Assembly (NCBI GenBank): GCA_947034895.1
Contig: OX344761.1
Coordinates: 90,595,447 to 90,659,446 of the forward strand
DNA from: Rhytidiadelphus loreus
Lineage: Eukaryota; Streptophyta; Bryopsida; Hypnales; Hylocomiaceae
DNA: 64,000 nt
Direction of reading: 5' to 3'
The notes beneath the pieces were generated by a model. The model was not told the DNA's origin, ran no database searches, and worked only from the letters and a program-made list of their open reading frames with translations. Each line of letters begins with the position of its first letter. Positions within the stretch are counted from its first letter, which is position 1. The position numbers and the translations under genes were made by a program. Positions 1 through 64,000 of this stretch are shown here, piece by piece.

Positions 1-607
1 CAAAAATATTATCAACCCGAATTATCATTCTTTCATCTCGAATCGCTCCAACCCTATTTCGACTAGGAACTCCAAGATCTTCATTCACGCAGCTCTGTTT
101 TCCAACGATTTACTGTGGTCAGATTTCCAACTGAAATAGAAAATAGAATACGGGATTAAGCAGAAATAGAACCCGAAATAAATGTTTCAGACCTTCTGAA
201 TACTGATTTGCTTTGCTTCCTCCCAAGTGCTTCTGCTCAATTGCAGTGTAGCAACGCCCGTTGAAGCTTTTGACCTAGACGACACTATAACGCGCCTGTT
301 TCCCAATTAAAAATGCTGTCATGAGTCGACTCACTCGTGAAAAGAAAAAAAATTCGTGGGAGCAACCTGAAGAGAGCATTCTTGGTGCGTGTTTAGCCTT
401 ACCCCCCAAGATATAAACCGGCGCTGATGACTCCATAACTTCTGTTCTGTACATCTTGCTGCACGGCAAACAGACGTTCTCAGACATCTAGCTACAACAC
501 CATTAAGATATATCAATTTCAGCAAATGCAGTCATAGTGTACGTATCTTTGCCCCGGACGATGCAACTACAGTGAGAATATTTGAACTGATTGACAGAGG
601 CAATGAA

Positions 608-1866
608 TCAGTAGTACATTCTGAAGGTGACAATCTTCATGTGACTCCAACTTTTGGCTGATTGAAGTTCCCCTGCAATCGAAAAAAGAAATTCGTGGTA
701 TGAAGACAGTGTTCACCTAATTACACTCTACATTCCTGTAGTAAATCTTTGCAAAATAAGAATTTGAACAATACTGAGACATTTGCCTCGTTAGATCGCG
801 CCATACCAATTGGAGATAGAGACGCCCTGCAAGCCTTTGCTCGTGTCGAAGATTACAATCTTACCTTCTGATCGATCCAATTCAACACTGCGCTACATCC
901 ATGAAACTTGTGATGAGCATTATGTCCATAGGTATTTCATATAGTTGACTGAATTACAGTATATGAAATCACGCATACAAGAAAGAAATATTCATCAACA
1001 TTTTTGTCAGCTGCACTTCGATGTAACCTGATTAGTGGAAGCTTCTCCGAGCTCAATTTCGAAACTTCTTCGACCGCATCATCCTGGAATTGGAAAGTAG
1101 GAACAGGCAGATTTCAGAGCACATTAACAGTGGGAATGTTTGCCGTGTGAATGAGCTCATGGAAGTGCTCTTCCCATGCTCTCTTCTTCAAGTGAAATGA
1201 AGGAAAGGGAACAAATCATGGAGAGGGAAACAGAGCAATCTCATCTTCAGAGCTGCAGGTGGGGTTTCTGTTACCAGCAGATATGCAAGGGCTGAGAAGG
1301 CAGTGTACTCTGGGCAGGTCACAGTCAGAGCATGGCTATCTAAGCCTTTCGAATCAAGGGATCGAGAAGCCTGCAACCCAAGTCTCTGGTACAAAGAACA
1401 AGACTGTCAATCAGAATCAAATTTGTTCTGTGCTGATAATCATTTCCAATTTTCTCATTTGATGCGCATACAAAGTGAAACTTTTGAGGAGTAATATATT
1501 ATCCCGGAAGACCAAGATTATCACGACCTTCTGAACACCTCGTAGTAATTAATCGTGCAATACACGAAATGTACGCCAGGTCGCAAGCATAGAGAGCAGA
1601 CTTTTTCTGGCAATATGAAATGGACGCCATTGAAATCAAACCTCGGAGATAGCAGATCTTTCGTTCTGATCTTCGGACTCCGAGCTCTGCTTTTGCTGCT
1701 CCCTGATGATGTCGAAACCTTTGTTAGTGCTGATTCTTCGCCTTGCTAAAGCTTTGAGAGCATGAGTGACCTGAAAAGGCTCACGAGAATTCGAACTGCT
1801 CGTCATGGAGAAGAGCTTGCGTTTCAGGCCAGCATTGTCTATCGACGACGTATCCTCCTCGTGCAT
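608..1866 (-). CDS. Possible small four-exon gene, unknown product
   Basis: I do not recognise a family. On the minus strand an ATG at 1866 opens a 75-codon Ser/Glu/Lys-rich reading frame (starts MHEEDTSS) that can splice at GAG|GTTTGA (after 1642). Candidate following exons are 1083-1028 (acceptor TTCCAG, donor ATCAG|GTTACA), 887-865 (acceptor GCGCAG, donor GAAG|GTAAGA) and 672-608 (acceptor TTGCAG, stop TGA 610-608). The phases of all four join without a stop, giving about 122 residues, hydrophilic, with no membrane segment or signal peptide. Splice sites were judged by eye, the third exon is only 23 nt and the first donor is weak, so the model could be wrong in part or whole. The region has more balanced composition than the AT-rich DNA that follows, which is the main reason to suspect a host gene. 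Confidence 0.32.
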
Positions 1867-2070
1867 TGTGAATGTCGCTGCTTGAAAACGCTGCGCATAT
1901 GCCAGTGATCAATTAACCACCAATTGAATTGGCTCAGAATCCTTTAAATCTTCACTCAACCTGTGCACACTTCAGAAGAGAACCTTGCATTTTGTTTCAT
2001 GAATTAAAACAATATTTAACAGGGAACGTCCTGCTGGTTGCACTTGTAGAATCTTAACAATTAATCTCGT

Positions 2071-2265
2071 CTAATCTCCCGCGTCTTCCCTACCTGCTCC
2101 TAATACTGTACTCTACAAAATAAATCAAGAATTTAACAGCATTGAGATTAAGCATACTTGTTGAGCTGTTGAAACCTGAACAAAAATTCCCGTAACCTCC
2201 CGCGTCTTCCTCGATCAGCACCTCCTCCAGCGTTCCCCAAAACTAAATCAAGAATCGGACAGCAT
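2071..2265. repeat. Imperfect direct repeat, two copies
   Basis: Segments 2071-2142 and 2193-2265 both read through CTCCCGCGTCTTCC and then AATCAAGAAT..ACAGCAT, with a less similar centre. They look like an old local duplication. The stretch from 1870 to 3240 otherwise shows no coding signal I would defend. Confidence 0.5.
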
Positions 2266-3261
2266 GGACATCAACCGATCTGGTTTCCCTGATAGAACCC
2301 ATAACAAATTCTCTGCTAATTCAAGCACAACTGAAATTGTCTGTCAATTGAAGAGCAAATTCGGAATGCTGTACGCCCTTCCAGCAATGTGCATCTAAAA
2401 CAAAGTCCACGAGGTGCAGACGATCTTCAAAGCAAGGGATCAAGAGACAATAAGCTTAAGCTGCGAGCGGGACACATTCTAAGGTTCAAGCTGGAAACAA
2501 GCTGAGAATGAATGATATAAATCACAGCGGATGGATGGTATCATTCGCCAGTTGGCATTCATGAACATGGGGCGATGGGGACTCATGGGGAGATGGTGAG
2601 AGAATCAGGGACGAACCCAAACAGCCGTCAGGGCAGCCCTTTCCTGTAGCTCCATAAGTACACTCGTATATTATACTTATGACGCCTCCAATACTATTGA
2701 CAAAAAGCTGCGCAGTGCACACACCATGTCTTCAATATGGGACAAATTCCAAGGACTCTTTGAAAGGGGGTGAATGCCCATGGCGGCCACTCTCAGGATG
2801 GTTGATTGTTTCTCACGATCCAGAGGCATGGACGAGTGAGATTTGGCAGAAGATTGATCAACTCGTGGTGTCTGTAATCCGACGGAAATGGGATTGAGGC
2901 TGGTGCAATGAAATTTTGGGTTGGCTAGGTTACGAGAAAGATGTCAAGCACAATGTTTTAGACACAAGGTTGTGGACAACTGATCATGGATTGGAGCAGG
3001 AGAGAAAAAATGTAGTGAGAGGCTAATTTGCTTAACTATACGGTACCGTACTTCAGGTTAACTTCTCTTCAAATTATGTTAGGCCACCTCAAATGAAACA
3101 ATATTTCCGTGTTGCAGTCGCCCTGGTTCTCTCCTGCCAAGGACACTTGTGGCTAGCAGGATTGTACTCTGCCCTTTGCAATGAAATCCAGTTTCATTTG
3201 TTTCAAAAATAAAGAAAGAAAAGCTTTGGATATGTCTTGGTGGTAGTCACAGTTAAAATTA

Positions 3262-3404
3262 ACACTCATATGGTACGTTCACACTTGGTGTTAGGGGTGA
3301 TGTTTGCTATGTGAATCCGGTTCAAAAGTAAGTCTGAATTCGTTCTTAAGACCCTCACTAACATCACTTTGTAACACCAAGTGAGAACATACCTAAATGA
3401 GTGT
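3262..3404. mobile_element. MITE with about 32-bp terminal inverted repeats
   Basis: The left end starts ACACTCATATGGTACGTTC and runs to TTGGTGTTA. The right end (3372-3404) is its reverse complement with about five mismatches. The whole unit is only 143 bp and has no ORF, typical of a miniature inverted-repeat element. I could not see a clear target-site duplication, so the superfamily is not assigned. Confidence 0.65.
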
Positions 3405-3560
3405 CATTTGGTATTTGGAGTGTCGAGTGACATCCCCACCAAATGAGAGTGGCCCATTTGAAACTCAAAAAAATAGGGAGAGTATTCTTTTGGTGCTTCA
3501 AACAAATGGTGGGTGTCTCTAATACTTATTGCCCCTATCCTTAAATCTAACCTTATGTTG

Positions 3561-3817
3561 TATTCGCTCTGTCCGGAAATGATTGTCCACAGTTTTGTTG
3601 ATATTTGTTTGGCCCAATTTCATTGACTATATGTGAAAAATATAATTAAGAAAAGTTCCAAATTTTATTACACTAGAATCAATGAAGAACATTGTAAGTG
3701 TTCATTGCAACCTAACTAAAATTAGCCACAAGGAAGTTTCTTGGACCTACTCAAAACAACCATAAAAAAATATAACATTCATAGTGGACAATCATTTCAA
3801 GATGGAGGATCCAAGTA
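3561..3817. mobile_element. Stowaway/mariner-like MITE
   Basis: The left end TATTCGCTCTGTCCGGAAAT followed by GATTGTCCAC is mirrored at the right end (GTGGACAATCATTTC ... GATGGAGGATCCAAGTA). The ends resemble the CTCCCTCCGTCC.. signature known from Tc1/mariner-type Stowaway MITEs of plants, with TA at both edges. It is 257 bp with no ORF. The similarity is imperfect, as expected for an old copy. Confidence 0.55.
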
Positions 3818-5094
3818 CTTTATGACCCCATTGGAAAATTGAGCATTGGAAGTGTATTATATCCTAAGGCATATGAGCAATACTTTTAGGAATACAACAT
3901 TGGTATTGGAGGAGCCAACAAAGAGATTAGCCAAAATCACAGCCCTAACTTCTAAAGGGTGTTGAATACATTTACCCTCCCAGTGTAGATTGTCTATTTT
4001 AGGACACAAAGATGTATTTGAAGGTGCAAGAAAATTTCCGATTGATGTGACATTTTAGATGAAATTAGAAAATATCAATGAGAGTTTTGCATAAAAATTG
4101 TAACATTTTTGAATGTTGCTATGCAATTTTCAAAATATGTTGTATCCAAAAAACAAGGAGAAATGTTGCAATTTCACATATAATGTCACTTTGTCAAGGC
4201 ATAGACTATGAAAGGATGTTTCAAATCACTTGCCAATTTTTTAGTTGCAAACATGTCAATTGTGGGAGTGGACATGCTTTGGGTTTGTACTAAACATCAT
4301 GTAAAAATGAAGAAAATGGTTTATATATACATGATTGGGTCACCATACTTTTGGTTCATATTAGGAGAATAGTATTTGCATACATGTGTACGTTGATCAT
4401 GCCTAAGATTAGTCACCTTGTCATACTTTGAGGTGATCTTTATTCACTAAAGTGTAGAATCTATCCTCTTCAACTCATACTTCATTCCTTGGAGAAAGAC
4501 ATGAAGACAATGCATAGATTTAGAGATGGAAGTGGTTAGCATAAAACAAAACGCACAATGATTACATGCTATGCTAGTCATGCTTTGGAAGTATTGCAAC
4601 CCAAGATGCATCCTTGACTTGTATATGCGATCATGTTTTGGTATTTGAATGCACCCCTACACAATCTTATGTGCTTATAATTGCAAGTGAATTACACTTT
4701 ATTTGATCATGCATATGAATATAGGCTCATACAATGGGCTATAGAATACATCTTATAAATCCAATTTTCTTCTTTCAAAAATTGGATAATATGCATCAAT
4801 CCATGGCACAACTATTCTTAAATCATGTCAACATCTAATACAATTGTTTCCCTTGTCAAATATTGATTTCCTCACGTTGAGATGACTTCATTTGTTTTCC
4901 CTTTTTTTTAGAGGTTAATAAAGGAATTTCCCCAATCATTTGATATTAGAACTACCCTTCCACACCCAAAATTAACCTTAAAAATATATTTGCACTCCAC
5001 AATTAGCAAACTACAATTGCACACTAAAGATGCTACTTCTTCATGTTTTGAAAAAATACATTCAAGCTCATGGATGCAAGCAGTTACCAAGCAT

Positions 5095-5521
5095 ATAGGG
5101 ACTCCCAAAAGTAGTTGGCCACCATAAAAATTGCTCTCATGAATTGAGAAATTGGAATTATGAATTGAAATTTGGACATGTTATTGTACAAAAGAGATTC
5201 TACCTTTGTGTGCAATTTCACTTCAAACGGAATATATTTAGACCTATTATTATTTTAATGAAATTTCTAAATAAAAATAAACTTTTTGTTTAAAGTCAAA
5301 ATGTCTCATTTCTTTTTATAGGAAAAATGTACATCTTGACTAGAATCACATGTTACAAGTTTCATGAATTTTTTATTTTTATTGATTGATATCTTATTGA
5401 TTGAAATTTGACCTCAAAATTTCTTACTCCATACATTCCAAATTTCAATTCATAATTCCCATTTCTCAATTTATGAGAGCAATTTTTATGGTGGCCAACT
5501 ACTTTTGGGAGTTACCATATA
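5095..5521. repeat. Long foldback inverted repeat
   Basis: Arm 5095-5180 (through CTCCCAAAAGTAGTTGGCC) is repeated as its reverse complement at 5438-5521, with only a few mismatches over about 80 bp, around a loop of about 260 bp. No terminal signature or target duplication was recognised, so it may be a MITE or a local inverted duplication. A transcript would form a long hairpin. Confidence 0.7.
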
Positions 5522-5927
5522 TGATTGAGATGCTTAATTCTTTGCAAGAACAACAAATTCTAGACTTGAAGATTTTCAATGTAGCTAAGATTCCCATCTT
5601 TTTTATTGACAGCTAGAAAATTCTCTATAAAAATGCTCAATTATGGCTTCAAAGTTTTATTGAAGAATTTTGCATGGAAAGATCAATTCTTTTTATGAAA
5701 ATGGTTTAAAATTAGAACTTCAAAGGTATCACTCATATATATGGTTTGTGGGCTTGGAAATGCACCAAGCTTGAAAAATCTGCTCTTCTAATGTGGATTA
5801 TAATAGACTATAGAGGTAGTCATACCTTCGTCATTGCACATTCATTCTTCAAAGAATGGAGATGTGGCGATTCTCCATTGGCTTTCAGTAGCAAAATATT
5901 CTTCTTCTGCAAAATCTTTTCAATAAC

Positions 5928-5955
5928 CATTATTCACCTCTAGAGGTGAATAATG
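5928..5955. repeat. Perfect 28-bp palindrome
   Basis: The 28 bases are exactly self-complementary, centred on CTCTAGAG, with no spacer. The flanks do not continue the symmetry. Confidence 0.9.
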
Positions 5956-6489
5956 AGCGTGAAGAAGATTACTTCATAGAAGTGTATTTTCTTGCACTCC
6001 TAAGTTTCACCCCTTTGTTGTCGATTTCGAGAAGTTGCCTTTATCGATTTCACCCTTGTTGTTGTTGGTTGCACATATTAGTTGCCCCTACACTTCAAAC
6101 GACAAGCAACACCTTCAATTCTACTAGTTGGCTTATCTATTTTAAATTCATAACGAATTGTTGATGCACACAATAGCTGATCCCATTGTTTTGGCTAGAA
6201 AACTACCACATAAAAGTTATCATATGTCAATCTATTCTTTATTCTCATCTTCCACATGACACAAAAGGAGAGTCACACCTTCACATAGAACTGCTCTCCA
6301 TTGATTCATGTTTTCTCTTACCAACATCTCATTCTTCGTAGAAGTTTAGTTGGTGAAGAAGGTGTGAATACCCCCAATATCTTCACGTGACCAAATTGTG
6401 GCAAGTTGGGCTTACCATTCTAGCCAACACAACTTTTCTTTACATCTTATTCAATGAAATGTGAAGCAAAATTTAATTATGTATTTGCC

Positions 6490-6602
6490 TTTTTTAAATT
6501 AATTTTTTGTAATGAATAAGAATTTTTAAAATTTTGAATAAGAATTCTTAAAATTTTGAACAAGAATTTCAATTTTATAATGAATAAGAATTCTTAAATT
6601 TT
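6490..6602. repeat. Short AT-rich tandem/direct repeats
   Basis: GAATAAGAATT(C/T)TTAAAATTTT recurs about four times with small spacing changes, each unit about 20-30 bp. Low complexity; no function inferred. Confidence 0.55.
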
Positions 6603-8653
6603 TGAAGTAATTTACAAAACCTTAATTACAAAAATGGACAATTGTTTGTTGAATGAACAATTGAAAATTCAAGTAGGTTCCTACAAAGTCAATTCGGGAT
6701 GGATGTTTAGGACATGTACCCCTTCAATGGGAATATAATTTTTTTTCTAATTAGGTACCCAGATAAAAACTTATACTACCCTAAACTTTTGGGGCAACCT
6801 TAGAAACTTTGAACAATAATGTAGAAGTACCTAATCTTGTGAATTTAAGCAATTTAGTATAGTTGGAGGTACATTCTGTTGTAAAAAATATTTTTGTAGT
6901 ATTAGCAATTGAAAATCATGAATTTAAAAAATAATTTTTTTTTAGAGAGGCATCTATTTTTTGTGAATTTTCAAAGGAGAGATCCCTAGAGCACCTAAAA
7001 CAACACTCTAGTAAAGCTACCTTGATTTTAACATGATGGAAACCTAAAAAAATCAGCCCCTACTAACCACAATTAAGCATAGGGACGGTTTCAAGGTACT
7101 TTTGAGGACACTTTAACCCCTAAAACCATTTGTTCCTTCAAGGGACAAGTGGGATTTTGGGTAGGTTCCTATAGTCTCAATTTTTGTCCTAATTTTTTTT
7201 GAATTTTTTTTTGAAAATAGAAAAATTGATTAGCTTCATGGGGATATAATTTTTTTTCATTTGGTGTTTCGTGAACAAAAGTTATGCCCAAATAAGCTAA
7301 AAATAAGGGAGAGAGGGGGCAACAAAAGAAATTCAAAAATATGAATTTGAATTTATTTATTTTTGTCTACATGGAAAGCTTTGATTCATTCTATTTGGAT
7401 TTGTTATGAGAAAGTTATGGACAATCTTGTTTTTTGGACAATTAGAGCATCTTCTTAAAAAATAACTTGTAGGATTCATTTCTTAATGCAATTTTTACAA
7501 TTAAAAAAAAAGTTCCACATGATTTAGTTTGATTTCTAGAACAATCTCACCATTGGGATTAGTAAATTTTAATTCCATCTTAGACATATTAATAATTTAA
7601 ATTTTCCTTCTATCTCGTACCTACTTTTGCTTTTTTTTAAAATACGTTTTTTTTTAAATTAATTTTTTTTTTCTAGACTCTCAACTGAAATTTCCACCAT
7701 GAAGATTTAAAGCTCCAAACTTTGTAGTGCAAAATTTAAGTCAAGAAGGTTCAAAGTCATATAATCTAGTCCTACAATGTACTCAACAATGTATTGAAAA
7801 ACTTGTTTTTTCACTTTAAACACAGATATCTTGCAATTTGTGCAGTCGAAAATTCTGAAAATTTTTCTACACATTTTCATACTAGTTAGGTGTAAGATCC
7901 TATAGTTAGTTGTGCAAAAAAAACAATTTTCAAATTTTTTAACTATTTGTCATAGAAATGACAGTTTTGAGTGTTTTTTGGCAAAAAAAATGCTTTGGCC
8001 CTATAGGGGTTAAGGGAAGTCAATCTATGGATACATGGACTTAAATGGATGCTTCTACCTTATGTGCAGAATTCCTCTTAAAACTTTGAAATTTGGGAGA
8101 TACTTAACTTATATGATATAAGATACAAATGTACCCCCCCCCCATATATAGTGTAAAAATCTCACTTTAGGAATTAAAGTCTATTGACCTTGGCCAGGGG
8201 TGGAAAAAAAAAATTATTCTAATTTCAAATGTTGTAATTTCAATCTAAACAGTCAAAGTTTCTAAAAATTTTCTATACATTTTCATAGTAGTTTAGTACA
8301 AATTTGTGTGGTTAAATTTGAAGGACAAAAATCATTTATTCTCACTACACTAATAATGTTAATTAGTGTTTCGTGAAAATTATTGTAGTCTACAATGTTT
8401 ACCCTTGAACACCAATTTCCAACCACTTTTCATTTAGTATTGACAATAAAACTCAAAATCAATGCGCCGCCTTCCACTTGCACCACCTTTTCTTTGGCTA
8501 TCTCCCTCCCCTCCGCCTCTCTCCTTCCTCTCTGCCTTTCTCTCACTGCTCTGCTGTCGTGCTGCAAATGTAGACATTATGTAGACATTATGTAGAATAT
8601 GTATATATACATGATTTAAATAGATTTAAATATTTGTAGTATTATAAAGAAGA

Positions 8654-8707
8654 TGACGTCATTTGAGGTGGCTTCAAGATGACGCCTTCTCTTTCCAACT
8701 ATATAGA
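8654..8707 (+). promoter_or_regulatory. TGACG-motif pair and TATA box
   Basis: A palindromic TGACGTCA (8654-8661) and a second TGACG (8680-8684) lie just upstream of TATATAGA (8700-8707). Paired TGACG sites are bound by plant TGA-type bZIP factors and are typical of as-1-like promoters, including those of plant pararetroviruses. A start site near 8730 would give a leader of about 45 nt before the ATG at 8776. The spacing to TATA is shorter than in classic as-1 promoters. Promoter function is inferred from the motifs only. Confidence 0.45.
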
Positions 8708-8775
8708 GAAGGATTTACTTAAAAACTTCATCTCATTTGATATTCTTCTTCTTCGTGTTTTATTTAGATCATACT

Positions 8776-9234
8776 ATGTTCAACTGAAGGATTTTTTCTG
8801 AGCCACAAGATGAAGAATCTCAACCGGAGCGTGAGTTTGAATTTTCTTTAGCGCAATCGTCGGATCAGCCCCAACTGCCATTGAATCTTTCATTGCTACA
8901 TGGGCGATCAGAAGATGAAGCTGGACCATCTCGACCACCCAAACAACCTCGCGTGGAGAAACGATGGCACGGTAACTTTCAACGTGACGCTCGAACATTG
9001 GTGATTTTATTGCAAGTTGGATGTGTTGAATCCGGTAGCCGCGAAGTTACATTTGAAGGATGTTTTGAGGGCTTAAACGACGAGCAGTACTATTGCATGG
9101 TGAGGCATATTGAAAAAAGTCGTGGTTATCAACGATGGTTGGAAGGATCAGTTAATCCCTTAACCAAGGCAGATCATGCCGATTACGTTGTTGCTATCGT
9201 CAAACGCATCCTCAAATTCTTGCAGATGAAGTGA
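8776..9234 (+). pseudogene. 152-codon ORF, unknown family, stop at codon 4
   Basis: The ATG at 8776 follows the TATA box by about 70 bp, but the fourth codon is TGA. After it the same frame stays open to the TGA at 9232-9234. The N-terminal half is Ser/Pro/Glu-rich and includes a basic patch (PPKQPRVEKRW) that could act as a nuclear localisation signal. The C-terminal half (from about GLNDEQYYCMVRHIEKSRGY) looks like a compact helical domain. No in-frame ATG occurs between codon 4 and about 9097. It may be a broken small gene, a viral or transposon fragment, or a gene with an upstream exon. I do not recognise homologues. Confidence 0.4.
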
Positions 9235-9559
9235 CATTTCGATTGAAGCTCTAGTTTTTTACTTCTATTAGATATATGTTGGATTTTAGTTCTTCATTCC
9301 ATAGTTGGAGTGATTTAATACAATACAATTTTGTTTGTGAAGTAGTATGAAGGAAATATTCAAATAATTTATCTTTTAAGTGAACTTGAAGTCAATTTTT
9401 TTCAAAGTTAAAGATAAAGAAATAGTTGTGAGACCAAATAAGTGCTCAATTATTCATGTTATAGTTTTGGGAGTGAATTAAAGGTTGACCCCACTTGTTT
9501 ATGTGGTTAGAGTGAAGATAAGGTAGAGAAAAGGTGAACACTATTCATCTTCTCTCCCA

Positions 9560-10100
9560 TTGGAAGTTAAGGGAGAACCCGAATGTTTGGAGAGCCATTG
9601 TGTTGTGAGTTTGAAAAAATTTGAAATGAAATTTAGAAGAGTTGTATATCATGGTGGGTAGTCTCTAAATTGTTCTCACTTGCTTGATTTGGAGTTGTGA
9701 ATCAAAAGTTGTGCTAGTTTGAGTGAAGGGAGGTTTGTTGCCTTTGAATAAAAGGGCAGAGACTTCGACCGATCATAAAAAACGGACAGGTTCTTAATTT
9801 AAAATGATATTTGGAGGGAGTGTAGGAAATTGTGTTAGCTTTGTATGAAGATATCACTCATTTAGTTTGGAGTCTGTATGAGTGAGTTGTGAGTGTGGAG
9901 TGAAGGAGGGTCTACTGCCCTTCTTTTCTCAAGGCCGAAACTTTAGACGGCCATAGAAGTTGAAAAAAGTTTTAGAATTGTTTGAAACTTGGAAGAAAAG
10001 TAGAAGTTTGTGTTAACTTTCCAAAAAACTATCACTCATCTCATTTGAAGTTGTAGAGCAATGGTGACACTCAAACAAAATTCAGCTTGAGAATTTGATG
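9560..10100. repeat. Degenerate repeats of about 200 bp
   Basis: At least two diverged units share GAGTGAAGG(G)AGG, (C/T)TGCC.TT, a (G)GGC.GA.ACTT..GAC..CCAT-type block and GTAG(A/G)A..TTGTGTTA, each preceded by a TCACTC..TTTGGAGT segment. They seem to be old tandem copies. No ORF is supported here. A (TG)n microsatellite follows at 10134-10152. Confidence 0.35.
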
Positions 10101-10133
10101 TGAAGTTGAAGTTTGAAGGAGGTGTTGAAGACT

Positions 10134-10152
10134 TGTGTGTGTGTGTGTGTGT
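10134..10152. repeat. (TG)n microsatellite
   Basis: About nine uninterrupted TG/GT dinucleotides. Confidence 0.9.
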
Positions 10153-10205
10153 ATGGCTTGTGGCTTTGTAAATTTTATTTTATTATTGCGGGCGGTTTGA
10201 TTTAC

Positions 10206-10210
10206 ACCAA
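10206..10210. repeat. Target-site duplication ACCAA of solo LTR 1 (left)
   Basis: Repeated exactly at 13703-13707 on the other side of the LTR. Confidence 0.8.
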
Positions 10211-13200
10211 TGTGGGCGCTTATTTACCCACCCTTGGTAAATCGGTGAACACAACCAGGTTCTAGTTCTATGATAGTGTCCTACTCTAATGGGTGTCTAA
10301 GTGTCAATCCATTGTGCCTTCCAAGCAATGAATCTTTTTTGCTAACTCCCTAATCGTGACTCTCTAATCGTGGTTCTAAATGACTCTTTTTTGCTAACTC
10401 CCTAATCGTGACTCTCTAATCGTGGTTCTAAATGACTCTTAAGTGGCTATCTTGCTAGGTTATGATTTGTGTTTTTTATTCCTAAAGTTTACTCTATTGT
10501 CCTAAGGTGGAAGATCATCTCACGCCCTTTCTAAAAACCTAAGGCCCGTGCAAATTGGGCTCCCTAATGACCCGCTATGGCCGGATGAAATATTGGCCGC
10601 TTGGCTATCAAACTTCATCCATGGTTTTCTATAGGTTCCTAATTCCAATTGAGGGCGAAATTTGACGTATGGACCTGACTCTATGGGTTCTATCTAAATC
10701 CTAAGTTCCAACTTGGTTGGAGGAAATCTCTATGGTTTCATCCATCATGGGTTCTAAACTTCATTCGTCCGTATCGTGGTCGTCCTGACTTTGATTTGGG
10801 CGTGTCTTATGTTTTTGAAAACCTCTCACAGTCTACTCTAAGATTTCCTAATCATATCTGACCTGACTTGGACTCTAATGGTACCTAGCTCTCGGCCTAG
10901 TTGAGATTTTTGCCCCTAGTGGGCCAATGATATGGGGGGAGTTTAGGTTCTTACCCTGGCATGGTGGCCCATAAAGAAGGTGGTCAATTCACCTTCTTCC
11001 ACCATGGTGAGTTGTGGTTATAGGTCACGTTTTCGTTGGCACCGTACGTGTTCGTATATTCAAACGACTAGCACTTCTTTCCCTTCATGCCACTTCCTTC
11101 TTCCTCTTTTTCTTTTTCCTCAACCCACGTGTCCAATTGATGGAGAGTAGTGGGTTGGACACCCACCTACTTAGAAGGTCAAACTATGGCCTAACTACCA
11201 CTTACGCGTCATCTTATCCTAATGTGGAAAGAATCTAGAAAGTCAAAATATGGCCTAATTACCACTTACACCCATCTCACCCTAATGGTAGACAGGATTT
11301 CCCTTCTACCCTATCGATGGTGCCCCATTCCTATCTAAGCTTCCTCCCCACTTCTCCTTGTTGCATTTGGAGGTGGTGATGTGTGGTGTTGGAAGGGAGA
11401 GTTGGTGAGGGGAGATGGAAAAGTCTCTTGTATTTTGATTGCTCCTTTCTTAGTGTGGATGGCGAATTTCTTTCCTTGTTTCCTACACTATCTACTTGCT
11501 AATTTCCCCCTAGTTTTCTACACTATCTATTTGCTAATTTTTCTCAAAAAAACTAACTAACCCCGACCCAAACTGGACGAGCTACGTGGGCAAGCTGCCT
11601 CGGCTGAGTTGCTAGTAAGCTGCCGCTAGCTGCTAGGCGAGCTGGGCGGCGGGCTGCTTGGGCTGCCGGGCAAACCCAAAAAAAACGTATATACGCTCTA
11701 AGCGAACGGGATGGAGGGCCCCCACTCCCTTGGGGGTTATAACAAGACGCAAACTAATATTGGTTCTCACGGTTGACACGCTACTTTTGGAGGCTAAACT
11801 TTGAATAATTTCCAAATGTTTTGGAAACTAAACTTTGGAACTAACTACGGGGGAGGTTCAAGGCTTTGCCGTCAATTTGGCTTTAACACCAAATTTAGGA
11901 TTTTTGCCTTCCCCTAGAGGTTCAAAGCTCCGCCGTGCGGTGAACCCTTTAACACACAATTTAGGACTAAACTTTGGACAAGGAACGGTGGGGTCTGGTT
12001 ACCCCAAGGAGTACTACCCCACTCTTTTTCAAACACGGACGTAAAGACTTGACTCAAATGCAAGGGTAATAGACTTGGTTAGTAACGAAGCACGGAGAGA
12101 GACATGGTTAGTAAAGGAGGTTAGTGCAACATAAAATAACACAACATGAAACTGAAAGCCCCCCAAAGTGGCATCGCCAAGGTACGGTGGAGGGTGGTTC
12201 CAGGAATAGTACAAGACGGGAACAAAGGACACTCAAACAAACTTGGATGATAAGAAAACTTCAAAAGCCACACAAGAGTTACAAGACAAGAAAGAAGGGC
12301 CCCCCACGGACCTTCAACACTAAAATTGCAACAACAAAAAGGAGCAAAGTGCTCCAAAAACACTTGAGGAAGTTTTGGCCAAAAGTTGTCAAAACCAAGA
12401 GAGGACCCACGGACCCAAAACAAATATTGGGGGTGTTTTGGGAGAGAGAAGGGCCCCCTCTAATAGGTTTCCAAGGGTAATCTCATCCATCCGGATTTTC
12501 ATCCAAATTTGAGATTTTCACCTAATTTTGGGTTTTACGCTGGTCCTAACTTCTAACTTTTGGAGTTTAACTCGGAATTGCAAATGAATTGCGCCAATGG
12601 CTTCAGAATGCCATTTTTAGCCAAGAAGATTTCCTACCCCCTATTTCTATTGCAAAGACCCATCAGAAACTAGTGCCAACTAGGACCAATTAAAAGGTTA
12701 AAAACTTAACTTTTGGAGTTTACCTTTTTTGGCCTGGGTGACTAGCTAGGGTTGTTGGGGAGGCTCTAGGGAGTAAGAAAAAACTCCTTACTGTCTTCGT
12801 TCCGACTTCGTACGCTCCTGGGACGCCGGTCAACCCCGCAAAGATCCAGTCGTAAATATTAATTGGGGGAATGTTGTCGATTTCGGCTGCCTCCCGCTAT
12901 CGGAACACCGTGAAATTTGTCAAGGCGCATTATTAATATAAAAGATGCTAGTCTACTTTTTAGTGAGATTTTACCGCGGCTTGGGCATTTTCTATGAATT
13001 TTCCACCGTGGCCTTTGGCGGTTGACTACTTGGAGAAAGATCCTTTGGAGATAAAAAAAAACCGAGACTTTTTGGGGAACCTCTCATGGAGTCCCCTAAG
13101 CCACGTGTCAAGTCTTGGGCTAATCTAGCACAGCGTCGGTGGTAAGGTGAAAATTGACTTCGGTTGAATTACCGGCAGTCAGGGAATCTTTTACACGTGA

Positions 13201-13702
13201 GGGAATCTTGGTAAATGGATTTCGCTATGGATACCCGGACATGTTCCAGATCCAAGAACACTATCCGGCGGCCATGGATTCCTCCATGTGGCTTGTCTTG
13301 GACAAGTAACACCTGCATGCTAACAATTTGAATTCTTAACGTATCGTCGATTGAATGGGGAAACTAGAACCTATCTTTGGAGATTTACGTGGGGATTTTT
13401 CTATCTCTCCTAAGACCAATTTAGCCTATCATGGTCACATGCACTGGATTTGGGCTATTTTGGGTAAGTTCCCGATAGCCCTATTATTTTCCACTATTTA
13501 CAAGTTCTAACCTATATACAAGCGGGTTTTGTGGGTAATCTATGGATAAAAGGCTATTTATGACCAAATGCTATACTAGTACGTGACATACCTATTTTGG
13601 TTCTACACTATTTTTGGGGCTTTTTGTAGTACTTTATGCCTTAATTTGTAATAAACTAAAAAAAAAAAAAATGAGTCCTAGGTGACGAATTTGGGGCTCA
13701 CA
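10211..13702 (+). mobile_element. Solo LTR, 3.5 kb (copy 1)
   Basis: It starts TGTGGGCGCTTATTTACC and ends GGGGCTCACA, i.e. TG...CA with a short inverted end (TGTGag/ctCACA). It is flanked by the 5-bp duplication ACCAA (10206-10210 and 13703-13707), the expected footprint of LTR-retrotransposon integration. A second copy with a different 5-bp duplication lies at 21796-25444, and the two align from end to end. No gag-pol is present, so it is a solo LTR left by recombination between LTRs. The family is not identifiable from an LTR alone; such long LTRs are known in some Gypsy lineages. It contains a GC-richer patch (11.55-11.72 kb) and no credible ORF. Confidence 0.85.
10333..10436. repeat. 52-bp tandem duplication inside solo LTR 1
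   Basis: 10333-10384 and 10385-10436 are essentially identical (both begin TCTTTTTTGCTAACTCC). The copy-2 LTR lacks the duplication, so it arose after the two copies separated. Confidence 0.85.
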
Positions 13703-13964
13703 ACCAATAGTAGCCTCATTTTGTGTTGTAAATGCGACAAAGTGGGGTTAATTGCCCACATGGTCGAGACTTTTATGTTGTTCCCACTAGTGAAGCAAAT
13801 TTGCTAGTCACCGTGAGTTTAAAATTTAGGATCCAATCCCGCGGACGGTTCAGCTCGTGATCTGGTCGTTTCGTTTTATACGTTTGAAGTCCGTGGTTTC
13901 TTATCACCTTACCTTAACCCTTGGCCTATTTAGAAACACAACGGGATAGGACAATGAGTAATAG

Positions 13965-14014
13965 TTTGAAGATTTGAAGACTTGAAGATTTGAAGACTTG
14001 AAGATTTGAAGATT
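13965..14014. repeat. 9-bp minisatellite
   Basis: TTGAAGA(T/C)T is repeated about five times in a row. Confidence 0.85.
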
Positions 14015-14363
14015 CGGCAAGTCAAGATTTATTTCATTCCTAAGCCATTTCTGGTCACAGCTAGAATCCTCGTGATTTTCCGAGGCAGACGTTCTCCACC
14101 CGACATCGCCTCCCTGTGCTCTATCTCCCTGTGCTCCGATAACTTGTGATGATTTTTGGTACTGTATTTATATTTTATTGCAAGATCTACATGTTCTTGT
14201 TCATACCTTAGCCTCAATTGATTGGTGTACTCGGTTTGTTAAATTACTCGAGGTTATGAATGTTTTTTGCATCATTTTGATAGGTTTGTGCCTTCTTTTT
14301 GCAGATTAACTGGATAGTCACACTACAATCACACTACAAATTTTTACTCAAGCTAATCTTTAG

Positions 14364-14530
14364 ATGGCAACCCATGTGGCTTTTGTTCCTCCCGTGGATC
14401 TCAATCACAACGAGAATCTTCACACTAGTTACAAAGCAAATCCCCCGCACCACATTGCTGCTCCAGCAGACCATTTTGTCAATATCGACCCCCTCCCTGC
14501 AGGTGCACCATCCACAATACATGCCTTGAA
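14364..14530 (+). other. Possible upstream exon of the pogo-like transposase
   Basis: An ATG at 14364 opens a frame rich in Pro/His/Asn (begins MATHVAFVPPVDL) that could be a first exon. The DNA after it is AT-rich and intron-like up to the acceptor CGTTTTGCAG at about 15321, where the transposase similarity begins. This link rests only on position and composition. Confidence 0.25.
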
Positions 14531-15320
14531 TTTAATTGCAATATTATGTAGTGTTGATTTTGTAAATTTAGCTTGCTTAGAATTCCATTTACAGAATAGA
14601 ATTATGAAATCAATTCATTTACTACGAATACTTGCATGATCAAGGTGATTAAGCTTATTTCCAAGTTCAAATTCATATTACAATGAACTCATGAGATCTT
14701 CATTATGTGGATTGAAATTAAACAAAATGTTGAAGCATAAAAAATTATTCTATCCATACAATTTTGAAAATTTGACTAAATCCTCAAATCCAATGAATTA
14801 TTGCAATCGCTTGCTTTATATGTTAGCATCCAAACTTCAAAAATTTACTTGTTTTTTCTTTTTCTTTTCAATGTCAAATATATTTTTGAATATAAATTTA
14901 GAAGTTTGTTTTACATTCTCAATTTTATTTTAAGTTTAAATTCTAAAGTGATATACTCTTTGTTTAAATTCATGAGTTCATTGCAATAATTTCACAATTA
15001 TTGCAAATTAAGAATTTACGGTAACTTCAAATTTAAATTAAAAAAGCATCACAATAATTTCAATTTCAAATCTAAATTTATTCATTTAATTTTCAATTTT
15101 GAATTGTCAATCAAATTTTCAGTTCTCTACTTCTTTTTGAATTCCATTTTGAGCCGTCAATTTCATTTTAAATTTAATACTTAGATCACTTTTCAATTCA
15201 ATTTTGAATTATTGTATTATGGTTTTCAATTTAAAAGATGCTTAAGAGCAAATACTAGTTGAATAATATATTGAGGAAGAATTGTTTTAAATATGGTTTG
15301 TTTTCTACATGTCGTTTTGC

Positions 15321-16931
15321 AGATCGTCTACCTCTTCATGCTCTTCTTGTCAACACCTCTTTACGACGCTTGCAACAAGTTTCCACTTTTCTCAACCGAA
15401 AAATAGTCATTGCATGGATGGAAGATGAAGCAATTCACGGACTTGTTGGCCTCAATGAACGCACTATTCAAGCTTTTCTTAAGCACTTTCAAGGTCAGAA
15501 AGTTGTCAATTATGTGAGAGCTACACGATGGTGGCAACAACAAAGCAACTACATTGAAGTTGATGAAGAATTACAATTAACGTGCAACCGCAATCAAGTT
15601 GGCAAACGGAAAACATTTCACCTCGAAGCTACTTTGATTGGATTTCAAATTGGTCTACAGGATCAATGGATTCAGGACGTGGCAAGAAGCGCTCCGATTG
15701 GATTTAATGGCTGTATTCAAGGGTTGTGAAGGCTTTCGAAAGACTTTGCAAGTTTGGTGTGAAATTTTCTTCCAAAATTTTATTAGAGTTGGCTCTACAG
15801 GTGCTATCAGGGCCAGAGTCAATCTATACCGCTAAATCCATTGATCCTGTAAACCAAAAATTGCTCACCAACAAATTGTGTCATTGTTGGATTCAACAGT
15901 TTATAGGAGTACATAACATTGTATTCCTATCACAACGCGGCAGGCTCTCTTATAGTCTTGAGAAAGAACTTCAAATTAAAATGCAAACTGCATTTCTTTT
16001 AGGAGTCTTGCAGAGGGGATTCCAATCTTGTATTTTGAATGAGAACTTAATGAAAAATATGGATGAAATACACTTTGTTGTCAATGTTGACAATGACCGG
16101 ACATTGGATTTTGGGGGAGATATCACAGTGAAATATGTCGAGATAGTTTCAGGTGGAGAGTCTATGACCATAGTGGTCAGAATCTCTGGAGGTCGTAGAT
16201 CAGCTATTGAAGTTTCTATGATTATTCTTACAAATCAAAATAGGAGCTATCCTATTCGGAGATTGGAGGATAACATCCCTGGAGTTTCATATAGGATTGG
16301 TCCAAAGGGTTGGATGGATCAGTCTATTTTCTCTAAGTATTTTTGACAAAATTCTATTGATTTGGTCGCGTTGTTCCGGTCACTGTTTTGTTGATTTCAA
16401 CAGATTTCTGTTGAAATCAACAAAACATTGACCCGGACAACGCGACCAAATTAACAAAATTCTGTCAAAATTCTTACGTTTTCTACTAGTGTATTTAGAG
16501 ATATTCTAGCAACTAAGAATACCACTTTGAGGTATTTGCCTCCATGTTCCACGCACTTATGCCAACCTGCAGATACCTTTATTATTTCAAAGATAAAGGA
16601 TGCTTGGACTATTTGTTGGGAAGCTAAAAAGACCGAATTGATTTAATTAAATGCATGACAAAATATCCCTCATGAAGATGGTCAGTGGTCTGGCAAATTG
16701 ACAAATCTTGGTAAGAGATTTTTTTTGCACTTGACAACGGATAGTATAGAAGATGTGAATAGGCAAGTGGATTTTGGTAATATGTCTTATGCCAGAAAGG
16801 CCATGATCTGTTGTGAAATGGCCTTAGATGATGGTTCATGGAATGTGAACTAATTGTTACCTCATCTATAGGAAATTATTGCAAAGCATTTGCAATACTT
16901 TCAAGGTCAAGAAGTGCTTAATTGTATTTGA
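15321..16931 (+). pseudogene. Pogo-like (DDE_1) transposase, broken
   Basis: This is a remnant of a Tc1/mariner-pogo-type transposase of the kind I know from oomycetes. In order it shows a helix-turn-helix-like region (about 15400-15540, ending RATRWWQQQ), a linker SGRGKKRSDW, KFSSKILLELA, the first catalytic acidic motif MDEIHF (about 16060), VKYVEIVSGGESMTIVVR and GPKGWMDQSIFS. After an inserted MITE comes the C-terminal block LRYLPPCSTHLCQPAD, whose Asp matches the third catalytic position. Defects: a frameshift near 15.63-15.67 kb, an in-frame TAA at 15705-15707, the MITE at 16341-16491, loss of the segment that should hold the second catalytic Asp (DN.xGH type) and further stops after 16640. 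It cannot encode an active enzyme. Confidence 0.8.
16341..16491. mobile_element. Foldback MITE, CACTA-type right end
   Basis: Two arms of about 60 bp (through GGTCGCGTTGT and GTTGATTTCAACAG) form an almost perfect hairpin. The right end finishes TTTTCTACTAGTG, the complement of the CACTAGTAGAAAA terminus of CACTA elements. The left end lacks the matching terminal 20-25 bp. TAT sits on both sides (16338-16340, 16492-16494), consistent with the 3-bp duplication of CACTA transposons. It interrupts the transposase reading frame. Confidence 0.7.
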
Positions 16932-16934
16932 GCA

Positions 16935-19900
16935 CCCTAGAAATATTTTTTGGTGCTTTGTACTATATGTGATGGACACATATTGCTTGTAATAAAATGG
17001 TTGGCTTTTTGAAAATGTCTTCTTCATTGTTTCATGATTTTGATGATAAAGTCTATAAAATGTGCTTCTTTTTCTTTGAAATTGGAAAAGAGTGATACTT
17101 TTAATAAACACTAAATATCAACTTTATAAAATTTGGAAGGTGTAAAACATCATGGGTGATGGCAATTAGAGTTCAAATTGAGATTTAGTGTGTACACATT
17201 ATTGATTCAATTGACATTTAGTGTTCAAGTTTGTAATTAGTGTTACAAACACTAATCAACATTATTAATGTACCTTGATAGATGACAATTTTTCACAACT
17301 TTGTGTGTGAAATGTGCCTTGGGCTTCAGAGGTTAAAAATGAAATTTTTGTAATCAATATTTATTATATGGATAAGTAAAAGTTATAAGTAAACCAAGAA
17401 GTAAACCTTTTTAGAATATGAAAAAAATTTAAAATATTTAAGGGGACTCTTTGCATTAATGTATAAATTGAATTAATATTTATTCTAGTAACAACCTTCA
17501 GATAGAAACTTGTTTAGCCAATATTTGGAATGACCTTTGGAATTTTTGTATTCATATATATAGGGTCTATTTTATGACTATAGGGTGCTTATAAAGCCAC
17601 AACTAAAATTGAATCCATGATCAAAATGATAGAATGAAGCTCATATAGAAATGGTGGAATGAAGCCAAGAAAAAAATGGTAGAATGAAGCACAAGACTAA
17701 AATTTCAAAGGCACAAGATTAAAATTAAAGTCCATGATGTTAAAAGATTTTGAAGGAATCAATGAGAATTTTTGAGGTTCAAATAATTTACACAATAACT
17801 ACTTGAAAAAATTTAAAATTTATAAAAAATATAGATGGTATGAAAGTTGAAAAGGTTTTTGAGTCAACCAATGGGGTATTTCTTTACGGTTTCAATATTC
17901 ATGAGTATAAGACTTCTATACCAATTGAAATCTACAAACTCGTAATTCTCAAAAGACGAGCCTAATAACTCTCCATGAATGTGATTTTTGTATTTATTTT
18001 CTAAAAATGTGATTAATTGTCTCCTATTTTTTTTTTTTTTTTTAAATTACCATAGAATTTTGAATTAAAAGTGAAATAATTCATATCAAATGCAATTGAT
18101 ATTCAAAAAATCTGAAATTTCTCCACAAGTTTATAATATAGTGTAGAACATTATGGTTCAATTTTTTTATCATGTCATTTTAAAATTAGAAAGTTAGCAT
18201 TCTATGGTTATAGACCTGAAGTTTAAATTGCTACAAAATTTCAATGAGAACCTTTATGTTTAGACAATTTCTAGAATGACTTTTGCAATTTGAAAATGTG
18301 TAAATTTGTGATACTTCTAAATTCACTACTTTTGTGACTTCTTCAGTTTCAAAATAACCTTTCATATATCTTTGTTTGATTCAAAACTAATCACTTCTTT
18401 CTTCTTTGTCTTTAAGTCGAGTTGATAAAAAATTCACATTTAGAGGGGAATATTTTTAAATTACTATGAATTTTTAAATAAATAAATGAAACAATTTGTA
18501 TCAAATGCAATACATGCTCAAAGAATCTGAAATTCTCTCCATAGATTTATATTATAGTGTAGAATATCATAATGTATGTATTTTTATTGTGTCACTCTAA
18601 AATTAGAAAATAAGTATTGTAAAGTTGCAAATTCATTTTTCTAAATTTTTGGTCAATATTTTAGAATTTTTTTATTCTCTCAGTTGAATTACAAATGAAT
18701 TATTAAAGAAGATTAATTAACAATTGATTTCTAATGCAAATCTAGTGCTTTTTAGGTTCCAATATTTGTTTGTAAATTCTCATTGCTAAGAACTCTTGCC
18801 TTCCAAAAGGACCTTTGAACCTTTAATAAGATGTCACTAATAATACAAAGAGTAGCAAAGCCCTATTATTATTATTATTTAATAATCAATCATTATACTA
18901 TTTTTAAGCTTATATTATTTAATAATAGAATATAAAATTCTAATTAGCTTTTGAATTATCAACTAATAATATTAAATAATAATATTCAATTTAATAAATG
19001 ATTTTTGATAACTAATTTTTAAAATAAAGTTATCTAGTATTATTGTATTATATCCTACTATCTTCCCGAAAGAGGTAGGCAACTCTACTCTAGCCCCTTC
19101 TCGCAAGAAAAAACAACAATCGTTGATTATATTATAAAAAAGGCCCCCCTTCACTACCATCGATTTGAAATTTTTTTAAATGTCGTTGATGAATGAAAGT
19201 TGTTCGTTAGGGATTTCTCGAAGAAATTAGAACCGTTGGACATCAATGGCCGTTGATGACTGTTCCAACTGGTTACAAAAATATGTTTCAATTTGTGCTT
19301 TGTCATGTTATTTTGTGTTGCATTGCCTCTTTTATAACGTTACAAAATCTTCTTTGGCACTTGAGTTTTATTGAAAGAGAGTGTTGCTTATTTCTTGGGA
19401 TTCTGTAGCTTTAAAGGTTTAGAAAGAAGCCATGGTTAGAAGCATCCTATACATGTAGTTGCCAAAGTTGTTAGTATTCCTATATGAATTTTGTTGCCAT
19501 CCAAGTGTCAAGTTAGGAAGGCTTTAACTTTTTAAAATTTTTGAGCTTTCAACTCACCATCTATGGCTTTTTGAGTTGACTTGCACATGAGGCTTCCCAA
19601 AAGTTGTGTGCCGTGCCTTTAGGGTGTGGTAACTTGTTTTATTTTTTTTGTTTTAAACTCATGGCTATGAAATTATATTCAATGGTAGTGCCTAATAATT
19701 CTACAATTTTTCATAAATGCTAGTGGTTTAGGTGAGCCTTAATAGTAGTATCTAATTATTTTAAAAGTTTTTCAATAATGCTAGCGATTTAAGTAAGCTT
19801 TAATAGTGGTGCTTAATAATTTCACACTTGTCTAATAATGCTTGGGTTTAGGTAAGTATCAATGTTGGTGTTTAATAATTCTTCTAATAATGCACATATC

Positions 19901-20080
19901 ATCAATCTTACCCTCCAATCATTGTCCCATATGATATTCAAATTTCTTAAAAATAATCTTATGAAAAAATAGTAAGGATATACAATCATGATTCTATTTA
20001 CATTGCCTTTGAAGGCTTTTTGAGGTTTCATTTGTGATTTTGTCCATGACTATAAGCAAGATTTTCCCAGATAAGGTTTT
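16935..20080. other. AT-rich stretch without genes
   Basis: No coding exon is supported. It holds long T/A runs (near 18.03 kb), an AT-rich inverted patch of TTAATAATA motifs at 18.86-18.98 kb and a degenerate tandem array at about 19.68-19.9 kb. Confidence 0.55.
19678..19895. repeat. Degenerate tandem repeat, about 62-bp unit
   Basis: Four consecutive units share (A/T)GGT(A/G)GT(G)C(C)TAATAATT..., TAATGCTAG and GTTTA(G)GTAAG. Divergence is considerable. Confidence 0.6.
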
Positions 20081-20081
20081 A

Positions 20082-20530
20082 ATGAGGCAACAATTATAAA
20101 CTTTAAAGATTACGGAAATTTTCGGATAGAAAAAGGTGGGGCTGTGGTAAGAACCACAATTTGAGGTTCAATGTTGGAGCTTGTTAACCATTTTAAAGTG
20201 TCATGTATCTTGTCACATCACAGCTCAGGGGTGGGATAGCGGGTCGACTATTATTCCTGCCTCACTAGCATGCCAAGCCACGAGTTCCCGAACCAATCAA
20301 TGAGACCGACAAGGATCGAACCGCAAACTTGTTGGTTGACCATCGACGTATGAAACTAGTCGACCAAGTCCACGACTTGGCAATTGTATTCGGCATTCAA
20401 TTCATTTTATTGCCTTCATCAACCACTATGTATGATTTTATTATTTTATCCTTATTATATCGAGCAAAGAAGAGTGTTAATAAACATAGTGTGAATGTTT
20501 CCCATAATACATGGTGGATTAGTCAACGAA
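20082..20530 (+). repeat. Left arm of long inverted repeat around a Copia remnant
   Basis: This arm is repeated in reverse complement at 21404-21795 plus 25450-25515, the two right-hand pieces being separated by a solo LTR. It contains TGTTGGAGCTTG (20173), which resembles the usual start of Copia LTRs, and a minus-strand tRNA-like stretch with the B-box-like GGTTCGATCC. The arm may therefore be an LTR or 5' region of a Copia element or a tRNA-derived SINE. Confidence 0.7.
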
Positions 20531-20559
20531 GTAGTTAGTGATATTTTTTAGCCAATATG

Positions 20560-21400
20560 GAGAGAATACTATTGAAGACGCGATGAATCGCTTTGATTGG
20601 CTCAAGTAGAAAGCTACTATTGAAGAGGAGTATGAATCTTTGCGTAAGAGATAAGTCTTTGAACCTATCATGAATAATCTCAATTCACAATCTCTTAGTT
20701 ACAAACTAGTTTTTGTACGTAAACGCAATGACAAAGGTCAGATTATTCACTACAAAGTTCGTCTTGTTACTCAAGGATTCACACAAAAGTTTGGCATTGA
20801 TTATAATATCACATATTCACCTATTATGAATACTATTACTTTTTGATATTTTCTTGGCATGACGATACACAACATCTTTGAGATGACAATTATGAATGTT
20901 GTTATCGCCTATCTATATGGCTCACTTCATACTAATATATATATATATATGAGAGTCCCACCTGACCTTGAATTTACAAATCCAAGTGCAATTATTCCAA
21001 ACAAATATTATGGTGTTAAATTACAACGTGCATTACATGGTTTCAAACAATTTGAATGCATGTAGTATCAACACCTACAACAATTTCTTATTGAGAATCA
21101 TTTTATTAATAATGCATTGTTTTCATATCTCTTCCGTATCTCTTCCGTATCAAAAGAGACAAAGATGATTTTGTCATCATTGATGTTTATATTTATGACT
21201 TAAATCCTATAGGTACCAAATCAACATGTATTGCAGCTACTCAACTTCTTGTTTGTGAGTTTGAAATGAAGGAACTTGGCAAAACGACTTTTTGTATTGG
21301 TTTACAAGTTCTTCATTTGAAAGATGATAACATTTTTCTTTCTCAAACAACATATATCAACCAAATCCTCAAAAGAAATAACACGAGACTTTTCAAGAAA
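20560..21400 (+). pseudogene. Ty1/Copia reverse-transcriptase fragment
   Basis: Conceptual translation across several frameshifts gives the known order of a Copia RT domain: LVFVRKRNDKGQI, HYKVRLVTQGFTQKFGIDY, TYSPIMNTITF, MNVVIAYLYGSLHTNIYI, VKLQRALHGFKQ, then DDFVIIDVYIYDL (aligning with the YVDD region, first Asp replaced) and FEMKELGKTTFCIGLQV. Stops occur at about 20650, 20844 and 21063. RT converts the retrotransposon RNA to DNA; this copy is dead. Gag, integrase and RNase H are missing from what I can see. Confidence 0.8.
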
Positions 21401-21403
21401 TAC

Positions 21404-21795
21404 CACTAACTACTTTGTTGACTAATCCACCATGCATCATGGAAAGTGTTCACACTATGTTTCTTAACACTCTTTCTCGCTCGACATAATAAGGATAAAA
21501 TAATAAAATCATACGGACTAGTCGATGAAGGCAATAAAATGAATTGAATGGCGAATACAGCAGTCGCCAAGTCGTGGACTTGGTCAGTTGGTTTCATATG
21601 TCAGTGGTTAACCGATCGGTCCGCAGTTCGATCCTTGTCGGCCTCGTTGATTGGTTCGGGAATTCACGGCTTGGCATGCTAGTGAGGTAGGAATAAAAAA
21701 CAACCAGCTATCCCACCTTTGAGTTGTGATGTGACAAGATACAAGACACTCCAAAATGGTTAAAAAACTCCAGCATTGAACTCCAAATCGTAGTT
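21404..21795 (-). repeat. Right arm (inner part) of the inverted repeat
   Basis: Reverse complement of the left arm at 20082-20530. On the plus strand it shows an A-box-like TTGGTCAGTTGG and a B-box-like GTTCGATCC about 45 bp apart, as in tRNA-derived SINEs. The arm resumes at 25450 after the solo LTR. Confidence 0.7.
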
Positions 21796-24700
21796 TGTGA
21801 GAGTTTATTTACTTACCTTTGATAAATCGATGAACACAACCAGGATCTAATCTTATAGTGGTTTCTATTCTAATGGTTGTCTAAGCATCAATCCATTGTG
21901 CCTTCCAAACAATGGATCTTTTACTAATTTTCTATGTGGATCCCTCTAATTGTAGTTCTGGATGATTCCTAAATTGACTATCATGTTATGTTATGGTTCT
22001 GTATTTCCTACTTCTAAGGTGTACTCTATCCTTCTAAGGTAGAAGCCTATCTCATGTCATTTCTAAAAACCTAAGACTCGTTTAATTTGGACTCTTTGGT
22101 GATTCGCTATGGATAGATGAAGTTTTGGCCACCTGGCTATCTAACTTCATCCATAGTTTTTTATGGACTCCTAATTTCAATTGAAGGCAAAATTTGACCT
22201 ATAAACCTAACTCCTTTTGTTCTAGCTAAGTTCTAAGTTTCAACTTGGGTGGATGGGTCTCCCAAATTTCATCCACTTTGGGTTTTAAACTTCATCCCTC
22301 GATATCTTGGGCATCCTAATTTCGATTCTTATGTGTCTTATGTTTACAGAAACCTCTCGGGATCTATTCTAAGTCTATCTACTCAAATCCGACCTTAATT
22401 TCGTCCTAATAGTACCTAGCTCTCAGCCTACCTAAAGTTTTGACCTCTAGTAGGTTAGTTTAAGGAAGAAAAATTAGGATCCTGAAGATCCATGATCAAG
22501 TTTATCAAGTCTTCCCCTTTTACCATTGTGAGTTGTAAGGATGAGTCCACTTGTTGGCGAAAGTACTTCTTTATCTTTATAGTCCTAAAGATTAATACTC
22601 TTTTTCGAAGTTTCCCTCCTTTTTTTTTCCACCTTAACTTTCGTGCCTCATTGATTGGGAGTAGTTGGGTTGTCACCTACTTACTTAGAAAGTCAAAATA
22701 CAAGCTAACTACCACTTACGCCCGATCTAATTTCCTTATGCGTTAGCTTATTCTAATGGTGGAATTGATTTCTCTTTATCTTTACTAAGACATCTTTCTT
22801 CTATCTAAGCTTCTCTTTACCTTTTTACTCTTGCATACAGAGATGGTTGCTTGTGGTGATGTTGAGGTTGTGGTGGTGGCGATGTCCCTTGCTTGCTCTT
22901 GGTTTCTTGATTTTGACTAAGCCTCCTAGAGTTTCTATGCTAGCCGTTTGGTTTCTATACCACTCTTTCTAGTTTTTATGCTACCTCTCTCAGCTTCTTT
23001 TTTCTTTCCCTTAATTCTTAGACCCTCCTTGAGTTTTTGAACCCAACCTCCGAATTGAACCGGGCTCCGGCTGATTGAACTCTCGACTGAGCACCGGCCC
23101 CCTACTTGCTGAACCCCCAAATTGAACCCTCAGCCCCCGGCTTGCTGAACCCTCAAACTAACCTAGCCCCTGCTTGCTAAACCCTTGATTGAACCCTCAA
23201 TCCTTTCATTGAATCCAACCCCCAATACACTGAACCCCAACTGCTGGAACCTCCGAACTGACCCTACCCCCGGCTTGTTGAACCCTCGGACTGACCCAAC
23301 CCTCGACTGACTAAACTCCGATTGTTGAACCCCCTGACTGACCTAACCCCGTCACTGAACAAGCTGGTTGGCCTTCCTTGTGGGCTGACTGACTTACCTT
23401 GCACTGATAAGAAGAAAGTGACTCTTAACCTCTCAACCATGTTAATTTGGGAAGTGAACAAACATTGACTCTTCACAAACTTGAGTGATCCTATTTTGGA
23501 TACTAAACTTTGGTTAGTTTTCAACACGTTTTGGAAACTAAACTTTGGAGCTAATTGAGGAGGAGGTGCAAGGCTTTGCTGTTAATTTGATTTTAACACC
23601 AAATTTAGAATTGCTTGCCTCTAAAGGTTCAAAGCTTTGTTGTTTGGTGGACTTTTAACACACAATTTAAGATTGAAACTGACAAGAAAAGATAGAGTTT
23701 TGTTACCTCAAAGAAAGCTTACTCTTTTCCGAACAAAAACGGAAAGACTAGATTTAATGCAACACGAAAGACTTGGATTAATAATAAAAATGAAGAAGAT
23801 ACATGGTTAGTAGAAGGGGAGGTAGTACAACAAGGAAAACATGGAGCTAGAGGCCCTCCAAAGCGGCATCGCCAAGGTATGGTGGAGGGTTGCTTTAATG
23901 TTAGTACAAGACACAAAAGGAAAGAACTGTCACGAACACTTGATTAATGATTAATAGACAAAGCTACGAGGACAACACAAGGGTTACAAGGACGAAAAAG
24001 AAGGACCCCCACGGGCTTTCAAAACTAAGAATGTAGCAACAAGAAGAGGCAAAAGTGTTCTAAAAACACCATAGGGAGTTTTGGCCAAAATGCCAAAACA
24101 TCCAAGATAATTTGAACTCATGGACCCAAAACAAGTATTGTAGGTGTTTTGGGAGGGAGAAGGGTCCCCTTTTATACTCTTTTGGGGGTCCCTTTCCCTC
24201 CCTTTCTAACCCAAGTAACCTTATCATGCGAGATTTTCATCCTTATCTTTTAGGATTTTCACTACATTTAGGCTTCTAAGTTGGTCCTAAAGTCTAACTT
24301 TTGGAGTTTAACTCCAAATTGCAAACGGATTGCGATAATGGCTTCAGAAGGCCATTTTTAGTCTAGACAAATTCCTAATCTCTTTTCCTAACACAAAAAT
24401 TCCATCGAAAACCAGCGCCAATTGAAATCAGTAAAAAGGTAAAAATCTAACTTTTGGAGTTTAGCTTTTCTGACTTGGGTAACTAGCTAGGGTTATCGGT
24501 AGGATCCTAGGGAATAAGAAAAGACCCCTTGATGACTTCATTCCGACTTCGTGCACTTCTGGGACGCCGGGCAACTCCATGAAGATCTTGTCGTAATTAA
24601 TAATTAGGGGAATGTTGGTGATTCGGCCACCTCCTACTATCAGAACACTGTGAAACTTTTTGGGGCGAGTTATTAACATAAAAGAAGCTAATATAATTCT

Positions 24701-25444
24701 TAGTGAGATTTTACCACAACTTGGGTAATTTATATGAATTTCCCGTTGTGGCTTTTGGTGGTTGACCGCTTGGAAAAAGAGCCTTTGGAGATCAGAAAAA
24801 AGCGAGATTTTTTAGGGAACCTCTCATGGAATATCTCAAGTCACGTGCTAAATCTTGAGTCAATCTTGTGCACAGTCAGTAGAGAGGTAACAAGCGACTT
24901 CTCTTGGATTACCGGCAGTCAAGGAATCTTTCACTTATGAGAAAATCTTAGCAAATTGATTTTGCTGTGGACTCCTTGACATGTTTCTGATTCAAGAACA
25001 CTATTCAGTGGCCGTGGATTCCTCTGTGTGGCTTGTCTTGAAAAAATGACACTTGCATGCTAACAATTGGGGTTCCTAATATTTCATTGATGGAATGGAG
25101 AAACTATAACCTATCTTTGGAGATTTATGTAAGTACCTTCCTATCTCTCCTAGGACCAATTTAGTCAAGCATGATCATATGCACTGGATTTGGGTTATTT
25201 TGGGTAAATTCCCTGCAAGCATATCTTTTTCTACTATTTTATGGTTCTAACCTATATACAAGTGGGGTTTGTGGGTATTCTAAGGATAAAAGGCTATTTA
25301 TGACCAAAAGCTATACTGGTACGTGACATACCTATTTTGGTTCTACACTCTTTTGGGGGCTTTTTGTATAACATTATGCCTTAAACTGCAACAATCTAAA
25401 AAAAAGAAAATTATGAAGCCCAAGTGACGAATTTGGAGCTCAGA
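21796..25444 (+). mobile_element. Solo LTR, 3.65 kb (copy 2)
   Basis: It starts TGTGAGAGTTTATTTAC and ends GGAGCTCAGA, and is flanked by TAGTT (21791-21795 and 25445-25449). Removing the element and one TAGTT restores continuity with the left arm of the surrounding inverted repeat (AACCA there versus AACTA here on the complementary strand), which independently confirms the boundaries. It aligns along its length with the LTR at 10211-13702 but carries indels, including a long run of CTGAACCC-type repeats at 23.04-23.35 kb. The minus-strand 87-aa ORF in that run is not credible as a gene. Confidence 0.85.
23040..23350. repeat. GC-richer CTGAACCC-type degenerate repeats in solo LTR 2
   Basis: Irregular repetition of TTG(C/A)TGAACCC(C/T) and GACT(G/A)ACC motifs over about 300 bp. 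It partly corresponds to the GC-rich patch of copy 1. Confidence 0.55.
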
Positions 25445-25449
25445 TAGTT

Positions 25450-25515
25450 CTCTCCACGCCCCCATCGTTTTCTATCCAAAAACTTTTGTAATCTTTAAAG
25501 TTTATAGTTGTTGCT
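25450..25515 (-). repeat. Right arm (outer part) of the inverted repeat
   Basis: The reverse complement matches 20082-20150, including TATAAACTTTAAAGATTAC. It was separated from the inner part by insertion of solo LTR 2. Confidence 0.75.
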
Positions 25516-25738
25516 TCAAAGATATATTAATACTTAGACCAGAATTGCGCTACAATTGGGTAGGGCAACTTATTCAAGTATACAAGGTACTATCTTAGTC
25601 TATCATCGCTCATTCTACATTGACACAAGAAGTCAATTACTTGCATGAATTCATATATATTGTCATCTTTATTGGCAAAAATTTGGATGACCAAGGTGTT
25701 CTTTCATGGCTTCCTCCCCACGTTTTAGCAACCCATGT

Positions 25739-26243
25739 GTGGCGAAAAAAATAATACATGTAATACATTTTAAAATTTAATTTTTTTTCAAAAAAAAATT
25801 ATAGATAGATTTTACTACTTTAGAAGTTTATGTTTTGAATTATTGGTATTTTTTTATGCTAATAGTAATTAGTTATAAATTTTTTAAGAAAAAAGATACA
25901 CTATAAAGCTGAAAATAACTTTTACACCTCTATATTATATAAGAAAAAAAATATTTGAAAAATGAAAAAAAAAATTCTATAGAATAGCTTTCTATTAAAA
26001 GTTTTATTTTGGTTGAATATTGATGCAATAGTCATCTTCATGTGAGCTCTATAAATATTTTAGTTGGAGAACATGCCATTTTAGTTCATTTTTCAACCTT
26101 TTCTAGACAATATATATCTTATGTTATTTAGAATTGAAATTTTTGTCAATAGAAACCTTTAGTCATTGTTTAACAAAGCTCAAAATTTTAGGATGAAATT
26201 ATAGTTTATTCAAGGTGTATTACATGTATTACTTTTTCCGACG
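25739..26243. mobile_element. MITE of about 500 bp with AT-rich interior
   Basis: The left end GGCGAAAAAAATAATACATG..TAATACA is mirrored by TGTATTACATGTATTACTTTTTCC at the right end (about 27-bp inverted repeats). It breaks the LINE ORF1 frame. No clean target-site duplication was found, so the superfamily is left open. Confidence 0.6.
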
Positions 26244-26828
26244 TTACACGTAGGTACCCCAAATGTAGTGAGAGTGTCCTCCCCGTGCATGGCTTAAAGA
26301 CCTAGAATTCATCATGTCCTCTCATCGGATCCTTCTTCATAAGTCAGCAAGCAATGGTTTCTTTTATGTCAAAGTAGAATGCTAGGCCATAGTTGACAAA
26401 ACTATTGGACTTTTGTTACATCACTTCCCTGAAGGGGAAGCTACTTATCAACATTGACAACCATCCTTTAACCCTAATTTTCCTTTAGGCATTTACCAAC
26501 CATATTGGTTGACACTAGAGGGGTTGCCTCTTGAATATATTCCATTTTCAATTTCTATCATCAAACACTAGGGAAAGATATAAGTGACTGATATCTAAAA
26601 CCTTGCTATGAGTGCTCATCGTTACTGTGTGACTTTTAATCTAGCGCAAGGATGGGTTTCAACGATTAAGATTGAAGATAGTAGTTATAAGATGATTGAG
26701 GTTCACACGTGCTATGAAGATCCCTACCTAAGCTACGCTATTTGTTGTAGCCCTGCGCATCCCACCGCGGCATGCCATATAGATAAGATTTTGTCAAATG
26801 TTGATGAGCTACACCATTGCTGACATCG

Positions 26829-26839
26829 CCTACTAGAAC
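26829..26839. repeat. 11-bp target-site duplication of transposon A (left)
   Basis: CCTACTAGAAC; the partner GCTACTAGAAC lies at 48277-48287. Confidence 0.8.
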
Positions 26840-27030
26840 CAACGACGCTAGCGTGCGAGCGGGGAGCGAGGAACTTGTGAGCGGGGAGTGGGGAGCCTTG
26901 AAATTTATTTTTTTCAACTTTTTTACCAAAAAGCATTTTTTTTGGAAAAATAATTTTAATGGAGAAGAAAATATACTATTTTTAGTAAATTTTAGGACCT
27001 ATGACCATTATTCCTATAACCGTGGATTTC
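26840..27030 (+). repeat. Left terminal inverted repeat of A
   Basis: GCTAGCG is followed by clustered GTGAGC/GCGAGC hexamers (26850-26900) and, after an AT-rich spacer, by AGGACCTATGACC...CCGTGGATTT (26993-27026). The same modules occur at the left end of B and, inverted, at both right ends. Confidence 0.8.
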
Positions 27031-27245
27031 AATATTTTTTTTCAAAAATTGTCACTATTCATTTCTAGCAAAAAACAACTTTATATTGTGGTACACAATT
27101 CAGTATTCAATTCAACTACTACAATTTTTATGTCGAGGTACTCACAAGTTATTTTGAGAACACAATAGAATATATTAGGCTAATGTGACTCACAAACACA
27201 ATAATAAGTATAACCTAGCATTCACTAATGCTACTCTACATCAAC

Positions 27246-27256
27246 GCTTTGCTTGC
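27246..27256. repeat. 11-bp target-site duplication of transposon B (left)
   Basis: GCTTTGCTTGC, perfectly repeated at 42356-42366. Confidence 0.9.
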
Positions 27257-27475
27257 CAACGACGCTAGCGTGTGAGCTTGGAGCGGTGAGCTTGTGAGCG
27301 GTGAGCGGGAAAGTTGTGAGCGGGGAGCCTTGGAGTTATTTTTTTAGGACTTTTACACAAAGAACACATTTTTTTTTGAAAAAGCAATCAAAATTTGACA
27401 AATTTGTTGTTATATGAAGCAAATTAGAGGACCTATGACCGCTACCCCTATTACCGTGGATTCCGAGAATTATGA
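27257..27475 (+). repeat. Left terminal inverted repeat of B
   Basis: GCTAGCGTGTGAGC is followed by at least four further GTGAGC hexamers up to 27330, an AT-rich spacer and AGGACCTATGACCG...ACCGTGGATT (27433-27469). Clustered subterminal hexamers are typical transposase binding arrays. Confidence 0.85.
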
Positions 27476-28221
27476 CTAGGACTTGGTAAGGTCCACTTCC
27501 TGTTGGAAAGAATCCTTAAAACTTTGTATAATGAAGCATTTATTTCCCCTAACATTGTTTACATATTTACCCACTTCCACATTCTGAAGGAGATTTTAAT
27601 ATACGATATTTAGCAAATCTGAGAGACAAAAACAAATGTAGGGTTAACCTTTCCTCTACTACCGTAGCTTTTCCGTGATAGCTTCATACGAAATTCAGTA
27701 TAGAGACCACATTTAATGGAATAATACAGGGAGCATTTTAAGGTAATCGGGCCACGACATTGAAGGTCGGATTTTTCTCCCACATATGAGATAGGTACAT
27801 CCAAATGTGCCACCTTAAAGCGCCATCTTCGAAATCCAGATATACGATGATATAAACTATGAGAACACAATGAACAATCCACGGAAGGAAAGGGAAAGGA
27901 AAAGAAAATAAATGAAATGGAGACCAAAAGAAATTATGGGAAGACAATAAGAGAAATACATCAAAAATAAAAGGGAGAGTGATAGAAACATGGCTAAAAA
28001 GGTAAACATATTCATATGAACACCTTCGGATTTAGGGTTTGGAAACATGGTTCAACCATTCATAATTTAATTTGCAAAAAGATTTACTTTTGGGACATAG
28101 TCCCATATTTCATAAATGCATGGACATTTTCGAATTCATATGCTTCAAATCATATAAATGATACCAAATGGGAGTTTATACAATAAGAATGCAATACTTG
28201 TTACTACTGATGATGCGATTA

Positions 28222-31200
28222 CTACTCTAGAACTGTAATGATCCCTGCTTTTACCAGGAGAAGCTTCAATTCATTGAAGCTAAAACTTGGTGCATGAATG
28301 AATTTGTCTTCATGGATGTCCATCTTGCAGAAATACCGAAACAGGTAGTACAAGTGCTTGCAATTTACATATTGTTGACGACCTCCAATAGCTGAAACAC
28401 ACATGTTGGTAAAGTCCGGGCATGTGCAAGAGGGGTACATACCCACTGTAATTTGATACACATTTTGGTTATGATCACTCCCGGTTTCTAGAGACACAAT
28501 TGCACCTAGTCCAGGAAAAGGCAACAATGCTACTCCAAGTATTAGTCCTTTGACATTGCTAGCACTCTCCCACTTGTTTCGTTGTTCTGTAGTTGGTACT
28601 GTTGAGATTCGGCGTATGCTTCGACTGTTTCGAACCGTTGGATACAAATGTGCATCATGTGGAGGTGGCTGATTATAAACAACGCTTTTGAAAACGTTGG
28701 ACATATTGAATAGACGACGAGGAGACAACGTAGGACGCTCTTGAAGGCGAAATCCAGCATGCTGTAGGAGTAACGTCTCCTCGCGGTTCAAATCTGTCCC
28801 GGTTAGAATAGGCCATACTTCTGGTACAGCCGGCCAATCTATTACCCACTTCCGCTTGGTCCCCTTCACACATCGTTCAATGTCATCTACACAGAACCAG
28901 AAGTCTGCTAGCACTTCGCGCTTACTCCCGTAATCTTCTTTTCTCCCACGATAAGTGGGAGCAGGGGTTCCCTTCCGTCCTTTTGAAATTTTTGCAGTGC
29001 ACCTGATATCTGACCCTCGCTGTTGAGCATGGCATTTTGCGTTTGATTTGTGGCTGATCCTCGCAATGTGCCACGTCGATGTGTCGCAGTCACTTTCAAA
29101 CGCAATGGACACATGCGGTGAAGTGTTCATTTGAGCCTGTGTATAGTTTTCCTCAGCAGAGTTGACAAACGCGGTTGTAGACCTTGTTCGAACACGAGGT
29201 TGAGAGAAATTTACTTTATTTGGTCTATGTGAGTCTCCGGCATCACCAATGGGTACATCTAACTTCCTCTTTGTGCTTCCAAATATTTCTTCCCCTTCCA
29301 AATGAGGTATGCGACTCCCGATACCTTCAGATCCAGGTAGTGTATTCAGTGCCTCTGCAATTTTCTTCGGATCTCCGCTCCGTCTTACAGCTCTCAATTT
29401 CAAGTCCCCCTTCGAGGGACCAGAGCCAGATGCATGTCCCTTCAAGTAAGTGCGATAATTTGTCATCTGCATCCAAGCACGGATACTATCGTCGCAAGTG
29501 GCATCAAATAAGTTGTTACCTCGATTTCCCGACATTTGAAGCCACTTGTTATGCACTGTTTCCGACAAGTTGCATGAAGGCATGTCAGCCATCTCCTCCA
29601 AACTCAATCCCTACCCCCCCCCCAAGAAATTCACATTCAATGGAAAGGACAAAAAGCAATAAACATTGAAAATTGAAAACCAATGAGTTCATGTACGTGG
29701 CACATAAGATGAAAGACACGTAAAGAAACTGAAATAAAAAATAAGGTAGTCCTCTTCGAATTTGCAATCCTAGCCCTTCATGAAGTAATTAGAAAATACT
29801 CATAGTTATATACCATAAAACAAAAAAGAACAATAAATTCTAAGATTTATTTGACAATGCAGGAACAACCAAATCAGATAAGTATTGCAGTGACCTTAAT
29901 ATTTGCAAGAAGCCTCTCCACTACCTATAACGAAAATGCCAGAATGCAAGCTAATGGTCCAAGTGATGAAGTGCATCTTCCGTGGTAGCTCCAGAAGATA
30001 ACCACCATGACCGAATTGCTAGGTATTTGGTCTCTGCGTCCTCCATGTTCTTTGAATCTTTGTATTGCTTACATAATAAAGTGTGTTGATGTTGGAATGC
30101 TTGCTTGATATACTTTTGTGTGTGCTTTTGAAGTGAAGAACTCCAATGCAACAAGCAAGTACGTTCCCGATTTTCCATTTTTTGATTGGCAGAGCCACTC
30201 CCATAGATGATACGAACCGCATTCCAATTGGCCATAGCACTATCGGCCATAAACCCCTTGAAGTTTGGGTGTTCTATTCAGTGTCGGGACATGACAGCAT
30301 TCAAGCATTTCCAAAAAATCACTTGAATCTCTGTATCTTCCGATTGCATATCGCATGTAGAAATGGTCATCACCTTTTTGTACTCAGGGTCATACACGTG
30401 GCAAGCCATCGTGGTCCAGTCCTTCACACGCTTCACGTGGTCAAACATCATCCACGCATTTTCTAGATTCCCTCCTGGTTGCATGCGTTTCACCAGATCT
30501 ACTCCACTGCCGGGTCCTTCTAACAGCATCTTGAAAATGTACACCTTCTCCTTCCCTTGTCCAGGGAAAATGCTGTCGTGAATGAATTCGAACTTAGCCT
30601 CCTTCTTCATGGTCATAATATTGTCGATAACGCCTCCGCGGTTGTTTGAGCAGAATGAAGATATGACGTTGCGGATGTTTGGACTACTTAAGTACTCAAA
30701 GCGGTCCATGACCTCTTCTAGTTCATGTCCTTTCAACATCTTCTTCTCTCCCTTCTCATTGTGAAAAAGATAGGTTGTTAGGAAGTCTTTGCTAGCAGAG
30801 AGAGCAATTGCGGAGTTGGTGGCCAGAGGTGTTTTCGCGACCTGCTCCGCAATGAATCCACAAATCTTTTCTGCAGAGTCTCTGTACATGCCTTTCGCTA
30901 CCGGGTGACAATGATCTCCGATATGAATAGCTGCCCTACTCATTTTCGGATTGTCACTACAACAGTAGTAAATTCTAGCACTGCATGTGTTCACACACGT
31001 AGGTGTAACTTTGCAAAGCTTACAAACTAACGTGCAATCTTTGGGAGCAGTATCCCCTACTACAAAAGGAAAGGTAGTATACCCGGTCCACTCTGTTTCA
31101 TTGCGGTTTTTAGCTCTAGTCAGATAATCACACTCTAGATTCATACAAGCAAGATGACCAGCGCAGTATGACTTACGGAACTTTAGGTTATCGCAGTTGT

Positions 31201-32158
31201 GGATGTTTGTAGTCAAGACCTTGCACCAAGGGTGACCATCATAGCGCTTATCCATCCCTTCTAGGTTCTTGGCTGCAGAGGAAGATGACCAGCATAGAGG
31301 CAACTCGAAGATAACATCACCATTGAATACTGGTGGAAGGAATTGTACATGATGGTGTTCTACAGCATTTAGATCCATCATAGACAGTTCATTCCTAGAT
31401 CGATGCATTCTGCCTAATCTCTTCAAACACTCCATAATGCTTACTCTATCAGTAGGAGATGGATGGAACGGAGGACGTGAGAATAAGGACGGCGATTGAC
31501 TTTGTGAAGGGGTACTACATCTTGACTTCATGAGAGTCGTTTCCACCGAGGGAGTGTGGATAGAGCTTGTTGTCTTCTGAAAAATATAGTCAGGAGACTC
31601 ACCTTCTGATTTACTAGATAATTCTATGATTGGATCTAGTTTCTCAAATTTCACCTTCCTCAATACTACATGTTCTGGAAAGACTGGCTTCACTTCACGA
31701 GGTGGATTAGGTGAACTAGTGTGTGCAATATAAGGCATGTCTACTGTAGAATTATCGGATTGGCAGCTAAGAATCTCAGTAGAGGCATCTATAATAGAAA
31801 GAGGAAGCCCGTATGCTCTATAGTTTCCGGGAGCAAGATACCAGCAATGCGTTCCATCTTCCACGGTTCTCAACATAGGAACAGACTGTTGAACTTGACC
31901 TGCTTCTGACATCCTTTCCTCTTTGACATATATGGAGGCTTCTACAAACCTAAAACAGACATGGAGAAGGTGTGATAGAACTTTAGCACGTCCTCCATCC
32001 TCTAACGGAAACACAATAGGGACCTCATGTCCATCAACTCGAATGCATGCCATCATGTGAATCTGCAGAGGGAGTACTAGCAAAAACGACACTAATTTGG
32101 ACGTGGGAGATGAGGTACAAACCAACTTGCCTCGAAGTAGTTGGTTACACTTCTTCAC
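28222..32158 (-). CDS. MULE-like DDE transposase with SWIM zinc finger (probably disabled)
   Basis: The protein cuts and rejoins the ends of its own element. Reading leftward, an exon from about 32056 (ATG after a CTCTGCAG acceptor; the frame stays open from 32158) to 30281 holds a low-complexity region and a Cys/His-rich FLYWCH/WRKY-like zinc-binding segment (HPWCKVL, CNTCSAR-type cysteines, IGDHCHPVAKGMY). The RNase-H-like core follows (HVYDPEYKK, STCDMQSED). The same frame continues to 29951 with FKGFMADSAMANWNAVR, carrying a second catalytic Asp. After an intron of about 340 bp, 29607-28222 carries NLSETVHNKWLQMSGNRG and the SWIM finger (CTC...NCKH) near its end. Defects: in-frame TGA at 30278-30280 and TAG at 29951-29953. 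The rest of the frame is well preserved, so inactivation looks recent, unless stop read-through occurs. Confidence 0.8.
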
Positions 32159-32159
32159 T

Positions 32160-33231
32160 TTATACTTGCTATTTTTTTTTTTTCATGATGAAGCCAATTT
32201 ATTGGGCCGCCTCGTCTTAGCCTCTTTTGGGTTCATTACGTAATGTTGCAAGAGGAATATCTTCCTCATTCATTTTAAGATAATAAACTTTCTTGATTGA
32301 TAATTATGTTGTATTATATGAAAATGAAAGTCGTTGTTTGGGAAAGGACAGTACAACACTATTTTTTTGGTGTTAAGAACTACATTAGCATTGCAAATGG
32401 ATCCCAAGTGTATTAATAATGACTGGATGAGAATTGAAGGTCGTCAGATATTCATAAGAGCTATATCGGGGAAATTCTAATGTACCCATTCATTCTGGAC
32501 ATTTTTTTGGGCTAACCACCACCATTCCGCTGAAGTTTCTATTGAGTAAGGGTTGCTTAACGGATCTTTAAGAGAATACCTTGTCATAGAAGATATGATT
32601 TGGTCATACACCTCTCTTACAACTACCAAATCTTATTAATTCTTCTATGGATTTTCCTACAGAGTTCTGACAGAATCGGGCGGTTCACTAACCAGTACTA
32701 TTTGGAATCAAAGAATTCTGAGGTACGGTACCTCATGAAGGCCTTTCAAGAATAGATATTATTTTTTCATAAATGGAAATCCAGCTGATCACTTAGGATT
32801 CAGTTGGGCAACATTCTCGAGACACTATACACACAACTATTAGTGGGCTACGGTTCTTTATTACTTGAGAATTTTCATTAACGTCCGGACAAAGTACTTA
32901 CTAGTATTTAAGACCCTGTAGTCATTTTCGAAGTACTAAATGATTTGATTAATGTGTAGTACGTACCTTGCGCCGGCACGATGGAGTGACCAATGAATGC
33001 CAACCTTGTTTGGGAGAGATTCCAACACTTGAATTTCAAATGGCAGCTTTGAAACGTACAGTAAGCGTCATTTCCTTCACTGGCAATTCTCATCTTCTCC
33101 CACCATCACACACTCCAATTCTTATACTACATAATGGTGGTTTCGGTTGTTCTAAGACAGACCCATTGTTTTAGGTTTAAATCCCGCTACCGCTTGTAGT
33201 TCAGATGATTTGATTCCATGTAGTTTACCAC
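32160..33231. promoter_or_regulatory. Divergent promoter region of transposon B
   Basis: About 1.07 kb separates the two divergent genes. It is AT-rich and has no ORF worth calling. A short candidate exon (ATGGCAGCTTTGAAACGTACA|GTAAGC near 33.04 kb) could belong to the plus-strand gene, but its phase does not join the next exon. A shared bidirectional promoter is inferred from the arrangement; no specific element was identified. Confidence 0.4.
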
Positions 33232-36200
33232 ATGCGTGTAGAGGTCCAAGTAGCTCATACCCTTAGTCACCAGCACCGGAAGAGGCGAAAGAGGCATAGT
33301 TCATTTTATTTTTCATCTAGAAAAGCCTTGAAAAGATCTAGGATGACAAGAGGTAAAAGAGTGGTTTCGAGGACAGCTCAGGGAACAGGAGGGGATTCTC
33401 GAAAAGTTCTTACGTTTGGAGCTGGAATAAGTGGTGACCACGATGTGAGAGTGAACAATGATGATGCGGTTCAAGAGATCTCCGGGGAGGGTAATAGTGC
33501 ACAACATGGAGCAAGAGACTTGGACACAATAAACGTAAGACTCAGGCCTTCATTCTAATTCTTATTATTTGCGAGAGTCCTTGGATTTAGGGCGAAATTG
33601 TCTTTACAACGTGTTCTTTGTGCACCTACTACTTGTGCTCACCATTGCAATTGTACCAGGATTTGTGCAAAACTAGGGTCTCTTGAAGAAGAGTTAGCTG
33701 TGAAAAGGCCTTTGGTATGAAGCGTACTATATTATAGGAATATTATTTTCTATAGCCATTACCAATTCTTGAATATAAACCTAGAAGCGAGGTTTACCAT
33801 AGGCAGAGTTTAGGCTATCCTAACTATAGAGATATGTTACTATTGTTTGAAAGCTCAGATAATAATAATATCATTCACCCTAGATGTTCATTACACTTTT
33901 GATTTTAAGAAAATATCATGCACCTTTGAGCGACTTCTCTCTCAAAGAACTCCAGTACATTTTGCCTCTTACATGTTTAGGAGGTGTACATTTGTGAGGG
34001 GGGGGCGCTTATAGAAAACACTTTTACTTAAACATAAAAAATTTGTAACTAATACTACAATGGTCCAAAAAATATGAAACTACTTGGGTTCAATTTCAAT
34101 TTCATTTTTCATACAACTAAAATGTACTGCAAATTCTTTGTATCAGTTTAGCTTCCCAGAAATAAAAATCAACTATTAAAAGTTCACTTGAATGGCCCCC
34201 AACCTAAAATTTAGATAATCTGCTAGCAGAGCTGGTGACGCAGTAGGAAGAAAATCCGTTAATCTAGATTCTGGTTTGGAAACCCTTGTTCGAATCAAGA
34301 GGAATGGGGGGAGCAGCTGGATAACCCTTGTCCAAAATAGTTTGAAGGCGCCGCTGGTTCCTCGCTGACTTTCCCGCATTTCGGTGCTGGCTATGACAGC
34401 TGGCGCCGGCTGGTACACTACTTTTCGGGGGAAGGGTCTCGCCGTCCCTCCACATGAGCTCTCGATTCTTCCACTTGATCCATTCCTCCTGCAAAGTCTC
34501 CAGCACGTCCGTTTTCATTTTCAGAAGTGCAAACCTCAGTTGTTTTGACTGTTCCTTTGCAGCAGGGGAGGATGACTCGCAGCACAAGGAGCCGCGCTGG
34601 ACAAGAGGACCCGAATCCGCAAGCTCGTGGGGGGAGATCAACTCCAACTCGACCACGCAACCAGGTAAGAAATATTCTTTCTCGATGCAGCACCTGAGTT
34701 TTTGCAAGCTTGTTTGCAGGTCTCGAAAGTCGTTCACGTTCTAGAAACAGTTTATGATTCGGCCATTGGTTCACGTCATCGACAACTGGTTCACGTTGAT
34801 CTTCTTCAACTGATCTCCGGAAGGTGACTGAAGAATGTCGGCGACGTTGAAGAATGCCGCTACTGCATTTTGGTTTCCAAGTTCAGTCGCTTAGTGCTGC
34901 GGACTCGAGCTTCGAAATTCAGGGGCCATCGAATCTTCTTGTTTCTACTCGTCTGATTCTTCTCCCGGCGATGCTTCGGTCGTGTTCAGTCGCTGAGTGC
35001 TGAGGTCGGGAGCTTGAAATTTCAAGGTCCATCTTCTGTATTTTACTCGTCCGATTCTTTTCCATGCTCCGGTCGTGACGATCCGCGAGGTCGTGGATCA
35101 GGGTCCTTCGGTCGCGGATTTGGTTCGTGGATGAGGGACCTGCGAGTTCATGGATCAGGTCCATGCTTTGGTCGTGCCGACCTGTGAGTTATACGTTTTT
35201 GGGGGGGTCGGACCGGACCTCCGCAAAGGTCAGTCGGATCCGACTGATCCCTGGAGAGGGTCAGCCGGACCCCCACAAACAAGTAATACATTTTTCTAGT
35301 TGCATTTTTCTAGTTGCATTTTTCGAGTAATACATTTAACTAGTAATCTCATGGACGAGGGAATCCAGTCCTGTGATCTTCGGTGGTTTTCCGGGTCCTG
35401 ATCACCGATCACCCGATCGCGACGTTCTGAAATGTTTTGAAGTTCAGGTTAACTTTTATGTTGACCTGTATCAATGTACGGGAGTGATCACCGATCACCG
35501 ATGAACCGATCGTTGGGATCTGGAGATTTTTGAAGTTCAGGGTAGCCTTGTCGATCACATTCTTTGGGATGTTCACCGATCAAGTACAACCCGATTACCC
35601 GAACGCTGGCTTCTAGAAATTTTTTAAGTATCCTCGAACTTTGACGATTACCTGTATTGGGGGGTCGGACTGGTCCTCCCTGAGGTACCGTCGGATCCGA
35701 CTAATCCCTGGCGAGGTTCAGCCGGACCCCCCAAAACTGGTGACCGTCTGGATTCGGTAACGTCTGTGGTTTTTTTTTTTAAACGGTAAGATGTTTTTGG
35801 AACGCCTACGAAGTGGAAGAAAAATGTTCTTTCCCTGGCATTTTGACATTCCCATTTGACAGAAATAGAGTAATTCAGGAATTAGTCTACCAAAAAAAAA
35901 ATGCATTATAAAAGTGACCTCCGAGTACTAAACTGAGGGGGTCAACGGAACTCATCCTGGTGGTCAATCGGATCCGACTGAACCAAAAGTCGGATCAGGC
36001 CAACCCCCAGAATATGGTACTTGTATTCATTTTCTGATTATATTTTAGGTGCCTTATCCAATTATCTATTTATTGTCCTTTATTGTCCTAGTTTTTCCTT
36101 TTTTTTTTTTTTTTCACCTACGTCGTTGGACTTTGTGGGGTTTTGGAACCTCATGTCTCATCCTAGTTTTCCGTATTTAATTAGACATCCTTCATCCAAT

Positions 36201-39200
36201 AGTTTTCATCCAATAGACATTGATCATTCTTATTCCCTAAACCTTGCTTATTGAGAAATCAATTATATTTCTGAGGGAGTACACATTTGCACTTTAAGTG
36301 TGTGAGTTGGATCCGACTTAAGAATTTCTATTCTTTGCTTGACCCCTTAGAAGTGGTAACTCATTTATATAAGCTGAAATATTATATTAATCTATAATTT
36401 TCTGATGATTCATTTAGTGCTTGTAGAAACATGATGCATTATAGATTCTCTTCATGTTCTGGATAATTGCAAATTATATTGATGAGAGGTCATTTGAATA
36501 ATAACATCTTGTGTCTGTACCTCATTTGTTGAATCAATACGTTTAGTTCTAGTACCAATATTAGGAGGTCAAGCAGAATGTCTATTGGGGTCAGTCGGAT
36601 CCGACTGAACCCCAATCGTCTTCTCTTGGACCCCCAGAAGATGGTACTTCACTAATTTCCAACATAGGTAGAAGCATCTTCTTCTAGTACATTATCCCAA
36701 CCCAGAAGGCATTTATTCTTTCATTTCAAAATTGGAATCAACTTCTGACATGGTATACGTACCTTACCATTTGTATTTGTGCAATTGTTTGTTTTACTGA
36801 CAGGTTGCGGATGGAAGGCATGGATCTACGGTATTGCCTACTACAGTTCCTGTGTCTCAAGCACCAAGTCCTTCACAGCCTTTCACTCCCGCCAACAACA
36901 ACATGGAGGTCTCAAGTGATTCAAAGGATGAAGATACTGTCCTAGAAGACTTGGTAAGCTTCGATGATGTTATGGATGCGGCTGACCGTGCTGCAGATGC
37001 TTTTGAGCACTCCATGCATAGTCGGGTTAGTGACCTCGAGGCAACGAAACATCACGTTAGTGAACCTCAGCTAAACTTGCGGAAGCGCAGGATGCTTGTG
37101 TTCTCACCTGAGAGTTCGAAAACCGAGTATAGCTCAGATAGCGAGCTATCTTGCTCCATTGATGGTCCTATGTTTCTAGACACGTGCCAATGTGTTAGTA
37201 GCACTGCTCAGGGAACCCGTGAAGTTGTCCTCATTCTTCTGAGCTCAGACGAAGATGATGATGTAGACATTGATTGATTCCATTTCATTGGATATGCTTT
37301 TTGGTTGCTCCATGTTAGACTTCATTATGTCTAACATACCATTTATAGTTTAAGTTATAAGTATATTTATCCTAAAATGTTTGTTCACTTACACACTTAT
37401 AGTAAAATTTTGGTCTTTTTATACTTCACATGCTTTGAAGTTCAAGATTCATCGTCTTTTTCAAATGTAATCTTTTTGATCCATCGTCATTTATGCTTTC
37501 TCAGATGGATGTGTCACCAGTAGATTTATCACATGTGGAGAAAATAGTCAAAACTCCAGGAACCGATGACACAGCTCAACCCGATATTGGAGGGGATGAG
37601 GACTTCGAGGAGGATGAAGAGAAGGAGTTAATGGAGGATGAGCTCCGGAGACTCCAAAAGGTAGACTCTGTGGCTACAATTGCTTCACTTCGAATGAAGC
37701 TGGACCGGTTGTTTCGGCTCCAAATCCCACTCTGCAGACTTGTTGCAATGCCCATGGTACGCCCAACTCTCTCTTGTGACTTAGTCAAGCTGGAACAAGA
37801 ATTTGTAAATGGGTATCGAGATGGAGCGGCTGTATTCTACGTAACAACGACGAATGAGGCTGGAGAAAGCTCAGAGTTTTCGGAGGTAGAAATGGAAAAG
37901 TGGGGGCCATTGTGGAAAGAGAAGAATGAGATCTTCAACGAGTACGTGGAGTCAGTGGCTGAGTTACAATTCTTGAAGAACTTAAAATTTTATGTTTGTG
38001 ATGGCAATCACCGTCGTTTGGCATGGATGAACCACATTTCCAGGCTTCATCCAACCAAATGAGATTGGCATTGTAGCGTTGACTCTATTGTGTTGGACAC
38101 GAAGGGGAAGATTGAGCTTGTCATGCATGTCATGCATGACATAAATAAGTAAGCATTGCTCTTTTAAATTCTATTTTCTTTTACTGCAACTCTTAATTCT
38201 TGTTTGTATAGGTTTAAATTGCGTTGGTGAACAATAGCTAAGTGTGATTGTTCAAATTGCAGATCGACAGAGGACTCACATGTGAAGACTAATCTTGTAC
38301 ACACCTTATATCGAGTTCAGAAGTATGGTCTTCTAGCCATGGATAGGTTCAATGAGATGTTGAGACCATCAGAGGTCAAACGGTGTGGAGCCTTGAAGGT
38401 GAAGAAAACTTGGTACTCAATGCCAGTAGAGGTCTTCACAGCCTTTGTTTTTCGGGTGAGAACTGCCTTTTTCACTTATCGGAATTTTATTTTTTGTATA
38501 ATATCTCTTCCTTTCTTTAATGAGATTGTTTTGTCATTATTTATTTAAACCGTGGTCTTCCACAGCAAGAGATCGCCCAAGCAGCAGATGCTGCAGTGAG
38601 AAGGTACAACAAGGTCACCCCGTTTGAAGAGAAGAGTCATGAAGGTGTCACAAACGCTATGAGAATCGGAGCAAAAGAAAAGAATTCCAAGCTGAATGTG
38701 AAAATGATCAAGTTGGTAATCGTAGCCAATCCTGCTCATGGGCCTGACTTCCTAGCAGAAGTAAGTGTTTCATTTCCAACATATTTTCAAGTAGCCTTAC
38801 AGCCTTACTGTATGTTGAAGTGGTAATTCTAATTCAAACTTGGTTGTTTCTGTATAGGTCGAAAAGCATTGGAGCACTAATGAAGTTCCAGAGATGACTC
38901 TAGAGAAGCTCCAAATGGTGGCCACTTGCAACACAACTCCGTTCCACAAGGTGAAATTCTTGAAGTGGTGGAACTCTTCATTGCCATCACGTGATGCCCG
39001 GCGGTTTCCAACGCGACCCATGTCTGAGACCTTGCTCGGACCGTTCTTGAACAAATGTGTATGGTATGCTGGGGTAAGTACTCATTTGATCACATAAAAT
39101 AATTTGATACTACTTATTTTTTTCAAATTGGATTTCAAATTTTTCAAATTCTATCTATAAGGTCTTTACTACTGAAATATTAATTGATCTTGCATTTCTA

Positions 39201-42020
39201 TAGATTGAAGATGCAGCTGTGGAGTACTTTGAGGACGTAGTAAGGCAAGACAACATCACGGTGAACATGGAAGTTCCGCTGCAGCCTGAGTTCTTGTCGG
39301 ATTATATCGAGGGGTGGAGGAGGAAGATTTGGGATCAAGGGTTCCTGGCGGTACTCAGGGGAGCCAACTATTTCAAGAAAAGTGATTGTTTCATGACTTA
39401 CGATGGATCCAGACAGGCGGTTAGAAGAGTTCTTTTCCGGTAACTATTACTGAACCATTTGTTTACTTCTTTGAATTCAAATATGTGCAAATCATTGAGA
39501 TTCTAATGAGTGAGTCTTACTTGATGGTCATGATTAATGACGCCAAAAGTCTACAATGAAAAAATGAACTAAAGATTGAATGTCTTATGCAACACATGTA
39601 GGTATAAGTCCAAGGGGTCATAACTCAAATCCATTTCATAAATACTTCCTTCCAAATTTAGAGGTTTCATGTATTCCAAATAATCATCTCACCATTGAAT
39701 TCGTTGCTTTGGGATTCTTTAGTTCTTTTTCCTTCATTGTACAAAATATATTTTTAATCCACGTAACTCACTTATTTAATTGAATTGTCTTACTGAATGA
39801 CTGTTTTGGGGTATTGTTGTAGTTACTTCAAACATGAGTTGGAGGCAAAGGGAGCAATTTCAAGGAACGATCTTCCTCCATTTCTTTTCACTTGGCTCAA
39901 CCGTAGTTCTGCGGATTGCATGTACACTCCGAACCAACTCCACACTTATACGACGGCTCATCTCAGTGGTGGAGGGTGGTACATTGACTGTCCCGTCTCA
40001 TACACTCATCCGTCGGAAGTTCATTTCCGGAACTCTTTGGAGGGCATCGGTGCAATTGACATGGAGGTGGATGAGTTTGCAGGACTCACGGATAGGCAGA
40101 GAAGCAGGGCCATTTCGAAGAGGGAAGCAAACGATAGGAAAAAAGCGGCTCGGCTCCAAGTTCTTTTGGAAACAAAAGACAAGAAGGAGAAGGAAAAAGA
40201 AGAAAAGATGAAGGCCAAGTTGGTAGAAAAGGAGAAGGAGAAAGAGGAAAAGCTCTTGGCCAAAGGAAAGAAGATTGTCGATGGTGGTGTTGTTCCAGCA
40301 TCATCTACAGTAGACCAGAGCTCTCAGTTGGAAGGTGGAACTCAAAGCGGGGTGAAGAGGAAGGCGACACTCATGCAACTAACGGAAGACGTCATTACTC
40401 AAGGGACACAAGCCATTGTTCTTGGCGATGATGAATTGGAGAAGACTGAGGATTTAATCCTGAATATTTCAATTGAGGACCTTGTAGAGGACATGGATAC
40501 TGAGTCGCCGACTTGTTATAGAGAGGTCATGGACTTCTGGAAAAAGGTAATTTCTGGATTACTTTGAAATTACTAAGTCATATATCAAGTTACCAACCTG
40601 AACATTGTGTAGATGATGAATTGATGGTACATAAAATCCAATGTGTGTAGTTGTCAGGGAGGAAGCCTCGCATGTTTTACGGAGTGCCGAATGCTAGGCC
40701 TGGAGCGGACCTAGTATTTTTTGATTGCCCTGAGAACTTGCCTGTGCCGGGACTATCGTCTCCATCCACCAAGGTGCCGACTTGGAACGCAGATTTGGAG
40801 AATGAGGCTCTTCAAGCGGCATTTCAATTCGCATTCAAACATTTGCAAGACCATGGATGCATGATAGTATTTTATTCATGGAGCGCCGATGTCAGGGGCG
40901 ATATTGCAGGATTGTGTGAGGCTTACCGCATGGTGAAGAAGAAGGAGTGGTGGGGAATGAATCGTCTACACTTGACCTCGGCATTGGATACTAGGGCTAC
41001 GGTAAACCAGCAACATGAAGTTCTTGAAGTTGGTAGAATCCTTTCCTTTGGATCATGTTATATTCGTTTCTCATATATATTTTATTTTTCTAATTGCAGA
41101 CGCAGAGGTTTGGAATTAGCCTCCTTGTGAAGGACTTCGGAGAGAAAGGGAAATCCAATTTCACTTTCAAGCGCACCTCGATGATGAAGAATGTTGGTGT
41201 TGACATTGGTCGAGATGACATGTTGATGAACTACACGAAGGAAGATGACATGGCAATGAAAGATGGGAAGCCATGGCGAGGTGCTCGTGAAAAAGATCCT
41301 CGATTTTTCCAACTACTCATTGAAGCTACAACTGTTGAGGGAGACTTGGTTCTGGATTGCACCGCATCAACAGGTAAATATTCAATTTTTTTCTTCTCTA
41401 TTCAAGTAGAAATTCAGTAAATCATTCATTTCACTCATATTTTATATTCACTGGACTTCAGGTGCATCAATTACAGCTTGTCGGGGCACAGGCCGCCACA
41501 TTGTGGCTTTGGAGGAGAACATTGATATTTTTGATGCCCTCCTCAAACCCGTGGAAGTCTGCTCCAATCGTGGTGAAGGCCCCACCTAAACCACCAACAC
41601 TTCAAGACTCACATGATTCGGATGAAATGCCCGTGGTGCCTCGCAAATTTGCTCGAAGGGGAAAATTCAATAAGTAAGTTTGCATTTTTTATAAGTTTTA
41701 AATTTTATCGAAATCTTTGTGTTTTACAAATCTAACATTCTATCATATCCAATTGCAGCCATCGAGGATTGACGTCAGCAGATATGATGCTCAACAAACA
41801 AAGTCTTTTCTACAGTCCGGAAAAGACTTTTCATCTTCCACCCTATGCAGAGCACATGGCATCAACCTTCGTGGATTTTGGTTGTCAACAACCAAAACGC
41901 CGTAAAGATACATATGCTCTGAATGTGTTACAATTCATAGATGGATCAGCATCTGAGGGTAGAGAGACTTCAGAATCTTCTACCAATGAAGATTCAGCGA
42001 CTGAGTCCACTGCAGCTTAG
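33232..42020 (+). CDS. ParB-like / beta-class DNA-methyltransferase fusion gene of transposon B
   Basis: Exons by splice sites and phase: 33232-33534, 36804-37262, 37505-38148, 38263-38455, 38566-38760, 38858-39073, 39204-39439, 39823-40546, 40651-41001, 41100-41373, 41462-41673, 41759-42020 (TAG). All junction phases agree. Exon 3 has an acidic stretch and then a ParB/sulfiredoxin-like domain (IPLCRLVAMPMVRP ... YVCDGNHRRLAWMNH). Exon 8 has a Lys/Glu coiled coil. Exons 9-11 have a methyltransferase fold in beta-class order: motif IV position ADLVFFDCPENLP, an IVFYSWSAD strand, a KPWRGAREKDPRFFQLLIE helix, and motif I VLDCTASTGASITACRGTG followed by RHIVALEEN. DPPY and DPFxGSGT are altered, so catalysis is doubtful. 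Defects: TGA at 38060-38062 (transposon A has ATG there) and a +1 shift in exon 11 near 41.56 kb. Exons 1-2 are the least certain. Confidence 0.75.
34215..34300 (+). repeat. tRNA-like / SINE-like pol III promoter boxes
   Basis: A perfect A-box consensus TAGCAGAGCTGG (34224-34235) is followed 52 bp later by a B-box-like GTTCGAATC (34288-34296). The spacing fits a tRNA-derived SINE head. No cloverleaf tRNA is evident, and the 3' end of the SINE is not defined. Confidence 0.4.
34264..34744 (-). other. Antisense exon-like ORF in the first intron; possible captured gene fragment
   Basis: A 157-codon minus-strand frame looks protein-like (NDFRDLQTSLQKL, EKEYFLPGCVVELELI, LQEEWIKWKNRELMW), with balanced composition unlike its AT-rich surroundings. 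It is preceded by a good acceptor (CTGTTTCTAG at 34741-34750) and has a possible donor (AAAA|GTAGTG) near 34.42 kb. MULEs are known to pick up host gene pieces (Pack-MULE behaviour). I do not recognise the parent gene. An overlapping frame on the same strand (34418-34774) is a shadow. Confidence 0.35.
34875..35660. repeat. GC-richer tandem repeats in the first intron of the methyltransferase gene
   Basis: Two units of about 100 bp begin GTTCAGTCGCT(T/G)AGTGCTG (about 34880 and 34987). Two others begin ATCACCGATCACC (about 35400 and 35487) and end TTGAAGTTCAGG. Their GC content stands out from the rest of the element. Confidence 0.6.
35202..35280. repeat. GGATCC-palindrome repeat, copy 1
   Basis: A unit opening GGGGGGGTCGGACCGGAC and closing AGCCGGACCCCC around the perfect 16-bp palindrome CAGTCGGATCCGACTG (35231-35246). 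Confidence 0.75.
35657..35735. repeat. GGATCC-palindrome repeat, copy 2
   Basis: Same layout as the copy at 35.2 kb: GGGGGGTCGGACTGG, the palindrome GTCGGATCCGAC (35690-35701) and AGCCGGACCCCCC. Confidence 0.75.
35936..36015. repeat. GGATCC-palindrome repeat, copy 3
   Basis: GGGGGTCAACGG, TCGGATCCGA (35968-35977), then GGCCAACCCCCAGAATATGG. More diverged than the other copies. Confidence 0.6.
36587..36652. repeat. GGATCC-palindrome repeat, copy 4
   Basis: The perfect 16-bp palindrome CAGTCGGATCCGACTG recurs at 36592-36607, flanked by GGGGT and AACCCC, and is followed by GGACCCCCAGAAGATGG. Confidence 0.7.
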
Positions 42021-42244
42021 ACTAATGAGATAGATATGTCTCATATGTCAACTACTATGTATGGATTTCCATTATGATTGGATTTTGTGTGTTTTATGGC
42101 TACATATGGAGTGTCATTTATTTTCTTTTGCATTTTTTAATGACATCATCTCATTGAAAATGGACCACTCTTACTTATTCAACATAAAGTCTCTTATAAA
42201 AAATAAGTAAATTTGAATAAATGAGCTCACTTCTCTGGATTATC

Positions 42245-42355
42245 CAAATTTCGTAAACCCACGGTCATAGGCTCCTCACACTTTTCTCTCCAAAAAAAAA
42301 GGGAGGCTCACAGGCTCACAAGCTCAAGCTCACAAGCTCACATGCTAGCAACCCT
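42245..42355 (-). repeat. Right terminal inverted repeat of B
   Basis: Read on the minus strand it starts AGGGTTGCTAGCATGTGAGC, continues with several GTGAGC/TTGAGC hexamers and ends in GGAGCCTATGACCGTGGGTT. It is shorter than the left repeat because the AT-rich spacer is missing. Confidence 0.85.
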
Positions 42356-42366
42356 GCTTTGCTTGC
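42356..42366. repeat. 11-bp target-site duplication of transposon B (right)
   Basis: GCTTTGCTTGC, identical to 27246-27256. Confidence 0.9.
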
Positions 42367-42764
42367 AGCTCATTATAGATATTGTATGCACTAGTATAAT
42401 TTGGGGCCTCATAGGATTCAAACCTCAGTCACCACATTCAAGTCTCATGAACCTCTCACAAATGTATTCCAATCTAATGTAGTGACCATTATTTAAGAAA
42501 ATATATATATAAATGGAAAAGGCATCTTTCCCAAAAAATAGAAAAAAATTGGAATACAAATAATAGACTAATAAAAAAAAATAATGACTAAGCAGTGGAT
42601 TGTAAGATCTGAATCATTATTAAAAATAATTATGTCTCCTAAATTGGAGAATGAAGGGAAAAAATGATGCATAGTATTGTTGCATTCTATACACTTTAAA
42701 TCATTTCAATCATACTAAATTTTAATACAATACAAAAAAAATACATAAAAAAATATGGCCAAGA

Positions 42765-43316
42765 CTACTCTAAAATTGTGATGATTCCTACTTTAACTAA
42801 AAGAAACTTCACCTCGTTGAAGCTATAATTTGGTGCATGAATGAATTTATCTTCGTAGATGTCCATTTTGCAGAAGTACCAGTATAGGTAGTATGTGTGC
42901 TTGCAATTAATGTATTTTTGACGACCTCTAATGGCTAAAATTGTCATGTTTGTAAAGTTTGAGCATGTGCATGAGGATTATGTACACACTGTAATTCAAT
43001 ACACGTTTTTATTAAGGTCAAATCCAATCTCTAGTTAAACAATTGTACCTAGTCCTAGGAAAGGCAACAATGTTACTCCTAGTATTTTTTTTTGGACATA
43101 GCCAACACTCTCCCACTTGTTATGTTGTTTTGTAGTTGGTGCATTTGCAATTTGCCATATGGTTTGATTGTTTCGGACCATTAGATACACATTTGCATCA
43201 TGTAGAGGTGGTTGAATATACAACACATTCTTGAATATGTTAATCATATTGAAAACTCGATATGGGGACAAAGTAAGGTATTCTTGCAAACATAAGCCAA
43301 CATGTTGCAATAACAA
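42765..43316 (-). pseudogene. Transposase C-terminal remnant of transposon A
   Basis: Two pieces on the minus strand (43316-43035 and 42947-42765, with a frame break between them) align with the end of B's transposase. They include LLQHVGLCLQEYLTLSP, KQHNKWESV, the SWIM tail KYINCKHTYYLYWYFC and the terminus VKVGIITILE. The first Cys pair of the SWIM finger lies in the broken interval. The whole N-terminal and catalytic part is absent. Its distance from A's left end, after subtracting B and one TSD, is about 0.8 kb, similar to the 0.97 kb in B. Confidence 0.8.
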
Positions 43317-43438
43317 TGTAATAATGTCTCATCTCAACTAAGATTTGACCCAATCAATGTGAAGAAGAGATTGCCTTTCACAGCGCACAAACAAAGAGGT
43401 TTTAAAAAAAAGGGGGGGGTTACAATAGGTAGTAGATC

Positions 43439-43763
43439 ACGTTTGCTATTTTGTGAACCTAGGGAGCTTGAGTCCATGAATATAGAAGCCTAGACTCTTA
43501 TGTTTTAAGCATCTTTCATAGTTATAGGATGTTTATATTATAGGTGTCAATGTTGTAGGTACTTATGTTATAAGCACCTTTTATGGTTATAGGATATTTA
43601 CATTATAGATGCCTAATTATATTATAGGTGTCTATGTTATACGCACTTTCTATAGTTTAAGGATGTTTATATTATAAATATGTATGTTATAGACATCTCC
43701 AATAGTTGTAGAGTACCTATGTGTCTAGACTCAAGGCTTATAAGCTCACATACTAGCACCATT
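43439..43763 (+). mobile_element. Small non-autonomous relative with TATAATATAGG-type array
   Basis: Its ends (GTTTGCTATTTTGTGAAC and AAGCTCACATACTAGCACC) are diverged versions of the A/B termini. The interior is a degenerate array of TATA(A/G)(C/G)ATCTTTCATAGTTATAGGATG-like and TATAGGTG units. The flanks GGTAGTAGATC and GAGTAGTAATG are only roughly alike, so the TSD is doubtful. It sits inside A. Confidence 0.45.
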
Positions 43764-44192
43764 GAGTAGTAATGAACCTAATCCTACGTTTGCTAAAAAT
43801 ATTGCTTTCATCACTGACGCAAATATTGAGGACGTGTTTGGAAAGTGCTCCAAACTAAGCACAACCTATACATTGTTGAATCCCAATGCAAATTTTGTTT
43901 TCATATAGTTGTACTCTTGTACTGTTATACTCTAAAATTTATGGATCTAAGTAGGTTACCAATGATGAATTTGTTGTTTGGTTGGTGAAGGGCTACATTA
44001 CAAATGTGAAAAGAAGAAGAAGGTTAATTAGACATTGAGAGCTTGGACAACCACTTTAGAAAAAACTTATCAAGTGCAACAACTCATATTTTGGCATTCA
44101 AATCTACTAATGGGGATATAACAACTTTGGATGGCAACCATAGTCGTTGTAAGATAACTCAACCTCTGACAAGCCAATTTTTGATCACCTTA

Positions 44193-44300
44193 TTGCAGGT
44201 CCAAAAATTCTTTAGCTATACATGTATCTTTTGAAATTTACTTCACAAATTTTTTTTCACCTACATTAGGTTGGTCCAAAGTTGGCCTGTCATAGGCTAA
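44193..44300 (+). repeat. Dispersed repeat, copy 1
   Basis: TGCAGGTC(C)AAAAATTCTT ... CCTACATTAGG ... CTGTCATAGGCT also occurs at 61990-62100. No terminal structure was seen. Confidence 0.55.
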
Positions 44301-45270
44301 ATTACCTAACATTCCAACGATGCGGAATTAACTTTTGTAATATGAAAGCAATGGTAATAAAAAAGTCATAAAGGTTATGCCAAGTAGCGCTAGGTCTTGT
44401 GACTTTTTTAACAACCTTTTTCATTACTAGGTATTGCAAAGTGATTTACATTTAGTTTGGAATGTTGCTGAAATTGAAAATGAGATTCTTGTGATTGCTA
44501 TAAGTAAAGTTAAATGTATAGAGCCATAGAAGTAGAGTATAAAAATCACAAACAATTTACTTGAATTAAAATTTAACATGGTTGATTGTTGTACGAATAC
44601 AATAATTAAAAGAAAATGCAAATAAGGTAGTACAACTCCAAATAGAGTTTTAGAGAGTTGCAAAGGCAATACTGGAATAAATGATGAAGGTAGGTTTTCG
44701 TATTTACTTGTTATAGTTTTCCATGTGTGTAAATTTGGATTCTTTCTATTGTTTGAATTCTGTAATGGGTTAACAATATTTTTCTGCAAATCACTATTGC
44801 ATTGTTGATTCATAAATAAGCTATTGAAATTTCTAAAGGCTATGATGAGCACGAAAAGTCGGAGGCAACATACAATATCTTGAAAGAAAGTTGGATGGTT
44901 CTCAATGAGTACTAAAGTTAAATTGAGAGAGGGCAATCAAACTTAAGGTGAAGACTTATATCAAGACATTGAAATACAATAGCTCAAAGTAGAATGAAAT
45001 ATTCAAATTTTGAGAAATGAGATTATGAAGATTAAAAGATATAGCACTATTGTTTATACACAATCTGTAGAGGTGGAAAAAGGTTGTAGTTTGTCATTCT
45101 ACCCAAAACAAACAACCCATCTAGCATTGACAAACAAACTTGATTTAAACATTGCTACCTTATATTCGACCGAGTTTTTTGAACTCCCAGTAGGACCCCA
45201 TATTTTTCGTTAAAATATATATATATATATATAATTATTATTTTCCAATCTTTTTTTTAATTTTTTTTTC
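44301..45270. other. Decayed interior of transposon A, no gene recognised
   Basis: The 169-codon minus-strand frame at 44427-44936 is AT-driven and has no family resemblance. By position this corresponds to the middle of the element, but I see no alignable remains of the transposase core. Confidence 0.4.
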
Positions 45271-45500
45271 GAGTACCATAAACGGGGGTAGCACCAGGTA
45301 GCTCGAGGAACCCCGTCGGGTCCAACTGAGGTTTTCGAGCTACCAGCCGGACCCCCTATTTTCGGTCAAAAAAAAAAAAAAAAAAAAATTTTTTTTTTTT
45401 TCGAGTACCAAAAACGGGGGTAGCACCAGGTAGCTCGAAGAACCCCGTCGGGTCCGACTGAGGTTTTCGAGCTACCAGCCGGACCCCCTATTTTTGGTTA
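45216..45500. repeat. Tandem pair of GGGTCC-type repeats plus AT and A/T homopolymers
   Basis: An (AT)n run (about 45216-45233) and an A-run joined to a T-run (about 45366-45402) surround two nearly identical units of about 90 bp (about 45270-45365 and 45400-45500). Each contains ACGGGGGTAGCACCAGGTAG, CCCGTCGGGTCC(A/G)ACTGAGG and AGCCGGACCCCCTATTTT. They resemble the GGATCC-palindrome repeats in B's first intron and occupy the equivalent place upstream of A's ParB-like exon. Confidence 0.7.
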
Positions 45501-46499
45501 AAAAAAGAAAGAAATGCCTCTTTGTTTTGCTTCAAGGCTAGTGGAATTTGAATTACTAGTTTTAAATTTTAGTTCAAATTAGTGATTGTGGTTTGGATTG
45601 AAGAGTATGAAGCTTAGTAACTTTGGATTAAAGTTTAATATGTTTTTGAAAATGAAATGTAATAGATGGATGAAATTTAAATAAAAACCAATTAGTTACC
45701 GATTCTTAGGGGGGCTTTGTAGTCTCCTCTTAGGTCAATCGCCTCCTACTAATTTTGGACAAGCCTTTGCTAAATCTCCTAGAATTGATTCTTGTTTCAA
45801 GAATTTAGGAATTTTCAATGTTGGAGTCAATTGGCAAGACATGGCGGGGGGCTATAAGCATGGTACATCACACATGTGGTGCGTCATGCTTTTAAATTTG
45901 AATTTAGTTTTTTTTGGGCCATTACTATTTAGTGATACTTTTGTGGGCCAAGGATGGTTTCATTCATTAATTTTTTCTAGTTATATGCAAATTTGAGAAG
46001 TTTCTGGTACTAAGATAGTTTTTGTTGACATTTATTAATTCTCGGATTTTCTTAAATTCATTTAATGTGACATCTTTGCATATATTATTGATGATCTTTA
46101 TAGTGACTGTATATTAAACCAAGATTATTTGATGAGAAACATAGCTTAGAGATTTTGTTTTATAAATTATTTTAATTTTCTTCTTAAAAATTATACATTT
46201 CATTTTGTACTTTGTAAGAATTTTTTTTTTCTTGTCTAGAGTTCAATTGTTAACATTGTCTTGTTGTCTCGTGTAGATTCAATTGTTCAAGTGCAATGAG
46301 GAGATGTGGGTCAAGCTTCAACCTCAAAGGTGCATCATAACATAGTTCTTGTTGCGGATGTGGCAAGTCCATTATAACAATGACTTCGACAAATGCAAAC
46401 ATTGAGATATCTAGTAACAAGTCAACTAAGAAAGCTACTAAAGTCATGCTCCATTCTATTCTTTGAAGAAGTCGAAGTTCTTTGTATGGAACAAAATTC

Positions 46500-47923
46500 A
46501 TTGTCTATTGGCGTGAATGAGTCATATTTCTAGGCTTCATCCAACAAAGATGTCTTGGCCTATTACAGTGAATTGTATTGTTCTCAATACCAAAGACAAG
46601 ATCAAATTGATCATGCAGGTTATGCATGGCATAAACAAGTGAGTGACTTCTTTTGCAAACCCATTTGGGTTTTACTCGTCTACAATTTATTTGTTATTCA
46701 AGATATATAAAAAGATTTTTCATCACCACATTGAAATTCAAATCCATTGAGGACTCCCATATAAAGACCAAATTGGTTCATATATTATATTGAGTGCAAA
46801 GGTACAATCTTCTATTCTTGTCCAAGTTTATAAAGATGTTGAGGACATTAGATGTGAAGAAATATGTTTTCCATACATCTAGAAAAACTTGACACTGAAT
46901 GCCAATTGATATTTTTCTAACTTTCATGTTCCAGATGAGATTTAGATTATGTAGGATTGTTGTTTTTCAAATTATTATTTTGTATTTTGTGGTTTGATTA
47001 ATTTATATTATTTTCTAATTGAAAAGTCACTTGAATCATGCAACAACATATTGTACTTGCAACGGATGCTACAAAATGAAATTGTAATGAGACAATCCCG
47101 TTTCAAAAAGAACCCTAAACTCATCATTGCAAATGCCATGAGATTGGGAGCTAAACAAAAGTCCACCAAGTTGTACTTGAAGATGATCAAGTTAGTCATG
47201 GTGGGTAACTCTACTCACGGTCTTGAGTTCTTAGAAGAGGCTCACACACACTTTAGAATTTTAGACTGCATCGCAACTATAGGTGACTATTGAATTCAAT
47301 TATTATGGATTCTAAGTCTAATTTGCAAAATGAATCTTTGAACTAATGTATATAATATTAATTTCAAGTGTATCTATTATTGTTTGTTATGGCATAGGTT
47401 ACCACATTGTAGCATTGGAAGAGGACAAGGACCTTTTTTACGCCATTGTCAAACGCATGAAGAAATGCACCTCAGTTGTAGCAATAACATGACCGCCACT
47501 ATTAGTTGTGATATTCCAAGATCTAGACACTACGACTATGGCACCTCTTAAGTTTGCTTAGAAGTCAAAATTTTGCAAATAAGCTAGCAATTTTTCATAT
47601 CCTTTTTCTTCATGTCAAGTTTTAAGCTTGTAAGTTTAACATTGTTTTACATCTATTTTTAGCCGTATGGAATTGACATCAGTAGATAGGATGATAAAGT
47701 CACAAAGTCTTTTCTTTAGTCTAGAGAAGAATTTTCACCTTCTTGTGTCTATCGAGCAGATGGCATCAACATTTGTGGACTTTGACTGCTCTAAACCAAA
47801 ACGCCATAAAGATACTTATGCTTTGAAAATTTTGGATTTATAGATGGCACTGCCTCCAAAGGTAGAGAGACTTTAAAGCCATCAACAATTGAAGGTTCTA
47901 TAACCAAATCCACTACGACTTAG
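46500..47923 (+). pseudogene. ParB-methyltransferase gene remnant of transposon A
   Basis: Alignable pieces of B's gene: end of exon 3 (about 46505-46640, HISRLHPTKMSWP with TGG-to-TGA just before it), exon 4 (about 46740-46870), exon 5 (about 47090-47245, ANAMRLGAKQKSTKLYLKMI), the second half of exon 11 (about 47398-47490, YHIVALEEDKDLFYAIVK) and exon 12 (about 47664-47923, ELTSVDRMIKS ... TAG). Exons 6-10 and the start of exon 11, with the coiled coil and most of the methyltransferase fold, are missing. At the position of B's premature TGA this copy reads ATG, so the B stop is a derived mutation. Confidence 0.8.
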
Positions 47924-48164
47924 ACTCTTGAGATTGACATATCTCTTGAGTCAAACTATAATGTGTGGATTTTAGAATTATGAGTGGATTTGTGTATTTT
48001 ATGGCTACATTTTGGACATTTTCTATTTTCATTTGGATTTTTTTCATCATAATGTCTATAAAAAATAACTGCATTTGCTTGTGGCAAAAAATATCTTCAA
48101 AATACATTTGCAAGTGCGTCAAATTTCATTAAAATGACTTCACATTTCCTGAAATTTATAATGT

Positions 48165-48276
48165 AATAAACCCACGGTCATAGGTCCCAACTTGTTTATA
48201 CTACAAAAAAAAATTCCCGCTCACAAGCTCACAAGCTCACAGGCTCATGCTCACAGGCTCACACGCTAGCAACCCT
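48165..48276 (-). repeat. Right terminal inverted repeat of A
   Basis: Read on the minus strand: AGGGTTGCTAGCGTGTGAGC, then repeated (C)TGTGAGC hexamers and GGGACCTATGACCGTGGGTT. It matches B's right end closely. Confidence 0.85.
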
Positions 48277-48287
48277 GCTACTAGAAC
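48277..48287. repeat. 11-bp target-site duplication of transposon A (right)
   Basis: GCTACTAGAAC; partner at 26829-26839 with one mismatch. Confidence 0.8.
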
Positions 48288-49793
48288 ATGAGTCAACCAA
48301 AATCTTCATGCGTAGTGGCCAATTCCTTGCACCCAATCCAACATGGCAACCACAACTTAGCTACTCACTTTTCCACAATAGATGCTACAATTGGCACATT
48401 TCTTCCAAAAATGAGCAAACTTGCCTGGCCCATGTAGTCCCAGGTGCTAACGGGTTCTTCCATGTCCAAGCCTAAAAGAGTGGTCTTGTCCACTGGAATC
48501 CCAACACAGTAGCCAGTTTTAGTTACTATTGAGAGAGACAAGCGTCAATTGAGCAAGGCCGTGATAAAAGGGAGGAAGTAGCTGAGTTTGAACGACTTGC
48601 CTCAAAAGTGGATCGACCTAGTTTTGATAAAGCTCCTGCTAACTCTAGCTAAGATTGGTCCAGAAGGATTTTTTCTACCGTATTCAAGACAAATAAAATG
48701 CATTGGTGCAAAGGCATGTAGACCAACTCTTGTTTGAGTAGGAGCCAAACTACTTCAACTCGGACTCGAGACTTGAGTCCTCCTTGATTGACATCCCAAT
48801 TGGCCACCAAAAATAGAGTCTCCAATCTAAACCCAAGACTTCATCGATGTTCTATCTTGATTCAGCATCTATCTCCCTTTTTGTCAACATCAAGCCCATT
48901 CCCAAGCATGAGGATTTCAGCTCGAGGTCATAATCTCCCTTGACAATTCAGCTTTCAATCAATTCAAGTATCAAGTCTCTTCACTAGTTTCCATCTCCAT
49001 CTTCAACTCCAAAGAAACATCATCAATCAATGCATATCTTGATTATCAAGGTATCATCTCCTTCTCACATCCATCCATCACCTCCAGCTCATGTCACAAA
49101 TCACTCCTTGTCTATTGACCCACAACTCAGTGGTATGCAAACCAAAAGCATTTATCTAGATCTCAACATTTCTAACGCTCCAGTCCCCTTCACCACAACA
49201 CTATCCAACTCTCACGTACCACATCTTTCTTCTTTACAATCTGAACCAGGAATTTGTGATCGGGACTCAAAAGTAACCTCTTTGGAGGTTCAACATCTAC
49301 CTCCTAGCCCTAATTTACATATTCGAGGTCCAACCAACACTCACTAATGCAACCAACTCTATGAAAGTGGGGATCCTATCTCCTTTCCTATTAATCAATT
49401 TGACCTACTTCCTCTTACTTTGGCTAACAATATTTTTGAAGGTGCTGCTCTCAATCCAATTACTCAACATTCCTAGGGCAAGGCGGTACACTCTGTCTCT
49501 TCCCTTGAGAATGATACTTCTCTTATTATTTGGGTTTTTAACCATATCTTGGGTTCTCTTCCGCAATGGCTTGCAATTGACCCATCTACTTCTAAGATTC
49601 GTGCCACAAGTGACTTCTCTTTGAAAAATGTTAAGGCACTAGCAAGATTACGTACTGGTGAACAAGTCTAGCCACTGCAAGTATGTATTACGGTATTTGC
49701 CCTTGATCCTACCACTAATGCATGGGGCTATAGGAGACCTCTTTCTTTAGACTGTGTAGAAGACACTTGATATACCCTTGATCCATACAAGTC
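48288..49793 (+). pseudogene. LINE ORF1 3' part and ORF1-ORF2 junction
   Basis: This continues the LINE after transposon A. A Ser/Pro/His-rich open stretch (49030-49347) resembles the disordered tail of LINE ORF1 proteins. No ordered domain is visible and stops are frequent. Confidence 0.4.
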
Positions 49794-52700
49794 ATGAAGC
49801 TAAAAATTATGCTTCATAATGTAAGAGGGCTTAATGACCCCCTAGCAATTGACAACTTGCGACTTTATATTCAAAGACACCTAATGGATTTATTATTTCT
49901 ACATGAGCACAAGCTACGTAGCATAGGAGCTACAAATTTAAGTCGCCAACTATGAAAAAGAGCTACCATTCTTTACATGGATGCTAAGATTGGATACACA
50001 ACGGATGGCTTAAACTTTGGTAAGGGAGGTGTAGCTTCTATCATCTCTCCATGATGACCAAAGTTAATCTCCCAATCTGGTTTCTTGTTTAGAGGTTGTA
50101 TTCACTAGTTTATATTAAATAGCATACTAAGGGGGGATTTAGGTTTTATAAATATCTACGCTTCAAACAATCCTTAAGCTAGAAAGGTGCTTTGGAAAAC
50201 GCTATCCCGTGAACTCCCCACTTCATATTGTTGGGTCATGCTTGGAGACTTAAATATGGTAAAAAGAAAGGTAGATAAATCTAGTGGCAAAAAGCATTCA
50301 TTATCAATATATGAGTGATTATTATTTGATGGCTTAAATGATACTCTTCAAGTATTCAAAAATTCCCTCACAACTCCTTCTCTTAAATATTCTTAAGACA
50401 ATGTTCGTACAAATTCTTCTCAAACCATGGTGTGGCTAGATAGATGTTACATATTTCTAGAATCCCCCATATGCCAACTACAAATTCTAGAATGTCGGAT
50501 CCGCGGTGATCATATTCGCTCGGACCATTCTTTATTGTCTATCATCATCAAATTAGCTAAGATACCTTTTCAATGATATATTACACTCTCCAAAATTGAC
50601 TTGAAAATATATGTACAAATTTCTACTCTAAGTTGTTTTCAAAAGAACTTGTAAATCAACAGATTCTAGATGATAGAGAGGCCATACTTTCTATTGTTTC
50701 GTGTAAATTTTCCCTAGACATGACCTAATCTTTGGATTGATCATTGATAAAGGAAGAACTGCACCAAGCTCTTCTTCAAATGGTGAATGGTTGCAACCCA
50801 AGTCTTCATGGCATCACTTTCGAATTTTATCGTCGCTTTTGGGACATGCTAGCTAGGTGAAGAATTCATTGAAATGTTAAATTCTTCCATTGTCCAAGGT
50901 CATTTCCCTCTAGGTTTGACCTTAGGGATTATCATCTTCTCTTCAAAGTCGGGGATCATGTCGATCTTTTCAACTAGCGCCCTATTACATTATTGAATGT
51001 CTCCTATAAGATTGTCGCCAAAGCCATGCAAATTAGATTACAACACTTCCTTAAGGATGTTATTAGGTTGGAGCAGTTAGCATTTCTTCCATTTAGATAT
51101 ATCCTTGGCAATATACTTCTATAGTATGAAACCATTGAATTGGCCAAAGACTTTGATCAAGACTTGATCTTTCTAAAACTTGATTTTACTAAGGCATATG
51201 ATGTTGTGTCGTGGGATTTTCTTCAACGTGTAATGCATAAACTAGGAATCCCCAATTCATTCATGAGTCTCATTATGATGTTACTTCAAGATGCCTCAGC
51301 CTTGATCTTATTGAATGACAAAGCCATACTCTTTCCCTATTCAAAGAAGAGTAAGACAAAGTTGTCCTTCGACACCCTACCTGTTTCTACTTGTAGGAGA
51401 AACTTTTCATTTAGCGGCCTTTAAGGAACAATACCAAAGAAAAATACATTTGATCCAACTCCTTGAGAGTGATCTCCAAGAACTCGTCTCACAATATATT
51501 GATGATACTAGTATGTCCATCATTAGCAAGGAAGAGGATCTCGACAACTTTATCACTTTTTTATACAGATTTGGTTCTACAACAGGCCTTATTATCAATT
51601 GAACTAAGAGTATTGCCTATTGGTTTTCCAAACACATCAAACTACTATGGACTAAGAGCATGGCCTAACTCGGACTTCACAAGGCGTAGTATCCAAGTTA
51701 CTAGGAGCTCCATTTCGTATCACTTCAGATACTACCGACATAGATGGTTTTCTTCAAGAGAAAATTAAAAAGAAATGATCCTATTGGACCTCACAGAACC
51801 TCTCACTTGTAGGCAGGGCAACAATTGTCAATGTCGTACTTATATCTACTCTATACTACTTTATTGCCATATAGTGTGGAACTATCCAAGCCATTCGATC
51901 GATCCGGGATAGTCTAAGAAATTTCTTATGAAGGTCACTGAGTACACCTATCGTGCTCGAGTGGTGTGAGATGATTATTGCCTACCAAAAAATATTGGCA
52001 GTTTCAAGCTCCTTGACCTAGAAGTCTCTCTCACCGCCTTATTAGCCAAATGGATCTTATTTGCCATAGAGTCGGTGTATCTAATCTGAAAATCCTACTT
52101 AGATATAGGATTTATAGGATGAAATTCCATCTAAAAGTTAACTTTTGGTATCCATCTCAATTTTAACTTATGATCCACAATCCCTTAGTCACACGGGGAT
52201 CTCAAGTTTGGAATAGAATTACTACCGCATGGTGCCAAATCATTAAACATATAGAGCCTCTCCCTCCATCTAATGCAGATGAAGTCCTCAACACAAATCT
52301 ATGGTGGTTCACAACCTTTATTGGAGCTAACTTCCACTTTTCTTTAGAAAGAGCCAAGATTTTAGCACAAGGAAGTCTTCGTAAAATTAGTGATTTGTGG
52401 GACTCATGATTACATGTCTTTTGCTTTTAGACAGACGTTACATCTCCATTCCTTCTTTTAGACACTAAAAGATGTAGCTGGCTCCACCTTATCTCTCTCG
52501 TTCCACCAAAATAGATCCACATGTTCACTATGTGCTTTGATTTAGCCCAAAAGATGAGTAGGTGGGACTATTTTCACAAACTGAAGACCTTGTCTCCATC
52601 TTCGTTTGGAAGAACAATATTCCTAACAACAGAATCCTACTTTATCAACCCCAAGTTTTCACTCTACTGGTAGAGATATAAGATGAGTATCGAGCTCACT

Positions 52701-52994
52701 TCTAGACAATTGACAACCCTCCTTCCATCATCTCGCCTAAACCCACATAAATTTCAAACACAGGATCTGCATACTGAAATTAGACAAAGGCTGTAAGCAA
52801 GCCCCTTTCTTCCTATGATCCTAGGATTATTTGATTTTTGGAGTTTGATCATGTGAGATGGCTATGGAACGATGGCAACCCTCTTTTGAACTACTCCACA
52901 TCTCTAAGGCATCTCCTACTTACCAGAAATTGTCAACTTAAAAGATCAATTCCTTCTAAATGGATTACTCGATGGATTAACCATCTTCCTCCTT
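49794..52994 (+). pseudogene. LINE ORF2: endonuclease and reverse transcriptase remnant
   Basis: The ATG at 49794 begins an APE-type endonuclease (MLHNVRGLNDPLAIDNLRL, LLFLHEHKLRS). The RT domain follows from about 50.95 kb (KAMQIRLQHFLKDV, FLKLDFTKAYDVVSWDFLQR, and YIDDTSMSI at about 51.5 kb, where the catalytic motif reads YxDD). After 52.1 kb come thumb and connection sequences (GSQVWNRITTAW, SLERAKILAQGSLRKISDLW). The endonuclease nicks target DNA and the RT copies LINE RNA there in the family. Many stops and frame changes show it is dead. The frame is cut at 52994 by the CACTA-type element. Confidence 0.75.
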
Positions 52995-55306
52995 CACTAG
53001 AAGAAAAACATGTCCGCTGCAACCGGCCATATGCAACTCAAATGCAACTAAGTGTCCTATATAACTATCTTGCAACTACAATTTTCTATAATTGCACCAA
53101 CTTTGATGTGTATGTTGTTGTAGTTGTTGTAGTTGCAGAGTAATCGTAGAAAAAAATGTAGGAAAATGGAATCGTAACAGAGTAGGTATGTTACATCCTA
53201 TATTCGTTAGAAGTGTCGATGTGGACAACTTTGCGTTATGTGGAATCCACAACTACAGTGCAACTAGAAATCAATTCAAAGACAACTAGAAAACAACTAT
53301 AGAACAACCAAAATACAACTAGTTTACAACTACAAAAGAACTATAAGAAGACAAGTTATACAACTAGGAAACGACTACATTTTGAGTAGAAAACAACTAT
53401 AAAACAACCAAAATACAACTAGTTTACAACTACAAAACAACTACAAGAAGACAAGTTATGCAACTAGAAAACGATTATATTTCGAGTTGAAAACAACTAT
53501 AGAACAACCAAAATACAACTAGTTTACAACTACAAGAAGACAAGTTATGTAACTAGGAAACGACTACATTTCGAGTAGAAAACAACTAAGAAATCATTGG
53601 AAGATTAATATAGAATAACTATAGACAACCAAAAGACTACAAAACAATTATAGTCGGATTTGTTACTTGAAATGCTATGAAACTTGCTTCAAGTTCACAA
53701 TTTGTTTTTTTGTTACATGAGTTATAAATGAATCATTGCCCTACATAAAGCTCATATCGGTTGAAAACAACACTTTAAAATATAGCTCATAATGGCTTCT
53801 ACAACTTTATGATAAAATTGGCTCAATGGCTTCTATGGAACAGAGGATTTCTAGTTGACTCTTTCTTTCACAAAATGTAATACATCTGTATATGAAGTCT
53901 CTTTGAACTAAATAACAATACAAAAATAGTTTCAAACTTGAGAATAACAAAATGGATTGCAAAAATTTAAATATCTTGCAAATGTTAAGAAATTGTCTTC
54001 TTCGGATAACTCTATGGCTCTAATCAAAGATGAAACAGGAGGAAGAGGTGGCACATCCTTTAGAATAGTCAAACTAGAAGCTTAAAGAATGATGTTGACA
54101 AACACATCTGATGTGTTTACAAATCTCTATCGAGCACAAGTTTCTTGCACAAATTTTGATGTGTATGTTATTGTAGTTGCAAAAGAGTCGTAGAAAAAAA
54201 TGTAGGAAAATGGAATCGTAATAGAGTGAATATTTTACATCTTATATTCGTTAGAAGTGTTGATGTGAATAACTTTGCGCTATGTGGAATCCACAACTAC
54301 AGTGCAACTAGAAATCAATTCAAAGACTACAAGAAAACAACTATAAAACAACCAAAATACAACTAATTTACAACTACAAAACAACTACAAGAAGACAAGT
54401 TTACTTTAATATAATTCGTACATTTTATATATCCCATATCATTTGTCAAACCTACTGCCACTCCACTTGTATAAATAACTTGTCTTCTTAACACCCTAAA
54501 ATTACAATAAATGGCCTTTGGACTTTGGAGCTACCTAATATAATTGTTCAGTATGGTGAGTATTGTATGATATATGTTGTATATTGTATGGTATACTATA
54601 TGTGTTGTATTATGTATGGTATATTGTGTATAATATGTTGTATATTATATTATGAGTATACTAATTGACCATCAATTGCAAATGAGTTGTAAACACTTGT
54701 ATGCAATCAATTACAAGTTGCACAAATGTATCATCAAGATGCATAGTAGTTGCAAATAAGTTATACTCATGATTCATGAGTCACAAACAAGTTACAAAAA
54801 AGTTATACATATCTTATAAAGTAATCACAGTAGTCATAGAAAAGTCATAACCTAGTTGCAAACCAGTTGGTAAGAAGTGGCAAACATGTCGTAAATAAGT
54901 TGCAAACTGCTTACATTGTCCCATAATCATTGTCCCATAATCATTGTCCTATAATCATTGTTCAATAATCAAATATATACCTAAAGCAGTTGCGAAGTAG
55001 TTGAAATGAAGTAGTAGACCAATCGCATCACAATTGCAATGAAGTCACAAACAAATTGCAACTTAGTTATCAACCTCAAACAACAGTGAATACCACGTAG
55101 GCAACCACGTCATAAAGCGCATCGATGAAATTCCACGTAAGCTACAGATTGCGGGACTAAAACATTTTGCTTTGCAACTACGATACAACTAGGAAACTTG
55201 TCCATAGCAACTGGGGCCCTCCAAATTCTCACCAATTGCAAATGTCCGATGCAACTAAAAACTATTTGCTCTTTGTAGTTGCAAAACCCCTCATTTTCTT
55301 CTAGTG
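52995..55306. mobile_element. Non-autonomous CACTA-type element, 2.3 kb
   Basis: It starts CACTAGAAGAAAAACATG and ends CATTTTCTTCTAGTG, flanked by CTT on both sides (52992-52994 and 55307-55309), the 3-bp duplication expected for CACTA transposons. Removing it and one CTT rejoins the LINE frame exactly (NHLPPS to FSLDWKEVYHK). No transposase is encoded. The inside consists of ACAACTA/TAGTTGT-rich repeats: three units of about 90-105 bp at 53.28-53.60 kb and a direct repeat of about 190 bp (about 53.10-53.29 and 54.15-54.33 kb). Confidence 0.85.
53285..53600. repeat. Tandem array of about 100-bp units in the CACTA-type element
   Basis: Each unit runs ACAACTAT(A)GAACAACC, AAAATACAACTAGTTTAC, AAGAAGACAAGTTAT and ACGA(C/T)TA(C/T)ATTT(C)GAG. 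A further partial unit is at about 54.33-54.40 kb. CACTA elements commonly carry subterminal repeat arrays bound by transposase. Confidence 0.75.
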
Positions 55307-55690
55307 CTTCCTTCTCCTTGGATTGGAAAGAAGTCTATCATAAGGCAAGATCCCCAAAAGAAGAAACCTTCATGTGGTTTGTTTGGCATAATGCAATGGC
55401 AGTACACTCATGATATGCGCAAATTACACCAAACATTGACACTTTGTGCAACTGTTGCTCTGATGCCAATGAAGAAATGTCAATACATCAGTTCTTCTCC
55501 TACTCAAGAAGTATGGGATTATGCGTCGTCAATCCTCTACACTATTCTGAATGCCTCCCAAACTTTAGGCCCTTTCGCTTGTCTCAGTTTCTCTCAATGT
55601 ATTTTCGATTCATCAATTCCGAGGAGATTTCTTAATATCCGTACTATCTGGCCCTTTCTCCAAGGTTCTTTGCTTTGGATCATTTAGATG
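55307..55690 (+). pseudogene. LINE ORF2 C-terminal zf-RVT remnant
   Basis: The frame after the CACTA-type element reads SLDWKEVYHKARSPKEETF and MWFVWHNAMAVHS, then LTLCATVALMPMKKCQY. This matches the zinc-binding domain at the end of plant LINE and RT pseudogenes (W...R.P....F.W...... C..C), with frame changes at the cysteine cluster. Confidence 0.65.
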
Positions 55691-56112
55691 TCACACAATA
55701 GCAAGGTGTTTGCTTAGACGCAATGGCCAAGTAAACTTGTTAAAGAAATGCTCTAGAATGCCTTGCTTGATTCTGGTTGGACAACACATATTAAAGCTAG
55801 TAGTAGTGCCCAAAAGTGTCACCAATACATGACCAAAATTTGGGACAAATTTGACCGCATCTGACTTTGATCTCCCGTCCTCACACGTAGGCACGACTCC
55901 CATATTATCCAGACCACAAAAGGCCCTCCCCTTTGTGACTTTCTATAGTGTTAAGAATTTTGTTTGTTTGGTTCTTAGGGCTTTGTCCCTCCGTTTCTTT
56001 GAATCTTTCTTTGCTCTTATTTCTTTAGTAACCAACCTCATGTGGCTTGGTTGTCAGTTTGTTTTGTATTGGGTGTTTTTTCTTTTTAATGTAATGGTTT
56101 TTCCATTTGCTC

Positions 56113-56135
56113 AAAAAAACAAAAAACAAAAACGT
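56113..56135 (+). repeat. A-rich 3' tail of the LINE
   Basis: CAAAAAAACAAAAAACAAAAA follows 3' UTR-like sequence and marks the LINE's end. Confidence 0.6.
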
Positions 56136-56139
56136 ACAT

Positions 56140-56444
56140 ACTTATAATATAAGTACCCTATAACCATGAAAGGTGCTTTTAACATAGGTACCTATAATAT
56201 AGACACCTATAATATAAATATCCTATAACTATAAAAGATGCCTATAATATAATTAAGCATCTATAATATAAACATCCTAGAACCATGAAAGGTACTTATA
56301 ACATAGATACCTACAATATAAACATCTATAATATAAATATCCTACAACTATAGAAGGTGCCTATAATATAGGGATCTATAACATAGGCTCCTAGGCTCCT
56401 AAGCTCATGGGCTCAAGATCTTAGGCTCACATACTAGCAATTGT
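56140..56444 (+). mobile_element. Partial relative of the 43.4-kb small element
   Basis: A degenerate array of CCTATAACCATGAAAGGTGC and TATAATATA units ends in GGCTCACATACTAGCAATTG, a diverged right terminus of the A/B family. No left terminus is visible, so it is truncated or was joined to the LINE tail. Confidence 0.4.
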
Positions 56445-56499
56445 GGAATCCAACCCAAATTGTTTCATATTTTCAAGACATTTGTGAGATTAATTATGA

Positions 56500-56790
56500 A
56501 TTTTCAAAGAAAATCACTTTTGTGTTGACATTTTTATTGACACTATTTTTGACACTCTTTTAAACACTCTTCTTAATACTCTTTGTGACAATCTTTTTGA
56601 CATTCTTTTTGACATTCTTTTTAACAATAGAATTTTTTGGCACTTTAGTATTGGGAAAAAAATGACATTGTTTTTGACACTTTAGTGTTGGAATTTTTAA
56701 AATTTCATGATATCTTATTTTTTGATACTTTAGTGTCAAAAATAGGATAAAAGAAAGTGTCAAAAACAACAACCTTTTTCAATAGTTCCA
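56500..56790. repeat. TTTTTGACA(C/T)T simple array
   Basis: The 9-12-bp motif TTTTTGACAC/TTCTTTTTGACA recurs about ten times. The minus-strand ORF with a KNVKK-type repeat is a product of this array and not a gene. Confidence 0.7.
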
Positions 56791-57862
56791 ATGACAATCG
56801 AAAAGTTTCTAATCACATTGTAGAATAGTCAATGAATCTTTTGCCATGTTTTAAAGCCACACAGTGGAATTCATTGACTTCATAATATAGTACTTTTCAA
56901 CTTGATTCTAAACCTTTAACTCTAAAAGGATGATGATGCCAAAAAGCGACTAATGAATAACTTTCAAGATTATTATATAGAAATGATGAATGTACCTCTT
57001 AGTCCAAAATTGAATAATTATTGGCAAAGTACTTTGATTAGATAGGTCTTGTCTTGTCATGTTTAAGCTGCAATTCCACCTTTAGAACCCCCAATTCCAT
57101 ACAAAGTGCAATTTTTACAAAATTTAGGATGATAGAATGTAAAATTCAATTCAAAACAAGGGATACCAATTGAAAGGGGGTCTACAATGGTCTCCACACA
57201 TTCGTCCTTGGCATTATTGAGTAAAATTGGAATCATTTTGCAAATGTCACCCCTCTCTGACTACAATTAGTGTTGTTTTTTTAATAATATTTTGCTCAAA
57301 AGCATTATTGTAGAACCTCTCTAGAGTGATCATATTTCATTATAGAGGTTATTACATTAGGCAAGGTCATGTACACTCTTTCAAATGAATAATTGATGTT
57401 TCATCCGTATTTTGCATGTTTTATGCATTTCTATAGATGAAAACAACTGCATCACTCCAACAAAGATCGCTGCCCAAAATAAATGAAAAAAAAAATCTTG
57501 GAACTGTGCCTTGTGAAGGAGAACGAACGAAAAGATAGAACTGACGGACGGAATCCTTCCGTCACTCCGAACGAAGTGGATGATACCCATCCTCCCCGAC
57601 ATTCACATCCACTTGTAACGCTATCTCATTTGCCCCTGAAACCCCTCGACAGGGTTTTGCACTTCAACGCCCAAGCTCGTAGGGCGTTGCAGTGGAGATC
57701 GATAGTGGAGTGCCGTGTTCCATCAATTTTTGGTTGCAGTTGAAGATTGTCTTGCACTGATCAAGAATTTCAAATTTTGTTTGAGGACAAAATTTCTGGA
57801 TAACCGGATTGTCGAAAATCGTCTGTCCTAGATTGTTGTGGCCCGACTGTGGAGCATCAGCA

Positions 57863-59209
57863 ATGGCGTTGCAATGTCACAGTCTCTCTGTGCACTCTTC
57901 CACATCAAGACTCCTTATCTCAAATTATTGCTCTGCACCTTCTTCTACAAGCGGTAATCTCAGGGTTAGTCAGGTGCTGTGCCAACTGAATTGCATCTCA
58001 AACCCTAACTCGATCTTTCTCTTCCTTTTATGTTCTGTTGGTTTGTTCTTCGTTCGACTTGATTTGAATTCAATCTCGTTTTAGTTTTGGAATTCGGTAA
58101 CATTAGAATTGTAAGCGGAGCCTTCTTTTAAGTCACTAGAATGACATTATTGCTTGAAATTGGCTAGTGATTGTTTGCATTAACTGTTTTTTGCTTTTCA
58201 GGCTTCTGTCTTCTTTCGGGGGCAACGGCTTCAACCGCAGCGGCTGTCGGAACCCTCACTCTCGCCAATCTCAAGGCCGCTCGTTCAATGTGTGTCGTCC
58301 ACATTTGGTAGCTCGTCGAACAATGACGATGAGAGACAGCAGAGTACTGTAGTTTCTAACGTTGTGGACAAGGCTACCGAACCGATTAGAGCTTTTCCCT
58401 GGGCCAAAGCTAGTAGCCTGTTCCTCAGGAGGCTGCTGGACCAACTCTGGACTGTTGGAAAATGGCTAGCGATTCCAATGTTGGCGGTGTCGGTGCTCGG
58501 TGAGCTTGTATACACGTTGCTGCACGAGAGAGTGCTCGTCATCCCTGTTGGTATGATTTGCGGGATTGTTTTCGCTGGAATTATGAGGGAAACTGCTCTC
58601 GAATTGTCTCCACGCATTGAGGTACTTTCATTGCACTTTTATATGTCCTGCTTACTTCAGATCACAGATATGTGCGAGAATGCAATGTGATTGAGAGACA
58701 ATCCCAGGCAAACCCTGAAGTCTCATGTTTCTTTAGCAGTTTTGAGAAGGTCACATGGAGACTTTCTTTTGTCCAATTTAATTTGACTAACACATGCAAT
58801 GTTCTTCACTGATTCCGGTGATATAAAATTTGACCCCATTTTTCACAGTATGAGAAATCAAATTGATCACTTTCAAACCATGAATTTGTAAGGGTTGGGG
58901 TTCAGTCGTTGAACCTTCACTTCACTTCGTCAAATATCACTCTGTAGTTTGGTCAGAGATGTGGTAAGATTTGTTTTGTATTTCTCTAATGAATGATTCG
59001 CATTTTGTGTTCAGGAGGAACAGACACCACGACATCTGGTTGCGTTAGGCTTATTGTTTGTTGCTCTCAAGTTTATTGCCCCATATCTTCCTACTTGGGG
59101 CCGGGTCAGTGTTCCCCATTTCGCTAATGGTGGGTTGTGGCAAGTCATTTTCCTTGTCAACGATTGGAGAGAAAAGCATGCTGATAGGAGAATTGTAGAA
59201 CAGAGTTAA
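57863..59209 (+). CDS. Probable plastid membrane protein (EMB1273-type family suspected)
   Basis: Three exons, 57863-57964, 58202-58621 and 59015-59209 (TAA), all phase 0 with acceptors TTTTCAG and GTTCAG, give 238 residues without interruption. The first 60-80 residues are Ser/Arg-rich and poor in acidic residues, like a chloroplast transit peptide. The mature part has AFPWAKASSLFLRRLLDQLW, then hydrophobic segments WLAIPMLAVSVLGELVYTLL, VIPVGMICGIVFAGIM and LVALGLLFVALKFIAPYLP, then the conserved-looking WGRVSVPHFANGGLW. This recalls the plant embryo-defective EMB1273-type plastid protein family; that identification is from memory and uncertain, and the biochemical role is unknown to me. 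An alternative in-frame upstream extension lacks an ATG. It is the best-supported host gene in the window. Confidence 0.75.
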
Positions 59210-59606
59210 TGTTTTCAGATCCTTGTCCATGTATACAGAGACTATTTGTATGATGGGATTCTAGTACTTTTGTTCCTGGTCCTCAGCTTTCTTTATGGAA
59301 CTTATGCGCATTCCGGTCTTCAGTTGCTTTACAAATTGGCTAGTACCAAATTTGCATGCCAAATTACGACGTTTTTTCCTCCAGGGTTTCTGCTATTGTT
59401 GCATGATTTGATTGCCACGGATAGCTTCTGGGTGCTAAGTGTGCAACACCAAGCAGAAACTGTGCCTGCCTTAAACTATTCTCCACCTGTATCTTTCATC
59501 TGCATTAGTTAGAGAGTCTTCATTAGCTTGGCAAGGCGAAATTATCACCTCCACGACAGTTCACTTTGGAATTCTAGAATGCTTGGAGTTAAAACTATGA
59601 AATCGT

Positions 59607-60590
59607 TACTCCCTCGGTCCTGAAGGAAGTGTCCACTTTGAATCTCATGTTTTTTTAACCCCTAAATGTCTGAGGCATCAAATTTTGGTGTTGAAAAAAC
59701 TTTGAAATTGTATACAATCTTACTAATTAACTATTTTTAGTAGTTTGTGTTTTTGAAAAATTCTTTCTTGAAGTCTAGCTTTAACATCAAAATCCAATTT
59801 CGAGAATGAATGATTTTGATTTTTCTATTCAAGATTTTGTGCAAGGGTGTCCATTGTAAATCTTGATTTTCTAGTGTTGAGGGCTCTTGGAAATGAGCAT
59901 CAAATACACTAGATCTTGGAGGAAACATCACTTTTGAAAAGTCATAAATTGATTCAAATATACTAGATCTTGGAGGAAACATCACTTTTGAGAAGTCATA
60001 AATTGATTCAAATACACTAGATCTTGGAGGAAACATCACTTTTGAGAAGTCGTAAATTGATTAGGGTTATACATGTTATGTCCTTTATTAACTTTATATA
60101 TTTTGGGTGACCTCAATTTCAGATTTGACATGTGAAAAGAGGATTGAAAGACTTCATATCACTTTCACAATTTTAGCACCCTCATGATCAAACATTATAA
60201 TCTTTCAATCTATAAGTGATATTATTGTGTTTTCTTTTCCTATGTGATCTCTAACATGTCTAATTTGAAATTGTACAATTACAATTTTTAAAAATTTAAA
60301 TTTTTTTATCAAAATGTTGGATTTTTGTTCAATTTAGGGCAAGTTCCGAGAAGCTCAAAAAATACCTTGGGCATTTAAGGGTTAAGGTTGTTTTGAGTAG
60401 GTCCTATGGAAGCTTCCTAGCGGCTAATTTTTATTTAGTTTGCAATGAATACATGCAATGTTCTTCATTGATTCTAGTGATATAAAATTTGTAACCTATC
60501 TTAATTATGTTTTTTACAATATGATCAATGACATTGGCATAAAAAAATCTCAACAAAATTGTACACACTTAAATGAAGATGAATGGAGTA
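59607..60590. mobile_element. Possible Stowaway-like element with internal tandem repeat
   Basis: The left end TACTCCCTCGGTCCTGAAGG..AGTGTCCAC has the plant Stowaway signature. A weaker mirrored end (GTACACACTT...GAATGGAGTA) closes at 60590 with TA on both sides. The right end is diverged, so the extent is tentative. Confidence 0.4.
59908..60063. repeat. 54-bp tandem repeat, about 2.9 copies
   Basis: ACTAGATCTTGGAGGAAACA begins each 54-bp unit; the copies differ at very few positions. Because 54 is divisible by three, the minus strand shows an 18-residue repeat (MFPPRSS(V/I)FESIYDFSKV) without stops, which does not by itself imply coding. Confidence 0.9.
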
Positions 60591-63500
60591 TTTAGTTAGG
60601 TAGTTTGCAAGTAAGTAGTTGGCATTAAATAAAGAATAGGTATGTGGCATTCAATGATTGGAGATGACAATTTTCTTTGAGAATAGTTTGGGGTAGACCT
60701 ATTGGTGATAAAGAATTATGTGTAGCTATTTGGATCATTAGAATTATTACACTCTCTTGTTGTATTGAGTTGTCATGTCAAGGCCAAATTGCAAAGAATT
60801 TCCTCTAAGGGGCATTTTACACTATGTCCCAAGTTCCATTGAATTCTCAAAATTTGATTGGGGAAGAGCTAAAAATTGAAATTCCGGGCTTTACACTATG
60901 ACCCAAGTCCTACATTACTTCAAAATGCCTACATAGTACCGTTTTTTGGAACTTTTGGCTCCAAGGAAGTGGACCTTGGAGGCCAAATTCAATCTAGCCA
61001 AAATGGAAAACCTAACTTGGCCCTCAAGTTCCAATCATTTTTTTTAATATAAAATGAGGAAAAAATCATTACATAAAGCATCCTAGTGGGCTTGAGTTTT
61101 CACCAAATCTGTCCAATGCAAGTTTGATGCCAAAAGTGCCCCCAAAATGGATTTTTGACTTTTTGACACGTTCTTGGAGCACTTAATTGCTATTTAATAT
61201 TGTAGAAGAAACAAGTTGGAACTTAGAGTTGGGACTTAAATAGCTTTACACTATGAGTCTTGAGTCCCACATTTATATTTTTTATTTACCTTCTACAAGC
61301 TAAGAAAGTTGGGATTTGGCCTTGAACCAAGACTTAGAAAGTTAGGACTTTGGACGTAGTATGGAACTGTCCCCTAAAATGAAGGCATTAAGGAAATTGC
61401 ACATAGTTGTAACCTACTTCTTGAACTAAAAACATGCCAAGAATATACAACCTCCATACACAAGATTCAAGGGTTAATTTTAGATACACCTATTTTCAAA
61501 TTATTCATAGTTTATTCATATGGAGTTCAAAAAATGCATTTTAAGAAAAACTATAATTCCCCTCTAATGCCCAACAAGATTTAAAGAAAGTTCTTTCAAT
61601 TCAATGATAGGAATCATGCTCAAACCGTTATTCGAACAATTTTAGGTGCCTTTAAACCTTTCAAAAAGGTAGATAGTGAAGTAATTAAGCTTATATAATC
61701 ATGTACCAACATATCTTTAGCTTATAAACGATGTTGCCATCTGATGAATGACAAAGAATCCTTCTATGTCTATGTGAGACAAAAACACAACTATTCATCT
61801 TCCAAATTTTGTGTAGAAAGGGGAGGTCTTCTATAGACAATAATTTGACTTCCAATGAATACTTTTGAATTTTTTTTAAATCAATGATTCACACGATACC
61901 AAAATAGGTGATTTGCATGGTCAGTAGTTCGTCTTTCAAGGATTAGACAAGGTAACTCAATCTATAATAGGCAAAGTTTGGAGCAACTTAATGCAGGTCA
62001 AAAAAATTCTTGTGAAGTACATTTCATGAGACATATGTACATCTAAAAATGTCTGGGCCTACATTAGGCTACTCCAAACTTGGGCTGTCATAGGCTCAGT
62101 TATAGTAAAAGCACCCATAACTCACCTAATAAGCAACTAGGGACATGATGTGGAGTGTTGCAAGGTGAAGGAAAAATTTCCACAAGTGCAGAGATAGAAA
62201 TGAGGGGGATTGCCAAAATTTGATAATTTTTTTGCTTGAACTGAAATTATTATGAATTTTGGAAGGCAAAAGTTGGTCTGGATCCATGTTCAATGTGTAG
62301 ACTATTCCAAAACCGCTCATTTCAGAGACTACTGTACTTCTTGTTCACTTTGGCACTCCAAACCAAGCAGATGTGTTATAAAAAGAATGGAGGAATTGAT
62401 GGTAGGAAATCAAGAACCCATGTTTGGAAATTAGTCCCAGCCTCTCCTGAATTTAAAACGCTCTATTGATTGCTGATGGGGCTCTGGTTGGTGATGGGTG
62501 GTTCTACCTTACCTTAGTGCCTGAACAAACTTGCTCACTTTGAAAACCTGGTTTCTCACAGATCAAATCAGCTTACCTGGCAGTCATTGTGAGGTTGGTT
62601 GTTATGTTATCATGACACCTGAGTTGATTGGGCAACACTTGGATGCCAATACATAACATGCAGCATGCAGACGATATCAGAAACTTATCATTAATAACCT
62701 CTGCACAATGTCCGGAAAAAATCAGGGGGGAGTTCAAAGTGAGCTGGTGGATGTGGGAAAAAATCAATTGAATTTTGAAAATTAAGGATGCAAAATGAGA
62801 AGGAAATTGATAGGGCTGGAAATCAACTATTGTATAGGAGAGGGCTCTAAAACAGTGCGGGCATTTTCAACTGTCCAGTAGGAGGTTGTAAAATGGATAC
62901 CTGATTGTGGGAAAATGGACTCTTATTACATCAGAGCATGATATGATTTGGTTTATACTTCTCCAATGGATGATTTAAGAGCCACAATGGGTTCTTTCCT
63001 AACTAATTGGATAGGTGTCTATTAGTTTTATTCAAAATAAAAATTGATTGTTCAACTATCTTCTTACAAAAGTTACAAAATCTGAAATAATGATTGATTC
63101 AAGCATTCATTTCAGTTTTAGAAAAGGTTGCTTATAGAAACCATATCTGTTACTTTTTACATGTTGCAATGCTAGTTTTTGAACAAAACCATATTTTTTT
63201 TGAAACCAAGCATGTGTGTTTTTTCAAGGCCTAGGAATCACAAATAGGGACCTATGCCAAATTTTGTTTGAAAATTCATAACTAATTCCACAAAGCTCTG
63301 AAAAATATGAAACAACTTGGATTAGATGCCAATTCTACTTGTCTATGAAGGAAAATTCACTGAAATTTTTTTGGAGAAGTTTCACCTGCCTAAAATTCAG
63401 TTCCAGTGCTTAGATGGTTGGTTTATGGACCTTCTACCTTAGTGCCTCCCCAAAAATTGGAAGATATTTTACCTGCCTCCTTTCAACACTTGGCAAATTT

Positions 63501-63630
63501 CAATTGCCATGGGATAGTGTTCACTAAGTAGTACCTTCACAAGTCAAGAGTCAATTATACCTAAGATAGGTAGGGTACCACCTGGAAGGGTATTGTATGC
63601 ATGGGAGGAAGTCTATTTAGGTTGGGTAGG
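60591..63630. other. Stretch without recognised genes
   Basis: AT-rich DNA with diffuse repeats (TTACACTATG(A/T)(C/G)(C/T)C near 60.83, 60.89 and 61.25 kb) and one copy of a dispersed repeat at 61990-62100. Open frames are short and not family-like. Confidence 0.5.
61990..62100 (+). repeat. Dispersed repeat, copy 2
   Basis: Matches 44193-44300 (TGCAGGTCAAAAAAATTCTT, GCCTACATTAGGCTACTCC, CTGTCATAGGCTCA). Confidence 0.55.
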
Positions 63631-63633
63631 TTA

Positions 63634-63807
63634 CACTAGTAGGAACCCATGTTTTTTTTGACGGTTTTTTCTAAACATCTACATGTTTTTATGTAAACAA
63701 TGATGTCAAAAAAAACATCTCAATGTTTTATTTGACATCATTGTTAACATGAAAAACATGTGGATGTCTAGAAAAATCCGTCAAAAAAAAATGGGTTTCT
63801 ACTAGTG
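63634..63807. mobile_element. CACTA-type foldback MITE, 174 bp
   Basis: It starts CACTAGTAGGAACCCATG and ends ATGGGTTTCTACTAGTG; almost the whole unit folds into one hairpin (arms through TTTTTTTGACGG and ACATC). It is flanked by TTA on both sides (63631-63633 and 63808-63810), the 3-bp duplication of CACTA elements. No ORF. Confidence 0.9.
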
Positions 63808-64000
63808 TTATGATTCCTTACATGTTGTCACTAACAAACTACCATAGTTCCACCTCCATTGTTCCTTGTTGTCATTGTTGTTACTACTCTTGCTTGCTAG
63901 CTTCTATTCTGAGACTGCCACTCTTGTTATTGTAATATTGATGGCTTGTTGTTCTTGCTCCTGCTGAGGGATGACGCCATCATTGAGATGCTCCTACTAA

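Follow-up and report, generated by a model that had tools for sequence, protein, structure and literature searches.

A moss DNA transposon family pairs a SWIM-like transposase with a divergent methyltransferase-fold gene that carries an altered motif IV

Does the long gene that runs away from the transposase at this Rhytidiadelphus loreus locus belong to the transposon, and what might its product do there? The window, that is the whole 64,000-nucleotide stretch that we analysed, contains two nested copies of one family. The inner, younger copy occupies 27257-42356 (15,100 bp) and is a complete DNA transposon, although its genes in the window are not intact. Its left terminal region (27257-27330, plus strand) opens with CAACGACGCTAGCGTGTGAGC and continues into GTGAGC-type subterminal repeats, and its right terminal region (42306-42356, minus strand) contains GCTCACAA-type repeats and terminates in GCTAGCAACCCTG. 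The matched ends described in a first-pass annotation held up: the terminal inverted repeats form 36-nt arms that are 81% complementary, and both ends were re-found in six of the ten first-fetched copies. The ends are short and imperfect. Target site duplications (TSDs) of 10 bp, CTTTGCTTGC, lie at 27247-27256 and 42357-42366, where a perfect 11-bp TSD had been proposed; the eleventh base is a chance match. All nine copies with both ends found have an exact 10-bp TSD, and in all nine the base following ...AACCCT is G, which is why we count the G at 42356 as part of the element.

The inner copy interrupts a second family member (26840-48277), which is older and decayed and is flanked by its own TSD CTACTAGAAC at 26830-26839 and 48278-48287. 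This outer copy retains decayed remains of both genes in unchanged order: a transposase C-terminus (42768-43319, minus strand) and accessory-gene pieces (approximately 46442-47954, plus strand), with a GTCGGGTCCGAC site at 45447-45458 (plus strand). No match to Rfam was found within the window at gathering thresholds.

Many dispersed copies of the family were present in the 407-Mb genome among the matches listed, which excludes a chance origin. Within 15 kb of 52 of the 70 transposase matches listed we found a divergent match to the ParB-like exon of the second gene, as compared to a mean of 0.27 and a maximum of 2 in 200 under random placement; a single transposase/ParB-exon pair under 15 kb had another geometry. 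The transposase and the divergent ParB/methyltransferase gene, already paired in the first-pass annotation, thus move through the genome as a unit.

The transposase reads on the minus strand. Its main exon (29951-32182) contains a Cys/His-rich block and a CDMQSED...FMADSAMANW block, and its C-terminal exon (28222-29610) bears a SWIM-like CxC...CxH motif at about 28350-28440, its spacing judged by eye. An in-frame TGA at 30278-30280 breaks the gene in the window copy; in the three copies read at this place (L009, L029 and L031) the frame stays open beyond it. The MULE transposase domain, PF10551, gave no match at E≤1 in the transposase exons of the window and of L009, nor did the Pfam SWIM profile match these exons. 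An AlphaFold model of the transposase core, where an RNase H-fold DDE catalytic core would be expected in a MULE, reached a pLDDT of 33.0 and was kept out of fold searches. As described in the available text of PMC6446971, MULEs have TSDs of 8-11 bp and a C-terminal SWIM-like CxC...CxH, and an additional ORF in antisense occurs in some of them; the paper's main text contains neither the word methyltransferase nor the word accessory. The 10-bp TSD and the SWIM-like spacing at the transposase C-terminus fall within this description and suggest that the element is MULE-like, whereas its short, imperfect ends and the missing Pfam MULE and SWIM matches set it apart. Because the MULE profile match is too remote or absent, we do not file the element as a Mutator-like member, so that the earlier assignment to MULE-like elements with a SWIM transposase stands for TSD length and motif spacing and fails for PF10551.

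The second gene, which we call the accessory gene, lies on the plus strand and was modeled with 10 exons at 37505-42020, encoding a product of about 1,090 amino acids; the multi-exon structure proposed earlier is kept, with about 12 exons at 36804-42020 revised to this model. Exon 1 (37505-38148) is ParB-like and contains the DGNHRR motif (38000-38017). Five exons follow (38263-38455, 38566-38760, 38858-39073, 39204-39439 and 39823-40546), then those of the methyltransferase fold, with motif IV, DCPEN (40723-40737), in exon 40651-41001 and motif I, VLDCTASTGASITACRGTGRHIVALEE, in exons 41100-41373 and 41462-41673, and a final exon with the stop codon (41759-42020). The window copy is damaged at two places, by a TGA at 38060-38062 within the ParB-like exon and by a frameshift within exon 41462-41673; the ParB-like exon is free of stops in 12 of 12 fetched copies. 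One example of an intact copy, 17.4 kb long and located at about C4:19216158-19233579, has open reading frames in its aligned pieces of accessory-gene exons and in two transposase exons. Upstream, a conserved acidic ORF (36801-37277, plus strand) ending in ...VVLILLSSDEDDDVDID is probably the terminal exon of another, small gene. It was tried as the first exon of the accessory gene and ruled out because its own end is conserved.

Among diverged copies the accessory gene is under purifying selection, with dN/dS of about 0.06-0.2. Comparing window-type copies to the copy C3:14003600 gave 0.088-0.096 over 1,052-1,086 codons, and two distant copies gave 0.105; for pairs with a defined dS, the methyltransferase exons range from 0.056 to 0.169 and the ParB-like exon from 0.059 to 0.080 (the incomplete copy C4:68042100 was excluded). 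The closest copies show 0.28-0.85, which points to decay of young copies once they are inserted. MULEs are prone to picking up pieces of host genes (PMC6446971, available text), and capture of a host gene that then travels as a Pack-MULE-like passenger could in principle have produced such a pair. Its low dN/dS across diverged copies, however, means that the accessory gene is no passenger, and we reject that explanation on this ground; its constant position and orientation in diverged copies, its remnants in the old outer copy, and its relatives in moss and other contigs also speak against it, leaving the passenger gene extremely improbable.

Those relatives comprise 65 proteins, found in a set of 5.8 billion proteins by alignment of the methyltransferase domain only; two are named as Ceratodon purpureus, a moss. 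Searching the same set with the full-length protein and the full-length alignment returned nothing at E≤1. Genome contig scans yielded no relatives, and viral contig scans a single weak one (35% across query residues 182-233) and nothing else.

The methyltransferase identification rests on several comparisons. Motif order, with motif IV first and motif I last, is that of the beta class, and motif I, VLDCT[AS][AS]TG, aligns with motif I of CcrM, DpnA and phage methylases. The moss relative P0021, 38% identical to the family across 90% of the methyltransferase domain, passes PF01555 (35.0 bits against a cut-off of 26.7, profile positions 2-217 of 221), as the only one of eight relatives scanned; five fall below the cut-off and two have no match. 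The element's own copies also stay below it (E 9.3e-4 for the window; best E 0.0081 in four copies). Aligning the family to a phage methylase with hhalign gave 94.5% (E 7.4e-8), and the family's methyltransferase domain matched CcrM (6pbd) at E 0.0019; a PDB search with the single window domain reached CcrM only at E 0.053. Judged from these alignments, the beta-class methyltransferase fold in the accessory gene, as first claimed, is real. Against phages, P0021 matched 184 records at E≤0.01, none spanning 80% of it, and the 15 listed were methylases or unannotated. Four phage regions were inspected: three contain stand-alone methylase genes and one is unannotated, with no ParB fusion seen.

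The catalytic motif of N4/N6 beta-class DNA methyltransferases is (D/N/S)PP(Y/F/W). This motif is absent from the four aligned copies, which read DCPEN or DCHEN at motif IV. Where our pattern, which is biased to relatives sharing flanking residues and leaves 17 of the 65 outside the scoring, found the motif, 46 of 48 relatives have D-x-[PQ]-E, and the aromatic position is occupied by E in these 46 and by K in two. Copies and relatives in which it was found thus share D-x-[P/Q/H]-E rather than D-P-P-Y. CcrM, DpnA and phage beta-class enzymes can be aligned along the domain and share its order of motif IV then I; they differ in having D-P-P-Y or D-x-P-Y. Because of this altered motif IV, ordinary 6mA or 4mC methylation by the accessory protein is doubtful, although a changed motif IV alone is no proof of lost methylation. 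An active DNA methyltransferase that marks its own element with 6mA or 4mC, targeted by the ParB-like part, would fit the conserved motif I region and motif IV aspartate, as well as Sola1-1_Ec32 of the alga Ectocarpus, which is similar in arrangement and length (1104 aa) and is predicted to write 4mC or 6mA (PMC12477816, available text). The replacement of the aromatic residue by E or K wherever the motif was found, and its retention as D-x-P-Y in three phage methylases in the same alignment, nevertheless make this reading rather unlikely.

The ParB label is weakened to the level of a motif, namely the DGNHR motif picked out in the first-pass annotation together with weak PHROG matches. DGNH is invariant in 11 of 11 copies and both following arginines are present in nine; phrog_1033, a ParB-like family, matched seven of the 11 weakly over about 24 residues (best E 0.041). 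The ParBc profile PF02195 (Pfam) matched none of the 11 copies at E≤10, and hhalign of the ParB-like part against P1 ParB found no match, so that profile searches bore out the methyltransferase (P0021, PF01555) and not the ParB domain. The ParB-like exon had one, irrelevant, match in phages and none in plasmids, and its AlphaFold model (pLDDT 42.8) was kept out of fold searches.

Between the divergent genes we observed a new feature, conserved GTCGGNNCCGAC palindromes that persist even where alignment of the spacer is lost. The window contains them at 35230-35247, 35687-35704, 35964-35981, 36303-36320 (degenerate) and 36591-36608, three of which have the exact core GTCGGATCCGAC (at 35233, 35690 and 36594). 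One to four GTCGGNNCCGAC sites lie upstream of the accessory gene in all 18 copies, five of whose spacers could not be aligned to that of the window by blastn. Exact sites number 1-4 per 3.2-3.3 kb, and the motif is a full or nearly full palindrome. For subfamily-matched binding, the candidate site sequences would be GTCGGATCCGAC and GTCGGACCCGAC. For the first-pass idea that the accessory protein may bind its own DNA or counter silencing, the spacer palindromes offer a concrete candidate site. The binding partner of the palindromes could instead be the transposase or some host factor. That they are promoter or transposase sites unrelated to the accessory protein is quite possible, if short of probable; this separate question overlaps the other readings, and the location fits such sites, since promoters would be expected in the stretch that separates a divergent gene pair, with nothing decisive against them. 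A transposition cofactor instead of an epigenetic factor, taking part in strand transfer, in choosing the target or in repair after excision and with a role like that of mudrB-type accessory genes, would likewise account for a divergent partner of the transposase that is conserved across diverged copies. The palindromes, however, sit in the internal spacer whereas the element ends bear a different repeat, GTGAGC/GCTCAC, and we consider a cofactor improbable.

We tentatively favor, at somewhat less than an even chance for the whole, the following explanation. The family consists of DNA transposons of autonomous type that resemble MULEs in their 10-bp TSD and their SWIM-like transposase, and selection on the element retains the second gene. 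The product of ~1,090 amino acids would be brought to its own element via the GTCGGNNCCGAC spacer sites and might act there as a sequence-specific regulator or, like VANC, as an anti-silencing factor. The methyltransferase fold may have been reused as a scaffold that binds SAM or DNA, or for chemistry of a non-standard kind, as glutamate replaces the aromatic residue of motif IV. More speculative, and in our view unlikely, is a bacterial-type methyltransferase turned into a site-specific chromatin factor, non-methylating or differently catalytic (D-x-P-E), that would recognize the parS-like spacer palindromes and shield the element from host silencing, with sites (AT-centred or AC/GT-centred) and proteins that would have diverged in step from one subfamily to another.

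VANC proteins of VANDAL elements are the anti-silencing precedent (PMC5735166 and PMC10398659, available text): there too, a second transposon-coded protein goes with short motifs repeated in the element's non-coding parts, and motif variants differ by subfamily. This likeness would be one of working manner; our motif, by contrast, is palindromic or nearly so and has one to four exact sites per spacer, and our protein has a methyltransferase fold. Closer in architecture is Sola1-1_Ec32, whose gene with ParB-like and N4/N6 methyltransferase parts lies opposite the transposase in a large DNA transposon (PMC12477816, available text, which also cites Iyer 2011 and Petroll 2025 for similar transposon proteins from green and red algae). 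It is a Sola-1 element of a brown alga, whereas ours is a plant element with a 10-bp TSD and a SWIM-like transposase; spacer palindromes and a changed motif IV are known from the plant element, the algal proteins being compared by description. Among the open-access articles listed, judged by title and opening of the abstract, we recognized PMC12477816 alone as dealing with a ParB-methyltransferase transposon gene. Since similar gene pairs in transposons are already known from algae, the first-pass term 'undescribed' is unsupported for the kind of element. What the moss family provides is a many-copy land-plant case for the published proposal that transposons may bind their own DNA and mark it. 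Two further features can be put to the test. One is a defined site at which the protein may bind; the other is the change in the catalytic motif that the relatives have in common, which argues against reading the protein simply as a writer of 6mA or 4mC.

The element at 27257-42356 carries inverted ends (CAACGACGCTAGCGTGTGAGC / GCTCACATGCTAGCAACCCTG) and a flanking duplication, with a transposase gene on the minus strand and a second, divergent gene on the plus strand, much as the first-pass annotation had read it. Its 11-bp TSD needs correction. In nine of nine copies with both ends located (six of the first ten fetched, both window copies and C4:19214400, a copy named by contig and position), ...AACCCT is followed by a G and then by an exact 10-bp duplication, which gives a TSD of 10 bp and an element length of 15,100 bp; in five of the 12 fetched copies, at least one end is missing from the stretch retrieved. 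The TSD and ends fit MULEs, as had been proposed, and a SWIM motif is visible by eye. However, a profile search of the transposase found no match to the Pfam MULE domain and SWIM was seen by eye only, so we refrain from classing it among the MULEs.

The element splits an older family member spanning 26840-48277 (TSD CTACTAGAAC), which retains a broken transposase C-terminus on the left and broken accessory-gene exons on the right, in the same gene order. Two inverted arms of up to 143 nt lie 12.6 kb apart at 43491-43711 and 56131-56439 and are 83% complementary; a stretch like the family's right end (ACTAGCAATTGTGG) comes after the right arm, and the pair is possibly another related insertion or a deletion derivative. 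Elsewhere, direct repeat blocks at 10468-13181 and 22000-24921 (72-85% identical, ~11.5-11.7 kb apart) stem either from a local duplication long ago or from a different repeat present twice, and two adjoining plus-strand ORFs at 15259-16346 have an MDEIHF...DFGGD...VVRISGG stretch resembling a pogo/Tc1-type transposase remnant.

Across the 407-Mb host genome, family matches lie mainly on five large contigs, C1-C5 (at most 15 of 489 contigs matter). The searches proposed 1324 candidates for the ParB-like exon, 1121 for the methyltransferase exon and 1612 for the transposase exon, of which the best 150, 150 and 70 respectively were scored (one extra transposase row from the same locus dropped), making each copy number a lower bound. 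A divergent ParB-exon match lies within 15 kb of 52 of these 70 transposase places, versus 0.27 pairs expected; 200 random placements gave at most 2. Among the matches listed, a single pair closer than 15 kb has another geometry. The methyltransferase exon follows downstream on the same strand within 40 kb, mostly at ~3 kb, in 117 of the best 150 ParB-exon matches. Because only the best 70-150 matches per exon were scored, unpaired ones are not readable as solo genes. Given this linkage, the accessory protein could be a transposition cofactor, a role we consider unlikely. A small contig (G000:C440:3468-7156), whose exons match the window's two query exons at 100% and 99% identity, is probably an assembly duplicate or haplotig.

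The accessory gene of the window copy is modeled as 10 GT-AG exons. This copy is damaged, with one stop in each of its two genes and one frameshift. Among the 12 fetched copies, seven are stop-free in all aligned exon pieces (frameshifts between pieces are still possible), four have 1-2 stops and one is truncated. With the truncated copy excluded, window-type copies compared with the copy C3:14003600 give a pairwise dN/dS over coding pieces of 0.088-0.096 (dN 0.060-0.065, dS 0.64-0.71), and the two distant copies give 0.105; dS saturates, and is often undefined, where the copies compared are furthest apart. The closest copies give 0.28-0.85, as is to be expected once copies have inserted. The low values between diverged copies indicate that selection acting through the element maintains the accessory gene. 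A conserved acidic plus-strand ORF at 36801-37277, ending in ...EVVLILLSSDEDDDVDID, which we take to be a SUMO-interaction-like hydrophobic/acidic stretch, is recognisable in the two distant copies (34-36% identity) and probably forms the final exon of a third small gene carried by the element.

The downstream exons do encode the beta-class methyltransferase fold first claimed for them. The window domain matches PF01555 under the cut-off (E 9.3e-4), as do four copies (best only E 0.0081); all four also match NCBIfam CcrM (best 2.3e-5, far under its cut-off) and PHROG methyltransferases (best 2e-8). An alignment of the four domains retrieved 65 related proteins, two of which carry the name of the moss Ceratodon purpureus; 55 of the 65 are on contigs under 10 kb. 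Of eight scanned, one moss protein passes PF01555 over the whole profile (35.0 bits, cut-off 26.7), five match under the cut-off and two do not match. The family can be aligned to CcrM, DpnA and phage methylases, and motif IV precedes motif I, as is the order in the beta class.

Motif IV itself is altered. The four copies read DCPEN or DCHEN rather than DPPY, and D-x-P-Y is what one alignment shows for three phage methylases. A pattern free at the fourth residue but biased to the family's surrounding residues located the motif in 48 of the 65 relatives: here the first residue is D in 47 and N in one, and the fourth is E (46) or K (two). The aromatic residue, which normally stacks on the target base, is thus replaced in 48 of 48. 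METTL14 offers a parallel, having lost catalysis within a methyltransferase fold. Classical self-methylation by the accessory protein appears rather doubtful beside this motif.

The proposed ParB identity holds at the motif level only. DGNH is invariant and DGNHRR occurs in nine of 11 copies, and seven of the 11 weakly match a PHROG ParB-like family (best E 0.041, ~24 residues); the exon matched nothing relevant in Pfam ParBc, the PDB, phages or plasmids, nor P1 ParB by hhalign, a poor yardstick on its own.

Between the divergent genes of the window copy lie five sites of the palindrome TCAGTCGGATCCGACTGA and its variants (up to 3 mismatches). We took 18 stretches of 3.2-3.3 kb lying upstream of the accessory gene (one each from the 12 fetched copies and the window, plus five more), and every one has the core of this palindrome, GTCGGNNCCGAC, at 1-4 sites; of the 200 dinucleotide shuffles made of each stretch, at most one has a site. 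The 12 fetched 20-kb stretches hold 35 sites in 39.6 kb of spacer versus 6 in 200.4 kb elsewhere, two of the latter being further up one copy's spacer. Close kinship among window-type copies, and among some distant ones, means that the 18 do not count as independent, and the weight of conservation rests on the diverged groups: five copies without a blastn alignment to the window spacer keep the half-sites around a GT or AC centre (one sequence read on opposite strands) instead of AT. Two 103-nt repeats (35178-35280 and 35635-35737, 77% identical) each make up an imperfect palindrome of greater length, with one of the GTCGGATCCGAC sites at its centre.

The first-pass annotation took this for an undescribed autonomous MULE-like family. 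Ectocarpus, however, is reported to have a 21.5-kb Sola1 element that likewise sets a ParB-like plus methyltransferase gene (1104 aa) opposite its transposase, and similar green and red algal proteins are cited as a possible new accessory-protein class (PMC12477816); this kind of accessory gene is therefore already known. Within the literature searched, what is new is the occurrence in a land plant of a family with this transposase, along with the D-x-P-E form of motif IV and the spacer palindromes.

The data show that the second gene is under selection, that its product has this fold with an altered motif, and that the palindromes are conserved; what binds the palindromes is a question separate from the protein's role, though overlapping with it. 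By analogy, the best precedent for that role is VANC: proteins encoded by VANDAL elements bind short motifs repeated in the elements' non-coding parts and strip silencing marks (PMC5735166; PMC10398659). The accessory protein may similarly recognise the spacer palindromes, and we tentatively suggest that it would serve in anti-silencing or self-regulation of its own element through a non-standard methyltransferase fold.
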